The notes below the pieces were generated by a model, which was not told the DNA's origin, did not search any database, and worked only from the letters and a program-made list of their open reading frames with translations. A DNA stretch of 64,000 nt from Actinomyces mediterranea (lineage in GTDB: Bacteria > Actinomycetota > Actinomycetes > Actinomycetales > Actinomycetaceae), in the NCBI RefSeq assembly GCF_900155595.1, contig NZ_FTPB01000004.1:992001-1056000 (forward strand), given 5' to 3'. Shown piece after piece: positions 1-64,000 of this stretch (positions are counted from its first letter, which is position 1; each line of letters opens with the position of its first letter). The position numbers and the translations under genes were made by a program.

Positions 1-424
1 CTTCCGGTTTGCGGGAGCCGACCTCGTAGGAGTCGGTACGGTAGGTCGTCACCTCGACGGTGATGTCGCCCCTGCGCGCGCCGATGGTCCCGAACTCTTT
101 GCCGATATCCCAGACCGCCGACCCCCATGTGGACAGGATCTCCTCGGTGCGGTCGGGAAGCGCGGAGGTCGCGAAGTCGAGGTCGTGGGGGGTCGCTCCG
201 AGGAATGCGTCACGCACCGGACCCCCGACGAGGGCGATCTGCTCTCCTGCGTCGTCGAAGATCCGCCCGAGTTCGAGGATCGCGGGAGGAAGTGCGGCGA
301 ATGTGCGGTGAGCATTCGCCATGAGCGTCGGGATATCGCGCGATTCGCGGGCGGCGTCGACGTTGCTCCCCCGCTGGGGGGACGAATCGGAGGGGGAGAC
401 TCGGGCTGACTGTTGAGGGCACAT
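1..424 (-). CDS. cca: CCA tRNA nucleotidyltransferase / poly(A) polymerase family, N-terminal part (runs off left edge)
   Basis: The minus-strand reading contains the class II nucleotidyltransferase signature LVGGPVRDAFLG followed by HDLDFATSALPD, the metal-binding GG...DxD core that adds CCA to tRNA 3' ends. Only about 140 residues are in the window. Two ATG starts are possible: position 424 gives a 34-residue leader rich in Ser, Pro and Arg, with an AGAGG only 2 nt upstream; position 322 (MANAHRTFAAL) begins nearer the conserved domain but has no clear ribosome site. The divergent NUDIX gene begins about 130 nt away, as in other actinobacteria where this gene heads the murJ cluster. The family call is firm; the exact start is not. 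Confidence 0.85.
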   Translation of the reverse strand, partial: MCPQQSARVSPSDSSPQRGSNVDAARESRDIPTLMANAHRTFAALPPAILELGRIFDDAGEQIALVGGPVRDAFLGATPHDLDFATSALPDRTEEILSTWGSAVWDIGKEFGTIGARRGDITVEVTTYRTDSYEVGSRKPE

Positions 425-540
425 CACCTCTAAGGGTGCCACGTCGACGGGTGCAAACTCCACGCGCAACGACCATGACTTTGGTGAGGCGACCCACGTC
501 TACACCCCCGGTCTTCGTCGAGATAGTCGCTCCGGGCAAC

Positions 541-552
541 TAGAGTGGACCT
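541..552 (+). promoter_or_regulatory. Possible -10 element giving a leaderless NUDIX mRNA
   Basis: TAGAGT lies 6 nt before the NUDIX ATG at 553 and no purine-rich ribosome site precedes that ATG. Transcription from this -10 would begin about at the start codon. Leaderless mRNAs are common in actinobacteria. No good -35 is visible, so this is tentative. Confidence 0.3.
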
Positions 553-1089
553 ATGCCTGCACGTCCGACGGATTTGAAACCGGGGGTCCCCAGACCCCCG
601 CGTCGTGATGTATCGTCGCGCGCAGTCCACTCGCATTCGGCGCATCTTCCCGTGTCATCCGAAACCTCAGCGGGGGGCATCGTCGTCGATGTCGTCGACG
701 CCATCCCCTATGCGGCGATCATTGCGCGGCGCAATCGTGCGGGCCGCATCGAATGGTGCCTGCCGAAGGGTCATTTGGAGGCCGGTGAGACCGCGGAACA
801 GGCAGCATTGCGCGAGGTCGCCGAGGAGACGGGCATCCACGGCCGCATCATCCGCCATCTCGCGAGCATCGACTACTGGTTCTCGGGGGCAGACCGCCGC
901 GTCCACAAGGTCGTCCACCACTACCTCATGGGATACGTGTCGGGGACAATCACCGTTGAGAACGACCCCGATCACGAGGCGGAAGAGGCCGCGTGGATGC
1001 CGCTCCAGGACTTGACCCGCCACCTCGCGTATCCCAATGAGCGCCGGATCGTCACCCTTGCACTCGATCTGTTGTATAAGGATGCGTAA
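553..1089 (+). CDS. NUDIX hydrolase
   Basis: A 178-residue protein with a complete Nudix box, GHLEAGETAEQAALREVAEE (about residues 73-92) followed by TGI, matching Gx5Ex7REUxEExGU, which binds the metal needed to hydrolyse a nucleoside diphosphate linked to another group. The first 35 residues are Pro/Arg-rich and probably unstructured. The domain then runs SAGGIVVD through the Nudix box to the C-terminal helix. It is divergent from the nucleotidyltransferase gene and its stop abuts the DUF6049 start, so NUDIX-DUF6049-murJ look like one operon. The true substrate cannot be told from sequence; mycobacterial homologues at this locus are called MutT4-like. Confidence 0.9.
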   Translation: MPARPTDLKPGVPRPPRRDVSSRAVHSHSAHLPVSSETSAGGIVVDVVDAIPYAAIIARRNRAGRIEWCLPKGHLEAGETAEQAALREVAEETGIHGRIIRHLASIDYWFSGADRRVHKVVHHYLMGYVSGTITVENDPDHEAEEAAWMPLQDLTRHLAYPNERRIVTLALDLLYKDA

Positions 1090-3399
1090 ATGAGGCGGCC
1101 CTACTACCTGCGCGCCGCGGCACGACGCTGGATTCGCACGGGTCTCGCCCTCGTCCTCGCAGTGGCGATGACCGGTTTCGCCGCAGTGGGCCTCCTCCCC
1201 GAGGCGGCATCCAGGGCAGCCGATTCGACTCCGTCACTCTTCGCCCAGGCCTCCTCCCACAACGGCATCAGCGTCGTCATCAATGACCTCCAGCCCCGGA
1301 TCCTCACCACCGAAGAGGAGCTCGTCGTTTCGGGGACCGTGACGAATACGTCAGATCAGGTCCTCACGACTCCCGCGCTCTTCGTGTCGATGGAGTCGTG
1401 GACGCCGGTGTCCGTGGACGCCCTCGCCACCATGCTCAATTCGCCGGGTGCGACGGGCGTACCTGTCAGCATCGACAACCTCTCGCAGGATCTGGGGGTG
1501 GGGGCGTCCACACCTTTCGAGATCCACATCCCCTTCTCCCAACTGCCCCTGTCCCTGGACTCCGAGTGGGGGCCCCGCGTTGTAACGGTGTCCGCCCACT
1601 CCTCCGGATCGTCGGGCTTCGACCGGTCGATCGCGATCTGGGATTCGGGTGAGGATCTTGCAGGAATCGAGGTGTCTACCCTGGTCGCGTGGACTTCTGA
1701 GAACACGACGGGCACGTCTGCGGAGAGGCTCGCAGTCCAGCGGATCGCGCAGATGACGGGGGCGACTCTCGCCATGGATTCGCGGGTGATCCCCCGCGCC
1801 AAAGTGTCGGATGTATCGCAAGAGCATTCCGACGACTCCGCCCTCTACGGCGAGTCAGCAACCCACCACGCCAAAGTGTCGGATGTATCGCAAGAGCATT
1901 CCGACGGCTTGAACGCACAGTCGTTGAGCCGCGAGGATCAGCGCTTCTTCTCCGCCCTATTCACCACCGCCCCCCAGGTCGTTGCACTGCCCGATGGGGA
2001 TGCGGATCTGGGAGCGCTCGTTCTAGCAGGCAATGAGAGCCTTCTCGCCAGGGCAGCCGATTCCCTCGCTTCATTCCCCGATCGCACAGTCCCCGCATAC
2101 GAGGACGATGCCGCCTCCGGACAGTCGGCGGGAGGCGAACAGTCGGGAAGGGCCGAGCAGTCGCAATCCGACGCGCAGTCGGCTGATTCCCAGTCGGGCG
2201 CGCAGTCGGCGAACAACCCTGACCAGGATGCTCCCTCTTCCCCCGCGCTCCTATCCGCGACGAGTACGACACAGTTCCTCACAGATGTGGTGTGGCCCTC
2301 CGCCGACTCCTTTGGAACGACACAGTTGGCCGCCCACTCGGATCGGGTCACCATCGCACCCGTCGGTGCTCTCCAACCCGATGACGACCTCGACTTCACA
2401 TCGCTCGCCATCGCAGAAGTATCGACCTCGACGGGCGAGACCTCCCTCGAAGGGGAAAGCTGGGACACCGCCACCGTCCTCGTTCAAAATGATGCGATCG
2501 CCAGCCTTCTGGGCTGGTCCACATCCTCTCGGGCGGATGCGCTCGACGCCGAACAGGGTCTCGCCGCAGTCACCGCGATCATTACCCGCGAGCGCCCCTA
2601 TTCGCTGCGCACCGTCTTCGCGGCCGTGCCGCGCACGACCACGGTGACCAACGGCCTCACCGATCGGCTTACCGCTCTGCTGTCGCAGCGCTGGGTGACC
2701 CCCGTCCCCCTCCAGGACATGATGCGGTCAACGCCCACCGACGTGGAGAGGACGATCGTCGAACCCGGGTCCCTTGCTGAGGACTCCGACAGGGCACTGA
2801 CCACTCTCAATGATGCGTTCGCCTCGGTCACGCCCCTCGCGCGAGCGACCAGTGATCCCCAGGCGGTTCTGTCGGATGTGGAGGAGGGCGTCCTGCCGAC
2901 GATGAGCGCCGCGATCAAACCGGATGAGCAGTTGACGAGGGCGTCTCAGTTCAGCGCATCGGTGTCGGTGCTGCGCCAGAAGGTGACGGTCGAGCCCTCG
3001 GCGGCGGTGAACCTCATCAACAAGTCCGCACAATTCCCAGTCCTCGTGCGCAATTCCTTGGACTGGGACATCACCGTGTCCGTCACCCTCAATCCCTCGG
3101 ACCCGCGTCTTCAGGCGATGAATGCGACGACGGCGACCATTCCCGCGGGAGCTGTCACGACGGTGGAGGTGCCGGTGACGGCGATCGGCTCGGGCGACAT
3201 CGAAGTGACGTATAAGGTGTCGACGCCCGATGGAACGATCCTCGACGATTCGCAGAGGGTTCTCGTCCGGATGCGCGCAGGGTGGGAGGATGCGTTCACG
3301 ATGGCGGCGGCCGGGATCTTCGGATTGCTCTTCATCGCAGGGCTCACGCGAACCGTGAGGAAACGCGCCGGAGCGCGTCGAGTATTGGAGAACCCATGA
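1090..3399 (+). CDS. DUF6049 family secreted, membrane-anchored protein
   Basis: 769 residues. A signal or anchor segment lies at about residues 17-40 (LALVLAVAMTGFAAVGLLP after a basic stretch), a long extracellular part follows, and one C-terminal membrane helix (about 735-755, FTMAAAGIFGLLFIAGL) is followed by a basic tail. This is the architecture of the DUF6049 family always found between a NUDIX gene and murJ in actinobacteria; the function is unknown but the context points to cell-envelope assembly. Residues about 237-272 contain a 12-residue sequence present twice, and residues about 345-380 are a Gln-Ser-rich low-complexity stretch with repeating cagtcgg DNA. The stop overlaps the murJ start (ATGA), indicating translational coupling. 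Confidence 0.85.
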   Translation: MRRPYYLRAAARRWIRTGLALVLAVAMTGFAAVGLLPEAASRAADSTPSLFAQASSHNGISVVINDLQPRILTTEEELVVSGTVTNTSDQVLTTPALFVSMESWTPVSVDALATMLNSPGATGVPVSIDNLSQDLGVGASTPFEIHIPFSQLPLSLDSEWGPRVVTVSAHSSGSSGFDRSIAIWDSGEDLAGIEVSTLVAWTSENTTGTSAERLAVQRIAQMTGATLAMDSRVIPRAKVSDVSQEHSDDSALYGESATHHAKVSDVSQEHSDGLNAQSLSREDQRFFSALFTTAPQVVALPDGDADLGALVLAGNESLLARAADSLASFPDRTVPAYEDDAASGQSAGGEQSGRAEQSQSDAQSADSQSGAQSANNPDQDAPSSPALLSATSTTQFLTDVVWPSADSFGTTQLAAHSDRVTIAPVGALQPDDDLDFTSLAIAEVSTSTGETSLEGESWDTATVLVQNDAIASLLGWSTSSRADALDAEQGLAAVTAIITRERPYSLRTVFAAVPRTTTVTNGLTDRLTALLSQRWVTPVPLQDMMRSTPTDVERTIVEPGSLAEDSDRALTTLNDAFASVTPLARATSDPQAVLSDVEEGVLPTMSAAIKPDEQLTRASQFSASVSVLRQKVTVEPSAAVNLINKSAQFPVLVRNSLDWDITVSVTLNPSDPRLQAMNATTATIPAGAVTTVEVPVTAIGSGDIEVTYKVSTPDGTILDDSQRVLVRMRAGWEDAFTMAAAGIFGLLFIAGLTRTVRKRAGARRVLENP
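1798..1906 (+). repeat. 37-bp direct repeat inside the DUF6049 gene
   Basis: The same 37 bases occur at 1798-1834 and 1870-1906, offset by 72 bp (24 codons), so both copies read in frame as AKVSDVSQEHSD. Within each copy GTCGGA and TCCGAC form inverted ends. The copies appear identical although the intervening 35 bp is unrelated, so this is recent duplication or insertion rather than an ancient protein repeat. Confidence 0.9.
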
Positions 3400-6300
3400 C
3401 CGAATCGGCAGGCAAGTCCTCGCTCCTTCGAGCCAGCGCCATCATGGCGTCGGGCACGATGGTGTCGCGCATCCTCGGTTTCGTCCGCTCCGCCATGCTC
3501 ATTGCGGCGATCGGAACGGCCGGCGGCGGCGTCTCCGCCGCATTCCAGACGGCGAACACCCTTCCGAACACCGTTTTCAACCTTCTCGCGTCGGGCGTCT
3601 TCGATGCGGTCCTCGTCCCCCAGATCGTCGGCGCTCTTAGGCGCAGACATGACGGGCAGACATATGTCAATCGCCTCCTCACTCTGGCCGGCACCCTCCT
3701 CTTCGTCGTGACGATCATCGCGATGATCGCCGCCCCCCTCCTCGTCTTCATCACCGCTGCTGGATACGACTCCGAGATCCGAACGCTCGCGATCCTCTTC
3801 GCACTGCTGTGCCTGCCCCAGCTGTTCTTCTACGGCTTGTACAACCTGCTGGGCGAGCTGCTCAACGCCCGCGGGGTCTTCGGCCCGTACATGTGGGCGC
3901 CCGTGGTCAATAACATCGTCGGTATCGCCGGACTGGGCGCGTTCCTCATGCTGTGGGGGACCGCCGATGGGCGCATCAATGTGGCGGACCTGTCATCCGC
4001 GCAGTTCTGGTTGCTCGGCGGTTCGGCGACCCTCGGCGTCATCGCACAGGCGCTCGTCCTCGTCATTCCAATGCGCCGCGCGAAGGTCCGTTTCACACCG
4101 GACTTCCACTTCCGCGGGACCTCCTTCGGGTCGACGTCGAAAGTCGCGGGATGGACATTCGCGACTCTGGGGGTCAGCCAGATCGGCGTCCTGTCGTCGA
4201 GTAACCTCTCTGCACTGGCCGACGCCTATGCGAAGGCGCACAACGTCCTCATCCCGGGGATCCTTGGATCGACGACTGCGTTCATGGTGTTCATGGTCCC
4301 CCAGTCCCTCATCACCGTGTCGTTGACGACGGCGATCTTCACCCGCATGGCGAATTCGGTCGCCGAGGACGACGACCGGGGAGTGGCCGACTCCTACCAT
4401 CTGGGCGTCAAGACGATCACGTCATTGACCCTGCCCGCTGCGGCGATCCTCATGGCGGGGTCGGTCCCCATGATGCAGATGGCGGCGTATGCCGAGTCGA
4501 ATCAGAGTCTCGTCGTCGGCTATGCGTGGATTCTCACGGCCTTCATGCCCGGAGTGGCGTCGACGGGAATGGTGCTGATGAGTCAGCGCGTCTTCTTCGC
4601 GTACGAGGACGTGCGCCCCGTGTTCCTCATGGGGATAGGCCCGACTATCCTTCAAGTCATTGTTGGCTGGTCCCTGTACTTCTTGACGGGAGCGGCCTGG
4701 TGGGTCGCCGGGGCCGCTCTCGCTGAGACGGTGTGCCGCCTCGTTCAGGGTATCATTGCAGTGGTGTGGGTCTCGCGCAGGAATGCCTACGTCGATCAGT
4801 CGATGCTGTTGCTCTCCTATGCGGCCTTCCTGGTGAGCGCGACAATTGCGGGCGCTGTGGCATTCGCCGCGCTGAGCGCCGTCGGTGTGACGACTCCGAT
4901 CGCCTCATCCATCGTCCGATTCGCGATCGCGACCCTCAAACTGGTGATGGTGGCGGTCGTGACATCCCTCGTGTACATGCTGGTCCTGCGAGCCATCTCC
5001 CCCGAGCAGTCGGCGTTGACGATCGCCCCACTGTTGGCCCGCCTGCGGGTTCCAGCCCGTCTGCGCGCTATCCTCGCCGCGCCGATCGCGCAAACCCCTG
5101 CAGAGGCGGGGATAATGGCCGAGGTGGATTCTTCTTCAACGGAGGGTGATATGAACGAGGACGAGGAACTGATGCCTGTCGATCCTTTGGCGTCGGACTC
5201 GGACGGGTCGGCGAAGCCCGTGGATCGCGATGCGCTCGTCCACTCCCTCGAGTCCCATTCCTCTGCATCCCAGGATCAGTCCCTGCTGTCATTCGATGAC
5301 GTCCTCGCGCGCGATGGCGATTCCCTCACCGATGACGATGGCGTGCTGTCCCCTCCGCTGCCCCCCATGCCGCACGAGCCGGAGGCGCCCGGAGACGATG
5401 CTCCCGAGACCGAAGCGCCCGGAGCCCAGGGGGCGGGCGCATGGTTCGCCGCCGCAGGAGCCTCATTATCGGCATGGGCCGTCAAGGCCCGCGATGGCGC
5501 ATCGCAGATGGCCGCCAGGACGAAGGCCTCCCTCGAGGAGGCGACGGCCAAAGTCCGCACCCCCTCACAGGCGGATTTCGCGAATACGCCGCCCGCGCAG
5601 GAGCCCGCCTCCGATCCGGTCGACGATATGCCCCCGCGTCCTGACGCCGAGAACGCGCCTCCCCCGCTGCCCCACGACGGCCTCGATCTCAGCGGTGAGG
5701 AGCTCACGACGACCGTTGATGCCCCGATCGTCGCCTCCCGGTCCTTCGATGAGGCGATGCGAGTGGCTGACAATGCTCCCAGTGATGCCCATAGCGGTGA
5801 TGGTCCGGTGTATTCCGCTGATGGGCACCGCCTCATCGATCCGACGAAGCCGACGCTCATCCTCGCCATCGCCATCACCGTCGTCGGCGCAATCTGGGCG
5901 ATCAACACGGCCCTCGCCCCCGTGGGCGAGATCGACTTCGCCCAGTCCCTGGCGAGCGCCGCCTCATCCTCGGCGCAGTCCGGCGACAAAGAGTCCGTGG
6001 ACAAGCCTGGGCCGTCGGCTGTCGTCGCGCCGCGGATCACCGCCGTCTCCGTCCTGTCGTGGTCCGATGACAACGGCGACCATCCGGAGACCGCAGTCAA
6101 CATGATCGACGGTGACGGCTCCACGTCGTGGCATTCGCGCTATTACGAGTACAACCAATTCGCCGACGATTCGAATGTCACGATCCTCGTGAAACTCGAA
6201 CAGGAGGCCACCGTCTCCTCGGTGACCCTGGAGATGGATCCATCGACATCGGGCGGAGAGGTCGTCGTGCGCAACGTCACAGACACCTCGAATCCGAGAA

Positions 6301-6458
6301 GCGGAACAGAAATGACGACGTCGGCGTTGTCACCTACAACGACGATCACGCTACCCGAGCCCGTGACGACCAGCGCCATCGCACTGTCATTCAGAACGAT
6401 GCCGACCTCCGTCGATGGTCAATCATGGGCGTGGGTGCACGAGTTGAGCGTCAACTGA
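3396..6458 (+). CDS. murJ: MurJ lipid II flippase with cytoplasmic linker, extra membrane helix and extracellular C-terminal domain
   Basis: 1020 residues from the ATG at 3396, which overlaps the previous stop and has GGAG 5 nt upstream. Residues 1 to about 560 form the multi-helix MviN/MurJ (MOP superfamily) domain that exports lipid II for peptidoglycan synthesis (start [20 protein letters not shown]). A long acidic, Pro/Ala-rich cytoplasmic stretch (about 580-820) follows, then one hydrophobic helix ([20 protein letters not shown]) and about 180 extracellular residues. The end has a discoidin/jelly-roll look ([29 protein letters not shown]). Mycobacterial MviN carries a pseudokinase between flippase and ectodomain; no kinase-like motifs are visible here. 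Only four bases of stop overlap separate it from DUF6049, so it is probably co-transcribed with it. Confidence 0.92.
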
Positions 6459-6499
6459 TTTCGTCCGACCGGCTCTCGCCGATAACAGATTGGTTCTCC

Positions 6500-7540
6500 A
6501 TGTCCTTCTCCTTCATCCCCAATGCCCTCGCCGTTGACGTCGACGCGACCGATTCCGTCGAGACCAGCGCTGAAGCGCGCGTCGATGTCACCGCACCGAT
6601 CCCCGCTGATGCGCAGATCCACGAGGTCGTCATCGTCGGTTCGGGTCCGGCCGGGTACACGGCCGCGATCTACACGGCGCGCGCAGGACTGCGCCCCCTC
6701 GTCCTGGCGGGGGCTGTAAGCGCGGGCGGCGCTCTCATGAACACGACCGAGGTCGAGAACTTCCCCGGATTCCCCTCCGGCGTCCAGGGTCCCGAACTCA
6801 TGGACTCGATGCGCGAGCAGGCGGAGAGATTCGGCGCCGACATCCGCTTCGAGGACGTCGTCACAGTCTCCCTCGCGAGCGATGTCAAGGCCGTGGCCAC
6901 CGATGATGAGGTGTTCTACACCAAGGCGGTGATCCTGGCGACAGGTTCGGAATACCGGCATATGAACGTCCCCGGCGAGGACCGGCTCTCGGGGCGCGGA
7001 GTGTCCTACTGCGCGACCTGCGACGGGTTCTTCTTCAAGGACAAGGCCCTTGCCGTCATCGGCGGCGGCGACTCCGCCATGGAGGAGGCGACCTTCCTGA
7101 CGAAATTCGCCTCGAAGGTGACGGTCGTGCACCGCCGCGATGAGTTGCGCGCCTCGAAGGCGATGGCTGATCGCGCCCTTGCCGACCCGAAGATCGAGTT
7201 CGCGTGGAATGCCACGGTGGACGAGGTCGTCGGCGACGAGACGGTCACCGCCCTTACCGTGAAGTCGACGCTCGACGGTTCGACGTCGACCCTGGCCGTC
7301 GACGGAGTCTTCGTCGCCATCGGGCACCTGCCGCGCACAGGCTTCCTCAAGGGCCAGGTCGACCTCGACGAGGCGGGCTACATCGTGGTTGACAATCCCT
7401 CGACGCGCACGAACCTGCCCGGTGTCTTCGCCTGCGGCGACGCCGTCGATCACACGTACCGTCAGGCGATCACGGCTGCAGGTTCGGGCTGCCGCGCTGC
7501 TCTCGATGCCGAGCGCTGGCTTGCCGACCATGCGGACTGA
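6500..7540 (+). CDS. trxB: Thioredoxin-disulfide reductase
   Basis: 346 residues from ATG 6500, the first ATG outside murJ. The FAD-binding motif [17 protein letters not shown] lies at about residues 43-59, the redox CATC at about residue 170 ([11 protein letters not shown]), the NADPH motif [12 protein letters not shown] follows, and the C-terminal FAD motif is [10 protein letters not shown]. It passes electrons from NADPH to thioredoxin. The N-terminal 35 residues ([20 protein letters not shown]) are longer than in most TrxB proteins and the ribosome site is weak, so a later start is possible. The usual downstream trxA is missing; the next sequence is a dead ATPase fragment. Confidence 0.93.
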
Positions 7541-7584
7541 GACGATTCCTCCAATGCGCCGAATGCGGTAAACCGTCAGATAAC

Positions 7585-7866
7585 ACTGCCTTCACAACGA
7601 TGGACGATGCCCTCACTCGTCGTTACTCGACCGACGACCCCGAAGGATTCCTCCACTCCGCAGGGGACGGGTTACTCGCCATTGATGAGATTCAGCGCTG
7701 TCCTCAGTTGATCCTGCTCCTGAAAGCAGAGGTTGATCGTGATCGAGGTCCGGGCCGTTTCCTCCTCACAGGGTCGGCGAACTTGCTGCGCATCCCCGAC
7801 GCACCAGACTCGCTGACGGGGCGCGCCCTCACTATTCGCCTCCACCCATTCAGCCAAAGTGAGAGC
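7585..7866 (+). pseudogene. Remnant of a DUF4143-type AAA ATPase
   Basis: The reading matches the middle of the intact ATPase at 14619-15860: LLAIDEIQRCPQL (Walker B), GRFLLTGSANLL and the region ending HPFSQSE. The P-loop and the whole DUF4143 half are missing, and the frame then runs into unrelated sequence up to about 8088. No start with a ribosome site is evident. Between 7866 and 8093 I see nothing further. Confidence 0.8.
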
Positions 7867-8092
7867 ACCGGGCGCCACGACGATTGGGTGAGTCGCCTTC
7901 TCAGTGGACTGCAATGCCAACCGTCGTCGACAGCGGACTCACGGCAAGAACCTGTTGTCCATGCCCCTCACCGCACTCTGGGACTCGTGATTTCCCGTTG
8001 CCGCAATCTATGTCAGCAGAATGATCGTGCGTGTCGCAGACGTTGCTCGCCCCCGACATGCGCATGCGAGGACGATAGTGCACGATGAGGGC

Positions 8093-8575
8093 ATGACGGA
8101 CTTCTATGACTTTAGTGCAACGCGCATCGACGGCACCGAGCAGCCCATGTCCGACTATCGCGGACAGGTCGTCCTCGTCGTCAATACGGCGACCCAGTGC
8201 GGCCTCACGCCGCAATTCGACGGGCTCGAGCGCCTGTGGACGACGTACCGCGATCGGGGGCTCATCGTCCTCGGATTCCCCTGCAATCAATTCGCCGGCC
8301 AAGAGCCGGGCGACAATGACGAGGTCGAGCAAGTGTGCCGCATCAACCACGGCGTCACCTTCCCCCTCTTTACGAAAATCGAGGTCAATGGCGGTGGAAC
8401 GCATCCGCTGTGGGTGTGGTTGAAGGAGCAGGCCCCGTCGGCTCTCGGCAGGGCGATCAAGTGGAACTTCACGAAGTTCCTCATCTCCCGCGATGGTGAA
8501 GTCCTCGATCGTTTCGCGCCGACGACTGCGCCCGACGCCTTCGAGAAGGAGATCGTCTCCGCGCTGGACGCCTGA
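8093..8575 (+). CDS. Glutathione peroxidase family thiol peroxidase
   Basis: 160 residues starting MTDFYDFSATRIDG at an ATG preceded by GATGAGGGC. Catalytic Cys is in NTATQCGLTPQF, the Gln in GFPCNQFAGQEPG and the Trp-Asn pair in IKWNFTKFLI, the classical GPx tetrad with Cys in place of selenocysteine. Actinobacterial members usually take electrons from thioredoxin rather than glutathione, which suits the trxB gene 500 bp upstream. It is convergent with the next gene, with a 7-bp gap and no terminator hairpin. Confidence 0.92.
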   Translation: MTDFYDFSATRIDGTEQPMSDYRGQVVLVVNTATQCGLTPQFDGLERLWTTYRDRGLIVLGFPCNQFAGQEPGDNDEVEQVCRINHGVTFPLFTKIEVNGGGTHPLWVWLKEQAPSALGRAIKWNFTKFLISRDGEVLDRFAPTTAPDAFEKEIVSALDA

Positions 8576-8582
8576 ACTGCCG

Positions 8583-9449
8583 CTACTGCGCGCGCAGCAC
8601 GTCTTCGAAGGACAAGGGGGCCCTGCCGGTCACTTCTTCGACATCATTCGTCACGAGGTCGAGTTCCCCGCGCGCGATCGCGGTATAGGTGGAGACCCAG
8701 GCGTCGTACTGCCACTGCGGGGCGGGCCATTTCTTCCGCGACTCATAGGCCTCGTCAATGGTCTCGTCGTGGTAGGTGATGCGCCGTCCGGTGACGCGGC
8801 TCATCGTCGCAGCGACATCCTCCATCGTCAGGGCCTCGGGCCCCGTCAGGTCGAGGGTGCGCCCCTCGTAGTCGGAGGCATTCGCGATGACCGCCGCTGC
8901 GACTCGGGCGACATCCGCCCTCGCAACCGCTCCGCAGCGGCCGTTCCCGGCTGGGCCGCGAATGACGCCGTCCTCGCCCGCGAGTTCGGCGAAAAAGTCG
9001 AGGTAGAAACTGTCGCGAAGGAAGGTCCATGTCATCCCGGAGGCGCGGATCGCCTCTTCGGTGGCGCCATGAGTGCGGGCGAGGGTGAATGTCGATGAGG
9101 CGGACGCCCCCTGGAAGGACAGGTAGATGATGTGGGAGACTCCCGCAGCCGCTGCGGCCGCGACGAATGCGAGATGCTGGGAGAGCCGCTCTTCGGATTC
9201 TGACGCGGACACCATGAACAGCACATCAATGTCGGCGAGGGCGGCGCGCGACTGTTCACTGTCCTCGTAGGAGCAGGCGACGGCTGTGGCTCCCTCAAGG
9301 GCGGGTGCGCGCGAGGGGGTGCGCGCGAGAAGGGTCAGTGGGATCCCCCGATCGGCGAGGCTGCGGGCGACCATGCCGCCGATCTGTCCGGTCGATCCGG
9401 TGATCCCGATGCGGGGCTGGGCGGAGGTGTTCGCGGGGCGGGTCGTCAT
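8583..9449 (-). CDS. NmrA-like / QOR2-type NAD(P)-binding reductase
   Basis: 288 residues. The N-terminal Rossmann motif GITGSTGQIGGMVARSL binds the dinucleotide; the middle (HIIYLSFQGAS, TWTFLRDSFYLDF) and C-terminal substrate domain (LTGPEALTMEDVAATMSRVTG) are typical of the atypical short-chain dehydrogenases that include QorB and NmrA. GGAGG lies 9 nt before the ATG. Substrate unknown; quinones are the usual guess. Single-gene unit facing away from the toxin-antitoxin pair to its right. Confidence 0.85.
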   Translation of the reverse strand: MTTRPANTSAQPRIGITGSTGQIGGMVARSLADRGIPLTLLARTPSRAPALEGATAVACSYEDSEQSRAALADIDVLFMVSASESEERLSQHLAFVAAAAAAGVSHIIYLSFQGASASSTFTLARTHGATEEAIRASGMTWTFLRDSFYLDFFAELAGEDGVIRGPAGNGRCGAVARADVARVAAAVIANASDYEGRTLDLTGPEALTMEDVAATMSRVTGRRITYHDETIDEAYESRKKWPAPQWQYDAWVSTYTAIARGELDLVTNDVEEVTGRAPLSFEDVLRAQ

Positions 9450-9531
9450 GCCACTATCCTCCCACCATCGCCGCCTGAGTGCCGCGCAGTCGGTCGATCA
9501 GTCTTAGGCGGGGATTTGTCCTGCGTACACG

Positions 9532-9849
9532 TCACTCGGCGTCCAGTGTGATCTCCAGGTCGTACGCCAGAACGAGTGCCCGTGCAAGGCTCTGCTCCTG
9601 CTCAGCGGTGAGGCAGCCGATGAATCGTCCGATCAGGTTCTTCGGGATGGTGACGACATTGTCCACAGCGATCGCGCACCCGTGGTCGAGACCATTGAGG
9701 GCGCCCACGGGCACTTCGCTGGAGAGCCCTTTGAGTGTCGTTGTCATCGGAGCGACAGTCACCTTCGTCATGGTTTCGAGGGCGAGGTTGCGGGTGAGAA
9801 TGACGACGGGACGAGTCTTATCGAGGTGGGCGAGGCGGATTTCTCGCAT
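9532..9849 (-). CDS. PemK/MazF-type toxin (mRNA interferase)
   Basis: 105 residues beginning MREIRLAHLDKTRPVVILTR, the conserved first strand and loop of MazF/PemK, then KVTVAPMTTTLKGLSSEVPV and DNVVTIPKNLIG, the core of the fold including the conserved Thr/Ser region near the cleavage site. Family members cut mRNA at short motifs. The start is 2 bp after the stop of the upstream ribbon-helix-helix antitoxin gene, the standard antitoxin-first order. Length is normal for the family and the gene looks intact. Confidence 0.88.
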   Translation of the reverse strand: MREIRLAHLDKTRPVVILTRNLALETMTKVTVAPMTTTLKGLSSEVPVGALNGLDHGCAIAVDNVVTIPKNLIGRFIGCLTAEQEQSLARALVLAYDLEITLDAE

Positions 9850-9851
9850 GG

Positions 9852-10085
9852 TCAGTCTTCGAATACGGCGGTCGATGCCGTCCAGGTGACGAGGCCGTCG
9901 AGGTCATCCTCAGTTCCTCGGGAGGCGAGGATCTTCGCATCTTCATGGGCTGCCCGGTGTCGGATCTCCCTTTCGACGGCAGAGGCGATGAATGAGGCGC
10001 GACTCTTCTCATCACCCCGGGCGACTGTCTCGTCGAGGTAGGCGACGAGCTGGTTCGGCAGTCGGATTGCGATCTGTGTCGTCAC
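9852..10085 (-). CDS. Ribbon-helix-helix antitoxin (MazE/CopG-like)
   Basis: 77 residues from a GTG at 10085: TTQIAIRLPNQLVAYLDETV is a CopG/Arc-type DNA-binding strand and helix, and the C-terminal half (DLDGLVTWTASTAVFED) would wrap the toxin. The reading extends further upstream, but the RHH motif begins at this GTG. No strong ribosome site is visible; a GCTAGA just before the GTG could be a -10, which would make the mRNA leaderless. Probably autoregulates the pair. Confidence 0.82.
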   Translation of the reverse strand: MTTQIAIRLPNQLVAYLDETVARGDEKSRASFIASAVEREIRHRAAHEDAKILASRGTEDDLDGLVTWTASTAVFED

Positions 10086-10196
10086 GGTTCTAGCGTACAG
10101 TGCCGCCCCAGTTTGGGATTCTTTTGTAGCAAGCGGCACCCACGGCGCACAGGTCTTAATGGGATCCCCGCGACGACTCCCCGCTACTGTGAGACT

Positions 10197-10337
10197 ATGC
10201 AGAACGCTCGACGCGACAGCTCCGCTCCCTGCCCGTGCGGGTCCACTGCGCGCTTCGCCGACTGCTGCCTGCCGATGTTCGAGGGCGAGCCCCGGCGACG
10301 GTGGATGAACGTCGATGGGCGGATTCACCGTGCATGA
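10197..10337 (+). pseudogene. 5' fragment of a SEC-C motif (YchJ/UPF0225-like) gene
   Basis: 46 residues: PCPCGSTARFADCCLPMFEGEP is the zinc-binding SEC-C motif found at the start of YchJ-type proteins, but the family normally continues for about 80 more residues. The sequence diverges straight after EGEP and overlaps the start of the next gene, so the rest was probably deleted. A functional mini-protein cannot be excluded. Confidence 0.6.
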
Positions 10338-11031
10338 GCCCCGAATTGCGTCGCGTGCGTCGGCAGCGCCGGGCAGGCTCGTCGTCTGGGGCGCCGTCCT
10401 CGTCGTATTCGTCATGTTGCTGGGCACGACCGTCACTCTCGCGCCCGTCGTCGCACTCGATCAGTCGATCTTCGAGTTCTTCGTCGACTCGCGTTTCCCC
10501 ATGGCCACGGCCGTCATGCGCGGGGCGACCGCTCTCTTCGCTCCCGGGGTCGCCGTCGGCGAGGCTGTCGTCGTCGGCGCGGTCGTGTGGTGGATATCGA
10601 AGTCGATACGGGCCGGACTCCTCATCCCCATCGCCATGGGCTTCTCCTCTGCGATGACCTCCCTGGTCAAGATCCTCCTGGGCAGGGTCCGACCCCCTGA
10701 GGATGCGCGCCTGGTGGTGGAGTTGTCCCATTCTTTCCCCTCGGGGCATACGACTGCGGCAGCGTCTTTCGCCGTGTGCGCGGCGATTCTCGCCCTGACT
10801 TCTGCGAGGGTGATCGCCTCGGGTGCATATGCGGCCTCATATGGACGCGTGATCGTCGTGTGGGGCTGCGCATGCCTGCTCATCGTTGTCATCGCAGTGT
10901 CGCGCCTGTACTTGGGGGCGCACTGGTTCACCGATGTGGTCGGCGGCGCTGCTATGGGAACCGGCGTCTCCCTCATCTGTGCGGCACTGCTAGTGGGGCG
11001 CCACCGCCTGATTCCCCGCGAAGGGGGATAG
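10315..11031 (+). CDS. PAP2-family membrane phosphatase
   Basis: 238 residues with about six hydrophobic segments and the three phosphatase motifs in order: KILLGRVRPPED (KX6RP), FPSGHTTAAASF (PSGH) and SRLYLGAHWFTDVVGG (SRX5HX3D). Such enzymes dephosphorylate lipid phosphates such as undecaprenyl pyrophosphate or phosphatidic acid; the exact substrate is not readable. The first codon lies inside the SEC-C fragment; a GTG at 10330 is an alternative start. No other lipid genes are adjacent. Confidence 0.88.
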   Translation: MGGFTVHEPRIASRASAAPGRLVVWGAVLVVFVMLLGTTVTLAPVVALDQSIFEFFVDSRFPMATAVMRGATALFAPGVAVGEAVVVGAVVWWISKSIRAGLLIPIAMGFSSAMTSLVKILLGRVRPPEDARLVVELSHSFPSGHTTAAASFAVCAAILALTSARVIASGAYAASYGRVIVVWGCACLLIVVIAVSRLYLGAHWFTDVVGGAAMGTGVSLICAALLVGRHRLIPREGG

Positions 11032-11079
11032 GCTTGACTATCCGTGTTGTGCGGGGCTGATCAGCGGGAAGGGATACCG

Positions 11080-12198
11080 GTGGACACGATCGTCTCCTAT
11101 GCCGAGCGGGCATTCGACCCGTTGAGCGTCGAGTCCTTCACTCCTGTCGACTCCCTCATCTTCTCTTGGTTCACCCACTTCGAAGTCTCCTCATGCGTTC
11201 CCGAGGTGTGCTCGCCCTCGGGCGCTCCCATTCGCGATCTCCTCCTCGCAGAACATTTCGGCTCCTACTTCCCGAGTCTGTGGGATCCGGATAAGAGTCG
11301 CCAACTCCTCGTTGCCCTCGCCGCGAGCCCCCGATTCAGGGAGGTGAGGGTGTCGAGATGCGTCGAGCAGATCGAGGACGCCGAACAACTGCAATTCGCC
11401 GCCTGCACCTTCCTCATCGGAGACGACCTCGCCTGCATCGCATTCAGGGGGACCGACCGCACCCTCGTCGGTTGGAAAGAGGATTTCAATATGGCGTTCC
11501 AGTGCCCCGTGCCCGCACAGGTGGCGGCCGCCCGGTACGTTCGCGAATTCGCAGCGGCCTCGCACCGTCAGATCCTCATCGGTGGGCATTCGAAGGGCGG
11601 AAATCTTGCGATCTATGCGGCGGCCGCGAATCGGCGCGAGGCGGGCGACAGGCTCGTGCGGGTCTACTCCCATGACGGGCCGGGCTTCTTGACCGAGTAC
11701 TCGACGAGTGACGATCTTGTCGCGATCGCGGACAGGATCGACAAGACGGTCCCCCAGTCGTCGATCGTGGGAATGCTCCTCGATCAGTCGAATGACGTGC
11801 GCATCATCAAGAGCACCCGGATCGGATTGTGGCAGCACGACCCCTTCTCGTGGGAGGTCGAGGACGACGATTTCGCCCTCGTCAATGAACTCACGGCGGA
11901 TGCACGCCATATTGACAACACACTGAGCGCATGGCTGGCAGAGCACTCCCAGGTCGAGCGGGAACGCTTCGTCAATACGATCTACAGCCTCATCACCCTG
12001 CCCGGCGTGCGCACAATCGACGACCTCATTGAGCAGTGGCCCACGCTCCTGTCCGCCATCGGTTCGGAGATCGCCGCCCTGGATCCGGATACGAAGACGT
12101 TCATGTGGGACATGCTCAGGGGCCTGGCCGAAGCGGGCTTCCAGCAGCTGTCTACGACGATCAAAGAACTGCGATCTGCGAAGGAAGGAGCGCAGTAG
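11080..12198 (+). CDS. DUF2974 / Mbeg1-like alpha/beta-hydrolase-fold protein
   Basis: 372 residues from GTG 11080, preceded by AAGGGA. The centre reads ACIAFRGTDRTLVGWKEDFN and then LIGGHSKGGNLAIYAA, a lipase-like GxSxG elbow (GHSKG) typical of the DUF2974 family common in Actinomyces and Firmicutes. There is no signal peptide. The catalytic role is unknown; lipase/esterase is inferred from the fold only. A decayed copy of its C-terminal third lies at 14206-14480. Confidence 0.82.
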   Translation: MDTIVSYAERAFDPLSVESFTPVDSLIFSWFTHFEVSSCVPEVCSPSGAPIRDLLLAEHFGSYFPSLWDPDKSRQLLVALAASPRFREVRVSRCVEQIEDAEQLQFAACTFLIGDDLACIAFRGTDRTLVGWKEDFNMAFQCPVPAQVAAARYVREFAAASHRQILIGGHSKGGNLAIYAAAANRREAGDRLVRVYSHDGPGFLTEYSTSDDLVAIADRIDKTVPQSSIVGMLLDQSNDVRIIKSTRIGLWQHDPFSWEVEDDDFALVNELTADARHIDNTLSAWLAEHSQVERERFVNTIYSLITLPGVRTIDDLIEQWPTLLSAIGSEIAALDPDTKTFMWDMLRGLAEAGFQQLSTTIKELRSAKEGAQ

Positions 12199-12311
12199 CG
12201 GTGCTGGGAAGCCCCGGGGCGTGAGGTCGGTGAAGCGATCGGTACCAGCGGCGCGCGTACGACAGGAATGGATCGGAAACCCTGGAATCGAACGGAGATG
12301 CGCTCGACTGC

Positions 12312-12686
12312 TCACTCCTGCCGTGAACCGGCGAGGTACGCCTGGACAGCCCGGTGCCGCGCTGGGATCTTGTCGATGGGCAACGACCCCACGGCGCTCT
12401 CACTCCCATTGGCGACGGCCTGTTCGTAGTACCAGATCTTGTAGTCCAGCACATCCAGCACCCGCTTCAGTTCCCTGATGTCCTGCTCGACCACTTTGCG
12501 ACGTCCGCGAAACAGGGCAAGCCGGTCACCGAGGGTCGCATCGCCCTCGACCACCATGTGCATGAAGTCTTTAATCTGTTTGATCGACAGGCCCGATCGC
12601 TTCAGACACTCGATCACACGGCAGGCCTCAATGTCTGTGTCTACGAACACTCGTCGACCGCTTGACTTGACCGCCGACTGGGACAA
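12312..12686 (-). pseudogene. MerR-family regulator lacking its DNA-binding N-terminus
   Basis: The 124-residue reading contains the second half of a MerR protein: CLKRSGLSIKQIKDFMHMV (end of the winged HTH), GDATLGDRLALFRGRR and the dimerisation coil VEQDIRELKRVLDVLDYKI ending WYYEQA. The first helix-turn-helix is absent; instead the 5' end overlaps the first codons of the divergent hydrolase. In relatives the two genes are separated by a promoter, so a deletion has removed the regulator's 5' end and the shared promoter. Unlikely to bind DNA normally. Confidence 0.75.
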
Positions 12687-13629
12687 GACATTCCCCCGCT
12701 CCAGTGCCGTCCGCCATCACAAGGTCAGCTTCCACAATCGCTTCGGGATTGAACTGGCGGCCGACCTCTACATCCCCAAGGACGCCTCGGCTCCCCTGTC
12801 GGCCCTCGCCGTATCTGGACCCTTCGGAGCCGTCAAGGAGCAGGCCTCGGGTCTGTACGCCCAGCACATGGCGGAGCGCGGATTCCTCGCCCTCGCCTTC
12901 GACCCCTCGTACACGGGAGAAAGCGGCGGCACCCCCCGCCGCGTCTCCTCCCCCGACATCAACACCGAAGACTTCTCGGCGGCTGTCGACTTCCTCGCCG
13001 CGCGCGACGATGTGAATGCCGACGCCATCGGAATCATCGGCATCTGCGGATGGGGCGGTATCGCCCTCAACGCTGCGGCGCTCGATCCCCGTATCAAGGC
13101 GACGCTGGCGTCAACCTCGTACGTGATGACCCGCGTGGCAACGAAGGGATATTTCGATTCCGAGGACACCACCGAGCATCGCATGGCTGCACGGAGGGCG
13201 CTGGCTGCGCAGCGCACCGAGGATTACATCACGGGCAGTTACCAGCGCTCCGGTGGTGTCGTTGATCCTCTGCCCGAGGACGCTCCGCAGTTCGTCGTCG
13301 ACTACCACTCGTACTACAAGACGCCGCGCGGCTTCCATGAGCGCTCCGGCAACTCCACCGACGGGTGGAACACCACCTCGAACCTGTCGTGGATGAACAC
13401 CAATCTTCTGCAGTTCGCCTCCGAGATCGAAAGTGCCGTCATGGTGTTGCACGGAGAGTTGGCTCATTCGCGCTACATGGGCGAGGGCGCCTTCGAACTG
13501 CTCACGGGCGACAACAAGGAGCTGGTCATCGTTCCCGGCGCGAGCCATGTCGATCTCTACGACGGTGGGGACTCCGATGCGATCCCCTTCGACCGGATCA
13601 CCGACTTCTTCACCGAGCACCTCGGATGA
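12631..13629 (+). CDS. Alpha/beta hydrolase, dienelactone-hydrolase/YcjY-like
   Basis: About 332 residues from ATG 12631. The family's normal N-terminus begins near ADWDKTFPRSSAVRHHKVSF, so the preceding residues come from antisense MerR sequence and the native start may be lost. The nucleophile elbow is GICGWGGIALN and the catalytic His is in VPGASHVDLYD, giving a complete triad. Typical members act on small esters or are induced by stress under MerR control. The stop overlaps the lipoprotein start (ATGA). How it is now expressed is unclear because its promoter region is rearranged. Confidence 0.8.
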   Translation: MSVSTNTRRPLDLTADWDKTFPRSSAVRHHKVSFHNRFGIELAADLYIPKDASAPLSALAVSGPFGAVKEQASGLYAQHMAERGFLALAFDPSYTGESGGTPRRVSSPDINTEDFSAAVDFLAARDDVNADAIGIIGICGWGGIALNAAALDPRIKATLASTSYVMTRVATKGYFDSEDTTEHRMAARRALAAQRTEDYITGSYQRSGGVVDPLPEDAPQFVVDYHSYYKTPRGFHERSGNSTDGWNTTSNLSWMNTNLLQFASEIESAVMVLHGELAHSRYMGEGAFELLTGDNKELVIVPGASHVDLYDGGDSDAIPFDRITDFFTEHLG

Positions 13630-14159
13630 GGCTCACTGTCCTCGGCCTCGTCGGCGCTATGGCGCTCGGACTGACGGCCTGTCAGTCGACTGCTTCAACC
13701 GAGACCGCGGACTCCGGCCGATCATTGATACCGACCTCCCCTGAGACCGCACCCACGGACGCCGGTGCGCCATCCGCCCTGCCACCCCTCGACGAACAGG
13801 AGTACGCGGACATGATCATCACCGTCAACGGGCATGCATTACCGGTGACGCTCGCCGACAACGCGTCAGCCAGGGCGCTCACAGAGCTGCTGGCCGGAGG
13901 CGATATCAACGTCGCGATGAGTGACTATGGCGGCTTCGAAAAAGTTGCGTCATTGCCCGGGCCTCTTCCAACGAGCGACGAGCAGATCACCACCCAACCG
14001 GGCGACGTGATCCTCTACCAGGGCGACAAACTCACGATCTACTACGACACCAACTCGTGGCATTTCACCCGCCTGGGAAGGATCAACGGCATCACTGCCG
14101 AGGAGCTGCGCGAAGCCTTGGGCGAGGGCGACGTCACCGTGACACTGTCGAATCCCTGA
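13626..14159 (+). CDS. Cyclophilin-like fold lipoprotein
   Basis: 177 residues with a lipoprotein signal (MRLTVLGLVGAMALGLTACQ; lipobox LTAC, lipidated Cys about 19), a Ser/Thr/Pro linker, then a cyclophilin-like domain: MIITVNGHALPVTLADNASA, GGFEKVASLPGPLP, QPGDVILYQGDKLTIYYD. This small family is usually annotated as cyclophilin-like fold protein and often sits beside flavodoxin or hydrolase genes; no isomerase activity is established. Translationally coupled to the hydrolase. Confidence 0.82.
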   Translation: MRLTVLGLVGAMALGLTACQSTASTETADSGRSLIPTSPETAPTDAGAPSALPPLDEQEYADMIITVNGHALPVTLADNASARALTELLAGGDINVAMSDYGGFEKVASLPGPLPTSDEQITTQPGDVILYQGDKLTIYYDTNSWHFTRLGRINGITAEELREALGEGDVTVTLSNP

Positions 14160-14205
14160 CCGGGCGGGACAACCTCGTTCCCGAGGAGGTGCGAACCTGG
14201 GTCCC

Positions 14206-14480
14206 CTCCAGCACGACCCCTTCTCCTGGGTCGTCGAGGGAGAGGATTTCGCGAGGGCGAACGGGTTCAGCTTCGACGCGCGCAGGATCGACGCGATCGT
14301 GTCGGCCTGGCTGGTGGAGCACACGCCCGAGCAGCGAGAACTCCTCGTCGACGCGACCTACTCGCTTATCACCCTTCCCGAGGTCGAAACCGTCACCGAC
14401 CTCGTCGACTCCTGGCAGCAGGCCATTCCCACGGTGCGCGAGAGGATCGGGGCACTCAGGGCGAAGCAGAAGCAGGGGTC
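14206..14480 (+). pseudogene. C-terminal remnant of a second DUF2974 gene
   Basis: The reading LQHDPFSWVVEGEDFARANG through SAWLVEHTPEQRELLVDATY and SLITLPEVETVTDLVDSW aligns with the last third of the protein at 11080-12198 (LWQHDPFSWEVEDDDFALVN and onward). The first two thirds are gone. The two copies flank the hydrolase-lipoprotein pair, which suggests a former tandem duplication. Confidence 0.85.
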
Positions 14481-14519
14481 TAAAGTCATTAAATCAATGT
14501 TGACCTGCGCAAATTATGC

Positions 14520-14607
14520 AGCGAAACCACGAAAACGCTTCAGCGAATCTACGGATTTACTCCAGCGAAACCACGAAAATAGCGCAGCGGAACCACGAAT
14601 TCGGTAT
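14520..14607 (+). repeat. Four tandem 22-bp repeats upstream of a DUF4143 ATPase
   Basis: Units begin at 14520, 14542, 14564 and 14586, exactly 22 bp apart. Units 1 and 3 start agcgaaaccacgaaaa; unit 4 is agcggaaccacgaat and unit 2 is a weaker agcgaatctacggat. Two helical turns per unit puts each copy on one face of the DNA, as in an operator array. A TATAGA at 14605 and the ATG at 14619 follow directly. Confidence 0.85.
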
Positions 14608-14618
14608 AGACTGAGGCC

Positions 14619-15860
14619 ATGGACCTCATCAGTCGACACGCCGAATCCCTCGGGCGGGACATGCTCGGCGCCTTCCCCGCCGTTGTGATCTCCGGCGCCC
14701 GGCAGGTCGGGAAGAGCACGCTCGCCGGCCGACTCGTCCGCAACATCCCCCATCTCGCGGTGACCTTGGATGACGAGAGTACTCGGGCGGCGGCCCAGGC
14801 TGATTCGCGCGCATTCGTCGAGCAGTTCACCGAAAGCACCCTCGTCATTGACGAGGTGCAACGCTACCCGGAGCTCCTCCTCGCGATCAAAGCGAGCATC
14901 GATCGCAATCGCCGGGCCGGACGCTTCCTCCTCACGGGCTCCGCCGATTTGCTCAACGTCAAGGGGCAAACCGATTCCCTGGCGGGACGGGCCGTCACCT
15001 TGAATCTTCGAGGGTTCAGCCAAGGCGAGTTGGCCGGGCGCACCGACGATTTCGTTGCTATGGCGGCCAGCGGAGAGCGTTTCACCTCCACGACCACATG
15101 GGCCCGTCCGGACTACGCGCGAGCCTTGGCGTCCGGCGGATACCCGGAGATTCAACGCATGCCGGATCGCATGCGCACCGTCTGGATCGATAGTTACATC
15201 GACCGCATCCTCACGAGGGACGCGGTCAGTCTGCCCTCGGGGGGACGAGCGTCTCGAATCCGAACCGTCCTGGGACTGCTCGCCGCTAATCAGGCAGGTG
15301 AACTCGTCAAAAGCCGCGTCGCCGAACAGGCGCGCATCCCCGCGAATTCAATCGACGCCTACCTGGATGTTCTCCGTTCCGTCTACCTCGTCGATCTCCT
15401 CCCCCCGTGGACGCCGAACCTCACCAAGCGCGAAGTCGGTCGCCCCAAGGCATTCGTCACCGATCCCGCCCTCGCCCTGCGTCTCACCCGGCAGACCGCG
15501 TCCCAACTCGAGGACCTCGCCTCCGATACGATCGGCAGCCACCTGGAGGCCTTTGTCGCCGGCGAACTCCTCAAGCAGCAGGCGTGGAGCACCGAGGAGT
15601 TCACCCTCTTCCACTTCCGGGACCGCAACGGGGTCGAGGTGGATCTGGTGCTCGAGCTCGGAGACGGCCGCGTCATCGGTGTTGAAGTCAGGGCGTCGAG
15701 CACGTATCACACGGAGCATTTCAAGGGACTGCGCGCTCTTCAGGACAAGGTCGGCGATCGCTTCATCGCGGGATACGTTCTCGGCATGGGCGAACGTCGC
15801 TTCGACTTCGCCCCCGGCCTCTACGGCCTGCCCGTCTCCGCGCTGTGGGAGTGGCACTGA
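14619..15860 (+). CDS. AAA ATPase with DUF4143 nuclease-like C-terminus
   Basis: 413 residues. Walker A is SGARQVGKST (about 25-34), Walker B LVIDEVQRYPEL, sensor-like GRFLLTGSADLL. The C-terminal DUF4143 half carries FRDRNGVEVDLVLELGDGRV and VIGVEVRAS, a restriction-nuclease-like fold with D and E-x-(K/R)-like positions. Such proteins are very common, horizontally moving, and of unproven function (toxin-antitoxin or defence roles have been suggested). The start follows a TATAGA by 8 nt and has no ribosome site, so the mRNA may be leaderless and controlled by the 22-bp repeats. A dead relative lies at 7585. Confidence 0.88.
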   Translation: MDLISRHAESLGRDMLGAFPAVVISGARQVGKSTLAGRLVRNIPHLAVTLDDESTRAAAQADSRAFVEQFTESTLVIDEVQRYPELLLAIKASIDRNRRAGRFLLTGSADLLNVKGQTDSLAGRAVTLNLRGFSQGELAGRTDDFVAMAASGERFTSTTTWARPDYARALASGGYPEIQRMPDRMRTVWIDSYIDRILTRDAVSLPSGGRASRIRTVLGLLAANQAGELVKSRVAEQARIPANSIDAYLDVLRSVYLVDLLPPWTPNLTKREVGRPKAFVTDPALALRLTRQTASQLEDLASDTIGSHLEAFVAGELLKQQAWSTEEFTLFHFRDRNGVEVDLVLELGDGRVIGVEVRASSTYHTEHFKGLRALQDKVGDRFIAGYVLGMGERRFDFAPGLYGLPVSALWEWH

Positions 15861-15979
15861 GGCGAGCCTGACGCTTTGCCGCGGTCTGCAGGCCAAGATG
15901 AAACGCCGTACAGCCCAGGGTTTGATACGCCGTTTAAGCCGCCCTGTCACCAAACGACGACAACGGCCCCGCTTCTCCC

Positions 15980-16399
15980 TCAGACGAAGGCTTCCAGGGA
16001 TTCGGGATGCGCCGCCACAGCGGGCAGGTGCTGTGGGCCCGCGAGTTTCAGGACGATCCCCTCCGGGTGGACCTCGCAGTAGTCGAGGAACATATCGACG
16101 GTCGAGTCCGCATCGACGGGCATGGAGAGATCAGCCTCTTCACCCGTTTCGAAAGCGCCTTCCTTCCGGATGAAGGGGAGGAGAACAACGGAACCACGAG
16201 TGCTGATGAAGACGTTCGCGTACCCTCCGGCGGCGCGGACGCGCGCGAACAGTGCGCTCACCGGCTCCTCACCGAGGGCCGTGACGATGAACTGTCGCCC
16301 GAGGTCGTTGACGGCAGGCAGGGCCTTCGGATTGCGTCCGAACTCATGCATGATCCTCTTCAAGAGCTCGCGTCGCTTCTCATCAACGGTGCGCCTCAT
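15980..16399 (-). CDS. Unknown 139-residue protein, second gene of a two-gene cassette
   Basis: No family recognised. It begins MRRTVDEKRRELLKRIMHEF, has a mixed alpha/beta middle (GGYANVFISTRGSVVLLPFI) and an acidic stretch (LSMPVDADSTVDMFLDYCEV). Its ATG overlaps the stop of the 146-residue gene by 4 bp. Truncated or frameshifted copies occur at 18802-18843 and 19671-19943, so this family has been copied repeatedly next to toxin-antitoxin genes. The pairing and size are compatible with a toxin-antitoxin module, but nothing in the sequence proves it. Confidence 0.6.
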   Translation of the reverse strand: MRRTVDEKRRELLKRIMHEFGRNPKALPAVNDLGRQFIVTALGEEPVSALFARVRAAGGYANVFISTRGSVVLLPFIRKEGAFETGEEADLSMPVDADSTVDMFLDYCEVHPEGIVLKLAGPQHLPAVAAHPESLEAFV

Positions 16400-16836
16400 C
16401 GTGCCATCTCCTCTCTGTGAATGATTGTATCAGCGAAGTCGATGAGTGCTTCGATCGCCCTGTCGTAGTAGTCCGTTACATCATTGATCGAGCGCAGCGG
16501 TGCGAATGGCTCGAATTGTTCATGGTCAGGGAAGGCGATTTCATCGTGGAAGTGAATCGAGCCGTGGTGCCTGCAGTCCGCTGAAGCGATCTTCTTCGGA
16601 GCGGAGAAGCTCTCAACTTCTCCCCACATGACCGCCGCATAGAAGTCGGCGATACGTCCGTTGAGAGTCCACAGACGTACTTCGATGGTCAAGCGGAAGT
16701 CGTCAGTCGGATGAAAGGAAATCAGGTCAACAGAATCAAGACAGGAGCGCTCGGGCGGTGTCCAAAGGACCGTCCGCTCCGCATCTGCGAGGCTGCGCTT
16801 CGCCTCGCGCTTCACCCGATGACGCTCTTTCATCAC
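16396..16836 (-). CDS. Unknown 146-residue His-rich protein, first gene of a two-gene cassette
   Basis: Starts at GTG 16836 or the adjacent ATG. A basic N-terminus is followed by FRLTIEVRLWTLNGRIADFY, the cluster DCRHHGSIHFHDEI and a C-terminal helix NDVTDYYDRAIEALIDFADT. The HxH-type cluster resembles what is seen in small uncharacterised putative toxins, but I cannot name a family. No clear ribosome site. Overlaps the next gene by 4 bp. Confidence 0.55.
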   Translation of the reverse strand: MMKERHRVKREAKRSLADAERTVLWTPPERSCLDSVDLISFHPTDDFRLTIEVRLWTLNGRIADFYAAVMWGEVESFSAPKKIASADCRHHGSIHFHDEIAFPDHEQFEPFAPLRSINDVTDYYDRAIEALIDFADTIIHREEMAR

Positions 16837-16994
16837 GACACGATGGTCGCACAGTCAATAGGCATTTCCGTCTTGTCCACGATTTCTGATCCGGCGAAGA
16901 CGCTCGTAGCGGCTCGCTTGATCAAGCGTCGCGCATTCGAACCTCAACTGTGAAATCCTGAGTTCGCCAGATCTGAATTCGACGACCTGCCGAT

Positions 16995-18710
16995 TCACGA
17001 ATCGGAACACCCTGGATTCAGCTCTCCCCCGGCCGGCTCCAGCTCGATCCTCTCCCCCGTCCAGTGGTCGAGGAGCCATCGGTCATGGCTTGCGATGAGG
17101 AGGGTGCCGTTCCAGTCGGCGAGCGCCTTCTCCAGAGCTTCGATGGAGTCGAGGTCGAGGTAGTTCGTCGGCTCGTCAACGATGAGGATCTCGGGCGCTG
17201 CGGCGACGGCGAGGGCGAGCTGGACGCGCCGTTGGTTGCCCGCCGAGAGCTCCGCGACGCTGCGATGCCACATCGAGGGGTGGAGGATGCCCGCTCCGAT
17301 TTCGCCGATGCCCGACTCCCAGGTCTCGGCATCCAGTCCGGGGTCGCCCGGTTGCGGGAGGCGCTGGGGAACGAGGGCGAGGCGACCGCCCAGGTCGACG
17401 GTGCCGGTCGAATCGACGGTCGGAGCACTGCCTGTTGCGATCCACCGCAGGAGCGTCGACTTTCCGGCGCCGTTCGCTCCGGTGAGGAGCAGGTGCTCTC
17501 CGGCACACACGTCAAGGGTGACGCGTGCGAGTCTGCCGGGAACGGCTGCATTCCGGATCGCGACGGCGACCGCGCCGCTCGCCTCCCCGACCGGCGGCAG
17601 GTCCATTGACAGGAGGTATTCGCGGGGCTTGCGGACCTCGCGCGACTCCAGGGCCTCCATCTTCCGGTCGTCGTTGCGGGTGCGGCGCGTCATGGTCTTC
17701 GAGGCCCGGTCGGCGAAGAACTTCCGCTGGAAGGGCGTCGCCTCTTTGAGGCGGACACCGCCCTTTTTGATGTCCTCGGCGGAGCGCCGGTGCGCGCGGA
17801 TGGATTTCTTCTCCTCCTGTTGGGCGGCGTGGAATTCGGCGTGTCCGGCGCGGGCCTTCGCCTTGCGTTCAAGATAGTCGGCGTAGCCTCCCGCGCAGCG
17901 TTGGACGCCTGCGAGCGGGGCTTGGCCGGTCGCGGTGAGGAGCGCCTGCCAGGGCGCGGTATCGAGGTCGAAGAGGACGGTCGCGGTCTCGTCAATGAAG
18001 GCGCGGTCGTGGCTGGCGAAGAGGATCGGCCCGTTGAAGGCCCTGAGGAGTTCTGAGAGGTAGTGGGCGGCTTCGGCGTCGAGGTGGTTGGTCGGCTCGT
18101 CGAGGACGAGGACGGAAGGCGAGGCGAGGAGTGTGGCGGCGAGTTCGAGCCTGCCGCGCTGCCCGGGTGAGAGGGTCGCGAGGCCGCGGGCCTTCCCCTC
18201 CTGGCCTGCAAGGACAGCGAGGTCGAGACCCGCGAGGGTGGTTTCGATGCGCGCGTCGAGGCTCCACACGTCGGCTGCCTCCATGTGAGCGAGGAGGGAG
18301 TCGAACTCGCGGGCGAGGCGGCGTTCCTCGGTGGGCGCGGGGCCCTGGGCGAGGGCGGCGTTGACTTCGTCGAATCGGGTGGAGAGCGCTCGGACAGGTG
18401 CGGTCGCCGCATCGAGGTAGTCGCCGACCGTTCCGGTCATGGCGAGAACGTCGGGGGCGCGTCGAAGGCCCGCGGCCCCGCCCTCGACGCCCGTGATCTC
18501 AGCGGTGCCGCGCGTGGGGGCGAGGTCGCCGGTGACGAGAGCGAGGAGGGTCGACTTGCCGCAGCCATTCGGGCCGATCAGACATGCGCGCTCACCGTTG
18601 ACGACGGTGAAGGAGACGCCGTCGAGAAGGGACTCGGCGGTGTAGGAGAAGGTGAGGTCGGTAAGGGTGATCGCGGGCACGGGGGCTCCTGGGCGCATCG
18701 ATGCGGACAT
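16995..18710 (-). CDS. ABC-F family ATPase (ribosome-associated, possible antibiotic-resistance type)
   Basis: 571 residues with two ATP-binding cassettes and no membrane segment. Cassette 1: IGPNGCGKSTLL, LSPGQRGR, LVLDEPTNHLDAEAAH; cassette 2: TGANGAGKSTLL, LSAGNQRR, LIVDEPTNYLDLDS. The linker between them is long, Lys/Arg-rich and coiled (about 275-345), as expected for the ABC-F arm that reaches into the ribosomal exit site. Some relatives protect ribosomes from macrolides or lincosamides (TlrC/OleB-like); others are translation factors. Which applies here cannot be told. It stands alone. Confidence 0.88.
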   Translation of the reverse strand: MSASMRPGAPVPAITLTDLTFSYTAESLLDGVSFTVVNGERACLIGPNGCGKSTLLALVTGDLAPTRGTAEITGVEGGAAGLRRAPDVLAMTGTVGDYLDAATAPVRALSTRFDEVNAALAQGPAPTEERRLAREFDSLLAHMEAADVWSLDARIETTLAGLDLAVLAGQEGKARGLATLSPGQRGRLELAATLLASPSVLVLDEPTNHLDAEAAHYLSELLRAFNGPILFASHDRAFIDETATVLFDLDTAPWQALLTATGQAPLAGVQRCAGGYADYLERKAKARAGHAEFHAAQQEEKKSIRAHRRSAEDIKKGGVRLKEATPFQRKFFADRASKTMTRRTRNDDRKMEALESREVRKPREYLLSMDLPPVGEASGAVAVAIRNAAVPGRLARVTLDVCAGEHLLLTGANGAGKSTLLRWIATGSAPTVDSTGTVDLGGRLALVPQRLPQPGDPGLDAETWESGIGEIGAGILHPSMWHRSVAELSAGNQRRVQLALAVAAAPEILIVDEPTNYLDLDSIEALEKALADWNGTLLIASHDRWLLDHWTGERIELEPAGGELNPGCSDS

Positions 18711-18801
18711 GGGAAGCGTGTCGGACGGGGCCGAAAGCGTCAGGCGATCATGGGGTTACGATATCCCAGGAGTGTGCACGAGGAGAAGGGCGGGCGTTTT
18801 C

Positions 18802-18843
18802 TCAGGCGAATGCAGGGATGGGCTCCGGTGCTGTCGCGGTCGC
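18802..18843 (-). pseudogene. C-terminal scrap of the 139-residue cassette protein family
   Basis: The minus strand reads ATATAPEPIPAFA-stop, nearly the same as the end of the larger relic at 19671 (ATAPEPLPAFA-stop), which in turn aligns with the intact protein at 15980. Only this tail is recognisable. Confidence 0.5.
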
Positions 18844-18867
18844 TCGCATGTGGGGCACCGAAGGAGG

Positions 18868-19158
18868 CTATCCGAAAATTTGGTCATGAGTTCCGGTGCG
18901 GAGGAAGACTGCAGTGTGACTACTGACCTGCCATACACACAACCAGTCACCAAGGTTTGCCACATGGCATTCTTGTGACCCGCACCATCGTCCTTTGAGT
19001 TCGTGCATGCGACGACGGCGTCGAAGCTCAGCGAGCGAGTTTTCGTCATTCGTCAGAATCAAGCGGACGACCTCTTTAAGCAGGTCAAGGTCAGCGTGCT
19101 TCTTCTTCAACCGCTTCACATCACGCTCGAAGTGCGAGGTGTATTCCGCTCGAAGCAT
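18868..19158 (-). CDS. YafQ/RelE-family toxin
   Basis: 96 residues: YTSHFERDVKRLKKKHADLD is the YafQ opening, followed by LKGRWCGSQECHVANLGDWLCVW and VFLRTGTHDQIFG, with the conserved His/Asp and C-terminal His-Asp-x-(I/L)-F of ribosome-dependent mRNA endonucleases. The start lies 8 bp downstream of the DinJ-like antitoxin stop. Full length for the family. Confidence 0.9.
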   Translation of the reverse strand: MLRAEYTSHFERDVKRLKKKHADLDLLKEVVRLILTNDENSLAELRRRRRMHELKGRWCGSQECHVANLGDWLCVWQVSSHTAVFLRTGTHDQIFG

Positions 19159-19166
19159 GGGTTCCT

Positions 19167-19430
19167 TCAGATTCCAAGAGCCTCGAACATCTCGTCGGCA
19201 TCAGCGAAGCGGGATGTGCCGCGCGCACCGATTTCGCGGGCTTCTTCGAGCGCGGCGAGGGACTCCGCATTCGGCTCTCCATAGCTCAGAGTGAGCGGAA
19301 TGCGGTTTTCGCGCACGATCTGACGGTAGAAGGCACGCGTCACCGATGAGAGATCGAAACCGAAGTCCTCGGCGATCTCAGCGGCTCGCTGCTTTGTCTC
19401 AGCATCCACTCGCACGGTCACCGATACCAT
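19167..19430 (-). CDS. DinJ/RelB-family antitoxin
   Basis: 87 residues: VSVTVRVDAETKQRAAEIAE is the ribbon-helix-helix N-terminus of the RelB/DinJ family; the C-terminal half (SLAALEEAREIGARGTSRFA) is the toxin-binding extension. GGGGAGG lies 6 nt before the ATG. The promoter and palindrome at 19451-19480 lie directly upstream, so the pair should be autorepressed. Confidence 0.9.
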   Translation of the reverse strand: MVSVTVRVDAETKQRAAEIAEDFGFDLSSVTRAFYRQIVRENRIPLTLSYGEPNAESLAALEEAREIGARGTSRFADADEMFEALGI

Positions 19431-19450
19431 TTCAACCTCCCCTGTAAGAC

Positions 19451-19480
19451 AGAATACCGCTTTTGTCGCACGTTCGACAA
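19451..19480 (-). promoter_or_regulatory. Promoter and operator of the dinJ-yafQ-like operon
   Basis: On the minus strand TTGTCG (-35) and TATTCT (-10) are 18 bp apart. The -35 is one arm of a perfect inverted repeat, TTGTCG-AACGTG-CGACAA (19463-19480). A DinJ-type dimer bound here would block RNA polymerase. Confidence 0.7.
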
Positions 19481-19670
19481 TAGAGAGACCTGAAGCAACA
19501 AGCCGAACATTTCAGTTGCCTTCGGTCTGAGCTTCCTCACCCCGGGCCAACTTGGCCGACTAGTGACCCCATCCGATGGCCAAAAGACCCGAATCCCACA
19601 ACACCGCGATCTCGCAGCGGCGCAGTGTCCACCTGGTAGCGGCAAAGTGACCGAAGATTCCAAAAAGTAT

Positions 19671-19943
19671 TCAGGCGAATGCGGGCAAGGGCTCCGGTGC
19701 TGTCGCGATTGTGGGGTGGAATTGGGGTCCGGCTACTGCGATGGCTGTCTCCTCGGGATTCTGCGAGAGGTAGTCGAGCAGCATGTTGACGGCGGAGTCA
19801 ACATCGATCGGCATGGTGAGTTCAGATGCTCCACTGGTGACGGCCTACCCTTCCAGCGGATGACAGGGGACGAGGACGACTTCCCACGGGGCCCGATGAA
19901 GATGTTCGCGCATCCCCCGTCCGCCCAAACGCGCGCAACTGGC
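19671..19943 (-). pseudogene. Frameshifted, 5'-truncated copy of the 139-residue cassette gene
   Basis: The minus strand gives GGCANIFIGPRGKSS in one frame and LTMPIDVDSAVNMLLDYLSQ then AIAVAGPQFHPTIATAPEPL in another, aligning with GGYANVFISTRG, LSMPVDADSTVDMFLDYCEV and LKLAGPQHLPAVAAHPESLE of the gene at 15980. Its 5' end is cut at about 19943, where IS3-type sequence begins. Confidence 0.8.
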
Positions 19944-19944
19944 T

Positions 19945-20625
19945 TTTTGTAATTTACGGTGGAAGATTGGCTTGGACCTTGCGGTGTTGAGGGGTGAGTG
20001 GTGGGTGTTGATTCGTCCTGGTTTTGTGAGTGTGGGTGTTTAAGCTGCTGAGACTTTTGGTTGGTTCCCTTCTGGGAGGGGTTTGGTGGTGGCAGGTTTC
20101 GTGTTCGTCGGGTGTTATATAGCTGATGGATTCGTGAATACGTTCGGTGTTGTACCAGTAGACTCATTCGGTGGTGGTGGCCTCGACGTCTTGCCAGGTA
20201 GGCCGGGTGAGGTTGTGGATGTGGGTCTCCTCACTTTTGTACAGGCCGATGGTCGACTCCATCAGCCCGTTATCGTAGGCATCACTGACTGTGCTGGTGG
20301 AGCCGGTCAGCCGCTCTCGAGCAAGCAGGGCCCACAGGCTCTCACTGGTGTACTGGGACCTTTGCATCGAAGTGGTGGATAATGCCCACAGGACTGAAGT
20401 GGGGGTTGGGGCGGGTTCGTACGCTGAGTGCTTGTCGTAGTGCGTCAAGCACGAAATCTGTCTGTTGTGATCGGGACACGGCGTATCCGAGGATTTTCCG
20501 GGAGCAGACGTCGGCGATGAAAGCGACATAGCACACTCCCTGCTGGGTGTAGACGTAGGTAAGTCTGCCACCCACCAGTGATCCGGCCGAGTAACACTCG
20601 ACCACGCCCGCTTACAGTGGTCAGC
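19945..20625 (-). mobile_element. IS3-family transposase remnant (integrase-core half)
   Basis: The minus strand reads DHWWVADL and, after a frameshift, TYVYTQQGVCYVAFIADVCS and RKILGYAVSRSQQTDFVLDA, the DDE integrase core of IS3 OrfB, then SDAYDNGLMES and WYNTERIHESI, the end of the domain. At least three frameshifts make it dead. The 5' half of what may be the same element lies at 22400-22990, on the other side of an IS110-type insertion. Confidence 0.82.
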
Positions 20626-20639
20626 GAATCAGGGGTGCT

Positions 20640-22400
20640 CCTATGTGGTGTGTCAAGCGGCGGTGGGTAGTTTTGTGGCTGGTTGTGGGTTGTAGGGGGT
20701 GCCGTTGCGGATCATGGTGTGCAGGGTGAGGATGCGGCGGTGGGCCAGGGCGAGGACGGCTTGGTTGTGTTGTTTTCCTTGGTCGTGTTTGCGCTGGTAG
20801 TAGGCCCGGGAGACGGGGTCGGAGCGCAGGGAGGCGAAGGTGGATAGGAACATGGCGCGTTTGAGTCTCTTGTTGCCGCCGTGGGAGACGTGCTCGCCCC
20901 TGATGGAGGAGCCCGATCTCCTGGTCACCGGTGCCAGGCCCGCGTAGGAGGCCAGCTGCTCCGGTGTCGAAGGTCCTGCCCAGGGTCTCGGCCAGGAAGA
21001 CGGCGGCGGTCCTGACCCCGATCCCGGGCATGGAGGTCAGGACCTGGTAAAGAGGGTGGGCCTGCACCAGGGTCTCGACCTGGGCGGCGACATCAGCCCG
21101 TTGGGTGTGCAGGGCGATGAGCTGGCTTGCCAGGTGCGGCAGCACCACTGCGGCGGCGTCGGTGCCGGCGACCACCACGCTCTGGCGCTCCAGGGCTGAG
21201 ACGATCTGGTCGGCCCAGGTGGCGTGCCGCCTGCATCCGTGCTTCTTGAGCCTGGCGTCAATCCTTGCCTTGCCCGCCCGTCTCAGTTCGGCCGGGGTGG
21301 GCCAGGCGGCGATGACCTCCAGGACGGCGTCGTGCTCCAGCCAGGGCCCCAGCACCTGCTCGAGGGCGGAGTGGATCTGGGTGTACAGACCCCGAATCCG
21401 GTTGGCCGTCTGGTTGACCTGGCGGGCCAGGTCCAGGTCGAAGCCAGTCAGCATCGACAAGGCGGCCGCGTCCTCGTCCGAGGTACTCACGGAGCGCAGG
21501 GTGTGGGGCATGGTCCTGGCAGCGTTGGCGATGATGGCAGCGTCCTTCGCGTCGGTCTTGGCGCTGCCCGGTGTCAAGTCGGCGAAGCTTGCGATTCTCG
21601 CGAACCAGGCGCGTGTTCTCCGCCTGAAGATCCTTCCCCTCACCGTTGCGCGTCTCTAAGTGTTCTCCCAGATCGCGTCCGCGAAGCCACCCACGAACCG
21701 TGCGAGCAGACAGCCCCACATCTCGCCGACCCCCACGGCTGCAAACCACTGAGACACCCCCCTCTACCCGCATCCGCTCCTCGGCCAGACGAACCGCCCG
21801 CTGGCGGAACTCCATCGAATTACTGTCATGCCACAACACCGATCCTTTCCCAAACCGGACCAGAACAAAACCCAAGACGCTTCACCCGATGGTAGCGGGC
21901 TGGTCGACCACCACCAGCACCCGTCCCTTCTCTCGTAGATGCTGGTAGACCTCGCGCAGCCGGTCCTCGTCGTTGGGCAGGGCCGTGTCACAGACCCTTC
22001 CGCCCGTCCCGGTTCAGGGCCGTAGCCCAGCGCTCTGCCTTGCCCACGTCGACGCCGATGAAGACCTCGACATCCTCGATATCCATCTTTCCTGCTGCCT
22101 CTGGCTTAAATGGGTGCGGGGCCAGCCGGTGGACGACCGGCCCCGCACCCACGCCTGCGAAAGACCTCACACCCAGTGGGCCGTTCCCCATTATCAGCGG
22201 TCACCAGCGCCCGAGTGCCGCGGGTGACAACACTCCCCGGATCATTGGAGACAGGGGCAAGACATCATGCCCGCAGCAACTGGCCCAACCCCCGGCACCT
22301 ACCACCAGGGACCACCAACAAAGCAACGGGTATTGGATTGTCGACTGTCGTACGCGTGGATTTGCGCCGCAGGACACCCTAAATACCCAGCAGTCGCAGC
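20640..22400 (-). mobile_element. IS110-family element, interrupted and frameshifted
   Basis: The N-terminus (start 22086) reads MDIEDVEVFIGVDVGKAERW, the DEDD catalytic start of IS110 transposases; after an interruption by foreign sequence it resumes as DLTPGSAKTDAKDAAIIANA, and the C-terminal half has SMPGIGVRTAAVFLAETLGR and, in another frame, GGNKRLKRAMFLSTFASLRS. The middle of the N-terminal domain is replaced by an IS3 OrfA piece and there is a frameshift near 20928. It sits between two halves of an IS3 element. Inactive. Confidence 0.82.
21603..21886 (-). mobile_element. IS3 OrfA fragment inside the IS110 element
   Basis: The minus strand reads MEFRQRAVRLAEERMRVEGG, DVGLSARTVRGWLRGRDLGE and LQAENTRLVREN, the helix-turn-helix and coiled coil of an IS3-type OrfA. 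Both junctions with IS110 coding sequence are abrupt; no OrfB accompanies it. Confidence 0.75.
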
Positions 22401-22990
22401 AGCCGACCCGGCTACCGCCCTACATCCTCATCTGTGAAAAGCGCGTGTGGCTGCACGCCACAGCTTATGTCGACCGTAGACACGCCTGTTGCGTGTCCAG
22501 ATGTCCACCAATCGGTTGGCATCATACGCGTCGCGCAACTCAACAGGTGTAGGCCCGAAGAGACGCGCCTGGTAGCGGTAAGTACGTTGCTGGTGAGATC
22601 TGGTATTGATTGTCGTAGAACTTGGCACATCCGCTCGATGGAAAACTGGTGCTGGTACGTGTGGAGGAAATCCACGATTATTTGCGTGTGCGGCCCGGCT
22701 CCGCCTGGGCGAAAAAGCCGAGGCCAACTTCAGGATCTCGTTGGCTTCCTTCAGTTGCTTGTTTTCTTTGCGCAACTGGGCAAGCTCAGCGTCTTTCTCC
22801 TGCTCGGTTTGGGCCGTGCCGGCAGCCTGTTTTGCTTCAGCATTTCCGTATCCAGTTGTGGAGGGTAGTTGGAGTGATATCCACCATGCCGCCGATCGTG
22901 CATCGGGCGCCTGCTTTAGTGGAACCACCTCCAGCGAGCGCCTCGTAGCACAAGCACAGCACACGCTCTATTGGTCTCCCTACCACACTT
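22400..22990 (-). mobile_element. IS3-family remnant (OrfA and start of OrfB)
   Basis: The minus strand gives EQEKDAELAQLRKENKQLKE and ANEILKLASAFF, the OrfA coiled coil ending in the usual frameshift zone, then VDFLHTYQHQFSIERMCQVL and NRRVYGRHKLWRA of OrfB before the sequence breaks off. Internal stops and shifts make it inactive. Confidence 0.8.
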
Positions 22991-23064
22991 CACATCAGCC
23001 ACGACCTGAAACTATCCCCCTACGTAAATCAACACCTCTCACAAACCCACGACACTTCAGACAT

Positions 23065-23169
23065 CCGGGCGTAGGCGGCGACACGTTTGACTGCCTGTAG
23101 CGGTTCGCCATCGGACCTTCTGCCACTTAGGGGTCTGGTGGCGGGGATCGTTGTGACGGTGCGTGTCAT
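23065..23169 (-). pseudogene. N-terminal fragment of a large serine recombinase
   Basis: From ATG 23169 the reading is MTRTVTTIPATRPLSGRRSD then LQAVKRVAAYARMS; the RVAAYARxS block is the start of the serine recombinase catalytic domain, just before the catalytic Ser. It breaks off at once, next to IS3 sequence. AGAAAGGA precedes the start. It lies directly downstream of another recombinase's 3' end, the tandem arrangement seen in some phages and integrative elements. Confidence 0.65.
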
Positions 23170-23214
23170 CGCAGATGTCCTTTCTCATCCAGGCCGGTAG
23201 TGACGGTGGTGCCG

Positions 23215-23640
23215 TCAGTCGGGGAGATCTCGAGCCGATCGGGATACACCTACGTCGAGGTGTTCTGCGACCGCTTCCTCATCGAAGTGGTCGAAGCCGA
23301 GGATGTCGGACATGAGGTTTTCAAGCATGGTTTCGCGCAGGTTGTGGCTCCCGCACGGGTTGCTGTGTCCTTTGCAGGCGTTCTGGCAGCGCCAGAATTT
23401 GTAGTTGGGCATGGTTGTGCGCGTGCGGGTTTTGCGTTGATAGTTACACCTGCAGGCTGGGCAGGTGATCTTGCTTGTGAAGCACCCAGTGTTTTTTGAC
23501 GGGGTTGCTGCCGGGCCTATTTCTCGACGGCGGGCGATCTCGGCTTGTACCGCGTCAAACACCTCAGGATCGATGATCACGGGCAGGACTCCTTCGACCC
23601 AGTATTTGGGTAGTTCGCAGGTATTGGGGCTTGACAGTTA
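23215..23640 (-). pseudogene. C-terminal fragment of a large serine recombinase
   Basis: The reading VIIDPEVFDAVQAEIARRRE, then ITCPACRCNYQRKTRTRTTM and FWRCQNACKGHSNPCGSHNL is the recombinase domain edge plus the zinc beta-ribbon (CxxC...C...C) of large serine integrases. The catalytic N-terminal half is missing. Probably the integration module of the broken prophage. Confidence 0.8.
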
Positions 23641-23643
23641 ATG

Positions 23644-24014
23644 TCATTTCGATTCTTGCAGGGTGTAGAAGTTGTGGCTGGCGAGATCAATGCCGTAGTG
23701 GTGGTATCCGGTATCAGGTTCGAAAGCGACATAGCGACGAGCCGTTACCGTCAGCCCCGCCTCAAGCAGTGCGATAGTGAGTCGGTCACGCTCAGCCAAG
23801 TAGTTACCTTTCGTAAATAGGCCGAGGCGTACTTCCTCGATCTCCACACCGGGCTGGTTGTCGGCGAACACGTCGAACAGGTCAGCTAAGGGCGTGGCAA
23901 TGAGGTAGGTGTCCGGCAACGGTGTGGCGGTGAACAGGCCAACCTCAATCGGCAACCCAAGCCCGTCAGCCGCCACGGTGATGCGTTCCAACAATGGTAT
24001 GGTGTGGTGGTCAT
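23644..24014 (-). pseudogene. Phage tail-completion/terminator-like gene, frameshifted near its start
   Basis: The main reading (116 residues, first codons TTG) has LPIEVGLFTATPLPDTYLIA, GLFTKGNYLAERDRL and ARRYVAFEPDTGYHHYGIDL, a pattern I associate with the small phage protein between the HK97-gp10-like and major tail genes. A natural start, MTTTPYH at 24014, is in another frame and one base out, so a 1-nt shift has broken the gene. Function by position is tail completion. Confidence 0.6.
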
Positions 24015-24039
24015 GGTGCTACCTGGTTCATTCGTACGG

Positions 24040-24138
24040 TCAAGGGAGGACGTCTTCAGCCGCCGTATCAAGAAGGACGGAGGCGGCGTCGAGTGAGTCA
24101 ATAAACGCAGCCGGTAGCTTGATCTGCGCGCGTGCCAT
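24040..24138 (-). pseudogene. 5' fragment of an HK97-gp10-like head-tail joining gene
   Basis: Thirty-two residues: MARAQIKLPAAFIDSLDAAS then VLLDTAAEDVLP-stop, the N-terminus typical of HK97-gp10 proteins, which normally continue for about 100 residues. It lies just where that gene should be, between the adaptor and tail-completion relics. Internal deletion is likely. Confidence 0.6.
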
Positions 24139-24224
24139 ATTGAGGTCCATTCGTATCAGCAAATCTGTAAAATTCTTGACAAGATCAGTTGTCAGTAATC
24201 AAAGCGAAATCGAGGAGCAAAATT

Positions 24225-24803
24225 ATGTCGGTTGAACAGGTAGCCTTCGTAATTCCCCCACATATTGAAGCTGGTCTAGCAGATGGCAAGTTGGTTCGAT
24301 ATGGAGGAATTGTTCGCAACGAGACAGGACACATCGTTACTCACTTAAAAGAAGTTCCCCCTCCAAAGCTTGACAAAGCATTGGAGCGAGCCCGCAAGTT
24401 GGCCGCAACCAACAAGCGAGCTTTAGTAGCAGGGGTTGTAGTAACTGTTGCTCTAGTCGGTACGGCTATCACTGTCAAAACAATCAAGCAGAGAAAGCTA
24501 GGAAAAGCAGAAATACAAGTCCACAAAGCTCTGTCGGCTTATTTTGAAGCGATCGTGGCTCAAGATATGAATCTTTCTGTTATCGACAAACTCCAGCAAG
24601 CACTCGTGGACTTACGTGAAGTGACTGGCAAGCCAATCAATGAGCTTCTCGAGGGTGAGGCCTTAGATTCCCTCATTGAATACAGTCGAAATTTCATTCT
24701 TCGCAACTCTTCGGAACAACTACAACAACCTGAATTGGCACAGCTAACAAGCCTGGAAGATTATCTGGCTGAGCAGAGACGTATCTTCAGTGAAGCAAAC
24801 TAA
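24225..24803 (+). CDS. Unknown AT-rich single-pass membrane protein
   Basis: 192 residues from ATG 24225 with GAGGAG 8 nt upstream; an in-frame ATG at 24189 lacks such a site. The N-terminal 65 residues are soluble (IPPHIEAGLADGKLVRYGGI), one hydrophobic helix follows at about 68-84 (ALVAGVVVTVALVGTAITV), then a helical C-terminal half (IDKLQQALVDLREVTGKPIN). No family recognised. Base composition is clearly lower in GC than the neighbours and it runs opposite to the prophage genes on both sides, so it looks like a later cargo (moron-like) insertion; a role in superinfection exclusion is a guess only. Confidence 0.7.
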   Translation: MSVEQVAFVIPPHIEAGLADGKLVRYGGIVRNETGHIVTHLKEVPPPKLDKALERARKLAATNKRALVAGVVVTVALVGTAITVKTIKQRKLGKAEIQVHKALSAYFEAIVAQDMNLSVIDKLQQALVDLREVTGKPINELLEGEALDSLIEYSRNFILRNSSEQLQQPELAQLTSLEDYLAEQRRIFSEAN

Positions 24804-25048
24804 TTAACAGCTTCTGGAACGGATTGGTGGGCAAGAATCTCGACATACCGGCCGATCACCTCGACTACGTCAATCACGAACTGGCCGTCATACGTGGTGA
24901 TCTCCATCGCCTCAGTGACCTCTAGGCCGGGAATCACCCGAATCCGGAACAGGACGGTAGCATTGGTGTAAACAGCGCGGTTCACCCACGCGCTCGAGGC
25001 ATGCCGTACTTCTCGATACGCCCGCACAGTCGCCACGATCCGATCGGG
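24800..25048 (-). pseudogene. Phage head-tail adaptor (SPP1 gp16-like), 5'-truncated
   Basis: The reading DRIVATVRAYREVRHASSAW, FRIRVIPGLEVTEAMEITTY and FVIDVVEVIGRYVEILA matches head-tail adaptor proteins, complete to the stop. The beginning is replaced by sequence of the IS256-type element that starts near 25090. Confidence 0.65.
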
Positions 25049-25091
25049 GCTGTTTGAAGAGCGGTGTGTGGGGGGTTCGGCTTGATTCGAA

Positions 25092-26206
25092 ATGGAGATG
25101 GTCGTGACTGACGTGATCGAGTTGTTGGAAGAGGTGGTGATTGGTCTTGTGATGGGGAAGATCATCGATTAGAAGGGTTTCGCCGAGTGTTTGCTGGCGC
25201 GGGTGATAGAGCAAGGTGTGAGCCTGGTCGGCCTGGGAGGGCTGCTGAACCAGTTCACGAAGAATGTCCTCGAGATCGCGTTGAACGCCGAGCTGACCGA
25301 GCATTTGGGCTACGAGCATGGCGGGGCGCCGCCGGGGTCACACATGCGTAACGGCACCCGCTTGAAGATGGTGGTGACCGAGATCGGGCCGGTGGAGATC
25401 GAGGTTGCGTGGGATCGGGATGGGTCGTTTGAACCGGTGATCGTCCTTAAGTGCAAGCACCGCTTGGATGGCATTGACCAGATCGTGGTGTCGCTGACCG
25501 CGGGGGGCTGACGAGCGGGGAGAGTGCCGCGCACTTCGACGAGGTCTACGGGGCCAAGGGTGTCCAAAGACGCGATCAGGCGGATCGCGGAGAAGGTCAC
25601 CGGCGAACTCGCCGAGTGGGCCTCTGGCCCGCTGGATGCGCTCTACCTGGTCATCTTCGTCGACACGATCGCGGTCTGCGACGGGCTCAAGGACCTACCC
25701 GAGGCGATCAACACGACCTGGGAACAGACGATGGTGCACCAGTGCATCGTCCACCTGATCCGCAACTCGTTCCGTTACGCCGAACGGCATCGGGACGCGA
25801 TCGTGAAGTCTTTCAAGCTCGTGTACACGGCCCCATCCGAGCAAGCGGCGAAGGGACAGGTTCGAGGAGTTCGCCGCCGAGTGGGGACAACGGTATCCGG
25901 TGATCGTGCAGCTCTGGCGCTCTTCCTGGGCGCAGTATCGTGCCGTTCCTGGACTACGACGTCGAGATCCGGCGGGTGATCTGCACGACCAACGCGATCG
26001 AGTCGATCAACGCCCGCCACCGGCGAACCGTCAGGGCGTGCGGGCACTTCCCGAACGAGGCCGCGGCGATCAAGTGCGTGTACGTGGTGACGCGGTCGCT
26101 TAACCCCACCAGCAGTGGGAGGGCACACTGAATGACCAGATGAAAGCCCACACTGAACGCGTTCGCGATCACCTTCGCCGGACGGTTCGAAACAACCACC
26201 CATTAA
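25092..26206 (+). mobile_element. IS256-family (mutator-type) transposase remnant
   Basis: Reads MVVTDVIELLEEVVIGLVMG, a stop (TAG at 25170), then NQFTKNVLEIALNAELTEHL and GYEHGG, VIFVDTIAVCDGLKDLPEAI, QCIVHLIRNSFRYA and VICTTNAIESINARHRRTVR, the DDE domain of IS256. An internal stop, a deletion near 25510 and frameshifts near 25880-25960 inactivate it. Its C-terminus runs to about 26206, upstream of the Gabija-like genes. Confidence 0.85.
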
Positions 26207-26280
26207 TGAAAACCACCAGATCCCACACACCACTCATCAGACAGACCCAAACCCAGAACGGTTCAGAAAGGACTTCAGTC

Positions 26281-28137
26281 ATGAGGGTCAGACAACTTGA
26301 GATCGATAACTTTCGCGGAATCACAAAGGGACGTGTGGTCTTCCAGCAGCACACCTTGCTGGTCGGCGGAAACAATATCGGCAAGTCCACAGTGTGCGAG
26401 GCATTAGAATTGGTCTTGAGGCCAGAGCGCCTCTATCGTCGTCCAATTATCGACGAACACGATTTCTCCCACGATGCCTACCTTGACGACGAGGGTAACT
26501 CACGCGAGATTCGCGTTCGCGCCGTACTCACGGACCTTTCGGATGAGCAGCTACGCCGGTTCTTCCAGCACGTGCGACGCTGGGATGACGAGGAACTCTC
26601 CTTCATTGACGAGGAACCGGACAGCCTCCAATCTACTGATGGTGATGGAACTGTCTGGGCGCTTCCCATCATCTTCGTCGGGCGCTATGACCGTGAAGAG
26701 GACGACTTCATCGGGGACACGTTCTTCGATCATCCGCTACCCGAATTTGACGAACTCGATGAAGACGCGCGTGCATCACTCGGCTCGGGCCGCGCACAGT
26801 TCAACCGTGCGCACAAGCGACTCTGTGGCTTCATCTTCCTGCGAGCGCTGCGCACCGGATCTCGTGCGCTCAGCCTGCAGCGCGGTTCGCTGCTCGACAC
26901 AATCCTCCGGCTCGGCGGTGAGGGCGCAGCGAAGATGTGGCAGGACGCGCTTGGGGCGCTGCAAGGCCTTGATCCGGCGATCGGAGAGATCGAACAACTC
27001 AAGGTCATCCGTGAGAACATCCGCACGCGCCTCGACAAGTTCGTGAACCTTTCTCCAGGTGAGAACTCTGTGGGGTTCTTCGCCTCAGACTTGACGCGCG
27101 AGCACCTACGCGAGGTCGTCCGACTCTTCGTCGCGACGCAACCAAGCAACCATCCGGTGCCGTTCGCCAAGCAAGGCACAGGCTCGATCAATCTGCTGGT
27201 CTTCGCGTTGCTGACGATCATCGCCGATCTGAAGGAACATCAATCGGTCATCTTCGTGATGGAGGAGCCTGAGATTGCGCTTCCTCCTCACACCCAGCGG
27301 CGCGTGACCAAGTACGTGGTACAGCAAATGGGACAGTCGATCGTCACATCCCATTCGCCCTACGTGATCGAGCAGTTCGACCCGAAGAACGTGGTAATCC
27401 TATCCCGTGACGGGGATACCTTCATCGGTGCACCAATCGATACCAAGCATGTCAAACCGAAGAGCTACCGTACGCAGCGCCGCCAGTTTGCCGAGGCAAT
27501 CCTGAGCCGCGCCGTGTTCGTCCTCGAGGGACAGACGGAGATGGTCGCCGTGCACGCGGTCTCATCGGCGCTCGAACAGTTCCGCGACGATTACATACAC
27601 GTCGATCTTGCTGGCGTCACCCTCTTCAACGCGGGTAACGACCGCGAAGTGCCGCGGTACGCTCCGATGTTCAAAGCTCTCGGCAAGCGGGTCTATGGCA
27701 TGCGGGACAAGCTGAACGCCCCTGATGCAGGGGACGCGACGGAGAACATCAAGTCGTTCGACGAGTTTTGGGAGTCGCCGGAGACGGGCATCGAACAGAT
27801 CCTCGTGAAGCAGGTTCCGACGCATGTGCTGCGGAGCTTCCTCGACGCAGTTGTGCAACGCGATGACTATCCGACAAGCCACCCCTACGTGCCCGAGCAG
27901 ACTGCTGACGATGACCTGGCAACACTGGCAGCGAAGGTGCTGGAGGCCCGCAAGGGCGATGGGTACGGCTTCGGGTACAGTGGCACGCTCATCGAGCAAT
28001 GCCAGACCGAGGCTGACCTGCCTGCCTTCATCCGCGATGCGCTTCTCACTATCAACGAACAGCTCCAGGACGAGCCTGAACTGGCATTGGATGACGTGGC
28101 TGCACCGGTGACCGAATCCGCAGAGCACGAGGAGTAA
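26281..28137 (+). CDS. gajA: OLD-family ATPase/TOPRIM endonuclease, GajA-like
   Basis: 618 residues; start chosen at ATG 26281 with AAAGGA upstream. N-terminal SMC-like ATPase: Walker A GGNNIGKST (29-37), signature TGSINLLVFALL, Walker B VIFVMEEPEIALP (about 323-335), SIVTSHSPYVIEQ. The C-terminal TOPRIM half has FVLEGQTEMVAVHA (Glu about 416) and VYGMRDKLNAP (Asp about 476), as in class 2 OLD nucleases. The helicase gene starts 5 bp downstream. The OLD-plus-UvrD pairing is the definition of the Gabija anti-phage system, in which the nuclease cuts DNA when nucleotides are depleted. Intact, with no stop or frameshift. Confidence 0.8.
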   Translation: MRVRQLEIDNFRGITKGRVVFQQHTLLVGGNNIGKSTVCEALELVLRPERLYRRPIIDEHDFSHDAYLDDEGNSREIRVRAVLTDLSDEQLRRFFQHVRRWDDEELSFIDEEPDSLQSTDGDGTVWALPIIFVGRYDREEDDFIGDTFFDHPLPEFDELDEDARASLGSGRAQFNRAHKRLCGFIFLRALRTGSRALSLQRGSLLDTILRLGGEGAAKMWQDALGALQGLDPAIGEIEQLKVIRENIRTRLDKFVNLSPGENSVGFFASDLTREHLREVVRLFVATQPSNHPVPFAKQGTGSINLLVFALLTIIADLKEHQSVIFVMEEPEIALPPHTQRRVTKYVVQQMGQSIVTSHSPYVIEQFDPKNVVILSRDGDTFIGAPIDTKHVKPKSYRTQRRQFAEAILSRAVFVLEGQTEMVAVHAVSSALEQFRDDYIHVDLAGVTLFNAGNDREVPRYAPMFKALGKRVYGMRDKLNAPDAGDATENIKSFDEFWESPETGIEQILVKQVPTHVLRSFLDAVVQRDDYPTSHPYVPEQTADDDLATLAAKVLEARKGDGYGFGYSGTLIEQCQTEADLPAFIRDALLTINEQLQDEPELALDDVAAPVTESAEHEE

Positions 28138-28142
28138 TTGCT

Positions 28143-29870
28143 ATGAAGGTGCAGCTCTCCAAGACTGCCCAAGGAGTGCTCGATCATGACTTTCCCGTCC
28201 TAGTAATCGGCGGCCCAGGCTCCGGCAAGACCACGCTGTCTCTTCTGAAAGCCCAGGCAACGCTCCCCGCCCTGTACCCAGGCCAGGAGATCCTCTTCCT
28301 CAGCTTCTCCCGAGCGGCCGTCCGGCAGGTAGAAATCCGCTGCCGAGACATCTTGCGATCGGAAGAGCGTCGCCAGATTGTGGTGCGCACGTACCATGCG
28401 TTCGCGATGGACATCCTGCGAGCGCATGGTCGTCTGCTCACTGGACGCGCTCCGCGCATTCTCTATCCCGGCGCCGAGAATCTCGTCAAGGCCGCCTTCG
28501 ACGGCGACTGGAACGCTGAAGCCGAACACCTCGCGCGTGATGAAGGCCGCTACGTATTCAGTCAGTTCGCCGCGGCCGCTGCCCGACTCGTCACTGGCAG
28601 TGCGTCGATAGCGTCCCTGCTCGCCAACAAGTATCCCGTAATCATCCTGGACGAGTTCCAGGACACCGACGATGCGCAATGGGACCTGGTCAAGGCGCTC
28701 TCCGCACGCTCGAAGACCATGTTCATGGCCGACCCGGATCAGCGGATCTTCGACTACGATCCGCGGGTGGATCCAGAGCGCCTCAAACACCTGCGTACCC
28801 ACCTCAATCCAGCCGAGTTCGATCTCAGCGGGGAGAATCACCGAAGCCCCAACGCTGGCATCCTGCGGTACGCCGACGCCGTGCTTACGAATCGACCTCT
28901 GCCGGACACCAAGGACGTGATCACGTGTTCGTACTGGCCGGGGGAATTCGAAAGCGTCGCCCACGCTGGCGTCGTCTGGATGCTCGACTCGCTTCGCAAA
29001 GCGGGTATTGCCCATCCTTCGGTCGTCGTACTCGCACGAACGAACAAGCTCGTCGGGAGACTATCGACGATCCTCGGGCAGGAACACAACTTCAACAGTC
29101 GGCAAATCAGACCCGTCGAGCACGACGTGCTGTGGGACGCCGACCTTACCGCAGCGGCCGCACTAGTGGTGGCCTCGGTTCTGGAGTGGCAAAGCCACCC
29201 CAAGGAGATTGCACTCGGCCAGACCTTCGACCGCATCGCCGACTACTTCGACGCGAAGAATGCTGCCAGGGCGAGCAAGACCGCCCGGCAGACTAGCGAG
29301 CGGTACCGGACAGCCGCTGATCAGGTGCGCAGAGGTGAGGCGCAGCGGTTGAAGAGTGCCAAAGTTCTTGCAGCCTCGTACGACAGCGGTCTGGTGCTTC
29401 GGGGTAATCCGGCACAAGACTGGGTGCGCGCGCGTGATCTGCTCGATGCCGGGAACGACTTGTCAGATCTGCTGGCAAAGGTCAAGTTCGTCCGGCTCTT
29501 CCGCGCAACCGACGAGATCGGAAGCCGACTCGCTTCTGCGTGGGATCTTCGTGGCAGCTACAGTAGGGCCACCGATCTGGTACGTCGTGCACTCCAGGCG
29601 AGTCGGCTTCAATCCGACCAGCGTGACCCTCGCGGTTGTGTGATCATGACGACTCACAAGGCCAAGGGCAAGGAATTCGACGGTGTCCTGCTCGTCGAAG
29701 GGAAGTACCAGGACAGCTTTTTCCGCGATACGGACACCGAGGCGCAGCGCGCCGCAGCACGGCGTCTACTGCGCGTCGGCATCACTCGGGCGCGACGCCA
29801 GGTGGTGATCGTTCGGCCGCAAGGCGCTCCGGCGCTTGTGACCCCAGCGGGTGCGTCCGTGTCGGCATGA
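28143..29870 (+). CDS. gajB: UvrD-like superfamily 1 helicase, GajB-like
   Basis: 575 residues; GAGGAG precedes ATG 28143. Walker A is IGGPGSGKTTLS (about 22-33), motif Ia LFLSFSRAAV, motif II VIILDEFQDTDD, motif III MADPDQRIFDYD, motif V TTHKAKGKEFDGVLLVEG and motif VI RLLRVGITRARRQ. These are the UvrD/PcrA/Rep motifs; in Gabija the helicase partner senses DNA ends and triggers the nuclease. Slightly longer than the Bacillus GajB (about 494 residues) because of a larger middle region. Co-transcribed with the nuclease gene. Confidence 0.82.
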   Translation: MKVQLSKTAQGVLDHDFPVLVIGGPGSGKTTLSLLKAQATLPALYPGQEILFLSFSRAAVRQVEIRCRDILRSEERRQIVVRTYHAFAMDILRAHGRLLTGRAPRILYPGAENLVKAAFDGDWNAEAEHLARDEGRYVFSQFAAAAARLVTGSASIASLLANKYPVIILDEFQDTDDAQWDLVKALSARSKTMFMADPDQRIFDYDPRVDPERLKHLRTHLNPAEFDLSGENHRSPNAGILRYADAVLTNRPLPDTKDVITCSYWPGEFESVAHAGVVWMLDSLRKAGIAHPSVVVLARTNKLVGRLSTILGQEHNFNSRQIRPVEHDVLWDADLTAAAALVVASVLEWQSHPKEIALGQTFDRIADYFDAKNAARASKTARQTSERYRTAADQVRRGEAQRLKSAKVLAASYDSGLVLRGNPAQDWVRARDLLDAGNDLSDLLAKVKFVRLFRATDEIGSRLASAWDLRGSYSRATDLVRRALQASRLQSDQRDPRGCVIMTTHKAKGKEFDGVLLVEGKYQDSFFRDTDTEAQRAAARRLLRVGITRARRQVVIVRPQGAPALVTPAGASVSA

Positions 29871-29969
29871 CGTGATATCCCTCTTCAAGAGTTGATCTCA
29901 AGCTACCGATGACACGCCGAAAGTAAAATTCAATACACCATATACTGACTGTGTGCTACTCTGGAAGGC

Positions 29970-30767
29970 GTGACCTCAGAAGACGATGCGCTGGAGAGCC
30001 TGGATCATTCCGGGCTGCTTAAGGTGCTCATGTGGGCTGCTTCCGCGGCGTTTGCTCGAACGGGGCAGGACTACGACGAAGATGCCGGCCATGATCAGAT
30101 GATCATCGGCATCCACAACTTCGTGTACCTCCGCGACCTTCTCGACCGCGCGACCGCCAATGGGCGCTATACCCTTCCCGACGGAGTTAGCAATCTCGGT
30201 AAAGACATCCTCGGGCACGGCATCACGCCAGGAGCGCGGCGGGCAATGCCGCTACTTCCCCCTGATCGTGTCAGTCGAAGCGACTACAAGCGTTCGCCGG
30301 GATGGGCGGCTGACGGTTATCGCATACTGCTGCAGTCGTTTAAGTATGGTGAGGTCGATCACATCAAGTGGGGAGAACGGAGTGAGGCGAAACGGTGCTT
30401 GGCATCGCAGTCCTTCATCACCCAGGACACGCTCTTCTCGGATGAGGACTTCTGCCTGGAGACCATCACTGGGATTCCTGACGACGATGACTTCAAAGGA
30501 GTGACGCTCGTCGCAGCACACTCCTACGACCCGATCACCAGCAAGTTTGAGCTTTACATCGGTCAGAGCAAGAACCCCGAGTTCCGGGGAGATTCATGCT
30601 GGCACTGGCGTCGTCAGCTGCTTGGCGGCGGTACACCTCCTGAGCTGACAGGACGGGACCTGCCTCCTGTGCTTCCGGGTGATGCTCCTTCGACTCAGGT
30701 TGAGGAGATTGCTGTTCGCCTCAAGAAGGCACAGACAGGCGACGACACGGTTACTTCGAATGGCTAG
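29970..30767 (+). CDS. Unknown 265-residue protein overlapping an XRE-ImmA/IrrE gene
   Basis: GTG start at 29970 with GGAAG just upstream. No family recognised. It has an N-terminal helical part (LDHSGLLKVLMWAASAAFAR), an acidic middle and a beta-rich stretch (VTLVAAHSYDPITSKFELYI), with no signal peptide or membrane helix. It begins about 100 bp after the helicase gene, a gap containing a TATACT and a TACTCT that could be -10 elements, so it may have its own promoter. It overlaps the next gene by 8 bp. Xre-COG2856 proteins paired with an upstream gene have been predicted as toxin-antitoxin modules, so this could be the toxin or a sensor. Confidence 0.6.
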   Translation: MTSEDDALESLDHSGLLKVLMWAASAAFARTGQDYDEDAGHDQMIIGIHNFVYLRDLLDRATANGRYTLPDGVSNLGKDILGHGITPGARRAMPLLPPDRVSRSDYKRSPGWAADGYRILLQSFKYGEVDHIKWGERSEAKRCLASQSFITQDTLFSDEDFCLETITGIPDDDDFKGVTLVAAHSYDPITSKFELYIGQSKNPEFRGDSCWHWRRQLLGGGTPPELTGRDLPPVLPGDAPSTQVEEIAVRLKKAQTGDDTVTSNG

Positions 30768-31869
30768 CGCGGGACGCACGGCTCAAACGCTTGCCAACGC
30801 CACGTCGCTCTTCAACGGACGGCGACTGACGATGGCGCGACAACTCGCTGGCTTTCGGAAAGCTCGTCTCGCAGACCTGATAGGGATGTCGCCAGCATCG
30901 GTTACGGGCTGGGAGAGCGGGGCTAAGCAACCCAGCCGAGCAACAGTGGCCAAGCTGGCGTTAGCGCTGAGGGTCGATCCACAGTTCTTCGCCGGAGGAG
31001 CCCCTCCCCGCGTCGAGAAGCCACACTTCCGTTCGCTGCGTTCAACCCCGCAGATCGCTCAGGATGAGGCGGAAGCATACGGCCAATTCGTCACGGAAAT
31101 CGCCGAACTCCTCGAGAAGGTCGTTGAGTTCCCCAAGACGTTGCTGCCCGATTTCCCCGTGGCTCCAGATGAAGCTGATGCTTCACCAGAGGAAGTAGCG
31201 CACGAAGCCCGGGACTTCTTCGGTGTCACACCAGGGCCGATCCAGCACGTCGTCCGGCTGACGGAACGCGCTGGTGTGGTCGTTGTGTTTAGCGAACCTG
31301 GCATCGCGGCGATTGATGCCTACTCCCTGCACACCGACATGCGTCCGATCATCGTGCTCAATCCTATGAAAGACGACTACTACCGACAGCGCTTCGATGT
31401 TGCCCACGAAATCGGACACCTGATCATGCACCAGGATGCTGAACCCGGCGGGAAGGTAGCAGAAGATCAAGCCAATCGATTCGCTGCAGAGTTCCTGATG
31501 CCAGCCGAGGAGATCGGGCCGCATCTTCCCACAACGACTGCTGGTCGGGGCTGGGCCAAACTCGCGGAGCTAAAGGAACATTGGGGCGTCAGCCTCGCTG
31601 CGCTTCTCTATCGGGCTCGTACGCTGGGCGTCATGGGAGACGTGACGTATAGGAATGCCATGATTCGGATGTCTCAGAACGGTTGGCGTAGAGCCGAACC
31701 CGGCAGAATCTCCTCCCTTGAAGCGCCATCGATGCTCCCTCGAGCCCGTGAAGTGATCAATGAGGCTGGAATTGAAGATGAACAGCTTTTGTCTGGTTCT
31801 GGTCTTCCCCTCAGTCTTTTTAATGTTGCTACATCACGTTTGCCAATGCTCTGCAATGGTCAGAGGTAG
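30760..31869 (+). CDS. XRE-family regulator fused to ImmA/IrrE metallopeptidase (COG2856)
   Basis: 369 residues. An N-terminal Cro/CI helix-turn-helix (about 25-75: LAGFRKARLADLIGMSPASV, TGWESGAKQPSRAT) is followed by a linker and a zinc peptidase domain with HEIGH at 216-220 (FDVAHEIGHLIMHQDAEPGG) and Glu-containing ANRFAAEFLMPAEEI. Proteins of this type cleave or inactivate a repressor in response to a signal, as ImmA does in ICEBs1. Its start lies inside the preceding gene, so they are translated together. Likely controls its partner and possibly the adjacent Gabija-like genes. Confidence 0.8.
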   Translation: MASAGRTAQTLANATSLFNGRRLTMARQLAGFRKARLADLIGMSPASVTGWESGAKQPSRATVAKLALALRVDPQFFAGGAPPRVEKPHFRSLRSTPQIAQDEAEAYGQFVTEIAELLEKVVEFPKTLLPDFPVAPDEADASPEEVAHEARDFFGVTPGPIQHVVRLTERAGVVVVFSEPGIAAIDAYSLHTDMRPIIVLNPMKDDYYRQRFDVAHEIGHLIMHQDAEPGGKVAEDQANRFAAEFLMPAEEIGPHLPTTTAGRGWAKLAELKEHWGVSLAALLYRARTLGVMGDVTYRNAMIRMSQNGWRRAEPGRISSLEAPSMLPRAREVINEAGIEDEQLLSGSGLPLSLFNVATSRLPMLCNGQR

Positions 31870-32039
31870 GCGATCGCCACTAGTTGTACTTCCTCAGGAG
31901 GTTGTGAACGGTGTAGATAAGTAGCTCTTCACAATTAAGGGTGTAGTGGTGGTGTGACTGGGGGGCGGCGTGTTGGTGACCGGGTGAGGGTCGAGGTCTT
32001 CCGAAGATGGAAGTTGTCAGACTGCCCATCCGAAAGACT

Positions 32040-32135
32040 TCGACGTGTCCCAGGCTACCTTCGCATTGCCCGACCTGACCACGTTCACCCGCCTTGACGA
32101 ACTCGGTCTAGTTGTACTCGGCCAGGACGTTGGTG
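32040..32135 (+). mobile_element. N-terminal scrap of an ISL3-family transposase
   Basis: Reads ATFALPDLTTFTRLDELGLV VLGQ, resembling the usual ISL3 N-terminus (LPDLTTFxxLDELGL). The rest of the 31870-32216 gap shows only degenerate transposon-like sequence and no gene. Confidence 0.5.
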
Positions 32136-32216
32136 ACACTGGCTTTTGACGAAAGGGGAGGACCTTCGGGTGGGGTGTGGATTGTCAACATTCACACGTG
32201 AATACCGGAGGTCCTC

Positions 32217-33302
32217 TTGTTACACTCTAAGGCCCGTCTGACTTTTCATGGGCGTGGGCTGCTCGTGCGCCGAGTCATTGTCGAGGGCTGGGCGGTTGCT
32301 CATGCGGCAAAGGCCCAGGGCGTCTCGCGCCAGTGCGCGCATCGCTGGATAAACCGTCACCGCCAACTGGGTGAGCAAGGTCTTCGTGATCGGTCCTCGC
32401 GTCCGTTGTCGTGCCCGTCGCAGACACCTGCCGAAGTCGAGGAACTGGTGGTAGCGACCCGGTTGCGCGAACGTGTCGGGCAAGACTGGATTGCTGCGAT
32501 GACTGGTGTTCCGGCAAGGACAGTGAACCGGATCTGGCATCGTCACGGCATGCCGCCGCCGACTGATCTGGACCCGATCACTGGCCAGGTGATCCAAGCG
32601 TCGAAGACAACCGCGGTCCATTACGAGCATGATCATCCTGGCTCGCTGGTCCATACCGACGTGAAGAAGCTAAGCCGGATCCCCGACGGCGGAGGATAGC
32701 GGTTCGTTGGCGAGCCCAAGGGGCTGCAATCGGGGCACCCCTCGACAAGTCCAAGAGACACGTTTTAGTCCCAAAATGGGCTACGTCTACGTCCGCTCGG
32801 TGATTGACGTTCATTCCTGCGTGGTGTGCTCCGAGTTCCTTAACTATGAGAGGGGCCAGACCACCGTCGGAGTGTTCAAGCGAGCTGTGGGCTGGTACGC
32901 AGTATGCGACATCCGCAGAGATCAGGTCATATCAGGCAATGGCTCGGCCTACAGGTCGCGTGCGTGGACGCTCGTCTGCATCGCCCGAGGTATCGCGGCC
33001 AAGCGCATCCGTCCGTACGGGTCCCAGAGCAATGGCAAGATCGAACGTCTCCTCCACCCTGGCCGACGGCTGGGGCTGATGCCCGCCATTACCGCTCAGA
33101 AACCGAGCATCGAGAGGCCCTGTGACTAAAATTCACTTCTACAATCACCGTCGACCCCACACCGCCGCCAAGGCGCACGCCCATCACGAGGTTGACCAAC
33201 CTCCCCGATCAGTACAGTTAGATCGGGCTCGGCCTGCACGCGAGAGTCACATCATTAGATTCGCAGGACGAATTCGAGCAGCGTGGCACTGGCTGATAAG
33301 GT
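32217..33302 (+). mobile_element. IS481-family transposase remnant
   Basis: Frame 1 reads LVRRVIVEGWAVAHAAKAQG, VSRQCAHRWINRHRQLGEQG and LVHTDVKKLSRIPDGGG then stops; the DDE core continues in other frames (GYVYVRSVIDVHSCVVCSEF, ISGNGSAY, GIAAKRIRPYGSQSNGKIER, HFYNHRRPHTAAK). Stops and shifts near 32698, 32770 and 33120 inactivate it. Confidence 0.85.
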
Positions 33303-33469
33303 TCATATGAATCCGCAATCGAACGGCCGGTCCTTACCAAAACGGTAGAGACGGGCGAACCGCAGATTTGACAGATTGTCTCCATCTGTGTCTCCTATAT
33401 TAAATCGATGATCGCTAATTGAATCGCTAACGCTAGATTAATTCTAGCATATTGAGTCTTTCTCGTCAG

Positions 33470-34195
33470 GGGTTTTTGTTGAGATTGATGATGACCGGGG
33501 TTGTGGTGGTGATGTGGGTGATGGCCTGTGGGTCAAGGGGTGATGTGTTGGAGGGCTTTGATGTGTTTGAGCATGGCGTTGGCTCTTTTGGCCGGGGAGC
33601 GCAGAGGTGGTGTGGAGGTGGTTGGAGGTGGCATCGTCGGGGCAGGGTTTAGTGCCTTTGACGGGTGTGAGCACGCCGATGCCGATGCCGGTGTAGCTCT
33701 TGTCTGCCAAGGTTTTCAGCCCCTTGGGAGGCGGCCTTGTGCAGGGCGGACAGCACGTGGGCGCGCGCGGCGCTCAGGTCATGGGTTGATCCCGGGTCGA
33801 CGGGTGAGACCTACACAGGGAACCCGGTGTGGTCGGTCAGGACCTCGATGTTGCCCCCGAACGCCTTGTGCTTGCCTGAGTACCACAGGTGGTGGCCGGT
33901 GCCCGGGTTGCGGGTTGCGACGCGGTCGGTGCGGATGAGGGTGCCGTCCAGGTACACGAACGGCTCGCCCCTAGTCCTTCAGGCCCCGCAGGACATCGGA
34001 CAGCTGCGGAGCGCGGCTTGCGACGACCTGGAGGGCCTCGTCAGGTACCTGTGGGCGGTCGCTGGGGACACGCGTGCGTCGCGGGGCAGGGGCGCCACAC
34101 CGGTGGCGTTGATACGCCAGCGCAGCAGCATCACGGCGGGCACGGTAGCGGACGACAGACACATTGAGGGTGGCACGATAGGACAGCACGCGGGG
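33470..34195 (-). mobile_element. IS5-family transposase remnant
   Basis: The minus strand reads LLSYRATLNVS-like HTH sequence, then VYLDGTLIRTDRVATRNPGT, HHLWYSGKHKAFGGNIEVLT and VSPVDPGSTHDLSAARAHVL with LADKSYTGIGIGVLTPVKG, the DDE domain of an IS5-type transposase. Frameshifts near 33970 and 33600 and a stop at 33815 inactivate it. 34196-34328 shows nothing recognisable. Confidence 0.75.
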
Positions 34196-34328
34196 ACCTC
34201 ATACCTTCAGGGAAGATTCTTTGATCAGAACCCATCCTGGTCGTACTCCCCGCATGCACCCCCACACGACACACACCTTCCCCCAGCATCCCAACGACCA
34301 GGCCGAGCACGCACCCCACCCCCGGTGA

Positions 34329-34793
34329 GAAAATCTCAATGATCGCAGTGTTCCCGCTGATGATTCAAAAGTAGCAGAGGTTGTAATGGCGCTCGCTTTG
34401 GATCTCATCGCTCGAAATCCGCGGCTATATCCACATGGAGCGAGTCTATTCTCACGACTCATCGATATGCGCAATGTTGACGAGGAAGTATGGCTCGATC
34501 GAATTAAGAATCGAATGAGATCAGTATTGAACACAGAGATGCTCGATCTTTGGATTCAAAGACTGTTGATTTCTCGAAATAAGAAATCTTCCTATGTCAA
34601 GAGGCTCTGTTATCATTGTCCGACGCGCTCCAAGAAAGACGCATATAGGTTGTGGAATGTCGACTGGCTTAACTCTGATGCGCGCAAGATCGTGGAGGAG
34701 ACTCCGATCGTGAATGTTGAAGTTGTCAGTAGTCTGAAGAGAGTGATTGATCCTGAAGAGCTTTCCTTGTTTGATGAGTATGACGGTTATTAG
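34329..34793 (+). pseudogene. 3' fragment resembling a defence-type reverse transcriptase (DRT/AbiA-like)
   Basis: Open from 34329 to the stop at 34793; the first ATG is 34386. The conserved part reads VMALALDLIARNPRLYPHGA, SLFSRLIDM, IKNRMRSVLNTEMLDLWIQR LL, resembling the region after the palm in reverse transcriptases of the Abi/DRT groups. No YxDD catalytic motif is present, so the polymerase core was lost, probably to the IS insertions upstream. AT-rich compared with its surroundings. Family assignment is by memory of the pattern and uncertain. Confidence 0.45.
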
Positions 34794-34859
34794 CTGAATC
34801 CAGGTCCGAGCTCCGCCCTCGCCCGTCGACACGCGAGCGTCAACACTCGACGACGCTGA

Positions 34860-37800
34860 CAGCTAGGCCCCCGACCGAGGTCTCCTTGCACTTCGACCCG
34901 AGTTGGACCTCTTTAGTGTGCCAGCGCCACGATGATTGTTTGGACAGCGGGATCGAACTGAGGTGCGGTGGTTAAACGGTTTCCGTTGATGAGGATGGTG
35001 ACGTCTTGGAGCGGGCGTAGAGTTCGGATGATCTTCTTGATGTTCATGCCGGTGGCGTCTTGGAAGTAGCGGGCGACGGCCAGGGCCGCCATGACCACAG
35101 TGAGGTGCGCTTCGATTGCGTCCCTGGTGTGGTGGAAGATCAGGCGGACTCGTAGGTCGGTTTGAACATGCGGAAGTGCTGCTCGGCGTGCCACAGGTCG
35201 TGGTAGCTGGCGATGACCTCATTGACGGACATCATGCTGGCTTTGATGTTGGTGACGTAGCCTTTCAACCCGACTAAGGAACGGGCTCTGGCGAGGGTTT
35301 TCTCGTCGATGCGGACGCCGGAGCGGATGGTGGTGACAAAGCGCGGGGATTTTGGGCCTTCTGTTGTTTCCGTGGGTCAGGGGCGGGTCTAGGTGGGGTG
35401 GGTGGTGTCCGCCGAGGGTGAGTAGGGCGAAGGTGGCGAGGTGGTCGGTGTTGTGGAATCCGTAGGCGATGCGGGTGATGAGTCGGATTTTGGTGTTGAT
35501 GGATTCGATGCGCCCGTTGCTCAGGTGATGTTCGATGACGGCCAGGATGCGGGGTTTGTAGTGTCGGATGGCGCGTCCTAGGTCGACGAATTGTCGGATT
35601 CGGCACCGGCTTGCCCATGCTAACCAGCGATCTAGGGCTGTTTGAGCGTGTGCGTGGTCGAGGGTGAAGATGACGCGTAGGCCTTCTTTGAGCAGGTAGG
35701 CCCGGTACAGCTTGGGGTCGGTGCGCGCGATCCCGGCGAGTTTGGTCTGCTGGTTACTGGTGAGGTCTTCGGGGTTCTTCCACAGGGCATACCGGCAGTT
35801 CTTCAGCGCTTTGGCCGTCTCGGTGGCGGGCCGGGCTGGTGCGTTCTTAGCGGACCTGCCTCAGGGGCGTTTGGGCTCATTCTTGGCTGCCTTTCGAGCT
35901 TGGTTCCATGCTGGGCGGCGTACTTCGTCGAGCGCGTCGGTGGCCCATTCGACGACGTAGAACGGGTCAACGCATCACAGGGCGTTCGAGCAGCGTTTCT
36001 TGACGACCTCGTCAATCCATCGGGCGCCGTCTGCGCTGACATGGGTGATCGTGGCACACCTGCCCGTCTGGGATGCTTCGAGCTGGGTGAAGAAGGACTC
36101 TAGGGTCTTTGTGGTGCGCCCGGGAACCATCCACACCAAGCATCCCGTATCGTGGCATACGACCACGGTCAAATACTTATGACCCCCTTCTTGTAACTGA
36201 TCTCGTCAACGCCGATACAGCCTAGGCCCGCGAAGAAGTCCACACCCTTTGCGGTATCGACCCACACCCTAAAGACAATGAATCCGACCGCACGCCAAGC
36301 GATACGCCTCAACTGACACACTGCCGACTTCGATGTCACGGTCGCCAGCCAAGCGACCTCAAAGTCGAAGAACCTCGCGTAACCAGCGCCGTGACGAGCC
36401 CAAGGCACCTAGGCGACAATCACCCCATGGTCGGAGCATCTCACACACGGCGCGCCAGCTTCGACCCAAACTCGGATCGTTCCCAAATCCAATCCCCCCC
36501 CCACCGGCGTCGTTCCTCCCCCTAGCCATACAACGGAACCCGCGCCCCGCATAAACCACACCGGGGTTTAAGGCACCCGGAAACCCGCACACGAACAACC
36601 AGCGCCCACTTAACCAAGTCGAAATCCGTGTCCTCAACAATCGTATCCTCATCGACTCCGAGGACCCCACACCATAAACTTGCTTCCCGCACGCCGTTCT
36701 CCGCATCTCGTAACTGACCTTCAACAAGCCAAAAACGCAGACCAGAAAACAGCATGCTCCCACCTAGACCCGCCCCACCACCTACAGATCAGTCACAAGA
36801 GCCGGATTTTGCCCGTTTTTGGCCGGCGACCACGGCCCGTGCTTTGTCCTCCTGGGCGGCCAGGGTCCGCATGTCACGGGCGGCTCGCTTAGCGGAATAC
36901 GCCCATACCGTCCGCCATGAGCGCGGGGTGGCGTCCGGGTCCTACACCGGCTCGGCGCGGACCGTGACGGTGTTCTCTGGTGCGGCGTTCGCGTGGCGTG
37001 GGATCAAAGTGTCGATCACCTGCCCGTCAGCAAAGGGGTCCCTGTGCCAATAGAAGCGGGAGGCCAGGTCCCCGGGGGCCTTGGCGAGGCGCCGCCCCGA
37101 CGATGAACCGTAGGCCCGCCGCATCCAGGTCACCCAGGTTCGAGGCGCTCATCACCGCGGCGTCAGCGACCACCACCATGTCCGCAACCTCGTGGCGAGT
37201 CTGGAAAGCGTCAATGGTAGGAGATCAGTATCTTCGTCTCGGCCGTGTCCCCTCCCAACACGACACCTCCAAAGGAAAGCCGACCCTCTCCACGAGGAGG
37301 CCAACCACAACCTGCGGATCCACCCGCCGTCCCTTCGAATATCCGACCTTGCGCAACTCGTCTTCCTTCTCCGCCTCGAAACTAGAGTGTCGTCACGTCG
37401 TATAAGACCAACGACAGGCCCCCACCCGAGGTAGCATGGGCGAACCACGCGCGCGACCCGACCCCGATAATCATCCCTATTCGCCCGCTGGAGGGCGTTG
37501 AAGTACGGACGCTCGAACACTCGACCCCCACCTCACCCAGGACACACACCACGTCCTGCTTCAACGACCGCTCGATAATCCGGGCAAACTCCCTGAATGC
37601 CTTATCGACGAGCTCATCGAACCCGAGACGCGCGTACGCGGATTCCAGAATCTCCCACAGCCAGCGCGACCGCTTCCCCGTGATCAGCTCTGCTCCCGGT
37701 GCCCCGGTGTCAAAAACATCCAACACCCCCTGATCCGGATGAAAACGCTCCTGCGCGACCTCAACAAGAGTGGCTAGCTCAGCCTCACTATGAGCCGTGC

Positions 37801-37990
37801 CGACATGCTCGATCAGCCGGTTCGTCCGCCCCACCTTTTCTACAATCTGCACAGCAGTGCCGCCACCGTTGCAGACTTTGCAGACGAAAGGGCTCACACC
37901 CCGATCCCACGACCCGAATAAGTGATCTAAACCAGCATCATCACACACCCTGACCAGCACAAACATGCACCGAATAAGCAAAACCCACCA
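34860..37990 (-). mobile_element. IS1634-type element split by an ISL3-type element
   Basis: The 5' part (37981 down to 36812, minus) reads AVQIVEKVGRTNRLIEHVGT, LITGKRSRWLWEILESAYAR, GGGLSLVLYDVTTL and WRTVWAYSAKRAARDMRTLA; the 3' part (35346 to about 34910) reads FVTTIRSGVRIDEKTLARAR, SLVGLKGYVTNIKASM, IFHHTRDAIEAHLTVVMAAL and KKIIRTLRPLQDVTI. Joined, they form one IS1634/IS4-type transposase. It has several frameshifts of its own. The break coincides exactly with the 8-bp duplication around the ISL3 insertion. Confidence 0.8.
35355..36803 (-). mobile_element. ISL3-family element with terminal inverted repeats and 8-bp target duplication
   Basis: The minus strand encodes CGLCGARVPLY, VPWARHGAGYARFF-like sequence, FAGLGCIGVDEISYKKG, TVVVCHDTGCLVWMVPGRTT, ITHVSADGARWIDEVV and SNGRIESINTKIRLITRIAY, a complete but frameshifted ISL3 transposase. 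The ends are ggccttctgttg at 35355 and, inverted, ggctcttgtgac at 36803, and further in both share ggggcgggtctaggtggg. GGATTTTG flanks the element on both sides (35347-35354 and 36804-36811), the 8-bp duplication expected for ISL3. Confidence 0.85.
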
Positions 37991-38034
37991 AAGTTACAGG
38001 AGTCAATCCTAACTGCGAAGAGCCTCAAAACCCT

Positions 38035-38290
38035 GCGCCCCTACAAGAAATCACGGTCCGGATCGGTGGCCACGAACACCAGGCAGCACACCCCATTCCG
38101 CCCGAAACCGCCGCCCTTCTGAACGCCATTCACGGCGATCCAAATGACACACCCCGGTGGCACGAGTCAGGTGGAACAGTCCTTCCGCATGGCTAAGACC
38201 GACCTCGCCGTCCGAGCCGTGTTCCACCACGCCCGCGAATCGATCGAGGCCCATCTGACCATCGTGTTCACCGCACTGCCCTCCCCCGAG
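38035..38290 (+). mobile_element. Scrambled C-terminal pieces of a second IS1634-type transposase
   Basis: At about 38050-38130 one frame reads LQEITVRIGGHEHQAAHPIP, the tail of such transposases, and at 38160-38275 another reads VEQSFRMAKTDLAVRAVFHH and ARESIEAHLTIVFTAL, which should precede it. The inverted order shows rearrangement. Nothing else is recognisable between 37990 and 38358. Confidence 0.65.
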
Positions 38291-38358
38291 CCCGACGCCC
38301 ACTCCATCCTCAACCACCTACCTGGTTACTAGAGAGATCCAAGTCAGGAAAAAGATCG

Positions 38359-39285
38359 TCACCGCATCAGGGCGTGACTGACCATGGTCTCCAGAGCGTC
38401 GTCGAGGTCGTCTGCTTCAATGAGCGATTCGAGCCCCTCGCGATCGATCATTACGACACACATATCTTGAGTAGAGAACCGGAGCTCCTGGAGTCTTGCA
38501 TCTTCGGTAAATCCAGCGAGAGAGACAAGGAAAGCAATTCGCGAAGTACCTCGTTTCGTCTGAAGCTTGGTTAGTAGAACAGACATCATCTGCTGCGAGG
38601 CCTTCTCCGCTCGATTTTTCGCCTCAACCAACATGAAGGGCACGCCCGACTTTTGCCACACACGAGGGCTAAAATTGTCGATCTGAAGAACAAGGTCGAT
38701 CTCTTCTGTCTCCGTTCTATAGTTCCGTTCAACCACTCTCAGATCGTTGACCTGCGCGAACAGAAATACGAGCAGAGCCTCCAAGCGTCGACCACGCTCT
38801 TGGGATGTTCCCTCTCCAACTTTCGCCCAGGCACTTCGGCCAATCTCACGTCGGGACTCCGGAGACAAAGGTACACCGATATCCGTTAGGGCAATCAGAA
38901 TATTTCGAGGCTTGAGTTGTCGATAGTCAACGTAATCATCGACCACCAGCACTTCGGCTTCGATGCTCACGAGGAAGTTGGTGACGTCCGGTTTAAAGAG
39001 AGCGGCAATTGGAAGAGCCACGGTCACAGCAATATCACACGGGACGGCGAGCAGAAGGCGATCCTTCACGAACCGAGGGAGCTCCTCCTGAAGGAAGACA
39101 TAGAGGAGGCGCTTCCGATCATTAGATACAGCAGATGGGCGCCATTTCTTGCTGCCCAGAGTTACCTCAACATCACGCTCCCAATCTCCTCCATCCGCCG
39201 ATGCGCAAATCGCAGCGATGGTCGACTCAATATCTCGATAATCTACCCGCTTGCCGACAGCCGGATCGCCCAAAATGTCCTCCAT
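38359..39285 (-). CDS. PD-(D/E)XK nuclease, third gene of a methyltransferase-ParB-nuclease operon
   Basis: 308 residues from ATG 39285, chosen because AAAGGA lies 7 nt upstream and just past the ParB stop; an earlier in-frame ATG at 39324 has no ribosome site. The C-terminal half has a restriction-type fold: Glu in RRLEALLVFLFAQV (about 169), Asp in TEEIDLVLQID (about 197) and E-x-K in FMLVEAKNRAEKASQQ (about 222-224). The N-terminal half is mixed alpha/beta with no family I recognise (LPIAALFKPDVTNFLVSIEA). Likely the cleaving subunit of a restriction-like system with the two upstream genes. Confidence 0.75.
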   Translation of the reverse strand: MEDILGDPAVGKRVDYRDIESTIAAICASADGGDWERDVEVTLGSKKWRPSAVSNDRKRLLYVFLQEELPRFVKDRLLLAVPCDIAVTVALPIAALFKPDVTNFLVSIEAEVLVVDDYVDYRQLKPRNILIALTDIGVPLSPESRREIGRSAWAKVGEGTSQERGRRLEALLVFLFAQVNDLRVVERNYRTETEEIDLVLQIDNFSPRVWQKSGVPFMLVEAKNRAEKASQQMMSVLLTKLQTKRGTSRIAFLVSLAGFTEDARLQELRFSTQDMCVVMIDREGLESLIEADDLDDALETMVSHALMR

Positions 39286-39301
39286 GTCGAATTCCTTTGA
39301 C

Positions 39302-40327
39302 TCAGGCGGATGTCGCATCGGCATTGAGGAGTGCAGTCAACTGGGCAATCAGATCATGTCCCAATCGCTTAACCTCATCGTTGTCTGCGGTGCCAGCGGT
39401 CTGCGAGAGGAGTCGACTGAACACAGCAATCATTGACGAAGTACGGCGACCAAGTCTATCTACTTCGACCATCATTTGGACAGTGTCCTCGTAGGCATCG
39501 TCAATGGTTACGTCCGACTTTTCGATGAGATCGCGAATAGACGCATCAATAGTTGATTCGCCAGTGCCGTTCTCTTCGGCATCTTGGGCTGCAAACCTAA
39601 TGATCGGCGAAACTTTACGCAAACTCACCGTGTCAGTAATGACATGATCGAGTCTCTTCTGAACGAATGCCGCACTCACCTTATCTTCGCCGAACTCTTT
39701 CAAGATTGCCGGCCGCTTTCTCCTAAGGACATCGACGACATTCTTCTTCAACTCCCAGAAGAAGTTCAGCGGGATCGTTTCTTCACGAATATAGTTCTGC
39801 CACTCATCAGGCAGGGTCACGATATACCGCAACTGCCGAACTCGTTCCATTGAGAGCCCCGTAAGATCTCGCAACTCGGAGTCATTGGCTTCGCGCCCTT
39901 CCAGTTTCTCGATCTCTTTCGCGAGGCGTTGCAGCGCTTTGGCTGTAGGAATGTCACGCCAAGGCTCCCGGATCAGATGAATATTGAACATCTGTTGGAG
40001 CACTTCGCGCTCGCTGCGCTCCTTCGTGATGAGGGCAGGGATCGTCACATGCCCTAGATCCCGCGAACAACGGTAGCGGCGCTCACCGTCCACGAGAACA
40101 TACTTGTCATTCCGTGGGTAGACAACGATAGGGACAAGTACGCCTTCCTGGTCAATTGACCCCGTGAGGCGATCAAGTTCATCTTGAGGAAAGTCAAGCC
40201 GGGGATTGGCATTATTCGGCACGATGTCCGAGATCCTTAGCTCGCGCAGCTCAGCAGTTGAGTTGAGTGACTGTTCGACTGCTACACGGTCGGTCGGCGT
40301 AACAGCTTCCTCAGAGTGTGCAGACAT
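39302..40327 (-). CDS. ParB/Spo0J-like protein, second gene of the methyltransferase-ParB-nuclease operon
   Basis: 341 residues from ATG 40327 (GGAG 7 nt upstream), overlapping the methyltransferase stop by 17 bp. N-terminal ParB/Srx domain: LRELRISDIVPNNANPRLDF, IVVYPRNDKYVLVDGERRYR (GERRYR at 81-86, the nucleotide-binding loop), then an HTH (NDSELRDLTGLSMERVRQLR). The C-terminal 150 residues are helical and unlike partition ParBs (IDASIRDLIEKSDVTIDDAY). No ParA gene is adjacent, so plasmid partition is unlikely; ParB-type domains can also be CTP switches or nucleases, and here it may specify sites or load the nuclease. Confidence 0.8.
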   Translation of the reverse strand: MSAHSEEAVTPTDRVAVEQSLNSTAELRELRISDIVPNNANPRLDFPQDELDRLTGSIDQEGVLVPIVVYPRNDKYVLVDGERRYRCSRDLGHVTIPALITKERSEREVLQQMFNIHLIREPWRDIPTAKALQRLAKEIEKLEGREANDSELRDLTGLSMERVRQLRYIVTLPDEWQNYIREETIPLNFFWELKKNVVDVLRRKRPAILKEFGEDKVSAAFVQKRLDHVITDTVSLRKVSPIIRFAAQDAEENGTGESTIDASIRDLIEKSDVTIDDAYEDTVQMMVEVDRLGRRTSSMIAVFSRLLSQTAGTADNDEVKRLGHDLIAQLTALLNADATSA

Positions 40328-41513
40328 AGAGGTTCTCCGTTGCCAGTTTCTTAGATGTTCCTGTTGATCCACCCATTGTCGAGTGGTTTGCATTGAATGA
40401 CAACGTGTCCACTTCCGCAAAATACTCGCCTGCGATGTCGGCAACGGTGAGGTCACATGCTGCTAGCAGTCCAGCGGAAGGGTAACTGACCACAAGCGGC
40501 ACTCGCATTCTGGCGACGTTCCGACAAAGATCGTGGAATGAGGATACGACTGCGCTCTTCAACGAGAATCCGGTTGTAAAACGGTCTGAGCGATTGCGCC
40601 CCACCCCACTGGCGTCCGGATAGTCATATCTATAGAGCGTTTCATACACGTGGTAATAGCGGCTGTACTGATCTTTCGTATATGGAGGATCAGCGTAGAC
40701 AACTCCGATATCGTCGAGCTGACCGGCACTCACTAGATCAAGCGCATCGCCAACGTACACCGAGTTTCCAGATCTCCATTCTTCGGATCCAACAAGCGAC
40801 ACGGCACGCAACGCTTCGGCAAACTCATCCCACACCGAGCGCCCCCAGATACGAACGATACGTGCATGCGCTGAGTCGGAATTTGGACGAAGGTATTGGG
40901 CCGTATGTCCCGGCGCATTGATCAGTACTGAGGTTGCCGAGATCCAAGCGCCTAGGAGCCAATCCCGGTCATCAAGGTGGTCGTCGCCATCAATCGCTGC
41001 TCGGATCGAATCCACTTCGATCGCTTGGCGCAAACTCAAGTATCCTGCTGAAAAATATAGAGAAGCAAGTTCGTAATGATGACTGGTACTTGACACTGCG
41101 GCAGCACGTGCGGCGCGCCTATGGGACGCGGAGTTGACGACATGCTTTGCGTGCTGCATATACGATTTCAACGCACTACGATCGCCCGTAATGGCAGAAT
41201 CTTCGGCAGCTAATTGGTCAGCATATTTTACCTCAAGTTCAGCGTAACGAGATTTGAATATCGGCTGCAATCTGGAAACCGTAGACACTGCATCCGCAGA
41301 TCGCCGGAGCGCTGTGAATCGAGCGCGCGAAATAGAGGCCGTAAAGCTGAGTGCATCGTTTGTTACTACCGATGTCGTGTCGCGCAGACTCTCCGCGACG
41401 CTCCCCATACCCGAGAACAGGTCAACTGCCCTACCTTGGCTCGCGAGGCTCGCAATCGTGTCACGGACGGGGTTGGCCATATGGCGCTTCGTCCCCATGT
41501 ACCGCACCACCAT
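40311..41513 (-). CDS. D12-class DNA adenine methyltransferase, first gene of the operon
   Basis: 400 residues; AAGGAGAG lies 7 nt before ATG 41513. RYMGTKRHMANPV opens like Dam/D12 enzymes, motif I (S-adenosylmethionine binding) is AVDLFSGMGSVAESL (FSGMGS at 33-38) and the catalytic motif IV is VVYADPPYTKDQYSRYYHVY (DPPY at 275-278). The 230 residues between them are larger than in Dam and may hold an unusual recognition domain. Product should be N6-methyladenine. With a nuclease two genes downstream in an overlapping operon it most likely protects the host in a restriction-like pair. Confidence 0.85.
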   Translation of the reverse strand: MVVRYMGTKRHMANPVRDTIASLASQGRAVDLFSGMGSVAESLRDTTSVVTNDALSFTASISRARFTALRRSADAVSTVSRLQPIFKSRYAELEVKYADQLAAEDSAITGDRSALKSYMQHAKHVVNSASHRRAARAAAVSSTSHHYELASLYFSAGYLSLRQAIEVDSIRAAIDGDDHLDDRDWLLGAWISATSVLINAPGHTAQYLRPNSDSAHARIVRIWGRSVWDEFAEALRAVSLVGSEEWRSGNSVYVGDALDLVSAGQLDDIGVVYADPPYTKDQYSRYYHVYETLYRYDYPDASGVGRNRSDRFTTGFSLKSAVVSSFHDLCRNVARMRVPLVVSYPSAGLLAACDLTVADIAGEYFAEVDTLSFNANHSTMGGSTGTSKKLATENLYVCTL

Positions 41514-41699
41514 GCGATCGCTCTCCTTATGTCAGGCGGCCATCCTCGCGGCCGCTCACTCGTACGGTATCGGAGCTCGCTGTTTCCTACGCGCTGCCAC
41601 GCCGTTTCACAATAGTCTCCTGGCTTCGCGCACAGACGCTCTAGCGTTGGTCGGTCAAGTCTTGTTGAGTGGTGTAATGGTTAGTGATCCTGGAGGTGG

Positions 41700-42369
41700 G
41701 GTTAGCTGGCGAGTGCGGGCATGGTGGTTTCCTGGCTGGTGGTGTCGGTGTCGGGTACGAGGCTCAGGCGGCAGCGGGTGAGGATGTCGAGGCCGAGGTA
41801 GCGGCGTCCTTCGGCCCATTCGTCGGTTTGTTCGGCCAGGACAGCTCCGACGAGACGAACGATCGCTGCGCGGTTGGGGAAGATGGCGACGGGGTCGGTG
41901 CGTCGGCGGATCTCGCGGTTCAACCGTTCGGTGGGGTTGTTCGACTAAAGCTGGTGCCAGACCTCGACCGGGAAACTGGTGAAAGCGAGGATGTCGGCTC
42001 TGGGGGCGTCGGGCTGGTCGTAAACCGAGTGGAGCATGGCCTTCACTGCTGGCCAGAGGCTTTTCGGGGTGATCACCATCAGGTTTGCTTGAGTAGTGAG
42101 TGCGGCAACGCTGCCACGATGCTCCCGGCAGGTTCGCCGCGACACTCTCTACGAGTCCTTGGTAGACGTCGGAGGTGACCAGCCGAACCCCGGTCAGCCC
42201 TCGGGCGACCAAGTCAGCGAAGAACTCGTTCCAGGCAGGGCCGGTCTCAGACGTGGCAACCCGCATGCCGAGGACTTCGCGGTGGCCATCAGCGTTGACC
42301 TCGACCGCGAGCATGACCACGGCGTTGACGACCGGGGCTTGTCGGTTCTTTTGTGTAAGTGGGTGTGGT
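41700..42369 (-). repeat. Left arm of a 670-bp inverted repeat (IS256-type transposase fragment)
   Basis: Minus strand reads VVNAVVMLAVEVNADGHREV, TSETGPAWNEFFADLVARGL, VRLVTSDVYQGLVESVAANL and, after a frameshift and a stop, [20 protein letters not shown] through TTMPALAS-stop: the C-terminal two thirds of an IS256-type transposase. All parts compared match the reverse complement of 44040-44709 with no length difference. Confidence 0.9.
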
Positions 42370-43735
42370 TAGAGGTAGGGGTTGATGTGGTCGGGGTAGG
42401 TGGCGGTGAGTTGGGTGGGGGCTTGTTTCCAGTCGTTGGTGGTCTTGGCTTGGATGAGGCGGGCCTTGGCTGTGCGCTTGTTGGCAGCCGTGTCAGCTTC
42501 TTTGGCCCGCTTGGCGGTACGTCGGTCCTCGATGTTGCAGATTGCCAGCCACAACAGCTTGATGGCCGCGGCGTCGTTGGGGAAATGACGGGGGTTGTTG
42601 GTGACCTTGCGCAGTTGGTAGTTCAGCGACTCGGTCGAGTTGGTCGTGTAGATGACGCGACGCACGGCGGGAAGGCTAGGAACGGCACGAATCTTTGCCA
42701 GGCCCTCTGCCAGGCCCCCACGGCGTCGGGATAGCGCACCCCCTAGGGGCGAGGACGCGAAGTCGGCCAGAGCCCCTGGGGCTGCGTCCTCGTTGACGAC
42801 CGTGTAGATGGGCGTGAGGGCGGCGGCGACCTTCTTGCAGTCCCCATAGGACACGAACCTCATCGAGGAGCGGATCAGGTGGACCAGGCAAGTCTGGACC
42901 AGGGAGTCGGGCCACGTCGCCTCGACGGCCTCAGCAAGGCCTGTCAGCCCGTCGCAGCACACGATCAGGACATCCCGCACGCCGCGGTTGACGAGCTCGG
43001 CGCACACGGCCGCCCACAACGAGGCGCCCTCGTCAGCCTGCACCCAAATCCCCAGGACGTGCGTGACACCCTCCATGTCGACCCCCACGGCAATATGGGC
43101 CGCCCTATTGGACATGCGTCCGCCGTCACAGACCTTGACGCGGATCGCGTCGAGGTAGACCACCGAGTAGAACTCCTCCAGCGGGCGGCTCCGCCACTGC
43201 AGGACGGTGTCGGCGACTGCGTCGGTGATGTTGCTGATCGTCCCCGCGGACAGGTCCACCCCGAGCGTGGAGTCCAGGTGGTGGCGGATCTCCCGCACCG
43301 TCATCCCGCCGGCGTACAGGCTGATGATCATGCCATCCAGCCCGTCCACGCCGACGCTGGCCCCCTTGCGCACCAGGCGGGGCATAAACGTGCCAGCGCG
43401 GTCCCGGGGGATCTCGATCTCGAAGGGGACCGACCTCAAAGTCCATCGTCTTCACGCTCATACCGTTGCGGGCGTTTCCCCTCGCCCGCGGCGTGCACTC
43501 GCCCTTATCGTAACCCAGATGGTCCGTCAGCTCGGCCTGCAAGCCCCCCTCTCCAAGGTGTCTTTGAGCAGCGCCGGAAGCAGACCATCGGCGCCTGTGA
43601 GCTCGACCTGGCCCACATCGATCTTGTCGAACAGGTCATCCAAGCCACCACAGGCCACAAACTCCTCCACCACCTTACGACCCACACCACCAGCAGCGGT
43701 CTTCTCATCAATCATGATCATCAGTGCCAAACCTC
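42369..43735 (-). mobile_element. IS256-family transposase, nearly full length but frameshifted
   Basis: The 356-residue frame (43439-42369) contains SVGVDGLDGMIISLYAGGMT, SVVYLDAIRVKVCDGGRMSN, AELVNRGVRDVLIVCCDGLT, TCLVHLIRSSMRFV and VIYTTNSTESLNYQLRKVTN, the full DDE domain. The N-terminus (from about 43730: KVVEEFVACGGLDDLF, LLPALLKDTLERG, LQAELTDHLGYDKGE) is in two other frames, broken near 43540 and 43440. Of a different IS256 subgroup from the flanking repeat arms. Confidence 0.85.
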
Positions 43736-43857
43736 CCAGAAAGGCTTACACAAACCACTAAACAGGCCCCGAGGCCCTGATCCACCCATAGCGACAGACA
43801 CCAGTACATCTCTTTTTGGCGTACTCACACGCGCTCCACGCCGTGGGAGTGAACCTC

Positions 43858-44030
43858 GGTCAGCACCGCGGGTGACAGCTACGACAACGCCTTGGCCAAG
43901 GACCATCAAACGGCCTGCACACGGGCCGAGCCCATCCACTCCCAACGCGTCTGGGAATCCACCAAAGCAGTCGAACTGGGGCCACGATAGGCTGTGGGCC
44001 CACTGTGGAACACCACCCACCCCCACGAAG
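43858..44030 (+). mobile_element. IS3 OrfB C-terminal remnant
   Basis: Plus strand reads STAGDSYDNALAKDHQTACT, IHSQRVWESTKAVELG and WNTTHPHEALSHHTHLH, the end of an IS3 integrase core (GDSYDNALAE...WWNxxRxHxxL). Ends where the right repeat arm starts. Confidence 0.75.
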
Positions 44031-44039
44031 CCCTGTCCC

Positions 44040-44709
44040 ACCACACCCACTTACACAAAAGAACCGACAAGCCCCGGTCGTCAACGCCGTGGTCATGCTC
44101 GCGGTCGAGGTCAACGCTGATGGCCACCGCGAAGTCCTCGGCATGCGGGTTGCCACGTCTGAGACCGGCCCTGCCTGGAACGAGTTCTTCGCTGACTTGG
44201 TCGCCCGAGGGCTGACCGGGGTTCGGCTGGTCACCTCCGACGTCTACCAAGGACTCGTAGAGAGTGTCGCGGCGAACCTGCCGGGAGCATCGTGGCAGCG
44301 TTGCCGCACTCACTACTCAAGCAAACCTGATGGTGATCACCCCGAAAAGCCTCTGGCCAGCAGTGAAGGCCATGCTCCACTCGGTTTACGACCAGCCCGA
44401 CGCCCCCAGAGCCGACATCCTCGCTTTCACCAGTTTCCCGGTCGAGGTCTGGCACCAGCTTTAGTCGAACAACCCCACCGAACGGTTGAACCGCGAGATC
44501 CGCCGACGCACCGACCCCGTCGCCATCTTCCCCAACCGCGCAGCGATCGTTCGTCTCGTCGGAGCTGTCCTGGCCGAACAAACCGACGAATGGGCCGAAG
44601 GACGCCGCTACCTCGGCCTCGACATCCTCACCCGCTGCCGCCTGAGCCTCGTACCCGACACCGACACCACCAGCCAGGAAACCACCATGCCCGCACTCGC
44701 CAGCTAACC
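44040..44709 (+). repeat. Right arm of the 670-bp inverted repeat
   Basis: Mirror image of 41700-42369 (paired positions sum to 86409 at both ends), carrying the same IS256-type fragment with the same frameshift and the same TAG before [12 protein letters not shown]. Shared lesions mean the copies arose from an already dead element. Confidence 0.9.
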
Positions 44710-44742
44710 TACACTGCCACCAAAACCTACACCAGACTCCAG

Positions 44743-46443
44743 TCAGATGAAGCGGAACCCGAACAGCCCGCCTTCTTCACCTGCATCGGTGAGCACCGGA
44801 TCAATGATGTAGCTCCGCCGCTTGAACCCTTCGGATTCAGCAGCTGCCAAACGATCCGAGTTGAGTGTCACGACGTACTGGAATCCAACTTCATCTGCCA
44901 GTCGAGCACCAATGTTGAGACAAGACGCAATTTGGCGATCGTCCATCGAATCAAACAACTGGCTGTCGTGCACCAGGATTCGCGGGGCGCGACCGAGTTG
45001 AATTCCTGTAACTGTGCACACCATGTCAAGCAAGAAGGTCTTCACACCTAGAATCCCCGCTGACGCATCGCCATCAATCTTCGGCACAACTTTCAGTACG
45101 CCCCTGGGCGTGGCCTCAATCAGCAAAGAGACGTTGCGGTCGTTATAGATCTCTTCTCCGAGTTGCTGAAACAAGACGATGGCCGATTCCAGAGGCAGCT
45201 CGCGGTCTGCGATCTCAGTTCGAACGTTGGCTTCGGCCTCGGACATCATTGCACGCAGGCGAAGACCGGTGTCGCTGACAGACTGCACAAGCTCGAGTTT
45301 CCGCTCTAAATCCGCAACAAGAGCATCCAGATCTGTGAGTTCTCGTTCGGCGTTTCGGAACGTTTCCAATGCCATTGAGTCGTTCAATAGATTCATGACA
45401 TTCGAGCGTCGCTGATCGAGGGCCTGACGTTCCAATTTAACCTCCGTCAAGCGCTGAGTCACAGACAGAAGCTCTGCTTGAAGGAACATTTGCCGATTTC
45501 GCACCACCGAAGCATGAAACTCAGCGACCTCGGCGAAGCGGTGGGTTGCAGCTCCCGGCAAGACGATACCGATCTCCGCATACATGCTCTCCAGCTGCTT
45601 GGCTAGCTCCATTCCTGCAACTGTGGGGCGCTCTTCTGTCATTGCAAGCTCAAGGTCGCGCTTCCGCCGTTCAAGCGAGAGACCCTCATCGTTGAGCTCT
45701 CTGATTGCGTGGGTCAGACTGTCTGCATCCGCTTGGTGGTCGGCATACTGTTCGTCGACTCTAAACCCCGACAGATTGGACTCCAAGCGAGACCGCTTCT
45801 TACGCGCCTGAGCCAAGCGGGCGCGCAGTTCCGGCTCGCTGAGCGTGATAGCCCCGATTGCACCTTCAGAGATGGCTTTACGAAGTGCTTTTCGATTCTT
45901 CTCCAGTGCTGTTACTTTGTCTGCTTTCGCAAGGATCTCAGGGGAGAACCCAAGAAAGAAGCCGATCCGTGCGCCGGACTCCCAATCGGACTCGACGCGA
46001 TGAGTCTTGAGTGGATCACCGAAGTAATAGCGGGCAAGCTGTCCAAACAACTGGCCCACTGTCGGCCTTCTGACAGAATCGGGAATACCCAAAAGGGCGG
46101 AGAGTTCGTGCTTCCAGTCATCAACGCTAGTCACAGCGCCATCAACATAGACCTTCGTTTGCGGCGAAACAGGCCGTTCCACTCGGTTAGGTTCTGCCGC
46201 TTTGCCGAAGTCGAGTTCTGCCCAGAATGAGTGGTCGGACAATGCCTCAACCTTGAGGCTATCGGCGATATTTCCCCCAAGAATGTAGCGCATGATTTTA
46301 ACGAAACTGGTCTTGCCCGCTCCATTCCGGCTATCCCCGGACGTGGATTCGGTGGTTTTGTCTGCGAGTAAGATATTCATCCCATCGTGAAACCTCAGTC
46401 GTTTGAAGCGTGAGTCAGACGAGCCCAGTTCATGTAGAAACAC
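44743..46443 (-). CDS. DUF2326 SMC/Rad50-like ATPase of an ABC-three-component (ABC-3C) system
   Basis: 566 residues. P-loop SRNGAGKTSFVKIMRYILGG (GAGKT at 41-45), a Glu/Arg/Leu-rich coiled coil at about 175-400 (LEKNRKALRKAISEGAIG; LTDLDALVADLERKLELVQ), and the C-terminal lobe RAPRILVHDSQLFDSMDDRQ with VVTLNSDRL, characteristic of DUF2326 proteins. In ABC-3C systems the ATPase senses DNA or nucleoprotein and activates the effector. Its start overlaps the middle-component stop by 14 bp. Full-length and intact. Confidence 0.82.
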   Translation of the reverse strand: MFLHELGSSDSRFKRLRFHDGMNILLADKTTESTSGDSRNGAGKTSFVKIMRYILGGNIADSLKVEALSDHSFWAELDFGKAAEPNRVERPVSPQTKVYVDGAVTSVDDWKHELSALLGIPDSVRRPTVGQLFGQLARYYFGDPLKTHRVESDWESGARIGFFLGFSPEILAKADKVTALEKNRKALRKAISEGAIGAITLSEPELRARLAQARKKRSRLESNLSGFRVDEQYADHQADADSLTHAIRELNDEGLSLERRKRDLELAMTEERPTVAGMELAKQLESMYAEIGIVLPGAATHRFAEVAEFHASVVRNRQMFLQAELLSVTQRLTEVKLERQALDQRRSNVMNLLNDSMALETFRNAERELTDLDALVADLERKLELVQSVSDTGLRLRAMMSEAEANVRTEIADRELPLESAIVLFQQLGEEIYNDRNVSLLIEATPRGVLKVVPKIDGDASAGILGVKTFLLDMVCTVTGIQLGRAPRILVHDSQLFDSMDDRQIASCLNIGARLADEVGFQYVVTLNSDRLAAAESEGFKRRSYIIDPVLTDAGEEGGLFGFRFI

Positions 46444-46684
46444 GATGCCTCACCAACTGCCCAGATTCATTCCAAGAAACTGCATCAATCGCAAACAGCA
46501 TGGACAATGCCAAAGCGAACCAATCGAAGGTGATCTTGGAGTCTCCGCGAGCCTCACTTGAGCACTTCGAGAACCGCTCCCAAAGCCCTGACACGGTTGC
46601 AGGCGAGTCCAAGAAAGAGATAAGGCTTGCCCCAATGGTTAGCAGAGCGCGCTGAGGCTCGATGCCTTTAGTTGGTAGCAACAT
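46430..46684 (-). CDS. ABC-3C system middle component
   Basis: 84 residues from ATG 46684, overlapping both neighbours (17 bp and 14 bp). MLLPTKGIEPQRALLTIGAS then SGLWERF and ITFDWFALALSMLFAIDAVS match the short middle-component proteins that link effector and ATPase in ABC-3C operons; the first residues (PxKGxxPxxALLxxGA) are especially typical. Function otherwise unknown. Confidence 0.78.
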   Translation of the reverse strand: MLLPTKGIEPQRALLTIGASLISFLDSPATVSGLWERFSKCSSEARGDSKITFDWFALALSMLFAIDAVSWNESGQLVRHRVST

Positions 46685-47621
46685 GCCGCACTTCGCCTCC
46701 AGCGTTGTCAGCAGGCGGTTCCTCGAAGATGTCGCATGAGTCAAAGAAGTATGCCGTGACGCCGTAAACGGCATTAGCCCTCTTCGTGGAAAGATCAAAG
46801 TCCTGGCCGCCAAGCGCCCCATAGACTCGGCGAACGATCTCGCGCACGTCCCTTGTGGCCTGTCGAGCCTCTTGGTAGATGACGCGGAAGCGTTGAGCCT
46901 TCTCGTCGCGCAACCCAGGATCTGCCTGTTGGGAGAACCATTTGTCAATGCGCGCCGAAAGGAGTCTCCCCGCATTGAACTCTGCCCTCGTAGTCTCCGG
47001 GAGATTATTGAAGTCCATCTTGGTGGAGGGCACTGGACGGATGGATTCGATATGGTCGGGGCCGTCTCCATCTACATCCTCCAGTGAGAGGATCAGATCC
47101 ACAAGATCGGCTAACTTCACGTTCTCGGCATGTGGGACACCTGGGATTATTTCATCCAGCTGCGCTGGAGTTAGTTTGTCAGCGGCCTTCCACCACAGAT
47201 CGTCAGCCCGCCAGATCTCGATTGTGATGGGACGTTGCGTCCCAGGCGCATGTTGCTTCCGCAGCGCTAGGACACTCTTAGTCGGCAAAGGACCACAGGA
47301 GGCGTTGGTGACAAACCGCCAAGTTGAGAAGTCGCTCCAACAAGCGATCCCTCTGGCGAAGTCAGACTCCAGCTTCTCTTTTGTCTTCCGGTCAACGCCG
47401 GTTGTGGCTCTCTGCCCATAGCAGGCGTATAGGATCGATCCGTTGTCAGCCAGCCCGTCACAACCTCCGTCGCCGTGCTTGCCCATCGGTGATGGATTCA
47501 GGTAGTCAGTGTGGAAACGGGCCAAGAGTGCCGTGGCATAGTCTTCGAAAGCATCACCAGAAGCGAGGCACCGCTGGTCATGCTGTGCTCGGTACCAGCT
47601 CTTCCATGCCGAGTCGATCAT
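46668..47621 (-). CDS. ABC-3C effector: nuclease-like N-terminus plus ABC-3C C-terminal domain
   Basis: 317 residues from ATG 47621 (AAGGGG 8 nt upstream); a longer reading to 47699 lacks a ribosome site. The N-terminal domain, GDAFEDYATALLARFHTDYL, MGKHGDGGCDGLADNGSILY and ACYGQRAT, has the spacing of a PD-(D/E)XK fold in which D-G-x-x-D-G and the next strand form the active site, though a clear E-x-K is replaced by ACYG. The C-terminal half (LDEIIPGVPHAENVKLADLV onward) is the shared ABC-3C module. First gene of the overlapping operon. Confidence 0.75.
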   Translation of the reverse strand: MIDSAWKSWYRAQHDQRCLASGDAFEDYATALLARFHTDYLNPSPMGKHGDGGCDGLADNGSILYACYGQRATTGVDRKTKEKLESDFARGIACWSDFSTWRFVTNASCGPLPTKSVLALRKQHAPGTQRPITIEIWRADDLWWKAADKLTPAQLDEIIPGVPHAENVKLADLVDLILSLEDVDGDGPDHIESIRPVPSTKMDFNNLPETTRAEFNAGRLLSARIDKWFSQQADPGLRDEKAQRFRVIYQEARQATRDVREIVRRVYGALGGQDFDLSTKRANAVYGVTAYFFDSCDIFEEPPADNAGGEVRHVATN

Positions 47622-47770
47622 GGGCGCGCCCCTTCCCGTAGCTGATTTGCCCGTTTGGCCGAACGGTGTCGCCCTAAGAAGGTTGCGCCACCTTGTCAAC
47701 CAAGTTTAGCTGTCCACCCCCGGTCGGAGTCTTCCCCGCCGGTTCGTGTTGCCGCTCGTCAACGGCCTCC

Positions 47771-50700
47771 TCAGGCAAGCCGACAGAGAATTGAGCAGAG
47801 TTGAAGCGGACACTCCATCCGCCGTCCAAGCCCCGTCTGGGCGTTCTCGACACCGGCGCAAAGCAGCATCCGTAGAGCGGACTCGACGCGAGTCCGGTCG
47901 ATCTTCTGCGTCGTGCCTTCCGGCTGGGCGCTGAGCGGTGCCGGGTCGGTGATCTGGTAGCAGTCATGGTACGCGGCGTCGCCATTGCTGCCGCTCCCGT
48001 CCGTCGGCTGCATCGGACCGAATGCCGTGGTCCAGGGCTCGTGGGTGTGGAGGGCCGTATAGAGGACGGCTTCTGCTCGGGTTTCAATGAGGTGGCGGCT
48101 CCGCCAGGGCCTGCTGCATGTCAGGGGTCATAAGGCCAGTGACTTCGGGAATCAGCCCTGCGATGAGACGCGGGGCCTGGCGTGTGCGTCCTGATCCGGC
48201 GGGTCGGGCGGTAGTGGATGACGGAGGCGATGTCGTCGGCGTCGGCGAACCCGCGAGCCTTAATGAGGCGTGGCAGGAGGGTGTCGACGTTGTGGTGGTT
48301 GGCTTCGGCCCGGCGCAGCTCCGCGGTCAACGCGTCGAAGGCGTCGGAGTCGATGACGGCGTCTGCTTGGTCGGTGGTAAGGCCGCTGGTGGTGATGAGG
48401 GTGGTCCAGCGATCGTGTTGGGCTGCGGCGGTGATGGTCTCGGGCGCTAACAGCTTAGCACCCGAATGCTGGAGCACGCCGTCGAGGACGGAACGGACGG
48501 TGGCGTCGGGATTGTCGCCCGGATGCGAGGCGGCGTGATCGTCGGGACAGTCAAGGATGACGTAAGCCTGATTCGGCTCCTGCTCACGCGTCATCGCCAC
48601 ATACAGGTTCTCCAGCTTGGTCGTTGGCTCCATCAGCACATGCACGGTGTCGGTCGTGATATCCCGGGCGCAGTGGGCAGTGACTGCATAACCGAGATCA
48701 ACGTGCTCAGCCACGTAGTCGGCGGGCAGGACGATGCTGTTGTCGAACCGGACCCTGGGTGAGCGAATCGTGATCGACCCGTCGCCACGAACTTGGCTGA
48801 TGGTCCAGGTTTGGTCGTTGCGGACCCAGCCGTGCCGGTTCCGCAGCCGCCGATCGTTACGGCGGGTGATGATCGTGTCACCAACCCCCGCCATCGACCC
48901 GTCTGACAGAGTGGCCACGGGGCCGGCTTCAACGTGCTGTCGAGGATGAAATCGGCACGGGCGCGGACGTTGAGGGCGGTGACATTCTCGCGGGTTTCGG
49001 CGATCAGCACCGAGACGAGGCCTTGGTCGCGGTCGGCCCGCCACGCAGTGTAGGCGACGTCGGTCATGGTGTCGTGGTCGCCCTCGGTGATGCACTGCTG
49101 GTCGAGGTAGGTATCGATGACGTGGAGGTGTCCGTGGCGCAACGCGAGTGAGGCGATCTTCTCCCAAGCATGGGTGAACCGATGTACGTTGACCAGTTCT
49201 GGGGTGTCGGCCCGGTCGTTGGTGATCATCGCGAGCGCGCCGTCGACGTCCACGGATTGTAGTTGAGCGTAGTCACCGACCAGCAAGCACCTTCGCCCCG
49301 GCGGTGTGGGCGAGGTAGGTGATGCGGTCCAGCGAGAGGGTGTCGGCGAGGGAGACTTCGTCAATGATGACGAGTTGCCCTGGCTGGAAGGTGGTGCCAT
49401 GGAGGAGGTGGTTGTGCCACCATTTCGCGGTGTTCTCGGTGGCGATCCCGAGGTCGTCGGCCAACACTTGGACGGCGTCCGCAGAGGGGCGAAACCAACG
49501 ACGGAACCAGGCCCGTGTTCGGCTTCCCAGGCGCGACGCAGCGCGCTCATGGCGGTGGTCTTGCCCGCCGCCACGGAGCCGACCAGGACGTCGAGCATGC
49601 AACCGGATGCGGCGATGCGGGTCACGGCATCGGCTTGGTCGTCGCCGAGTATCGGCCCATCCGGGTCCGGTTTGCGGGTGGCCTTCTCGACTGTCTCCAA
49701 CGTCACCGTTGGTCCGGTGAGGTCATTGGCGCGTTGCAGGAGCCGGTCCTCGGACCTTGGAGGAGAACACGGTCGAGCCTTTCGGCTGGAATACCGTCAA
49801 GCCGTCCGGCCGACAGAACACCAACAGAGAGGCAGCCAGGTCTGGTGGGGTCAATCGGAGCGATGCGTGTTGGGCGGCATCGGCGACCATCGCGACGATC
49901 GTTTCCCGGTCCTGCACGGTGGCGAATTGCCAATCCATCGTCTACCGGGACGCCTCCGCTACGAGGTTTCAGCGGCGCCAAATCGAACGCTTCTCCCCGA
50001 CGGTCTCCACCACGCGGCTGCCGAAATCGCCGATCACATCGAGTGGCACATCGTCGGCGCGGAGCAGTAGCAGCTGCTCGTTGTTGGTAAGCTCCCGTGC
50101 CCACAGGGTCGCGTCCCGGCCCAGGATCGTAGTGGCGCGGGTGCACCACTCGGCGGTCAGCTCCGCCAACGAGCGGACTTGCTTCTCCGGTCGGGTCGTT
50201 AACGTCGCCTGCGCCCGCAGTTTCACGACCACCGCTGGGGACTACCGCCGCCCATGGTCCTCGACATAGGCCGCAATGAGCCGATTGGTTTCGGTGTCGA
50301 TGTGCCGAGAACTCGGTCACCAGATTCTCCGGCACGCCCGAGATAGCCCACGCCGGGTTCCGGTCGCGGCCCATCTCGCGTTCGTCACATGTCACCCCGA
50401 ACGTGCGGGTCATGTGGTCGGCGAACACCGCCTCGTGCAGCTCGGAAAACGCGACGACGGCGGCGTTCATCGGGCGTCGCTCCAGGCTGCGACACTTGCT
50501 GTCCAGGACGGTCTTGGCCTTATTGCTGATCACCACATGCGTGCGGAGACGGGGATCGCCGGCGCGGGAGTCGAAATGGTCGAACGCGGTCGCGACCAAC
50601 CCGTTGACATCAACCTGTGCAACCGCGCCGTTCCCGGCGGCTGCGCCCGTGCGGGTGGTTGCAACCTCCCGTTCCATGAACGCAACCACCTCCACAACCG

Positions 50701-50799
50701 CCCGATGATGCGCCTCCCCCAAATCAGTGCCTACACCCCGGCGTCCGCGACCGCCCTCAACAGGTACCTGAAACCGTCACCCGCTGACATCACTCGCAT
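47771..50799 (-). pseudogene. MobF (TrwC/TraA-type) conjugative relaxase-helicase, inactivated
   Basis: Pieces in several minus frames join into one relaxase. The N-terminus MRVMSAGDGFRYLLRAVADA jumps to VVEVVAFMEREVATTRTGAA and FDHFDSRAGDPRLRTHVV (metal-binding His region), so the segment with the catalytic tyrosines is deleted. The RecD-like helicase has VGSVAAGKTTAMSALRRAWE, and the C-terminal part reads SIVLPADYVAEHVDLGYAVT, AREQEPN-like TREQEPNQAYVIL and, in the last frame, IETRAEAVLYTALHTHEPWT. At least six frameshifts. It shows that a conjugative plasmid or ICE contributed to the island. 47622-47770 holds nothing I recognise. Confidence 0.8.
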
Positions 50800-50859
50800 C
50801 AAACCGTCACACCCGCCTCCGCTCTCACTCGGCAGGTGAACGCCCACACCCGCCGACTC

Positions 50860-51376
50860 CTACACCCGCCGCACCCCATGTACTGGTGGGGAGTTTGTAT
50901 TCGAATTGGGCGAATTGCGGGCTACTGGGAAGAGAGCGGCGCTGTTGTGCTCCAGGCGATATCGGCGTTGGCGGGGGCGTTTCGGACCGCGTCGATGAGG
51001 AAGTGGTACCAGCCTCGGCCGAGGAGCACGGTGTATTCGGGTGCTCCGCCGACTCGGATGGAGGTGGCGGTTGGATGGCCAAGTTGATCTTCTATGCGGA
51101 GGTCGATCGGGAGTGCGGCGGTGCGGACGAGTTCGCAGCGCAGCTATTTGTAGAAGAGGTGGTCGAGATCGACAAGTTCACCTCGGTATTCGACCCCGAT
51201 TGTCCAACCGTGCGTGGTCTTCATGAATGCCTCGAAGCTCGCCCGATACTGGTGATCTCGGGGAAAGTTATGCGGGCAGTGACGGCAACAGCGACAAGGA
51301 CACTGAGCAGGGCTCCTTCGCGTCGACCGTGTTTCCAGAGGAGGTCTGCCTCCGCGAGTCGGTCTTTAATGGACAT
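50860..51376 (-). pseudogene. Unknown conserved protein, broken by one frameshift and one stop
   Basis: Start ATG 51376: MSIKDRLAEADLLWKHGRRE, GALLSVLVAV; after a frameshift near 51265 SFEAFMKTTHGWTIGVEYRG, then TAG at about 51145, then LRCELVRTAALPIDLRIEDQ, VGGAPEYTVLLGRGWYHFLI. The three pieces together look like one hypothetical protein of about 170 residues seen in actinobacteria. No function known. Confidence 0.6.
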
Positions 51377-51403
51377 GTCTCAGCCGTTCTTCTCGTTGGG
51401 TGA

Positions 51404-51495
51404 TGTGTCAAACCCCGGGTTTGATAGAGGCAACGCTCGTTGGGAAGGATCACTGTCATGAGTCGGAGGAAATATCCGGAGGAGTTGCACACGTC
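51404..51495 (+). mobile_element. Left end of an IS3-type element
   Basis: Starts tgtgtcaaaccccgggt and encodes MSRRKYPEEL at 51459, the first residues of an IS3 OrfA, then diverges. It touches the 3' end of the following gene, whose last codons may therefore have been altered. Confidence 0.5.
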
Positions 51496-51518
51496 GTTCA
51501 AACGCGCCGCGTTTGACT

Positions 51519-53195
51519 TCAGGACTCGAGGATACTGCTCGACCGACCGGCTGCTTCGATTACTTCTTGTACTTCTTGGCCAGACTCTGCGTCGGATACG
51601 CCCCCTCGTAGGACAGCGGCCAAGTTATCGACATCCTCGCTGGCGGCAGCGCTAGGGAACACCCAGTGCAGATCGCTGTCTCCTATCGACACTTTAATAG
51701 TGGGGTGTTCGCAGGTTTCCCCAGATGAAGAAACACGCACAAGACACACCTCATCGAGAGAGTAGATTAAGCGAAATATACCTTGGTTCAGCAGATATCT
51801 CGGATTCTCAATGAGGATTCGCCGATCCGTCACCGCTACGAAGAGGCTAGGTGCGAGTCTCTCAGCAACAGCACCGATCCTTCCCGACACGAGCGCATCC
51901 CAGGTTGCATCCACACGTCGAGAAAGAAGCCCCGGCACGATTCCCGTGAAGTTGTGAACTCCCACCTCGTATGGGAAAGCAAGGGTGCGAAGTGTCTCGC
52001 CATCTTCGAGACGCCACCGAAGGATGCCCAGGTACGGTTCAAAGTTAAGCCCCTCGGGTGCGCATACGACGTCTGGAGTTGCCGGTTGAGACTTCTGTTC
52101 GTGCTCCGGCAGTAGTGTTTCGAATCCGGCGAGCAGTTGAGTACACATCTCTTTGGCCACACGACCTTCCCTCTTGCTTCTCCCTTGCCATAGAGCGCTC
52201 GGTTGGCGTAGGTTCAGCATGATGTTCAGTTCCTGCACGAGGGGCTTTGCGACGGCACGGACCTCTTCAAGAGCTTCCTTGATCTCCTTCGGAGAGTTCA
52301 TACGGATGTCATTGAAGGTTCGTTCTTCAGCCGGATCAGTCAGTCCTCGGACTCGAGATCTCTCAGCTCGCAGCGCCTCGTAGGTCATCTGCATCTTCAA
52401 GGCCTTGAGTAGGGCCGTCGTATCGATATAGATTTCTTGGGCCCTCTGCACAATGTACTTGCGCTGATCAGAGGATCCAGCCTTTTTCAGCTGAGTCGAA
52501 TGCTCGACAACCTTGCCACGATACAATTCAAATTGTTTACGAATCAGCGGAGCGCTCGGGGCGATCATCTCCCAGATTGTCTCCGTCACCGCACCTATTC
52601 TCCGAGCTTGGTTGAAAGCACTGTCAACGCTCTTAGTGAGACCTTTAAGTTCCGCCAGTTGCTCACTTCGGATCTTTTCGAGGACTTCAGTGGTCGCGGC
52701 AATGTTCTTCTCCAGCAGATTCGAAATTTCCGTCATCTGCATCTGCATCCCGATCATCGCAACGGCCGGGCCGAGTGCCGCAATAACCGCCCCCGTAGAA
52801 ACCGTTGCAGGAATGAAGCGCGCCTGTGCGACGAGCTTTCCGTCTTGGAAGATTGCTCCGAGGTGCTTTCCGTCCTTAACGGCCATCTGCGCCCCGGATC
52901 TCAGTAATTTGGCACTTTCAGCGGAAAGTCTGTAGAGGTCCTTACTCTCAGCGAGGACATTTGCTGCGTTGCCCGCAATCGTCGCGAGGTTACCAGTCGC
53001 GGTCACACCCTCCACAAGACGACCTCGTGTCTCGGGTGAGACCTCTTCGTATCCGAGGAACCGTGGGCTAGTCAATCCACCTTCGAAGACCGCGAGCAGG
53101 TAGGGCTCCACTTCGAGAAGTGTCAACTCAGCATCGGCAACATTATCGTCCTGCGGAAGAACATGAAAGACTTCATCACCTTTATCGCCTGGCAC
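51519..53195 (-). CDS. Unknown 558-residue protein with central helical region and C-terminal PH-like domain
   Basis: GTG start at 53195 with AAGGAGAG about 11 nt upstream. Residues 60-200 are alanine-rich helices including ATVSTGAVIAALGPAVAMIG, hydrophobic enough to be membrane-active; residues 170-320 are helical and charged (LKGLTKSVDSAFNQARRIGA; EEVRAVAKPLVQELNIML). The last 140 residues (LAPSLFVAVTDRRILIENPR, IKVSIGDSDLHWVFPSA) have the strand pattern of bacterial PH-like (bPH) domains that sense lipids. No family name recalled. It is intact, lies beside the tRNA at the end of a defence-rich island, and could be an effector, but that is inference from position. Confidence 0.6.
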   Translation of the reverse strand: MPGDKGDEVFHVLPQDDNVADAELTLLEVEPYLLAVFEGGLTSPRFLGYEEVSPETRGRLVEGVTATGNLATIAGNAANVLAESKDLYRLSAESAKLLRSGAQMAVKDGKHLGAIFQDGKLVAQARFIPATVSTGAVIAALGPAVAMIGMQMQMTEISNLLEKNIAATTEVLEKIRSEQLAELKGLTKSVDSAFNQARRIGAVTETIWEMIAPSAPLIRKQFELYRGKVVEHSTQLKKAGSSDQRKYIVQRAQEIYIDTTALLKALKMQMTYEALRAERSRVRGLTDPAEERTFNDIRMNSPKEIKEALEEVRAVAKPLVQELNIMLNLRQPSALWQGRSKREGRVAKEMCTQLLAGFETLLPEHEQKSQPATPDVVCAPEGLNFEPYLGILRWRLEDGETLRTLAFPYEVGVHNFTGIVPGLLSRRVDATWDALVSGRIGAVAERLAPSLFVAVTDRRILIENPRYLLNQGIFRLIYSLDEVCLVRVSSSGETCEHPTIKVSIGDSDLHWVFPSAAASEDVDNLAAVLRGGVSDAESGQEVQEVIEAAGRSSSILES

Positions 53196-53403
53196 TCGCC
53201 ATCACTCTCCTTGGTCAGTAACCAATTCCTGCTCGGAAGACTACATCCTGCATGTAGCGTTTGTGTTCTCAGCGGATGCGGGGATATACGGCAGAAACAC
53301 CGTGCGCTTGAGAGACAACCAGATGGTAGGACGCCGTCTTCGGCAGAGAACCTCGTCCTCCACCACTTGACCGCCTAGCAATGGCCAGTCCCGCTCCCAC
53401 CTG

Positions 53404-53440
53404 CAACAAAACCCGAGCGCCCATCAATGATCACTCGGGT
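53404..53440 (-). terminator. Rho-independent terminator after tRNA-Ala
   Basis: Minus strand: ACCCGAG, a 16-nt loop, CTCGGGT, then TTTTGTT. It lies 6 nt past the tRNA 3' end and would end transcription of the tRNA-Ile/DLW-39/tRNA-Ala unit. Confidence 0.75.
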
Positions 53441-53445
53441 GGTGG

Positions 53446-53518
53446 TGGAGCTAACGGGACTCGAACCCGTAACCCCCTGCTTGCAAAGCAGGTGCGCTAC
53501 CAATTGCGCCATAGCCCC
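53446..53518 (-). tRNA. tRNA-Ala (TGC)
   Basis: 73 nt: GGGGCTATGGCGCAATTGGT at the 5' end, anticodon loop CTTTGCAAG (anticodon TGC), T-arm GGTTCGAGTCC, acceptor end TAGCTCCA; CCA is not encoded. The 3' end faces the island, the usual side for integration. Confidence 0.96.
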
Positions 53519-53529
53519 TGGGGAAGGTC

Positions 53530-53667
53530 TCAGCCCTCGGCGGGTGCGTCCGTGACGGACCTCCACAGTTCAGCATTATCGGAAAGGTCTTCCATCACTT
53601 GGCGAATGACAAAACCCGCAACAACGGCAGCGCCAACGGCGACCAGTGCTGTCATCCATTTCTTCAT
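53530..53667 (-). CDS. DLW-39 family small membrane protein
   Basis: 45 residues: MKKWMTALVAVGAAVVAGFV then IRQVMEDLSDNAELWRSVTD APAEG. One membrane helix and a C-terminal D-x-E-L-W motif fit the actinobacterial DLW-39 peptides found next to DUF3566 and these tRNAs. GGAGG lies 7 nt before the ATG. It is between the two tRNA genes; function unknown. Confidence 0.85.
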   Translation of the reverse strand: MKKWMTALVAVGAAVVAGFVIRQVMEDLSDNAELWRSVTDAPAEG

Positions 53668-53701
53668 GTGTCGACCTCCGCTTCTCGCTCACTGCGGATG
53701 G

Positions 53702-53775
53702 TGGGCCTAGGTGGACTCGAACCACCGACCTCAGTCTTATCAGGACTGCGCTCTAACCTACTGAGCTATAGGCCC
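53702..53775 (-). tRNA. tRNA-Ile (GAT)
   Basis: 74 nt: GGGCCTATAGCTCAGTAGGT at the 5' end, anticodon loop CTGATAAG (anticodon GAT), T-arm GGTTCGAGTCC, acceptor end TAGGCCCA; no encoded CCA. Confidence 0.96.
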
Positions 53776-53880
53776 ATGATGACCCCGAAGGATACCGAAT
53801 TATCGTACACAGACAACCTAACATCGACCAAATTGTTCGGCGTGACGTGCCGCACGCCAAACAAACAGTAGCTGATCAGG

Positions 53881-54276
53881 TCATTCGTCCATCAATGAGA
53901 CTTTGATGCCGCCGACGAGAGAGGCGACGAGATTATAAAGCATCGCACCCAGAGTGGCCGTCGCAGTCATGAGGATGACATTCGCGACTGCGGCGATCGT
54001 CGCATAGGACAACACCTTCGGCAGGCGCACATAGTCGAGCAGCGACAAGAACCGCTCCGCGCCGATCGTGGTGAGGAACTCCTCGATCTTGGAGAAGACG
54101 TGCATCCCGTCGACCATGAACCACAGGACGGCCGTCCCCACGACCATCGCAATGCCCAATGCGACAGACAGCAGGAAACCCACCTTCATCACAGTCCACG
54201 CATCGATGCGGGCAATCGCAAGATCCACCCTGCGCGGCGCATCCGTCGACGAGTAGACGCTCGTGTGGTCGCTCAT
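53881..54276 (-). CDS. DUF3566 membrane protein
   Basis: 131 residues with two membrane segments (about 30-52, [20 protein letters not shown]; about 90-118, [20 protein letters not shown]). The opening [20 protein letters not shown] is the DUF3566 signature. These proteins follow gyrA across actinobacteria; related work links them to envelope or division, but the role is not settled. Start overlaps the gyrA stop (ATGA), so it is translationally coupled. Confidence 0.92.
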
Positions 54277-56882
54277 TCGTCGCTACCTTCCTCGTTGACA
54301 TCCACCTCAGACGCTACAGCCTCAGCCCCGGTTTCGTCACCATTCGCTTCGGCAGCGCCGTTAAGAGTCCCCTCCAATGCGTCGGAATCCTCGTCCTCGT
54401 CGCGCTCGGAGTTGCGGGTGATCGCAATGATGCGGTCGTCCTCATCCGGGCGAGCGAAGATGACACCCATCGTGTTGCGGCCGGTCGGGCGGACATCGGA
54501 GGCGCACACCTGGACGAGTTTGCCGGATTCGGTGATCACCATGACATCCTCGTCCGCTCCGACGACGAGGGCGCCGACGAGGCCGCCGCGCTCATCGACG
54601 AGCTTGCCGACGCGCACGCCCACGGTAGCGCGCCCCTTCGTCGGATACTCCTCGACCGGAGTGCGCTTCGCATACCCCGACTCGGTGACGATCAAAAGGT
54701 CGGCGCCCTCGCGTGCGACCTCCATGGACAGCAATTCGTCGCCGTCGCGCAATTTGATGCCGCGCACGCCCGACGCGGATCGGCCCATCGGCCGCAATTG
54801 CTCATCGGTGGCGGAGAAACGGACCGCCTGTCCGTCGCGCGACACGAGGATCAGATCGTCGTCGGCGGTGATGACCTGCGCGGAGACAAGCTCGTCAGCG
54901 TTTCCGGCCTCGTCCTCACGCAGATTGACGGCGATGATGCCGCCGGTACGCGCCGACTCGTAGAGCCCCAGCGACGTCTTCTTCACCAGGCCCGCCTTCG
55001 TGGCGAGGACGAGGTAGTCGGAAACCCCGTAGTCGGGGATCGCCAGCACCTGCTTGATGCGCTCCTCGGACTGGAAGGCCAGCAGATTCGCCACATGCTG
55101 GCCCTTCGCATCGCGACCGCCCTCGGGGATCTCATAGCCCTTGGCGCGGTAGACGCGACCGAAATTCGTGAAGAACAGCAGCCAATGGTGAGTGGTCGTC
55201 ACGAAGAAATGCTCGACGACGTCATCGCCGCGCAACTGGGTTCCGCGCACGCCCTTGCCGCCGCGCCTCTGCGAACGGTAGTTGTCCGTGCGGGTGCGCT
55301 TGGCGAAGCCGTCGCGGGTGATCGTAATGACGACATCCTCTTCAGGGATGAGGTCCTCATCATTCATCTCCCCATTGAAGGGCAGGATGCTCGTGCGACG
55401 GTCGTCGCCGTACTTCGCGACGATCTCGGCGAGCTCCTCGGAAATGATGGTCCGCTGGCGCGCAGGAGTATCGAGGATGTCCTGCAAGTCGATGACGCGG
55501 GCTGTCAGCTCCGCGTGCTCGTCCATGATCTTCTGACGCTCCAGGGCGGCCAGGCGGCGCAGTTGGAGGGCGAGGATCGCATCGGCTTGGACTTCGTCGA
55601 CGTCGAGCAGGCTCATGAGCCCGGTGCGCGCCTCGTCCGCAGTCGCCGAACGGCGGATGAGGGCGATCACCTCGTCGAGGGCGTCGAGGGCCTTGAGGTA
55701 ACCCTCGAGGATGTGCAGACGGTCCTTCGCCTTGCGCAACCTGAAGCGAGTACGGCGCACAATGACCAAGATCTGGTGCTTGACCCAGTGTCGGACGAAA
55801 CCGTCGATGCTGAGGGTCCGCGGCACCCCGTCGACGAGGGCGAGCATATTCGCCGAGAAGTTCTCCTGCAGGCTCGTGCGCTTGTAAAGGTTGTTGAGGA
55901 CGACCTTGGCGATGGCGTCGCGCTTGAGGACAATGACGAGACGCTGACCGGTGCGCCCCGATGTCTCATCGCGGATGTCGGCGATGCCCTGGATGTGCCC
56001 GTCGCGCACCAGCTGGGCGATCTTATCGGCAAGGTTGTCGGGGTTGACCTGGTAGGGCAATTCGGTGACGACGAGGCACTGGCGGCCCTGGATCTCCTCC
56101 ACATTGACGACGGCGCGCTGCGTGATGGAGCCGCGCCCGGTACGGTAGGCGTCTTCAATGCCCTTGCGCCCCAGGATGGTGGCGCCCGTCGGGAAGTCGG
56201 GGCCGGGAATGATTGTGAGGAGCGCTTCGAGCATCTCCTCGCGGCTCGCATCGGGGTGGTCGAGCGCCCACTGGACGCCCTGGGCGACTTCGCGCAGATT
56301 GTGCGGGGGGATGCGGGTCGCCATGCCGACCGCGATGCCCTCCGAGCCGTTGACGAGCAGGTTGGGGAAGCGCGACGGCAAGATCGTCGGCTCTTGGTTC
56401 TTGCCGTCGTAGTTGTCCTGGAAGTCGACGGAGTCCTCGTCAATGTCGCGGACCATTTCCATGGCCAGCGGCGCCATCTTGCACTCCGTATACCGGGGGG
56501 CGGCGGGGCCGAGGTTGCCGGGGGTGCCGAAGTTGCCCTGTCCGGCCACCAGCGGGTAGCGCAGCGACCACCATTGGACGAGGCGCGCGAGGGCGTCGTA
56601 GATGGCGGCGTCGCCGTGGGGGTGATAGTTGCCCATCACTTCGCCGACGACGCGCGACGACTTCGAGAAGGACGAGGTCGGACGGTAACCGCCGTCGTAC
56701 ATGGCGTACAGGACCCTGCGGTGGACGGGCTTGAGGCCGTCGCGCACGTCGGGCAGTGCGCGCCCGACGATGACGCTCATCGCGTAGTCGAGGTAGGAGC
56801 GCTGCATCTCCACCTGGAGGTCAACCTGTTGAATCCGGTCGAAGTCGTGGATCTCTTCGATTCCGGTGGTCTCGTCGCTCAC
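54273..56882 (-). CDS. gyrA: DNA gyrase subunit A
   Basis: 869 residues. Breakage-reunion domain with catalytic Tyr in [10 protein letters not shown]; quinolone-determining region is [20 protein letters not shown]. The GyrA box [10 protein letters not shown] begins the C-terminal DNA-wrapping beta-pinwheel, followed by an acidic tail. With GyrB it introduces negative supercoils. The residue equivalent to E. coli Ser83 is Ala, as in mycobacteria, which is known to lower quinolone susceptibility. Transcribed after gyrB across a 53-bp gap. Confidence 0.98.
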
Positions 56883-56935
56883 ATGTGTCCTTAGGTCGTA
56901 GTCGCGTGACGAGGGCGGAGCGCGCCCGGGTCCGA

Positions 56936-58960
56936 TCAGATGTCGAGGAAGCGAACGTCGGAGGCGTTGCGCTGGATGAAGGAGCGGCGCCGGTCGACGT
57001 CGTCGCCCATGAGAATGGTGAAGATCTCGTCGGCGTCGGCCGCTTCATCGAGGGTGACCTGCTTGAGGATGCGGTTCGCCGGGTCCATGGTGGTCTCCCA
57101 CAGCTCATGGTCGTTCATCTCGCCCAGACCCTTGTAGCGTTGGATGCCCCCCTCCTTGGGGAGGCGGCGAGCCGCCGTTTCGCCCGCGGCGAGGAGCTTG
57201 TCGCGTTCTTTATCGGAGTAGGCGAACTCGTGGTCGGCATTCGTCCACTTGATCCGGTACAGCGGCGGCATCGCGATGAATGTGTGTCCGCGTTCAATGA
57301 GGGGGCGCATATAGCGGAACAGCAGCGTGAGCAGCAGAGTCGCAATATGCTGTCCGTCGACGTCGGCATCCGCCATGATGACGATCTTGCCGTAGCGGAG
57401 CTTGTCGATGTCGAAGTCCTCGCCGATGCCGGTGCCGAATGCGGTGATGAGATTGCGTATGGTGTCCGAGGACAGGGCACGATCCAAGCGCGCTTTTTCC
57501 ACGTTGAGGATCTTGCCGCGGATCGGCATGATCGCCTGGGTCTCGGGGTCGCGCCCGCCGACGGCGGAGCCGCCCGCGGAATCGCCCTCGACGATGAAGA
57601 TCTCGCATTCGTCGGGGTTGCGCGAGGAGCAGTCGCGCAACTTGCCCGGCATGGATGCCGATTCGAGGACGCCCTTGCGCCTGGTCGCCTCACGTGCCTT
57701 GCGGGCTGCGACGCGGGCCGCCTGAGCCTGCTGGCCCTTCGCGATGATGGCCTTCGCGTCTTGCGGGTGGGCGTCGAACCAGTCGGTGAGCTGCGCGTAC
57801 ACCTGCTGGTGGACGAAGGTCTTGGCCTCGGTGTTGCCCAGCTTCGTCTTCGTCTGCCCTTCGAACTGCGGTTCGGTGAGCTTCACGGAGATGACGGCGG
57901 TGAGGCCCTCGCGGCAGTCCTCACCCGACAGATTGTCATCCTTGTCCTTGATGATGCCCTTATCACGGCCGTACCGGTTGACGACGGTGGTGAGCGCGGT
58001 GCGGAAGCCCTCTTCGTGCATACCGCCCTCAGTCGTGTTGATCGTATTGGCGAAGGTGTGCACCGACGAGGAGTAGGCGGTCGTCCACTGCATCGCGATT
58101 TCGAGACTCATCGTGCCCTCGTCGTTCTCGGACTCGAAGTCGATGATCTCAGCGTTGATCGCCTCAATCTTCTTCGCCGAGTCGAGGTATTCGACGTAGT
58201 CGCGCAGGCCGTACTCGTACATGTAGGAGACTTGACGGTGACCGGGCATCGGGTCGTCCGCGGTGCCCAGTTCGTCGCCGGTGATCTCGTCGCCGTCATC
58301 AATAGCGGTGGGGCGCTCATCGGTGAGCGTGATGCGCAGACCCTTGTTGAGGAAGGCCATCTGCTGGAAGCGCTGGCGCAGCGTCTCGAAGGAGAAATCA
58401 ACGGTTTCGAAGATATCCGGGTCGGGGTAGAAGGTCTGCGTCGTACCGGTTTGGCTGGTTTCTTCTCCGCGTTCGAGGGGGGTGATGGGCACCCCCCCAT
58501 TGGCGAAGGACATGCGCCAGGCGTATCCCTGACGACGCACAATCGTATCGACCCTGGTGGACAGGGCATTGACAACGGAGATGCCGACGCCGTGAAGGCC
58601 GCCGGACACCGCGTATCCGCCGCCGCCGAACTTGCCGCCGGCGTGCAAGATCGTCATGACGACTTCTACGGTCGGCTTATGCTCGGTGGGGTGCTCGTCA
58701 ACGGGGATGCCGCGCCCATTGTCAACGACGCGCAGGCCGCCGTCGGCGAGGATCGTCACTTCGATATGGTCGGCGTATCCGGCCAGTGCCTCGTCGACGG
58801 AATTGTCGACGACCTCGTAGACGAGGTGGTGCAGGCCCCTCTCCCCAGTGGATCCGATGTACATGCCCGGACGCTTACGGACCGCTTCGAGACCTTCGAG
58901 GACGGTGATGTCGGAGGCGCCGTAGCCCTCTGCTCCGTCAGCGGTCTTGTCAATGTCAGC
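56936..58960 (-). CDS. gyrB: DNA gyrase subunit B
   Basis: 674 residues from GTG 58960, chosen for GGGGAG 5 nt upstream; an ATG at 58996 would add 12 residues. ATPase motifs [29 protein letters not shown] and [30 protein letters not shown] and [11 protein letters not shown]-terminal [10 protein letters not shown]. Supplies ATP-driven strand passage with GyrA. Confidence 0.98.
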
Positions 58961-59146
58961 CACGCGGCTCCCCTCACTGAGCCGGGTGGCACCCACCCGG
59001 CGATTAACCGTGCCAATTCTACCAAAAACGGCATGTGGGAACTGTTCGCCCAGTCATCTCACACTTCGTCGATATCAGCGATGATCTGGGAAAACAAGAG
59101 TGTGATCAGTGCCACTGAAAGCGGTTTCCGGTTGTTGCAGTATGGT

Positions 59147-59833
59147 TCAGGCGTAGGTGTCACGCGGCCCGCGCCCTGGAACCGACAGCGGCCCCTTCCT
59201 CCACGAGGGGGCGACGGGACCCCTGATGATCACCTGCGTCACCACGCCCGCGCCGACTTCTTCATCGATGCGCCGCTCAATCGTCGCGAGCAGCAGATGC
59301 AGTTGCTTCGCCCACGCCGTCGACGAGCATCTGACGATGAGCTTGTGCTCCTCGAAGGTCTCGACCTCGCAATGCTGGGCGACCGTATCGCCGACGATTT
59401 GCGGCCACTTCGCCATGATGGAGCCCATCTTCGTCGGTGTATCCCACTGATTGCGGTGGATCATCCGGCTCAGCACCGTATCGATGCGTCCGGCGCTGCG
59501 GTACTTGAGTCGCATCGGCGCCAGCCCCGGAGATTTCGCCCACTTGGCTCCCGCCCGGATGGCGGCCCGTTGCAGGGCTGTCAAGTTCCCATCCTCGTCG
59601 CCCTCGATCGGCGACAGCGGCCCCTCCCTGTCTATCTGTGTGGGAGCCGACAGATCGACGGCCGCACTCTCACTCGTCCCGACCATCGACCCCAGGCCCG
59701 GGTGGGTCTCCTCAAGGCCCCAACTGGGCGGAGCCGACCGGATGTATCCCTTCGCGCGGGCATGGAGCTGAGCTCTGATCAGCGCGGATGCACAATAGTC
59801 TTCGAGTTGCGATTCGTCTCTGAGCCCATTCAT
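59147..59833 (-). CDS. dciA: DciA (DUF721), helicase-loading factor
   Basis: 228 residues; the C-terminal DUF721 domain reads TKMGSIMAKWPQIVGDTVAQ, HCEVETFEEHKLIVRCSSTA WAKQL. DciA loads or assists the replicative helicase DnaB in bacteria without DnaC. Its N-terminal 90 residues are variable (GYIRSAPPSWGLEETHPGLG). The start overlaps the recF stop by 4 bp and it is in the standard actinobacterial place between recF and gyrB. 58961-59146 shows only the gyrB leader. Confidence 0.9.
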   Translation of the reverse strand: MNGLRDESQLEDYCASALIRAQLHARAKGYIRSAPPSWGLEETHPGLGSMVGTSESAAVDLSAPTQIDREGPLSPIEGDEDGNLTALQRAAIRAGAKWAKSPGLAPMRLKYRSAGRIDTVLSRMIHRNQWDTPTKMGSIMAKWPQIVGDTVAQHCEVETFEEHKLIVRCSSTAWAKQLHLLLATIERRIDEEVGAGVVTQVIIRGPVAPSWRKGPLSVPGRGPRDTYA

Positions 59834-61014
59834 GATGCCCGGGACCCTTCCGCCTCGTCGAAATCGACGCGAATGACATGCCCGCCGAGGTCGGATGGAA
59901 CATCATCAGCGACGGCAGCGGTGATGATCACCTGATCCGCGTCGCCCACCCGCTTGGCCAATCCCCTCCTGCGCGCGGAATCAAGTTCGGCGAAAACATC
60001 ATCGAGGATGAGGATCGGCGTATCACCACTGTCACGCAGCACGTCGAACGCCGCCAGGCGAAGCGCGAGAGCCGTCGACCAGGACTCCCCGTGGGAGGCG
60101 AAGCCCTTGACCGGCATGCGCCCCAAAGTGAGTGCGAGGTCGTCGCGGTGCGCGCCGACGAGGTTGATCCCCCTCTCAATCTCTGAATCGCGCACCCTCT
60201 CAAGGGCGGCGCGCAACCTCGGAGCCTGTGCGTCACGATCCTCGAGGTCCGCGCTCGACGGATCGTCGGGATTCGTGCCGATCGTGCGGTCGACGCTCGC
60301 ATCGAAGGAAAGGCCGAGTCGGCGGGGGGAATCCGCCACCTCGTCATAGGCGACACGGGCCGGCCCCTCCACAAGGCGCACTGCCTCGCAGCGGGCGGCG
60401 GTGACGCGGGCGGACAATTCGGCGAATTGGTCGTCCCACACGTCCAAGGTCGACAAGTCCGGGGTGAAGCCCCGCCGCAGTGCGACCTGAGCATTCTTGA
60501 TGACCGCCGCCCTTTGACGGGCGACCCGATCGAAATCCGATTTCACCTGCGCGTGCACGGGATGCAATTGGATCGCGAGATCGTCCAGGAACGCCCTGCG
60601 CACTGAGGGATCTCCCCGAACCAGTGAGAGGTCTTCAGGGGCAAAGACGACGGTACGCACCAGACCGAGGATCTCACGGGGGCGTACCTGGGCCCGATTG
60701 ATGCGGGCGCGATTCGCCCGGCCCTTAACGACCTCCAATTCGATAACCTGCTCGCGGTCCTCGTCGCGCACTGTCCTCACCCGGATGAAGGCGCCGTGCG
60801 GCGCCTGCTCGCCCTCGTTAGCGGGGATGCGAACGAGAGCCGACTCGGCTGCGACCCTGTGGGAGGAGAAGGTCGCGAGGTAGGCGATCGCTTCGACGAA
60901 ATTCGTCTTCCCCTGACCATTCGCTCCCAACAGTACCGTTGGCCCCGGCGGCAATTCGACGACGGCATGCCTCCAGGAGCGGAAGTCATCGAGGGCGACG
61001 TGCGAGACGCGCAC
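59830..61014 (-). CDS. recF: RecF recombination and repair protein
   Basis: 394 residues. LDDFRSWRHAVVELPPGPTV and Walker A GANGQGKTNFVEAIAYLATF at the start; signature SHGESWSTALALRLAAFDVL and Walker B PILILDDVFAELDSARR near the end. It loads RecA at gaps with RecO and RecR. Three bases separate its ATG from the dnaN stop, so it is translated with dnaN. Confidence 0.97.
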   Translation of the reverse strand: MRVSHVALDDFRSWRHAVVELPPGPTVLLGANGQGKTNFVEAIAYLATFSSHRVAAESALVRIPANEGEQAPHGAFIRVRTVRDEDREQVIELEVVKGRANRARINRAQVRPREILGLVRTVVFAPEDLSLVRGDPSVRRAFLDDLAIQLHPVHAQVKSDFDRVARQRAAVIKNAQVALRRGFTPDLSTLDVWDDQFAELSARVTAARCEAVRLVEGPARVAYDEVADSPRRLGLSFDASVDRTIGTNPDDPSSADLEDRDAQAPRLRAALERVRDSEIERGINLVGAHRDDLALTLGRMPVKGFASHGESWSTALALRLAAFDVLRDSGDTPILILDDVFAELDSARRRGLAKRVGDADQVIITAAVADDVPSDLGGHVIRVDFDEAEGSRAS

Positions 61015-61017
61015 GGA

Positions 61018-62154
61018 TCACACGCCGAAGCGAATCGGCATCAGCAGGTAGCGGAAGTCCGTGATCTCGCCCTCGTCGATCTTCTTCTGACCCGTGAGCA
61101 CAGCGGGCTTATTCGGATGGGTGAATCCGAAGCGTACGTACTCCGTGTCGAGGACGGACAGGCCGTCGAGCAGGAACTGGGGATTGAACGCAGTCGAGAT
61201 GTCCTCCCCGTACAGCTGGACTTCCACGGCCTCCGACGCCTGCGCATTATCGCCCTGACCCGCTTCGAGGACGAGCTGGCCCTCGGAGAAAGCGAGGCGA
61301 ACCGAGGTCTTGCGCTCGGCGACGAGAGAGACTCGCTTGACGGCCTCAAGCAGAGTGGCGCGTTCGCACACGGCCTGGATCGGTGTGGATTCGGGGAAGA
61401 GCCGACGCACTGGCGGGTAGTCGCCATCCATGAGAGTCGAGGTCGTGCGGCGCCCCTGAACGGAGAAGCCGATGAGCGAGGACGCGCCGGGCACGGACTC
61501 CGTTGACATTCCGATCTCAATGGCTCCGCCGGAGGTCATCGATTTAGCGACGTCTTGAATGATGCGGGCCTTGACCAGGCACACTGATTCGACAGATGTC
61601 TGAGAGGGCTCCCAGACGAGTTCACGCATGGCGAGGCGGTAGCGGTCCGTCGCCAGCAGTGTCATGCGCTCGCCGTCGATCTCAATGCGCACACCCGTCA
61701 GCAGCGGCAGTGAGTCGTCGCGCGACGAGGCGATCGACACTTGAGAAACCGCCTGACTGAAGACTTGGGCGTCGACAGCGCCGGCGACCTCGGGTTGAGC
61801 GGGCAGGAGCGGATACTCGTCGAGTGGCATCACCGCGAGATTGAAGGTCGACGATCCGCAGGTGAGGTTGAGCTTTTGTCCGTCGAGTTCGAGGGTGACG
61901 GGCCGGTTGGGCAGAGCCTTGGCGATATCGGCAAGAAGGCGCCCTGAGACGAGGACCTCACCGCTCTCCTCCACTTGCACGGCGATTTTCGCATTCGCCG
62001 ATACCTCGTAGTCGAAGGACGAGAGCACCAGCTCGTCCGCCTCGGCGTGAATGCGCACGCCGGCGAGGATAGGGCTCGCAGGCCTGACAGGAAGTGCTCG
62101 TGCAGTCCAAGACACTGCCTCTGCAAGGACGTCGCGGGCGACTGTGAACTTCAT
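61018..62154 (-). CDS. dnaN: DNA polymerase III sliding clamp (beta)
   Basis: 378 residues from ATG 62154 (MKFTVARDVLAEAVSWTARA) with GGAGG 5 nt upstream; the longer reading to 62220 lacks a ribosome site. Three clamp domains of about 120 residues: SPILAGVRIHAEADELVLSS, LPLLTGVRIEIDGERMTLLA TDRYRLA, and the end MPIRFGV. It tethers polymerase to DNA. Confidence 0.98.
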   Translation of the reverse strand: MKFTVARDVLAEAVSWTARALPVRPASPILAGVRIHAEADELVLSSFDYEVSANAKIAVQVEESGEVLVSGRLLADIAKALPNRPVTLELDGQKLNLTCGSSTFNLAVMPLDEYPLLPAQPEVAGAVDAQVFSQAVSQVSIASSRDDSLPLLTGVRIEIDGERMTLLATDRYRLAMRELVWEPSQTSVESVCLVKARIIQDVAKSMTSGGAIEIGMSTESVPGASSLIGFSVQGRRTTSTLMDGDYPPVRRLFPESTPIQAVCERATLLEAVKRVSLVAERKTSVRLAFSEGQLVLEAGQGDNAQASEAVEVQLYGEDISTAFNPQFLLDGLSVLDTEYVRFGFTHPNKPAVLTGQKKIDEGEITDFRYLLMPIRFGV

Positions 62155-62535
62155 GCCGACCTCCGATGGCTCATGACAATACGCCGTCCTACTGTACCCG
62201 GACTGAGTCGACGTGCGCACGCATTCGTCGTGGCGATCGACGAGCGGTGATTGACGAGTCGGCGCCTTGGTGGGGATGAGAGGGATTCATGTCATTCGAA
62301 ATGACATTTCTTCTTCATCATCAGCTGTGTGGACACTGTGGAAAACCAGTGTTCGCGCTGGTCGCAGCCTACGAGGGGCAGTGGATGAGATGGGGGCGAG
62401 ACTGGGGACGACCCCGATCGGTTGTGAATGACACATTCATGGCGACTCCGCTCTCCACAGTCGCCCGCCGCGTATGCACATGATGGTCGGCGCTGTTCAC
62501 CCGGGGATCCACATGAGGTGTGGATGAGTGCGGGG
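62155..62535 (-). other. Probable origin of replication (oriC) in the dnaA-dnaN gap
   Basis: A 381-bp gene-free gap with several DnaA-box-like 9-mers close to TTATCCACA: TGTGGACAC and TGTGGAAAA back to back (62328-62345), CTCTCCACA (62451-62459), GGATCCACA (62505-62513) and TGTGGATGA (62519-62527). An AT-rich stretch (62286-62325) contains the inverted repeat TGTCATT-CGA-AATGACA (62290-62306); TGAATG-ACA-CATTCA lies at 62425-62439. In Streptomyces and Mycobacterium oriC is in this same gap. The strand is given as that of the flanking genes. Confidence 0.75.
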
Positions 62536-64000
62536 TCAGTCGCCGCGGGCCTTCTTCTTGATGCGATTCGTCAACTCGGACACCTGATTGAAGGTTTCGC
62601 GCTTCATCTTCATCTGAGCTGTGATCTTCTTATTCGCATGAATGACGGTCGTGTGGTCCCGTTCGAATGCCTGACCGATCTTCGGCAGCGACAAGTCGGT
62701 AAGGTCGCGGCACAGGTACATGGCGATCTGACGCGCCTCGACGACCGTGTGGGACCGGTCGGTGGAACACATCTGGTCGATGGTGACGCCGAAGTAGTGC
62801 GCGCATTGGCCCATGATGAGCGGCACGGTGATCTCGTTGTCTTCGGGGTCGGAGACGTAGTCCTTGAGCATCATCTCCGCTAGGGCGAGATCAACCCGCT
62901 CCTTGGTGAGATTCGCGTAGGCGATGACGCGCACGAGGGCGCCTTCGAGCTCTCGGATATTCGAGGAGATCCGCGACGCGATGTATTCGAAGACTTCCGG
63001 CTGGATCTCAATGGCATCTGTTGCGGCTTTCTTCTGAAGGATCGCGATGCGCGTCTCCAAGTCCGGTGGCTGGACATCGACGAGCAGTCCGGAACCGAAG
63101 CGTGACTTGAGGCGCTCTTCGAAGCCGTTGAGGTAGTTGGGGTGGACATCGGAGGTGACGACGATCTGCTTATCGGCCTCGTATAGGGCGTTGAAGGTGT
63201 GGAAGAAGCCCTCCATCGTCTGTTCCTTGTCCCCGATGAACTGGATGTCGTCGATGAGCAGGACGTCGAGTTCCCTGTAGCGCCTGTGGAATGCTTCCAC
63301 CTGGGAGTTGTCCACCTTGTTGAGGCGGATCGCATTGATGAACTCGTTGGTGAATTCTTCCGAGTTGACGTAGCGGACCCGCAGTTTGGGATACATGGAC
63401 AGTGCGTAATGCCCGATCGCGTGGAGCAGGTGGGTCTTGCCGAGCCCGGAATCGCCGTAAATGAACAGGGGGTTGAACGTCGTTCCGGGTGATTCGGCTG
63501 CGGCCAGGGCAGCGGCGTGTGCGAAACGGTTCGAGGGTCCGATGACGAAGGTGTCGAAGGTGTATTTCGGGTTCAGGCGCGTCGGAACGGTGTCGCCATT
63601 GGTTCCGCCTGCGCCGACACTCGGCGCCGGGGAGCGCGTGGTGTGTGCGGCTGCGGGAAGTGCACCATCATCGGATTCTGCGGCCTTGTCGTTAATGGGC
63701 GCAGTTGATGCTTGGGATTCTTCTGCGCCGTCGTTGTCGAGTGGGGGTGCGAGGTCGGGGTCGACTGTGATGGCGAGGCGGATTTGACGGTCGAGGATGT
63801 CGGAGAGCACCGCAGTGATATCGGTGGCGGCATGGTTCTCGATCCATGACTTCGTGAAGTCGTTGGATACGCACAGCAGGATGGTTCCCTCGATGTCGCC
63901 GAGCGGTTTCGCCGAACGCAGGTAGTTGACGGTGGCGGGGCCCAGGATCTTGATCGAGTCGGATTCCAGTGCCTGTCCCCACGCTTCAGCGAGTGAGTGT
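62536..64000 (-). CDS. dnaA: Chromosomal replication initiator DnaA (5' end beyond the window)
   Basis: About 488 residues are visible. Domain I: SLAEAWGQALESDSIKILGP, then FTKSWIENH; a long acidic, Ala/Pro-rich linker; domain III with FIYGDSGLGKTHLLHAIGHY (Walker A) and VLLIDDIQFIGDKEQTMEGF (Walker B); domain IV with STDRSHTVVEARQIAMYLCR and QAFERDHTTVIHANKKITAQ, which binds DnaA boxes. Only a short N-terminal piece is missing. Confidence 0.97.
   Translation of the reverse strand, partial: HSLAEAWGQALESDSIKILGPATVNYLRSAKPLGDIEGTILLCVSNDFTKSWIENHAATDITAVLSDILDRQIRLAITVDPDLAPPLDNDGAEESQASTAPINDKAAESDDGALPAAAHTTRSPAPSVGAGGTNGDTVPTRLNPKYTFDTFVIGPSNRFAHAAALAAAESPGTTFNPLFIYGDSGLGKTHLLHAIGHYALSMYPKLRVRYVNSEEFTNEFINAIRLNKVDNSQVEAFHRRYRELDVLLIDDIQFIGDKEQTMEGFFHTFNALYEADKQIVVTSDVHPNYLNGFEERLKSRFGSGLLVDVQPPDLETRIAILQKKAATDAIEIQPEVFEYIASRISSNIRELEGALVRVIAYANLTKERVDLALAEMMLKDYVSDPEDNEITVPLIMGQCAHYFGVTIDQMCSTDRSHTVVEARQIAMYLCRDLTDLSLPKIGQAFERDHTTVIHANKKITAQMKMKRETFNQVSELTNRIKKKARGD

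Follow-up and report, generated by a model that had tools for sequence, protein, structure and literature searches.

Does a compact cluster of three minus-strand genes encode a restriction-like defence system that has yet to be catalogued, and what would a ParB-like protein do in it? An earlier note on the window (the whole stretch of 64,000 nucleotides that was analysed) had described three intact genes at 38359-41513 with a 17-bp overlap and a 16-bp gap, and the open reading frames and domain matches agree with this description (Table 1). All three frames are open and a purine-rich stretch precedes each start, as expected from the ribosome site claimed for each gene. The 16-bp gap between the ParB-like gene and the nuclease gene applies if the nuclease starts at ATG 39285, which has a better ribosome site than the in-frame ATG 39324 upstream; the latter would overlap the ParB-like gene by 23 bp, as in loci L020, L021 and L132. 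The ParB-like protein carries a ParB_N domain (Pfam, 3.4e-18) and a GERRYR box, and the GC content of the trio is 53%, compared with 61% for the window.

Table 1. Positions in the window of the three genes, their domains and motifs, and the neighbouring features.
Feature	Position	Strand	Basis or remark
Gabija GajA and GajB	26140..29870	(+)	PADLOC GajA 1.6e-233, GajB 8.7e-198
Stretch common to window and L132, 89.4% DNA identity	38349..41644	(-)	blastn of whole window against L132
Nuclease, 308 aa (ATG 39285) or 321 aa (ATG 39324)	38359..39285	(-)	ORF, model
Predicted PD-(D/E)XK domain of nuclease, residues 134-308	38362..38886	(-)	E169, D197, E221-x-K223
N-terminal domain of nuclease, residues 19-129	38899..39231	(-)	XisH-like in model
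ParB-like protein, 341 aa, ATG 40327	39302..40327	(-)	ParB_N, HTH, C-terminal part without Pfam match
HTH region of ParB-like protein, residues 145-180	39788..39895	(-)	Alignment with canonical ParBs
MFNIHLIREPW, at ENxxR position of canonical ParB	39959..39991	(-)	Alignment
Methyltransferase/ParB-like gene overlap, 17 bp	40311..40327	(-)	Identical length in 6/8 trio loci
D12-class adenine-N6 DNA methyltransferase, 400 aa	40311..41513	(-)	ORF; Pfam MethyltransfD12 4.9e-11; PADLOC MTase_II 2.4e-22
Methyltransferase motifs FSGMGS (close to start) and DPPY	DPPY ~40691-40680	(-)	
Mutator-family transposase genes bordering trio	41658..43439	(-)	Pfam Transposase_mut 1e-24, 3.1e-77
ABC-3C-type defence pair (DUF2326 + CTD10; PDC-M68A/B)	44746..47699	(-)	PADLOC/Pfam

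The three-gene neighbourhood was sought in other genomes, and the same trio in the same order was found at seven other loci with protein identities of 27-93%, the closest copy being L132 in another genome of the genus. The dN/dS values against this same-genus copy were 0.12, 0.18 and 0.20 for the three genes, and pN was well under pS in 12/12 gene comparisons. Recurrence in order at seven loci together with pN well below pS indicates that the arrangement is not due to chance, and the intact frames and low dN/dS fit the earlier suggestion that the absence of lesions reflects selection. The trio was probably acquired horizontally and shows cassette-like mobility. The window shares DNA homology with L132 and L020-L022 only over the trio and the sequence directly adjoining it, with two short extra pieces in L132; the nuclease is present in 2 of 35 same-genus genomes by nuclease-profile search (that of the window and G1127), and a ParB-profile search of 396 genomes of the phylum returned two members, each belonging to a trio (446 and 395 bits), the next-best ParB scoring 105 bits. 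Relatives of the operon occur in Microbacterium sp. 11MF and Intrasporangium chromatireducens.

At eleven further loci, an adenine methyltransferase gene stands with a ParB-like gene of this subfamily, but the third gene is a different one, HEPN-like in six and PRTase-CE in five; third genes are of at least three kinds, the nuclease included. The ParB-like gene is followed directly by the third gene at 18/18 loci whose gene order was examined, and the type of third gene tracks the ParB identity groups. A ParB-first scan of viral contigs contributed five loci. Each also has a D12 methyltransferase gene and a third gene, and one pair is 99.6% identical (L103 and L104, the latter left out of the counts). 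No relatives were found in viral contigs with the ParB pair A1 and the nuclease profile A4. Also left out of the counts were L045, with a weak 32-bit ParB match 5.5 kb from its methyltransferase, and L106-L109, which lie on the same contigs as L101-L104; L132 stands outside the 18-member ParB alignment, the nuclease residue counts, the 18-locus ParA search and the identity-matrix comparison. The methyltransferase and ParB identity matrices are correlated (r=0.82, 15 loci, 0/5000 permutations), and the correlation is r=0.41 (6/5000, 12 loci) with three close relatives dropped.

The PRTase-CE third genes have matches of 1e-28 to 1e-42; only that of L029 was compared with PADLOC, where it hits retron PRTase_III-A at 2.7e-35. 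HEPN proteins are recognised by an RX4-6H motif, and R229 and H234 are present in 6/6 HEPN-like third genes; Pfam support for this group is absent. The HEPN-like model gave a helical-bundle match to 2hsb, which by its title we take to be a HEPN protein, at Z 7.7, within helical noise, and Foldseek with the HEPN-type model returned nothing at E<=0.001. Since hhalign found no sequence homology between the nuclease and HEPN-type effector families, an XisH-like domain that may be common to both rests on models (Z 7.4-9.9).

For the methyltransferase itself, the ParB-like partner was present in 12/80 methyltransferase loci, those 12 having been found via the methyltransferase. Its relatives adjoin type II/III methyltransferases, and Mrr-like nuclease domains in L047 and L036. 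In L023, a methyltransferase with 47% identity is paired with a DpdB/DndB-like protein; L023 and L018/L019 were not counted as members, since DGQHR proteins replace ParB there, and the methyltransferase relatives in L017 and L012 have neither ParB nor DGQHR proteins.

ParB is the clamp of chromosome partition, and profile A5 of the ParB-like protein matches solved ParB/Noc chains (best 3.3e-25). The subfamily is nevertheless set apart from 14 canonical ParBs: M[FY]xIHxxRxxW is found in 18/18 aligned members and 0/14 canonical ParBs, DG[EQ]RR likewise in 18/18 versus 0/14, and the catalytic EN of the ENxxR motif in 0/18 members and 14/14 canonical ParBs. The window protein had no significant family match in PADLOC-DB 2.0.0, and the DndB, GmrSD and DpdB profiles did not match it at E<=1, its motif being DGERR, not DGQHR. 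In Bacillus subtilis ParB, the glutamate required for CTP hydrolysis is E111, according to the available part of PMC8494293, and the equivalent position is F or Y in 18/18 members, so that a canonical CTPase cycle is unlikely in this subfamily, judging from the alignment. The ParB-like subunit may, as the earlier note proposed, recognise unmethylated sites or spread from them and recruit the nuclease.

The C-terminal half of the nuclease is predicted to have a restriction-enzyme fold. Pfam matches to Mrr_cat (0.0014) and UPF0102 (7.1e-5) are both slightly under the curated cut-offs, and the nuclease profile matched no PDB sequence. In the AlphaFold2 model (mean pLDDT 83.5, pTM 0.83), the PD-(D/E)XK domain aligned by VIA-align with the R.BspD6I small subunit (Z 11.4, rmsd 3.3, 147 aligned), EcoT38I (Z 9.7) and FokI (Z 9.3). 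E169, D197 and K223 are conserved in 7/7 aligned trio nucleases and E221 in 5/7, T replacing it in L009 and L026; in the window the site is complete, and the nuclease with E...D...E-x-K recognised in the earlier note is upheld by the predicted fold and the aligned catalytic residues. RNA polymerase RPB5-type subunits account for 28 of the 50 listed fold matches of the model (best Z 9.6), so the shared fold by itself is not activity. The N-terminal domain matched 2okf (Z 7.5, rmsd 3.2, 105 aligned) and 2inb (Z 7.4, rmsd 3.2, 107 aligned) at middling Z. Short Argonautes topped the Foldseek search with the nuclease model and were rejected as spurious (TM ~0.2, rmsd ~15). No significant family was found for the nuclease in PADLOC-DB 2.0.0 (best 0.043, PDC-S02).

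The defence-rich island claimed around the trio is borne out in the window, where a Gabija system and an ABC-3C-type pair are located. Transposase genes do border the trio, one of them partial (41658-42320), but in the other (42372-43439) the reading frame is open over a long stretch, and that gene is not shown to be "dead". Clustering with known defence genes is seen in part of the loci: such genes lie near the trio in the window, L020, L132 (neighbouring type IIG enzyme, E=0) and less clearly L021, but the single proteins scanned from L022 and L009 gave no match. The flanks of L024 and L026 look metabolic by eye.

Relatives that retain the methyltransferase and the ParB-like gene and exchange the third gene point to an uncatalogued immune system. 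The locus is probably a defence module that depends on DNA modification, with a ParB-like sensor in control of an interchangeable effector. The adenine methyltransferase would mark host DNA at its sequence, and the ParB-like protein would read DNA as the sensor, binding it through the HTH. Its ParB/Srx domain, without the usual catalytic glutamate, may bind a nucleotide and serve as a nucleotide-dependent switch, unlike the CTPase of partition. On meeting unmarked (foreign) sites, it would recruit or release the effector encoded next to it, a PD-(D/E)XK DNase in the window and a HEPN-like or PRTase-CE protein in relatives. We infer that recognition of sites is gated by methylation, that the N-terminal domain of the effector mediates recruitment, and that the result is antiphage activity. 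As the effector slot differs between branches, the outcome may be DNA cutting here and abortive infection in others. A more specific version is offered tentatively: a hydrolysis-defective ParB-like protein, loaded at unmethylated sites, might clamp or sense foreign DNA in the nucleotide-bound state and activate whichever effector is encoded beside it, whether the PD-(D/E)XK DNase, the HEPN-like protein or the retron-type PRTase. The overall interpretation in the earlier note stands as to restriction-like composition, selection, defence-rich setting and the missing ParA, but its nuclease is only one occupant of the third position.

A decayed partition locus that kept parB but not parA would account for ParB_N and the HTH and is extremely improbable. 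With one ParA query at E<=1e-5, no ParA gene was found in the window and no convincing one in the flanking sequence retrieved for 19 loci (the 18 and L132), the sole weak match being in L029, 7 kb from the ParB gene (28.6 bits, versus 309 bits for the ParA of the window's own genome), which agrees with the earlier remark on a ParB-like gene without a ParA partner. A scan of the window with one 16-base parS consensus, taken from general background, gave 0 matches within 2 mismatches. The EN motif is lost, methyltransferase and third-gene partners recur, and the partition reading was rejected. Among plasmids, the window ParB-like protein had 351 matching records at E<=1e-5, none reaching 60% identity, and 27 of the 40 listed matches are named ParB/RepB/Spo0J family partition protein; the one that covers most of the query among the matches listed, from a Nonomuraea plasmid (H3/L006), was rejected as a canonical parB with parA adjoining. 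The ParB-like proteins of L028 and L102 had no tblastn match in phages at 1e-15/1e-18 or in plasmids at 1e-15. In tblastn the nuclease had no match among phages and matched two plasmid records (Kozakia and Halorussus) over its C-terminal half only, the Mrr-like part; the annotations around these plasmid genes name no ParB. On the nuclease and relatives' ParB results, a reading as plasmid or phage replication genes was rejected; homologues of the trio did not turn out to be phage or plasmid partition genes with a ParA, and the nuclease fold was upheld. That the ParB-like protein is itself a nuclease or nucleotidase, like the ParB domains of Osa and BCE_0392, with the third protein as auxiliary, is very unlikely: the available part of PMC5512222 reports nuclease/NTPase activity of ParB/Srx proteins and the DG[EQ]RR signature separates the members from canonical ParBs, but every locus whose gene order was examined has a third gene, and the PD-(D/E)XK site of the one in the window is complete.

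Ordinary type II restriction-modification, with a nuclease that cuts the methyltransferase site alone and a ParB-like transcriptional controller or accessory, would agree with the type II lineage of the methyltransferase, the restriction-type neighbourhoods of its relatives and the resemblance of the nuclease to R.BspD6I, EcoT38I and FokI. It is nonetheless unlikely, since the nuclease slot is held by HEPN-like genes (6 loci) or PRTase genes (5) with the ParB-like gene kept and the third gene directly behind it at all 18 loci examined for gene order. Such swapping argues against a nuclease that cuts the methyltransferase site by itself; to our knowledge, neither replacement is a site-specific DNase. 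A device by which mobile elements kill cells that lose them or shut out rivals (addiction or competition), the methyltransferase and ParB holding a toxic third protein in check like an antitoxin, would be consistent with the abortive or toxic outcomes suggested by HEPN-like and PRTase third genes, with the bordering transposase genes, and with L100-L104 from the viral-contig collection, where an integrase-like gene is near L100 and L102 (by eye). This explanation is distinctly unlikely given the chromosomal copies near other defence genes and the two relatives' ParB-like proteins that matched no plasmid record at E<=1e-15.

The modification-dependent defence module favoured here has a composition that appears uncatalogued, as the earlier note supposed: the ParB-like protein and the nuclease have no PADLOC model, and no description of the trio was found in the open-access literature, most subscription journals lying outside this search. 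The available parts of PMC5379612 and PMC13092281 contain nothing on the trio; a figure legend in the latter lists MTase and PRTase among the domains of validated systems. A defined ParB subfamily without the hydrolysis motif is associated with DNA methyltransferases and with effectors that are exchanged between loci. If the ParB-like protein senses unmarked DNA, methylation-based self-recognition would be joined to effectors of retron and HEPN systems, and the trio would be a compact system in which to ask whether ParB-type proteins can be immune sensors.

Compared with known systems, the trio shares with type II restriction-modification a type II-lineage adenine methyltransferase beside a predicted PD-(D/E)XK nuclease, but adds a ParB-like gene, and relatives replace the nuclease by HEPN-like or PRTase proteins. 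With canonical ParB/Noc it shares the ParB_N domain, the GERRxR box and the HTH, whereas its subfamily has [FY]x and a two-residue insertion in place of EN, a D before GERR/GQRR, and no adjacent ParA. The ParB-methylase BCE_0392 of a Bacillus cereus prophage also combines a ParB domain with an adenine methyltransferase, but it is a single fused protein, for which m6A and nicking-associated activity are reported and a third effector gene is not described in the available parts of PMC3459991 and PMC5512222. DndB/DpdB (DGQHR) and GmrSD type IV restriction likewise place a ParB-superfamily protein inside a DNA-modification or restriction module, whereas the trio has a ParB_N protein with DGERR and no phosphorothioate or deazaguanine genes. 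With retron type III-A, the likeness is that the third gene of five relatives encodes a protein akin to the PRTase effector of the retron (L029 being the one tested), but the partners seen with the PRTase in these relatives are the methyltransferase and ParB-like genes.

The gene trio recurs outside the window, where the earlier note had proposed to look for it, and eight loci, window included, are known from this analysis. In a nuclease search of 396 phylum genomes, the window was found together with one full-length relative (G121; three genes in the window's order, identities of 38, 40 and 31%) and a match confined to the nuclease domain. The methyltransferase pair served as query for a pattern-based scan of the GTDB species genomes, which gave 93 confirmed loci; a locus is caught only if it carries either of two short peptide patterns, so the counts are no measure of prevalence. 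Among the best 80 of these 93, a ParB-like gene adjoined the methyltransferase or lay one gene off in 12, and the nuclease was also present in 5 of the 12 (Microbacterium sp. 11MF, Intrasporangium chromatireducens, Leifsonia sp. C5G2, an Acidimicrobiia MAG and an Actinomycetota MAG). With the nuclease profile, 2 of 35 genomes of the window's genus were positive, its own genome and G1127, which has a complete trio (locus L132).

The ORF layout agrees with the earlier note's placing of the three genes. The ParB start produces a 17-bp overlap with the methyltransferase, which was observed in 6/8 trio loci. For the nuclease, two starts are possible: the upstream one (ATG 39324) gives a 23-bp overlap with the ParB gene, as in L020, L021 and L132, and the other (ATG 39285) leaves a 16-bp gap and has the stronger ribosome site of the two. 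In PADLOC-DB, the window methyltransferase fell among type II methyltransferases (2.4e-22), the ParB-like protein matched no family, and the best nuclease match was 0.043.

Coordinates and matches of features in the window and in related loci
Feature	Locus	Coordinates	Matches and remarks
Gene trio	window	38359-41513, minus strand	
Methyltransferase	window		Pfam MethyltransfD12 4.9e-11
ParB-like protein	window	start 40327	Pfam ParB_N 3.4e-18
Nuclease	window		Pfam Mrr_cat 0.0014, UPF0102 7.1e-5, both slightly under curated cut-offs
Gabija pair, then RmrA-like HTH/M78 peptidase gene	window	26140-31869	GajA 1.6e-233, GajB 8.7e-198; RmrA-like 4.1e-106
ABC-three-component-type pair	window	44746-47699	CTD10 3.2e-33, DUF2326 6.1e-28; PDC-M68A/B (PDC-M68B 2.1e-98)
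TrwC relaxase fragment	window	49706-50722	2.2e-34
Identical 670-bp inverted arms	window	41700-42369, 44040-44709	between them, a Mutator-family transposase gene adjoining the trio
ORF	window	16998-18710	PADLOC mad3 5.8e-46, mad8 1.4e-21
tRNA-Ala and tRNA-Ile, close to each other	window	53443-53775	toward the island's right side
PIN_12 gene directly adjoining trio	L020 (Microbacterium)	10246-11256	
PIN_8 gene directly adjoining trio	L021 (Intrasporangium)	10154-11683	
Type IIG restriction-methyltransferase	L132	13322-18478	E=0; ~4 kb from trio
Methyltransferase, 47% identical to window's, no ParB	L023	6758-12004	adjoins 824-aa DpdB/DndB-like protein (weak HEPN_Swt1 match, 0.016), then PD-T7-1 homologue
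Methyltransferase relative	L018	5750-9768	adjoins DGQHR protein (DndB 4.6e-7) and ~440-aa protein without clear family
Methyltransferase relative	L019	5537-9553	adjoins DGQHR protein and ~440-aa protein without clear family
Long GGDEF-like-motif protein between two methyltransferase-like genes	L012 (IMG/VR contig)	267-7254	odd phage cargo

The third gene is exchanged among the relatives. A HEPN-like protein of ~280 aa occupied the nuclease position in 5 of the 12 methyltransferase-ParB loci (L025, L027, L028, L031 and L049), and a PRTase-CE match was found in 2 of the 12 (L029, 1.4e-42; L030, 2.4e-40), with the gene order ParB, PRTase, methyltransferase; in PADLOC, the L029 protein matches retron PRTase_III-A (2.7e-35). 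A ParB-first scan of viral contigs gave five loci, L100 with the ~280-aa type and the other four, L101-L104, carrying PRTase-CE proteins (L101, L102 and L104 matched at 1e-28 to 5e-33); L103 and L104 are 99.6% identical. With L104 left out, the third gene was a nuclease in 8 loci, HEPN-like in 6 and a PRTase in 5, and the type carried goes with the ParB identity group. The D12 methyltransferases of L101-L104 (Pfam 1e-41 to 1e-43) differ in kind from the window's and gave nothing at E<=10 with the window-type model, which matched L029, L030 and L100 at 278-293 bits. Since the third gene tracks the ParB groups and two methyltransferase kinds occur within the PRTase group, ParB and third gene look like the tighter pair.

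Solved ParB and Noc chains were matched by a 14-member profile of the ParB-like subfamily (ten best, 3e-25 to 4e-20). In an alignment of 18 members with 14 canonical ParBs, taken from the own genome and 13 others of the phylum, QPR, GERR and EN[ILV][HQN] were present in 14/14 canonical ParBs, DG[EQ]RR and M[FY]xIHxxRxxW in 18/18 members and the EN motif in 0/18 members; the L132 protein, outside the 18, also carries both member motifs. According to one study, CTP hydrolysis by B. subtilis ParB requires E78 (GERR) and E111 (ENLQR), and PadC, without ENLQR, binds CTP and does not hydrolyse it (PMC8494293). By analogy, the members may bind a nucleotide and not hydrolyse it in the usual way. At a cut-off of E<=1e-26, a ParB profile matched 43 of 396 phylum genomes; the two trio members among them reached 446 and 395 bits, and the next ParB 105 bits, over its N-terminal half. 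The earlier observation of no ParA partner was borne out: a single query, which scores 309 bits on the own genome's ParA, gave one weak match near the ParB-like genes of 18 loci (L029, 7 kb off, 28.6 bits) and none in L132.

The predicted nuclease model (mean pLDDT 83.5, pTM 0.83) upholds the proposed fold, placing residues 134-308, with a helix-strand-strand-strand-helix-strand core, on restriction enzymes: the R.BspD6I small subunit (VIA-align Z 11.4, rmsd 3.3, 147 aligned), EcoT38I (Z 9.7, rmsd 3.3, 131 aligned) and FokI (Z 9.3, rmsd 3.7, 153 aligned). RNA polymerase RPB5-type subunits, a non-catalytic version of this fold, made up 28/50 rows (best Z 9.6). E169, D197 and K223 were invariant in 7/7 aligned members, and position 221 was E in 5/7 and T in 2/7. 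Residues 19-129 resembled the XisH proteins 2okf (Z 7.5) and 2inb (Z 7.4) at a middling level. For the HEPN-type model (pLDDT 90.5), the best rows were again XisH 2okf and 2inb (Z 9.8 and 9.9), tied with others including nucleases; its C-terminal half was all-helical, with R229 and H234 invariant in 6/6, and its match to the HEPN structure 2hsb (Z 7.7) was within helical-bundle noise. Sequence homology between the two families was not found by hhalign. The models suggest that an N-terminal adaptor domain may be common to both effector types.

Between the window and L132, identical residues numbered 373/400 for the methyltransferase, 299/341 for ParB and 274/308 for the nuclease, with dS of 0.28-0.35 over the three genes and dN/dS of 0.12, 0.18 and 0.20, respectively. 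Nine comparisons among the window and L020-L022 gave pS of 0.71-0.81 and pN of 0.07-0.25. These values indicate that the protein sequence of all three genes is under constraint, as the suggestion of selection had implied. When the whole window was compared with 19 kb of G1127 by blastn, 38349-41644 aligned at 89.4% with the trio region, and beyond it just two pieces of ~70-90 bases were shared; alignments of window 34001-46000 with L020-L022 were confined to the trio or ended 13 bases past it. Trio GC was 53% against 61% for the window and 55% against 59% for the surroundings in L132, and it was also lower than the surroundings in L020-L022. Matches to window 36000-46000 in other genomes of the genus were limited to transposase-related sides (<=15 candidates scored per genome), and across 396 genomes of the order, a nuclease search was positive in the own genome alone. 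The alignments and composition indicate that the trio is a cassette that moves; among the genomes searched, it is rare.

The defence-rich setting claimed for the trio was recovered as Gabija, the ABC-three-component-type pair and the RmrA-like gene. The TrwC relaxase fragment is chromosomal, and part of the island may therefore derive from a conjugative element. The Microbacterium trio has PDC-S28 (1.1e-285) nearby, together with a PIN_12 protein and a protein matching BovA at 1.5e-25; the Intrasporangium trio has a PIN_8 protein, a hit of ShosA/DprA type and a methyltransferase with matches to cytosine families. The Leifsonia (L022) ORF at the PIN position shares sequence, by eye, with the Intrasporangium PIN_8 protein. 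L132 also has an AAA/OLD-like protein; the flanks of L024 and L026 were metabolic-looking by eye alone, and the one neighbouring protein scanned in each of L022 and L009 matched nothing. Around the ParB-less methyltransferase relatives L054, L047, L036 and L048, type II/III methyltransferases were found among nine proteins scanned, with a C-terminal Mrr-like nuclease domain in L047 and L036; the single protein scanned in L069 matched nothing.

In the simplest reading covering all loci, recognition would fall to the methyltransferase and the ParB-like protein together, and the third gene would supply the effector: the methyltransferase would protect, the ParB-like protein would read DNA and the adjacent effector would act, and whether the invader or the cell is destroyed may depend on the effector type. 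That the trio is a plain type II restriction-modification system is improbable, since it would leave unexplained why the nuclease gives way to a HEPN-like protein or a PRTase when ParB is kept.

For the combination of methyltransferase, ParB-like protein and third gene, no description was found in PADLOC-DB or the open-access literature searched, in line with the earlier note's "undescribed". Its parts are of known kinds, namely type II methyltransferase, ParB, PD-(D/E)XK nuclease and PRTase-CE. ParB-superfamily proteins are already known in modification or conflict systems, such as DndB, DpdB and GmrSD (PMC10853773, PMC12839542, PMC5512222), the BCE_0392 ParB-methylase is another such case (PMC3459991, PMC5512222), and retrons exchange effectors (PMC12548924).
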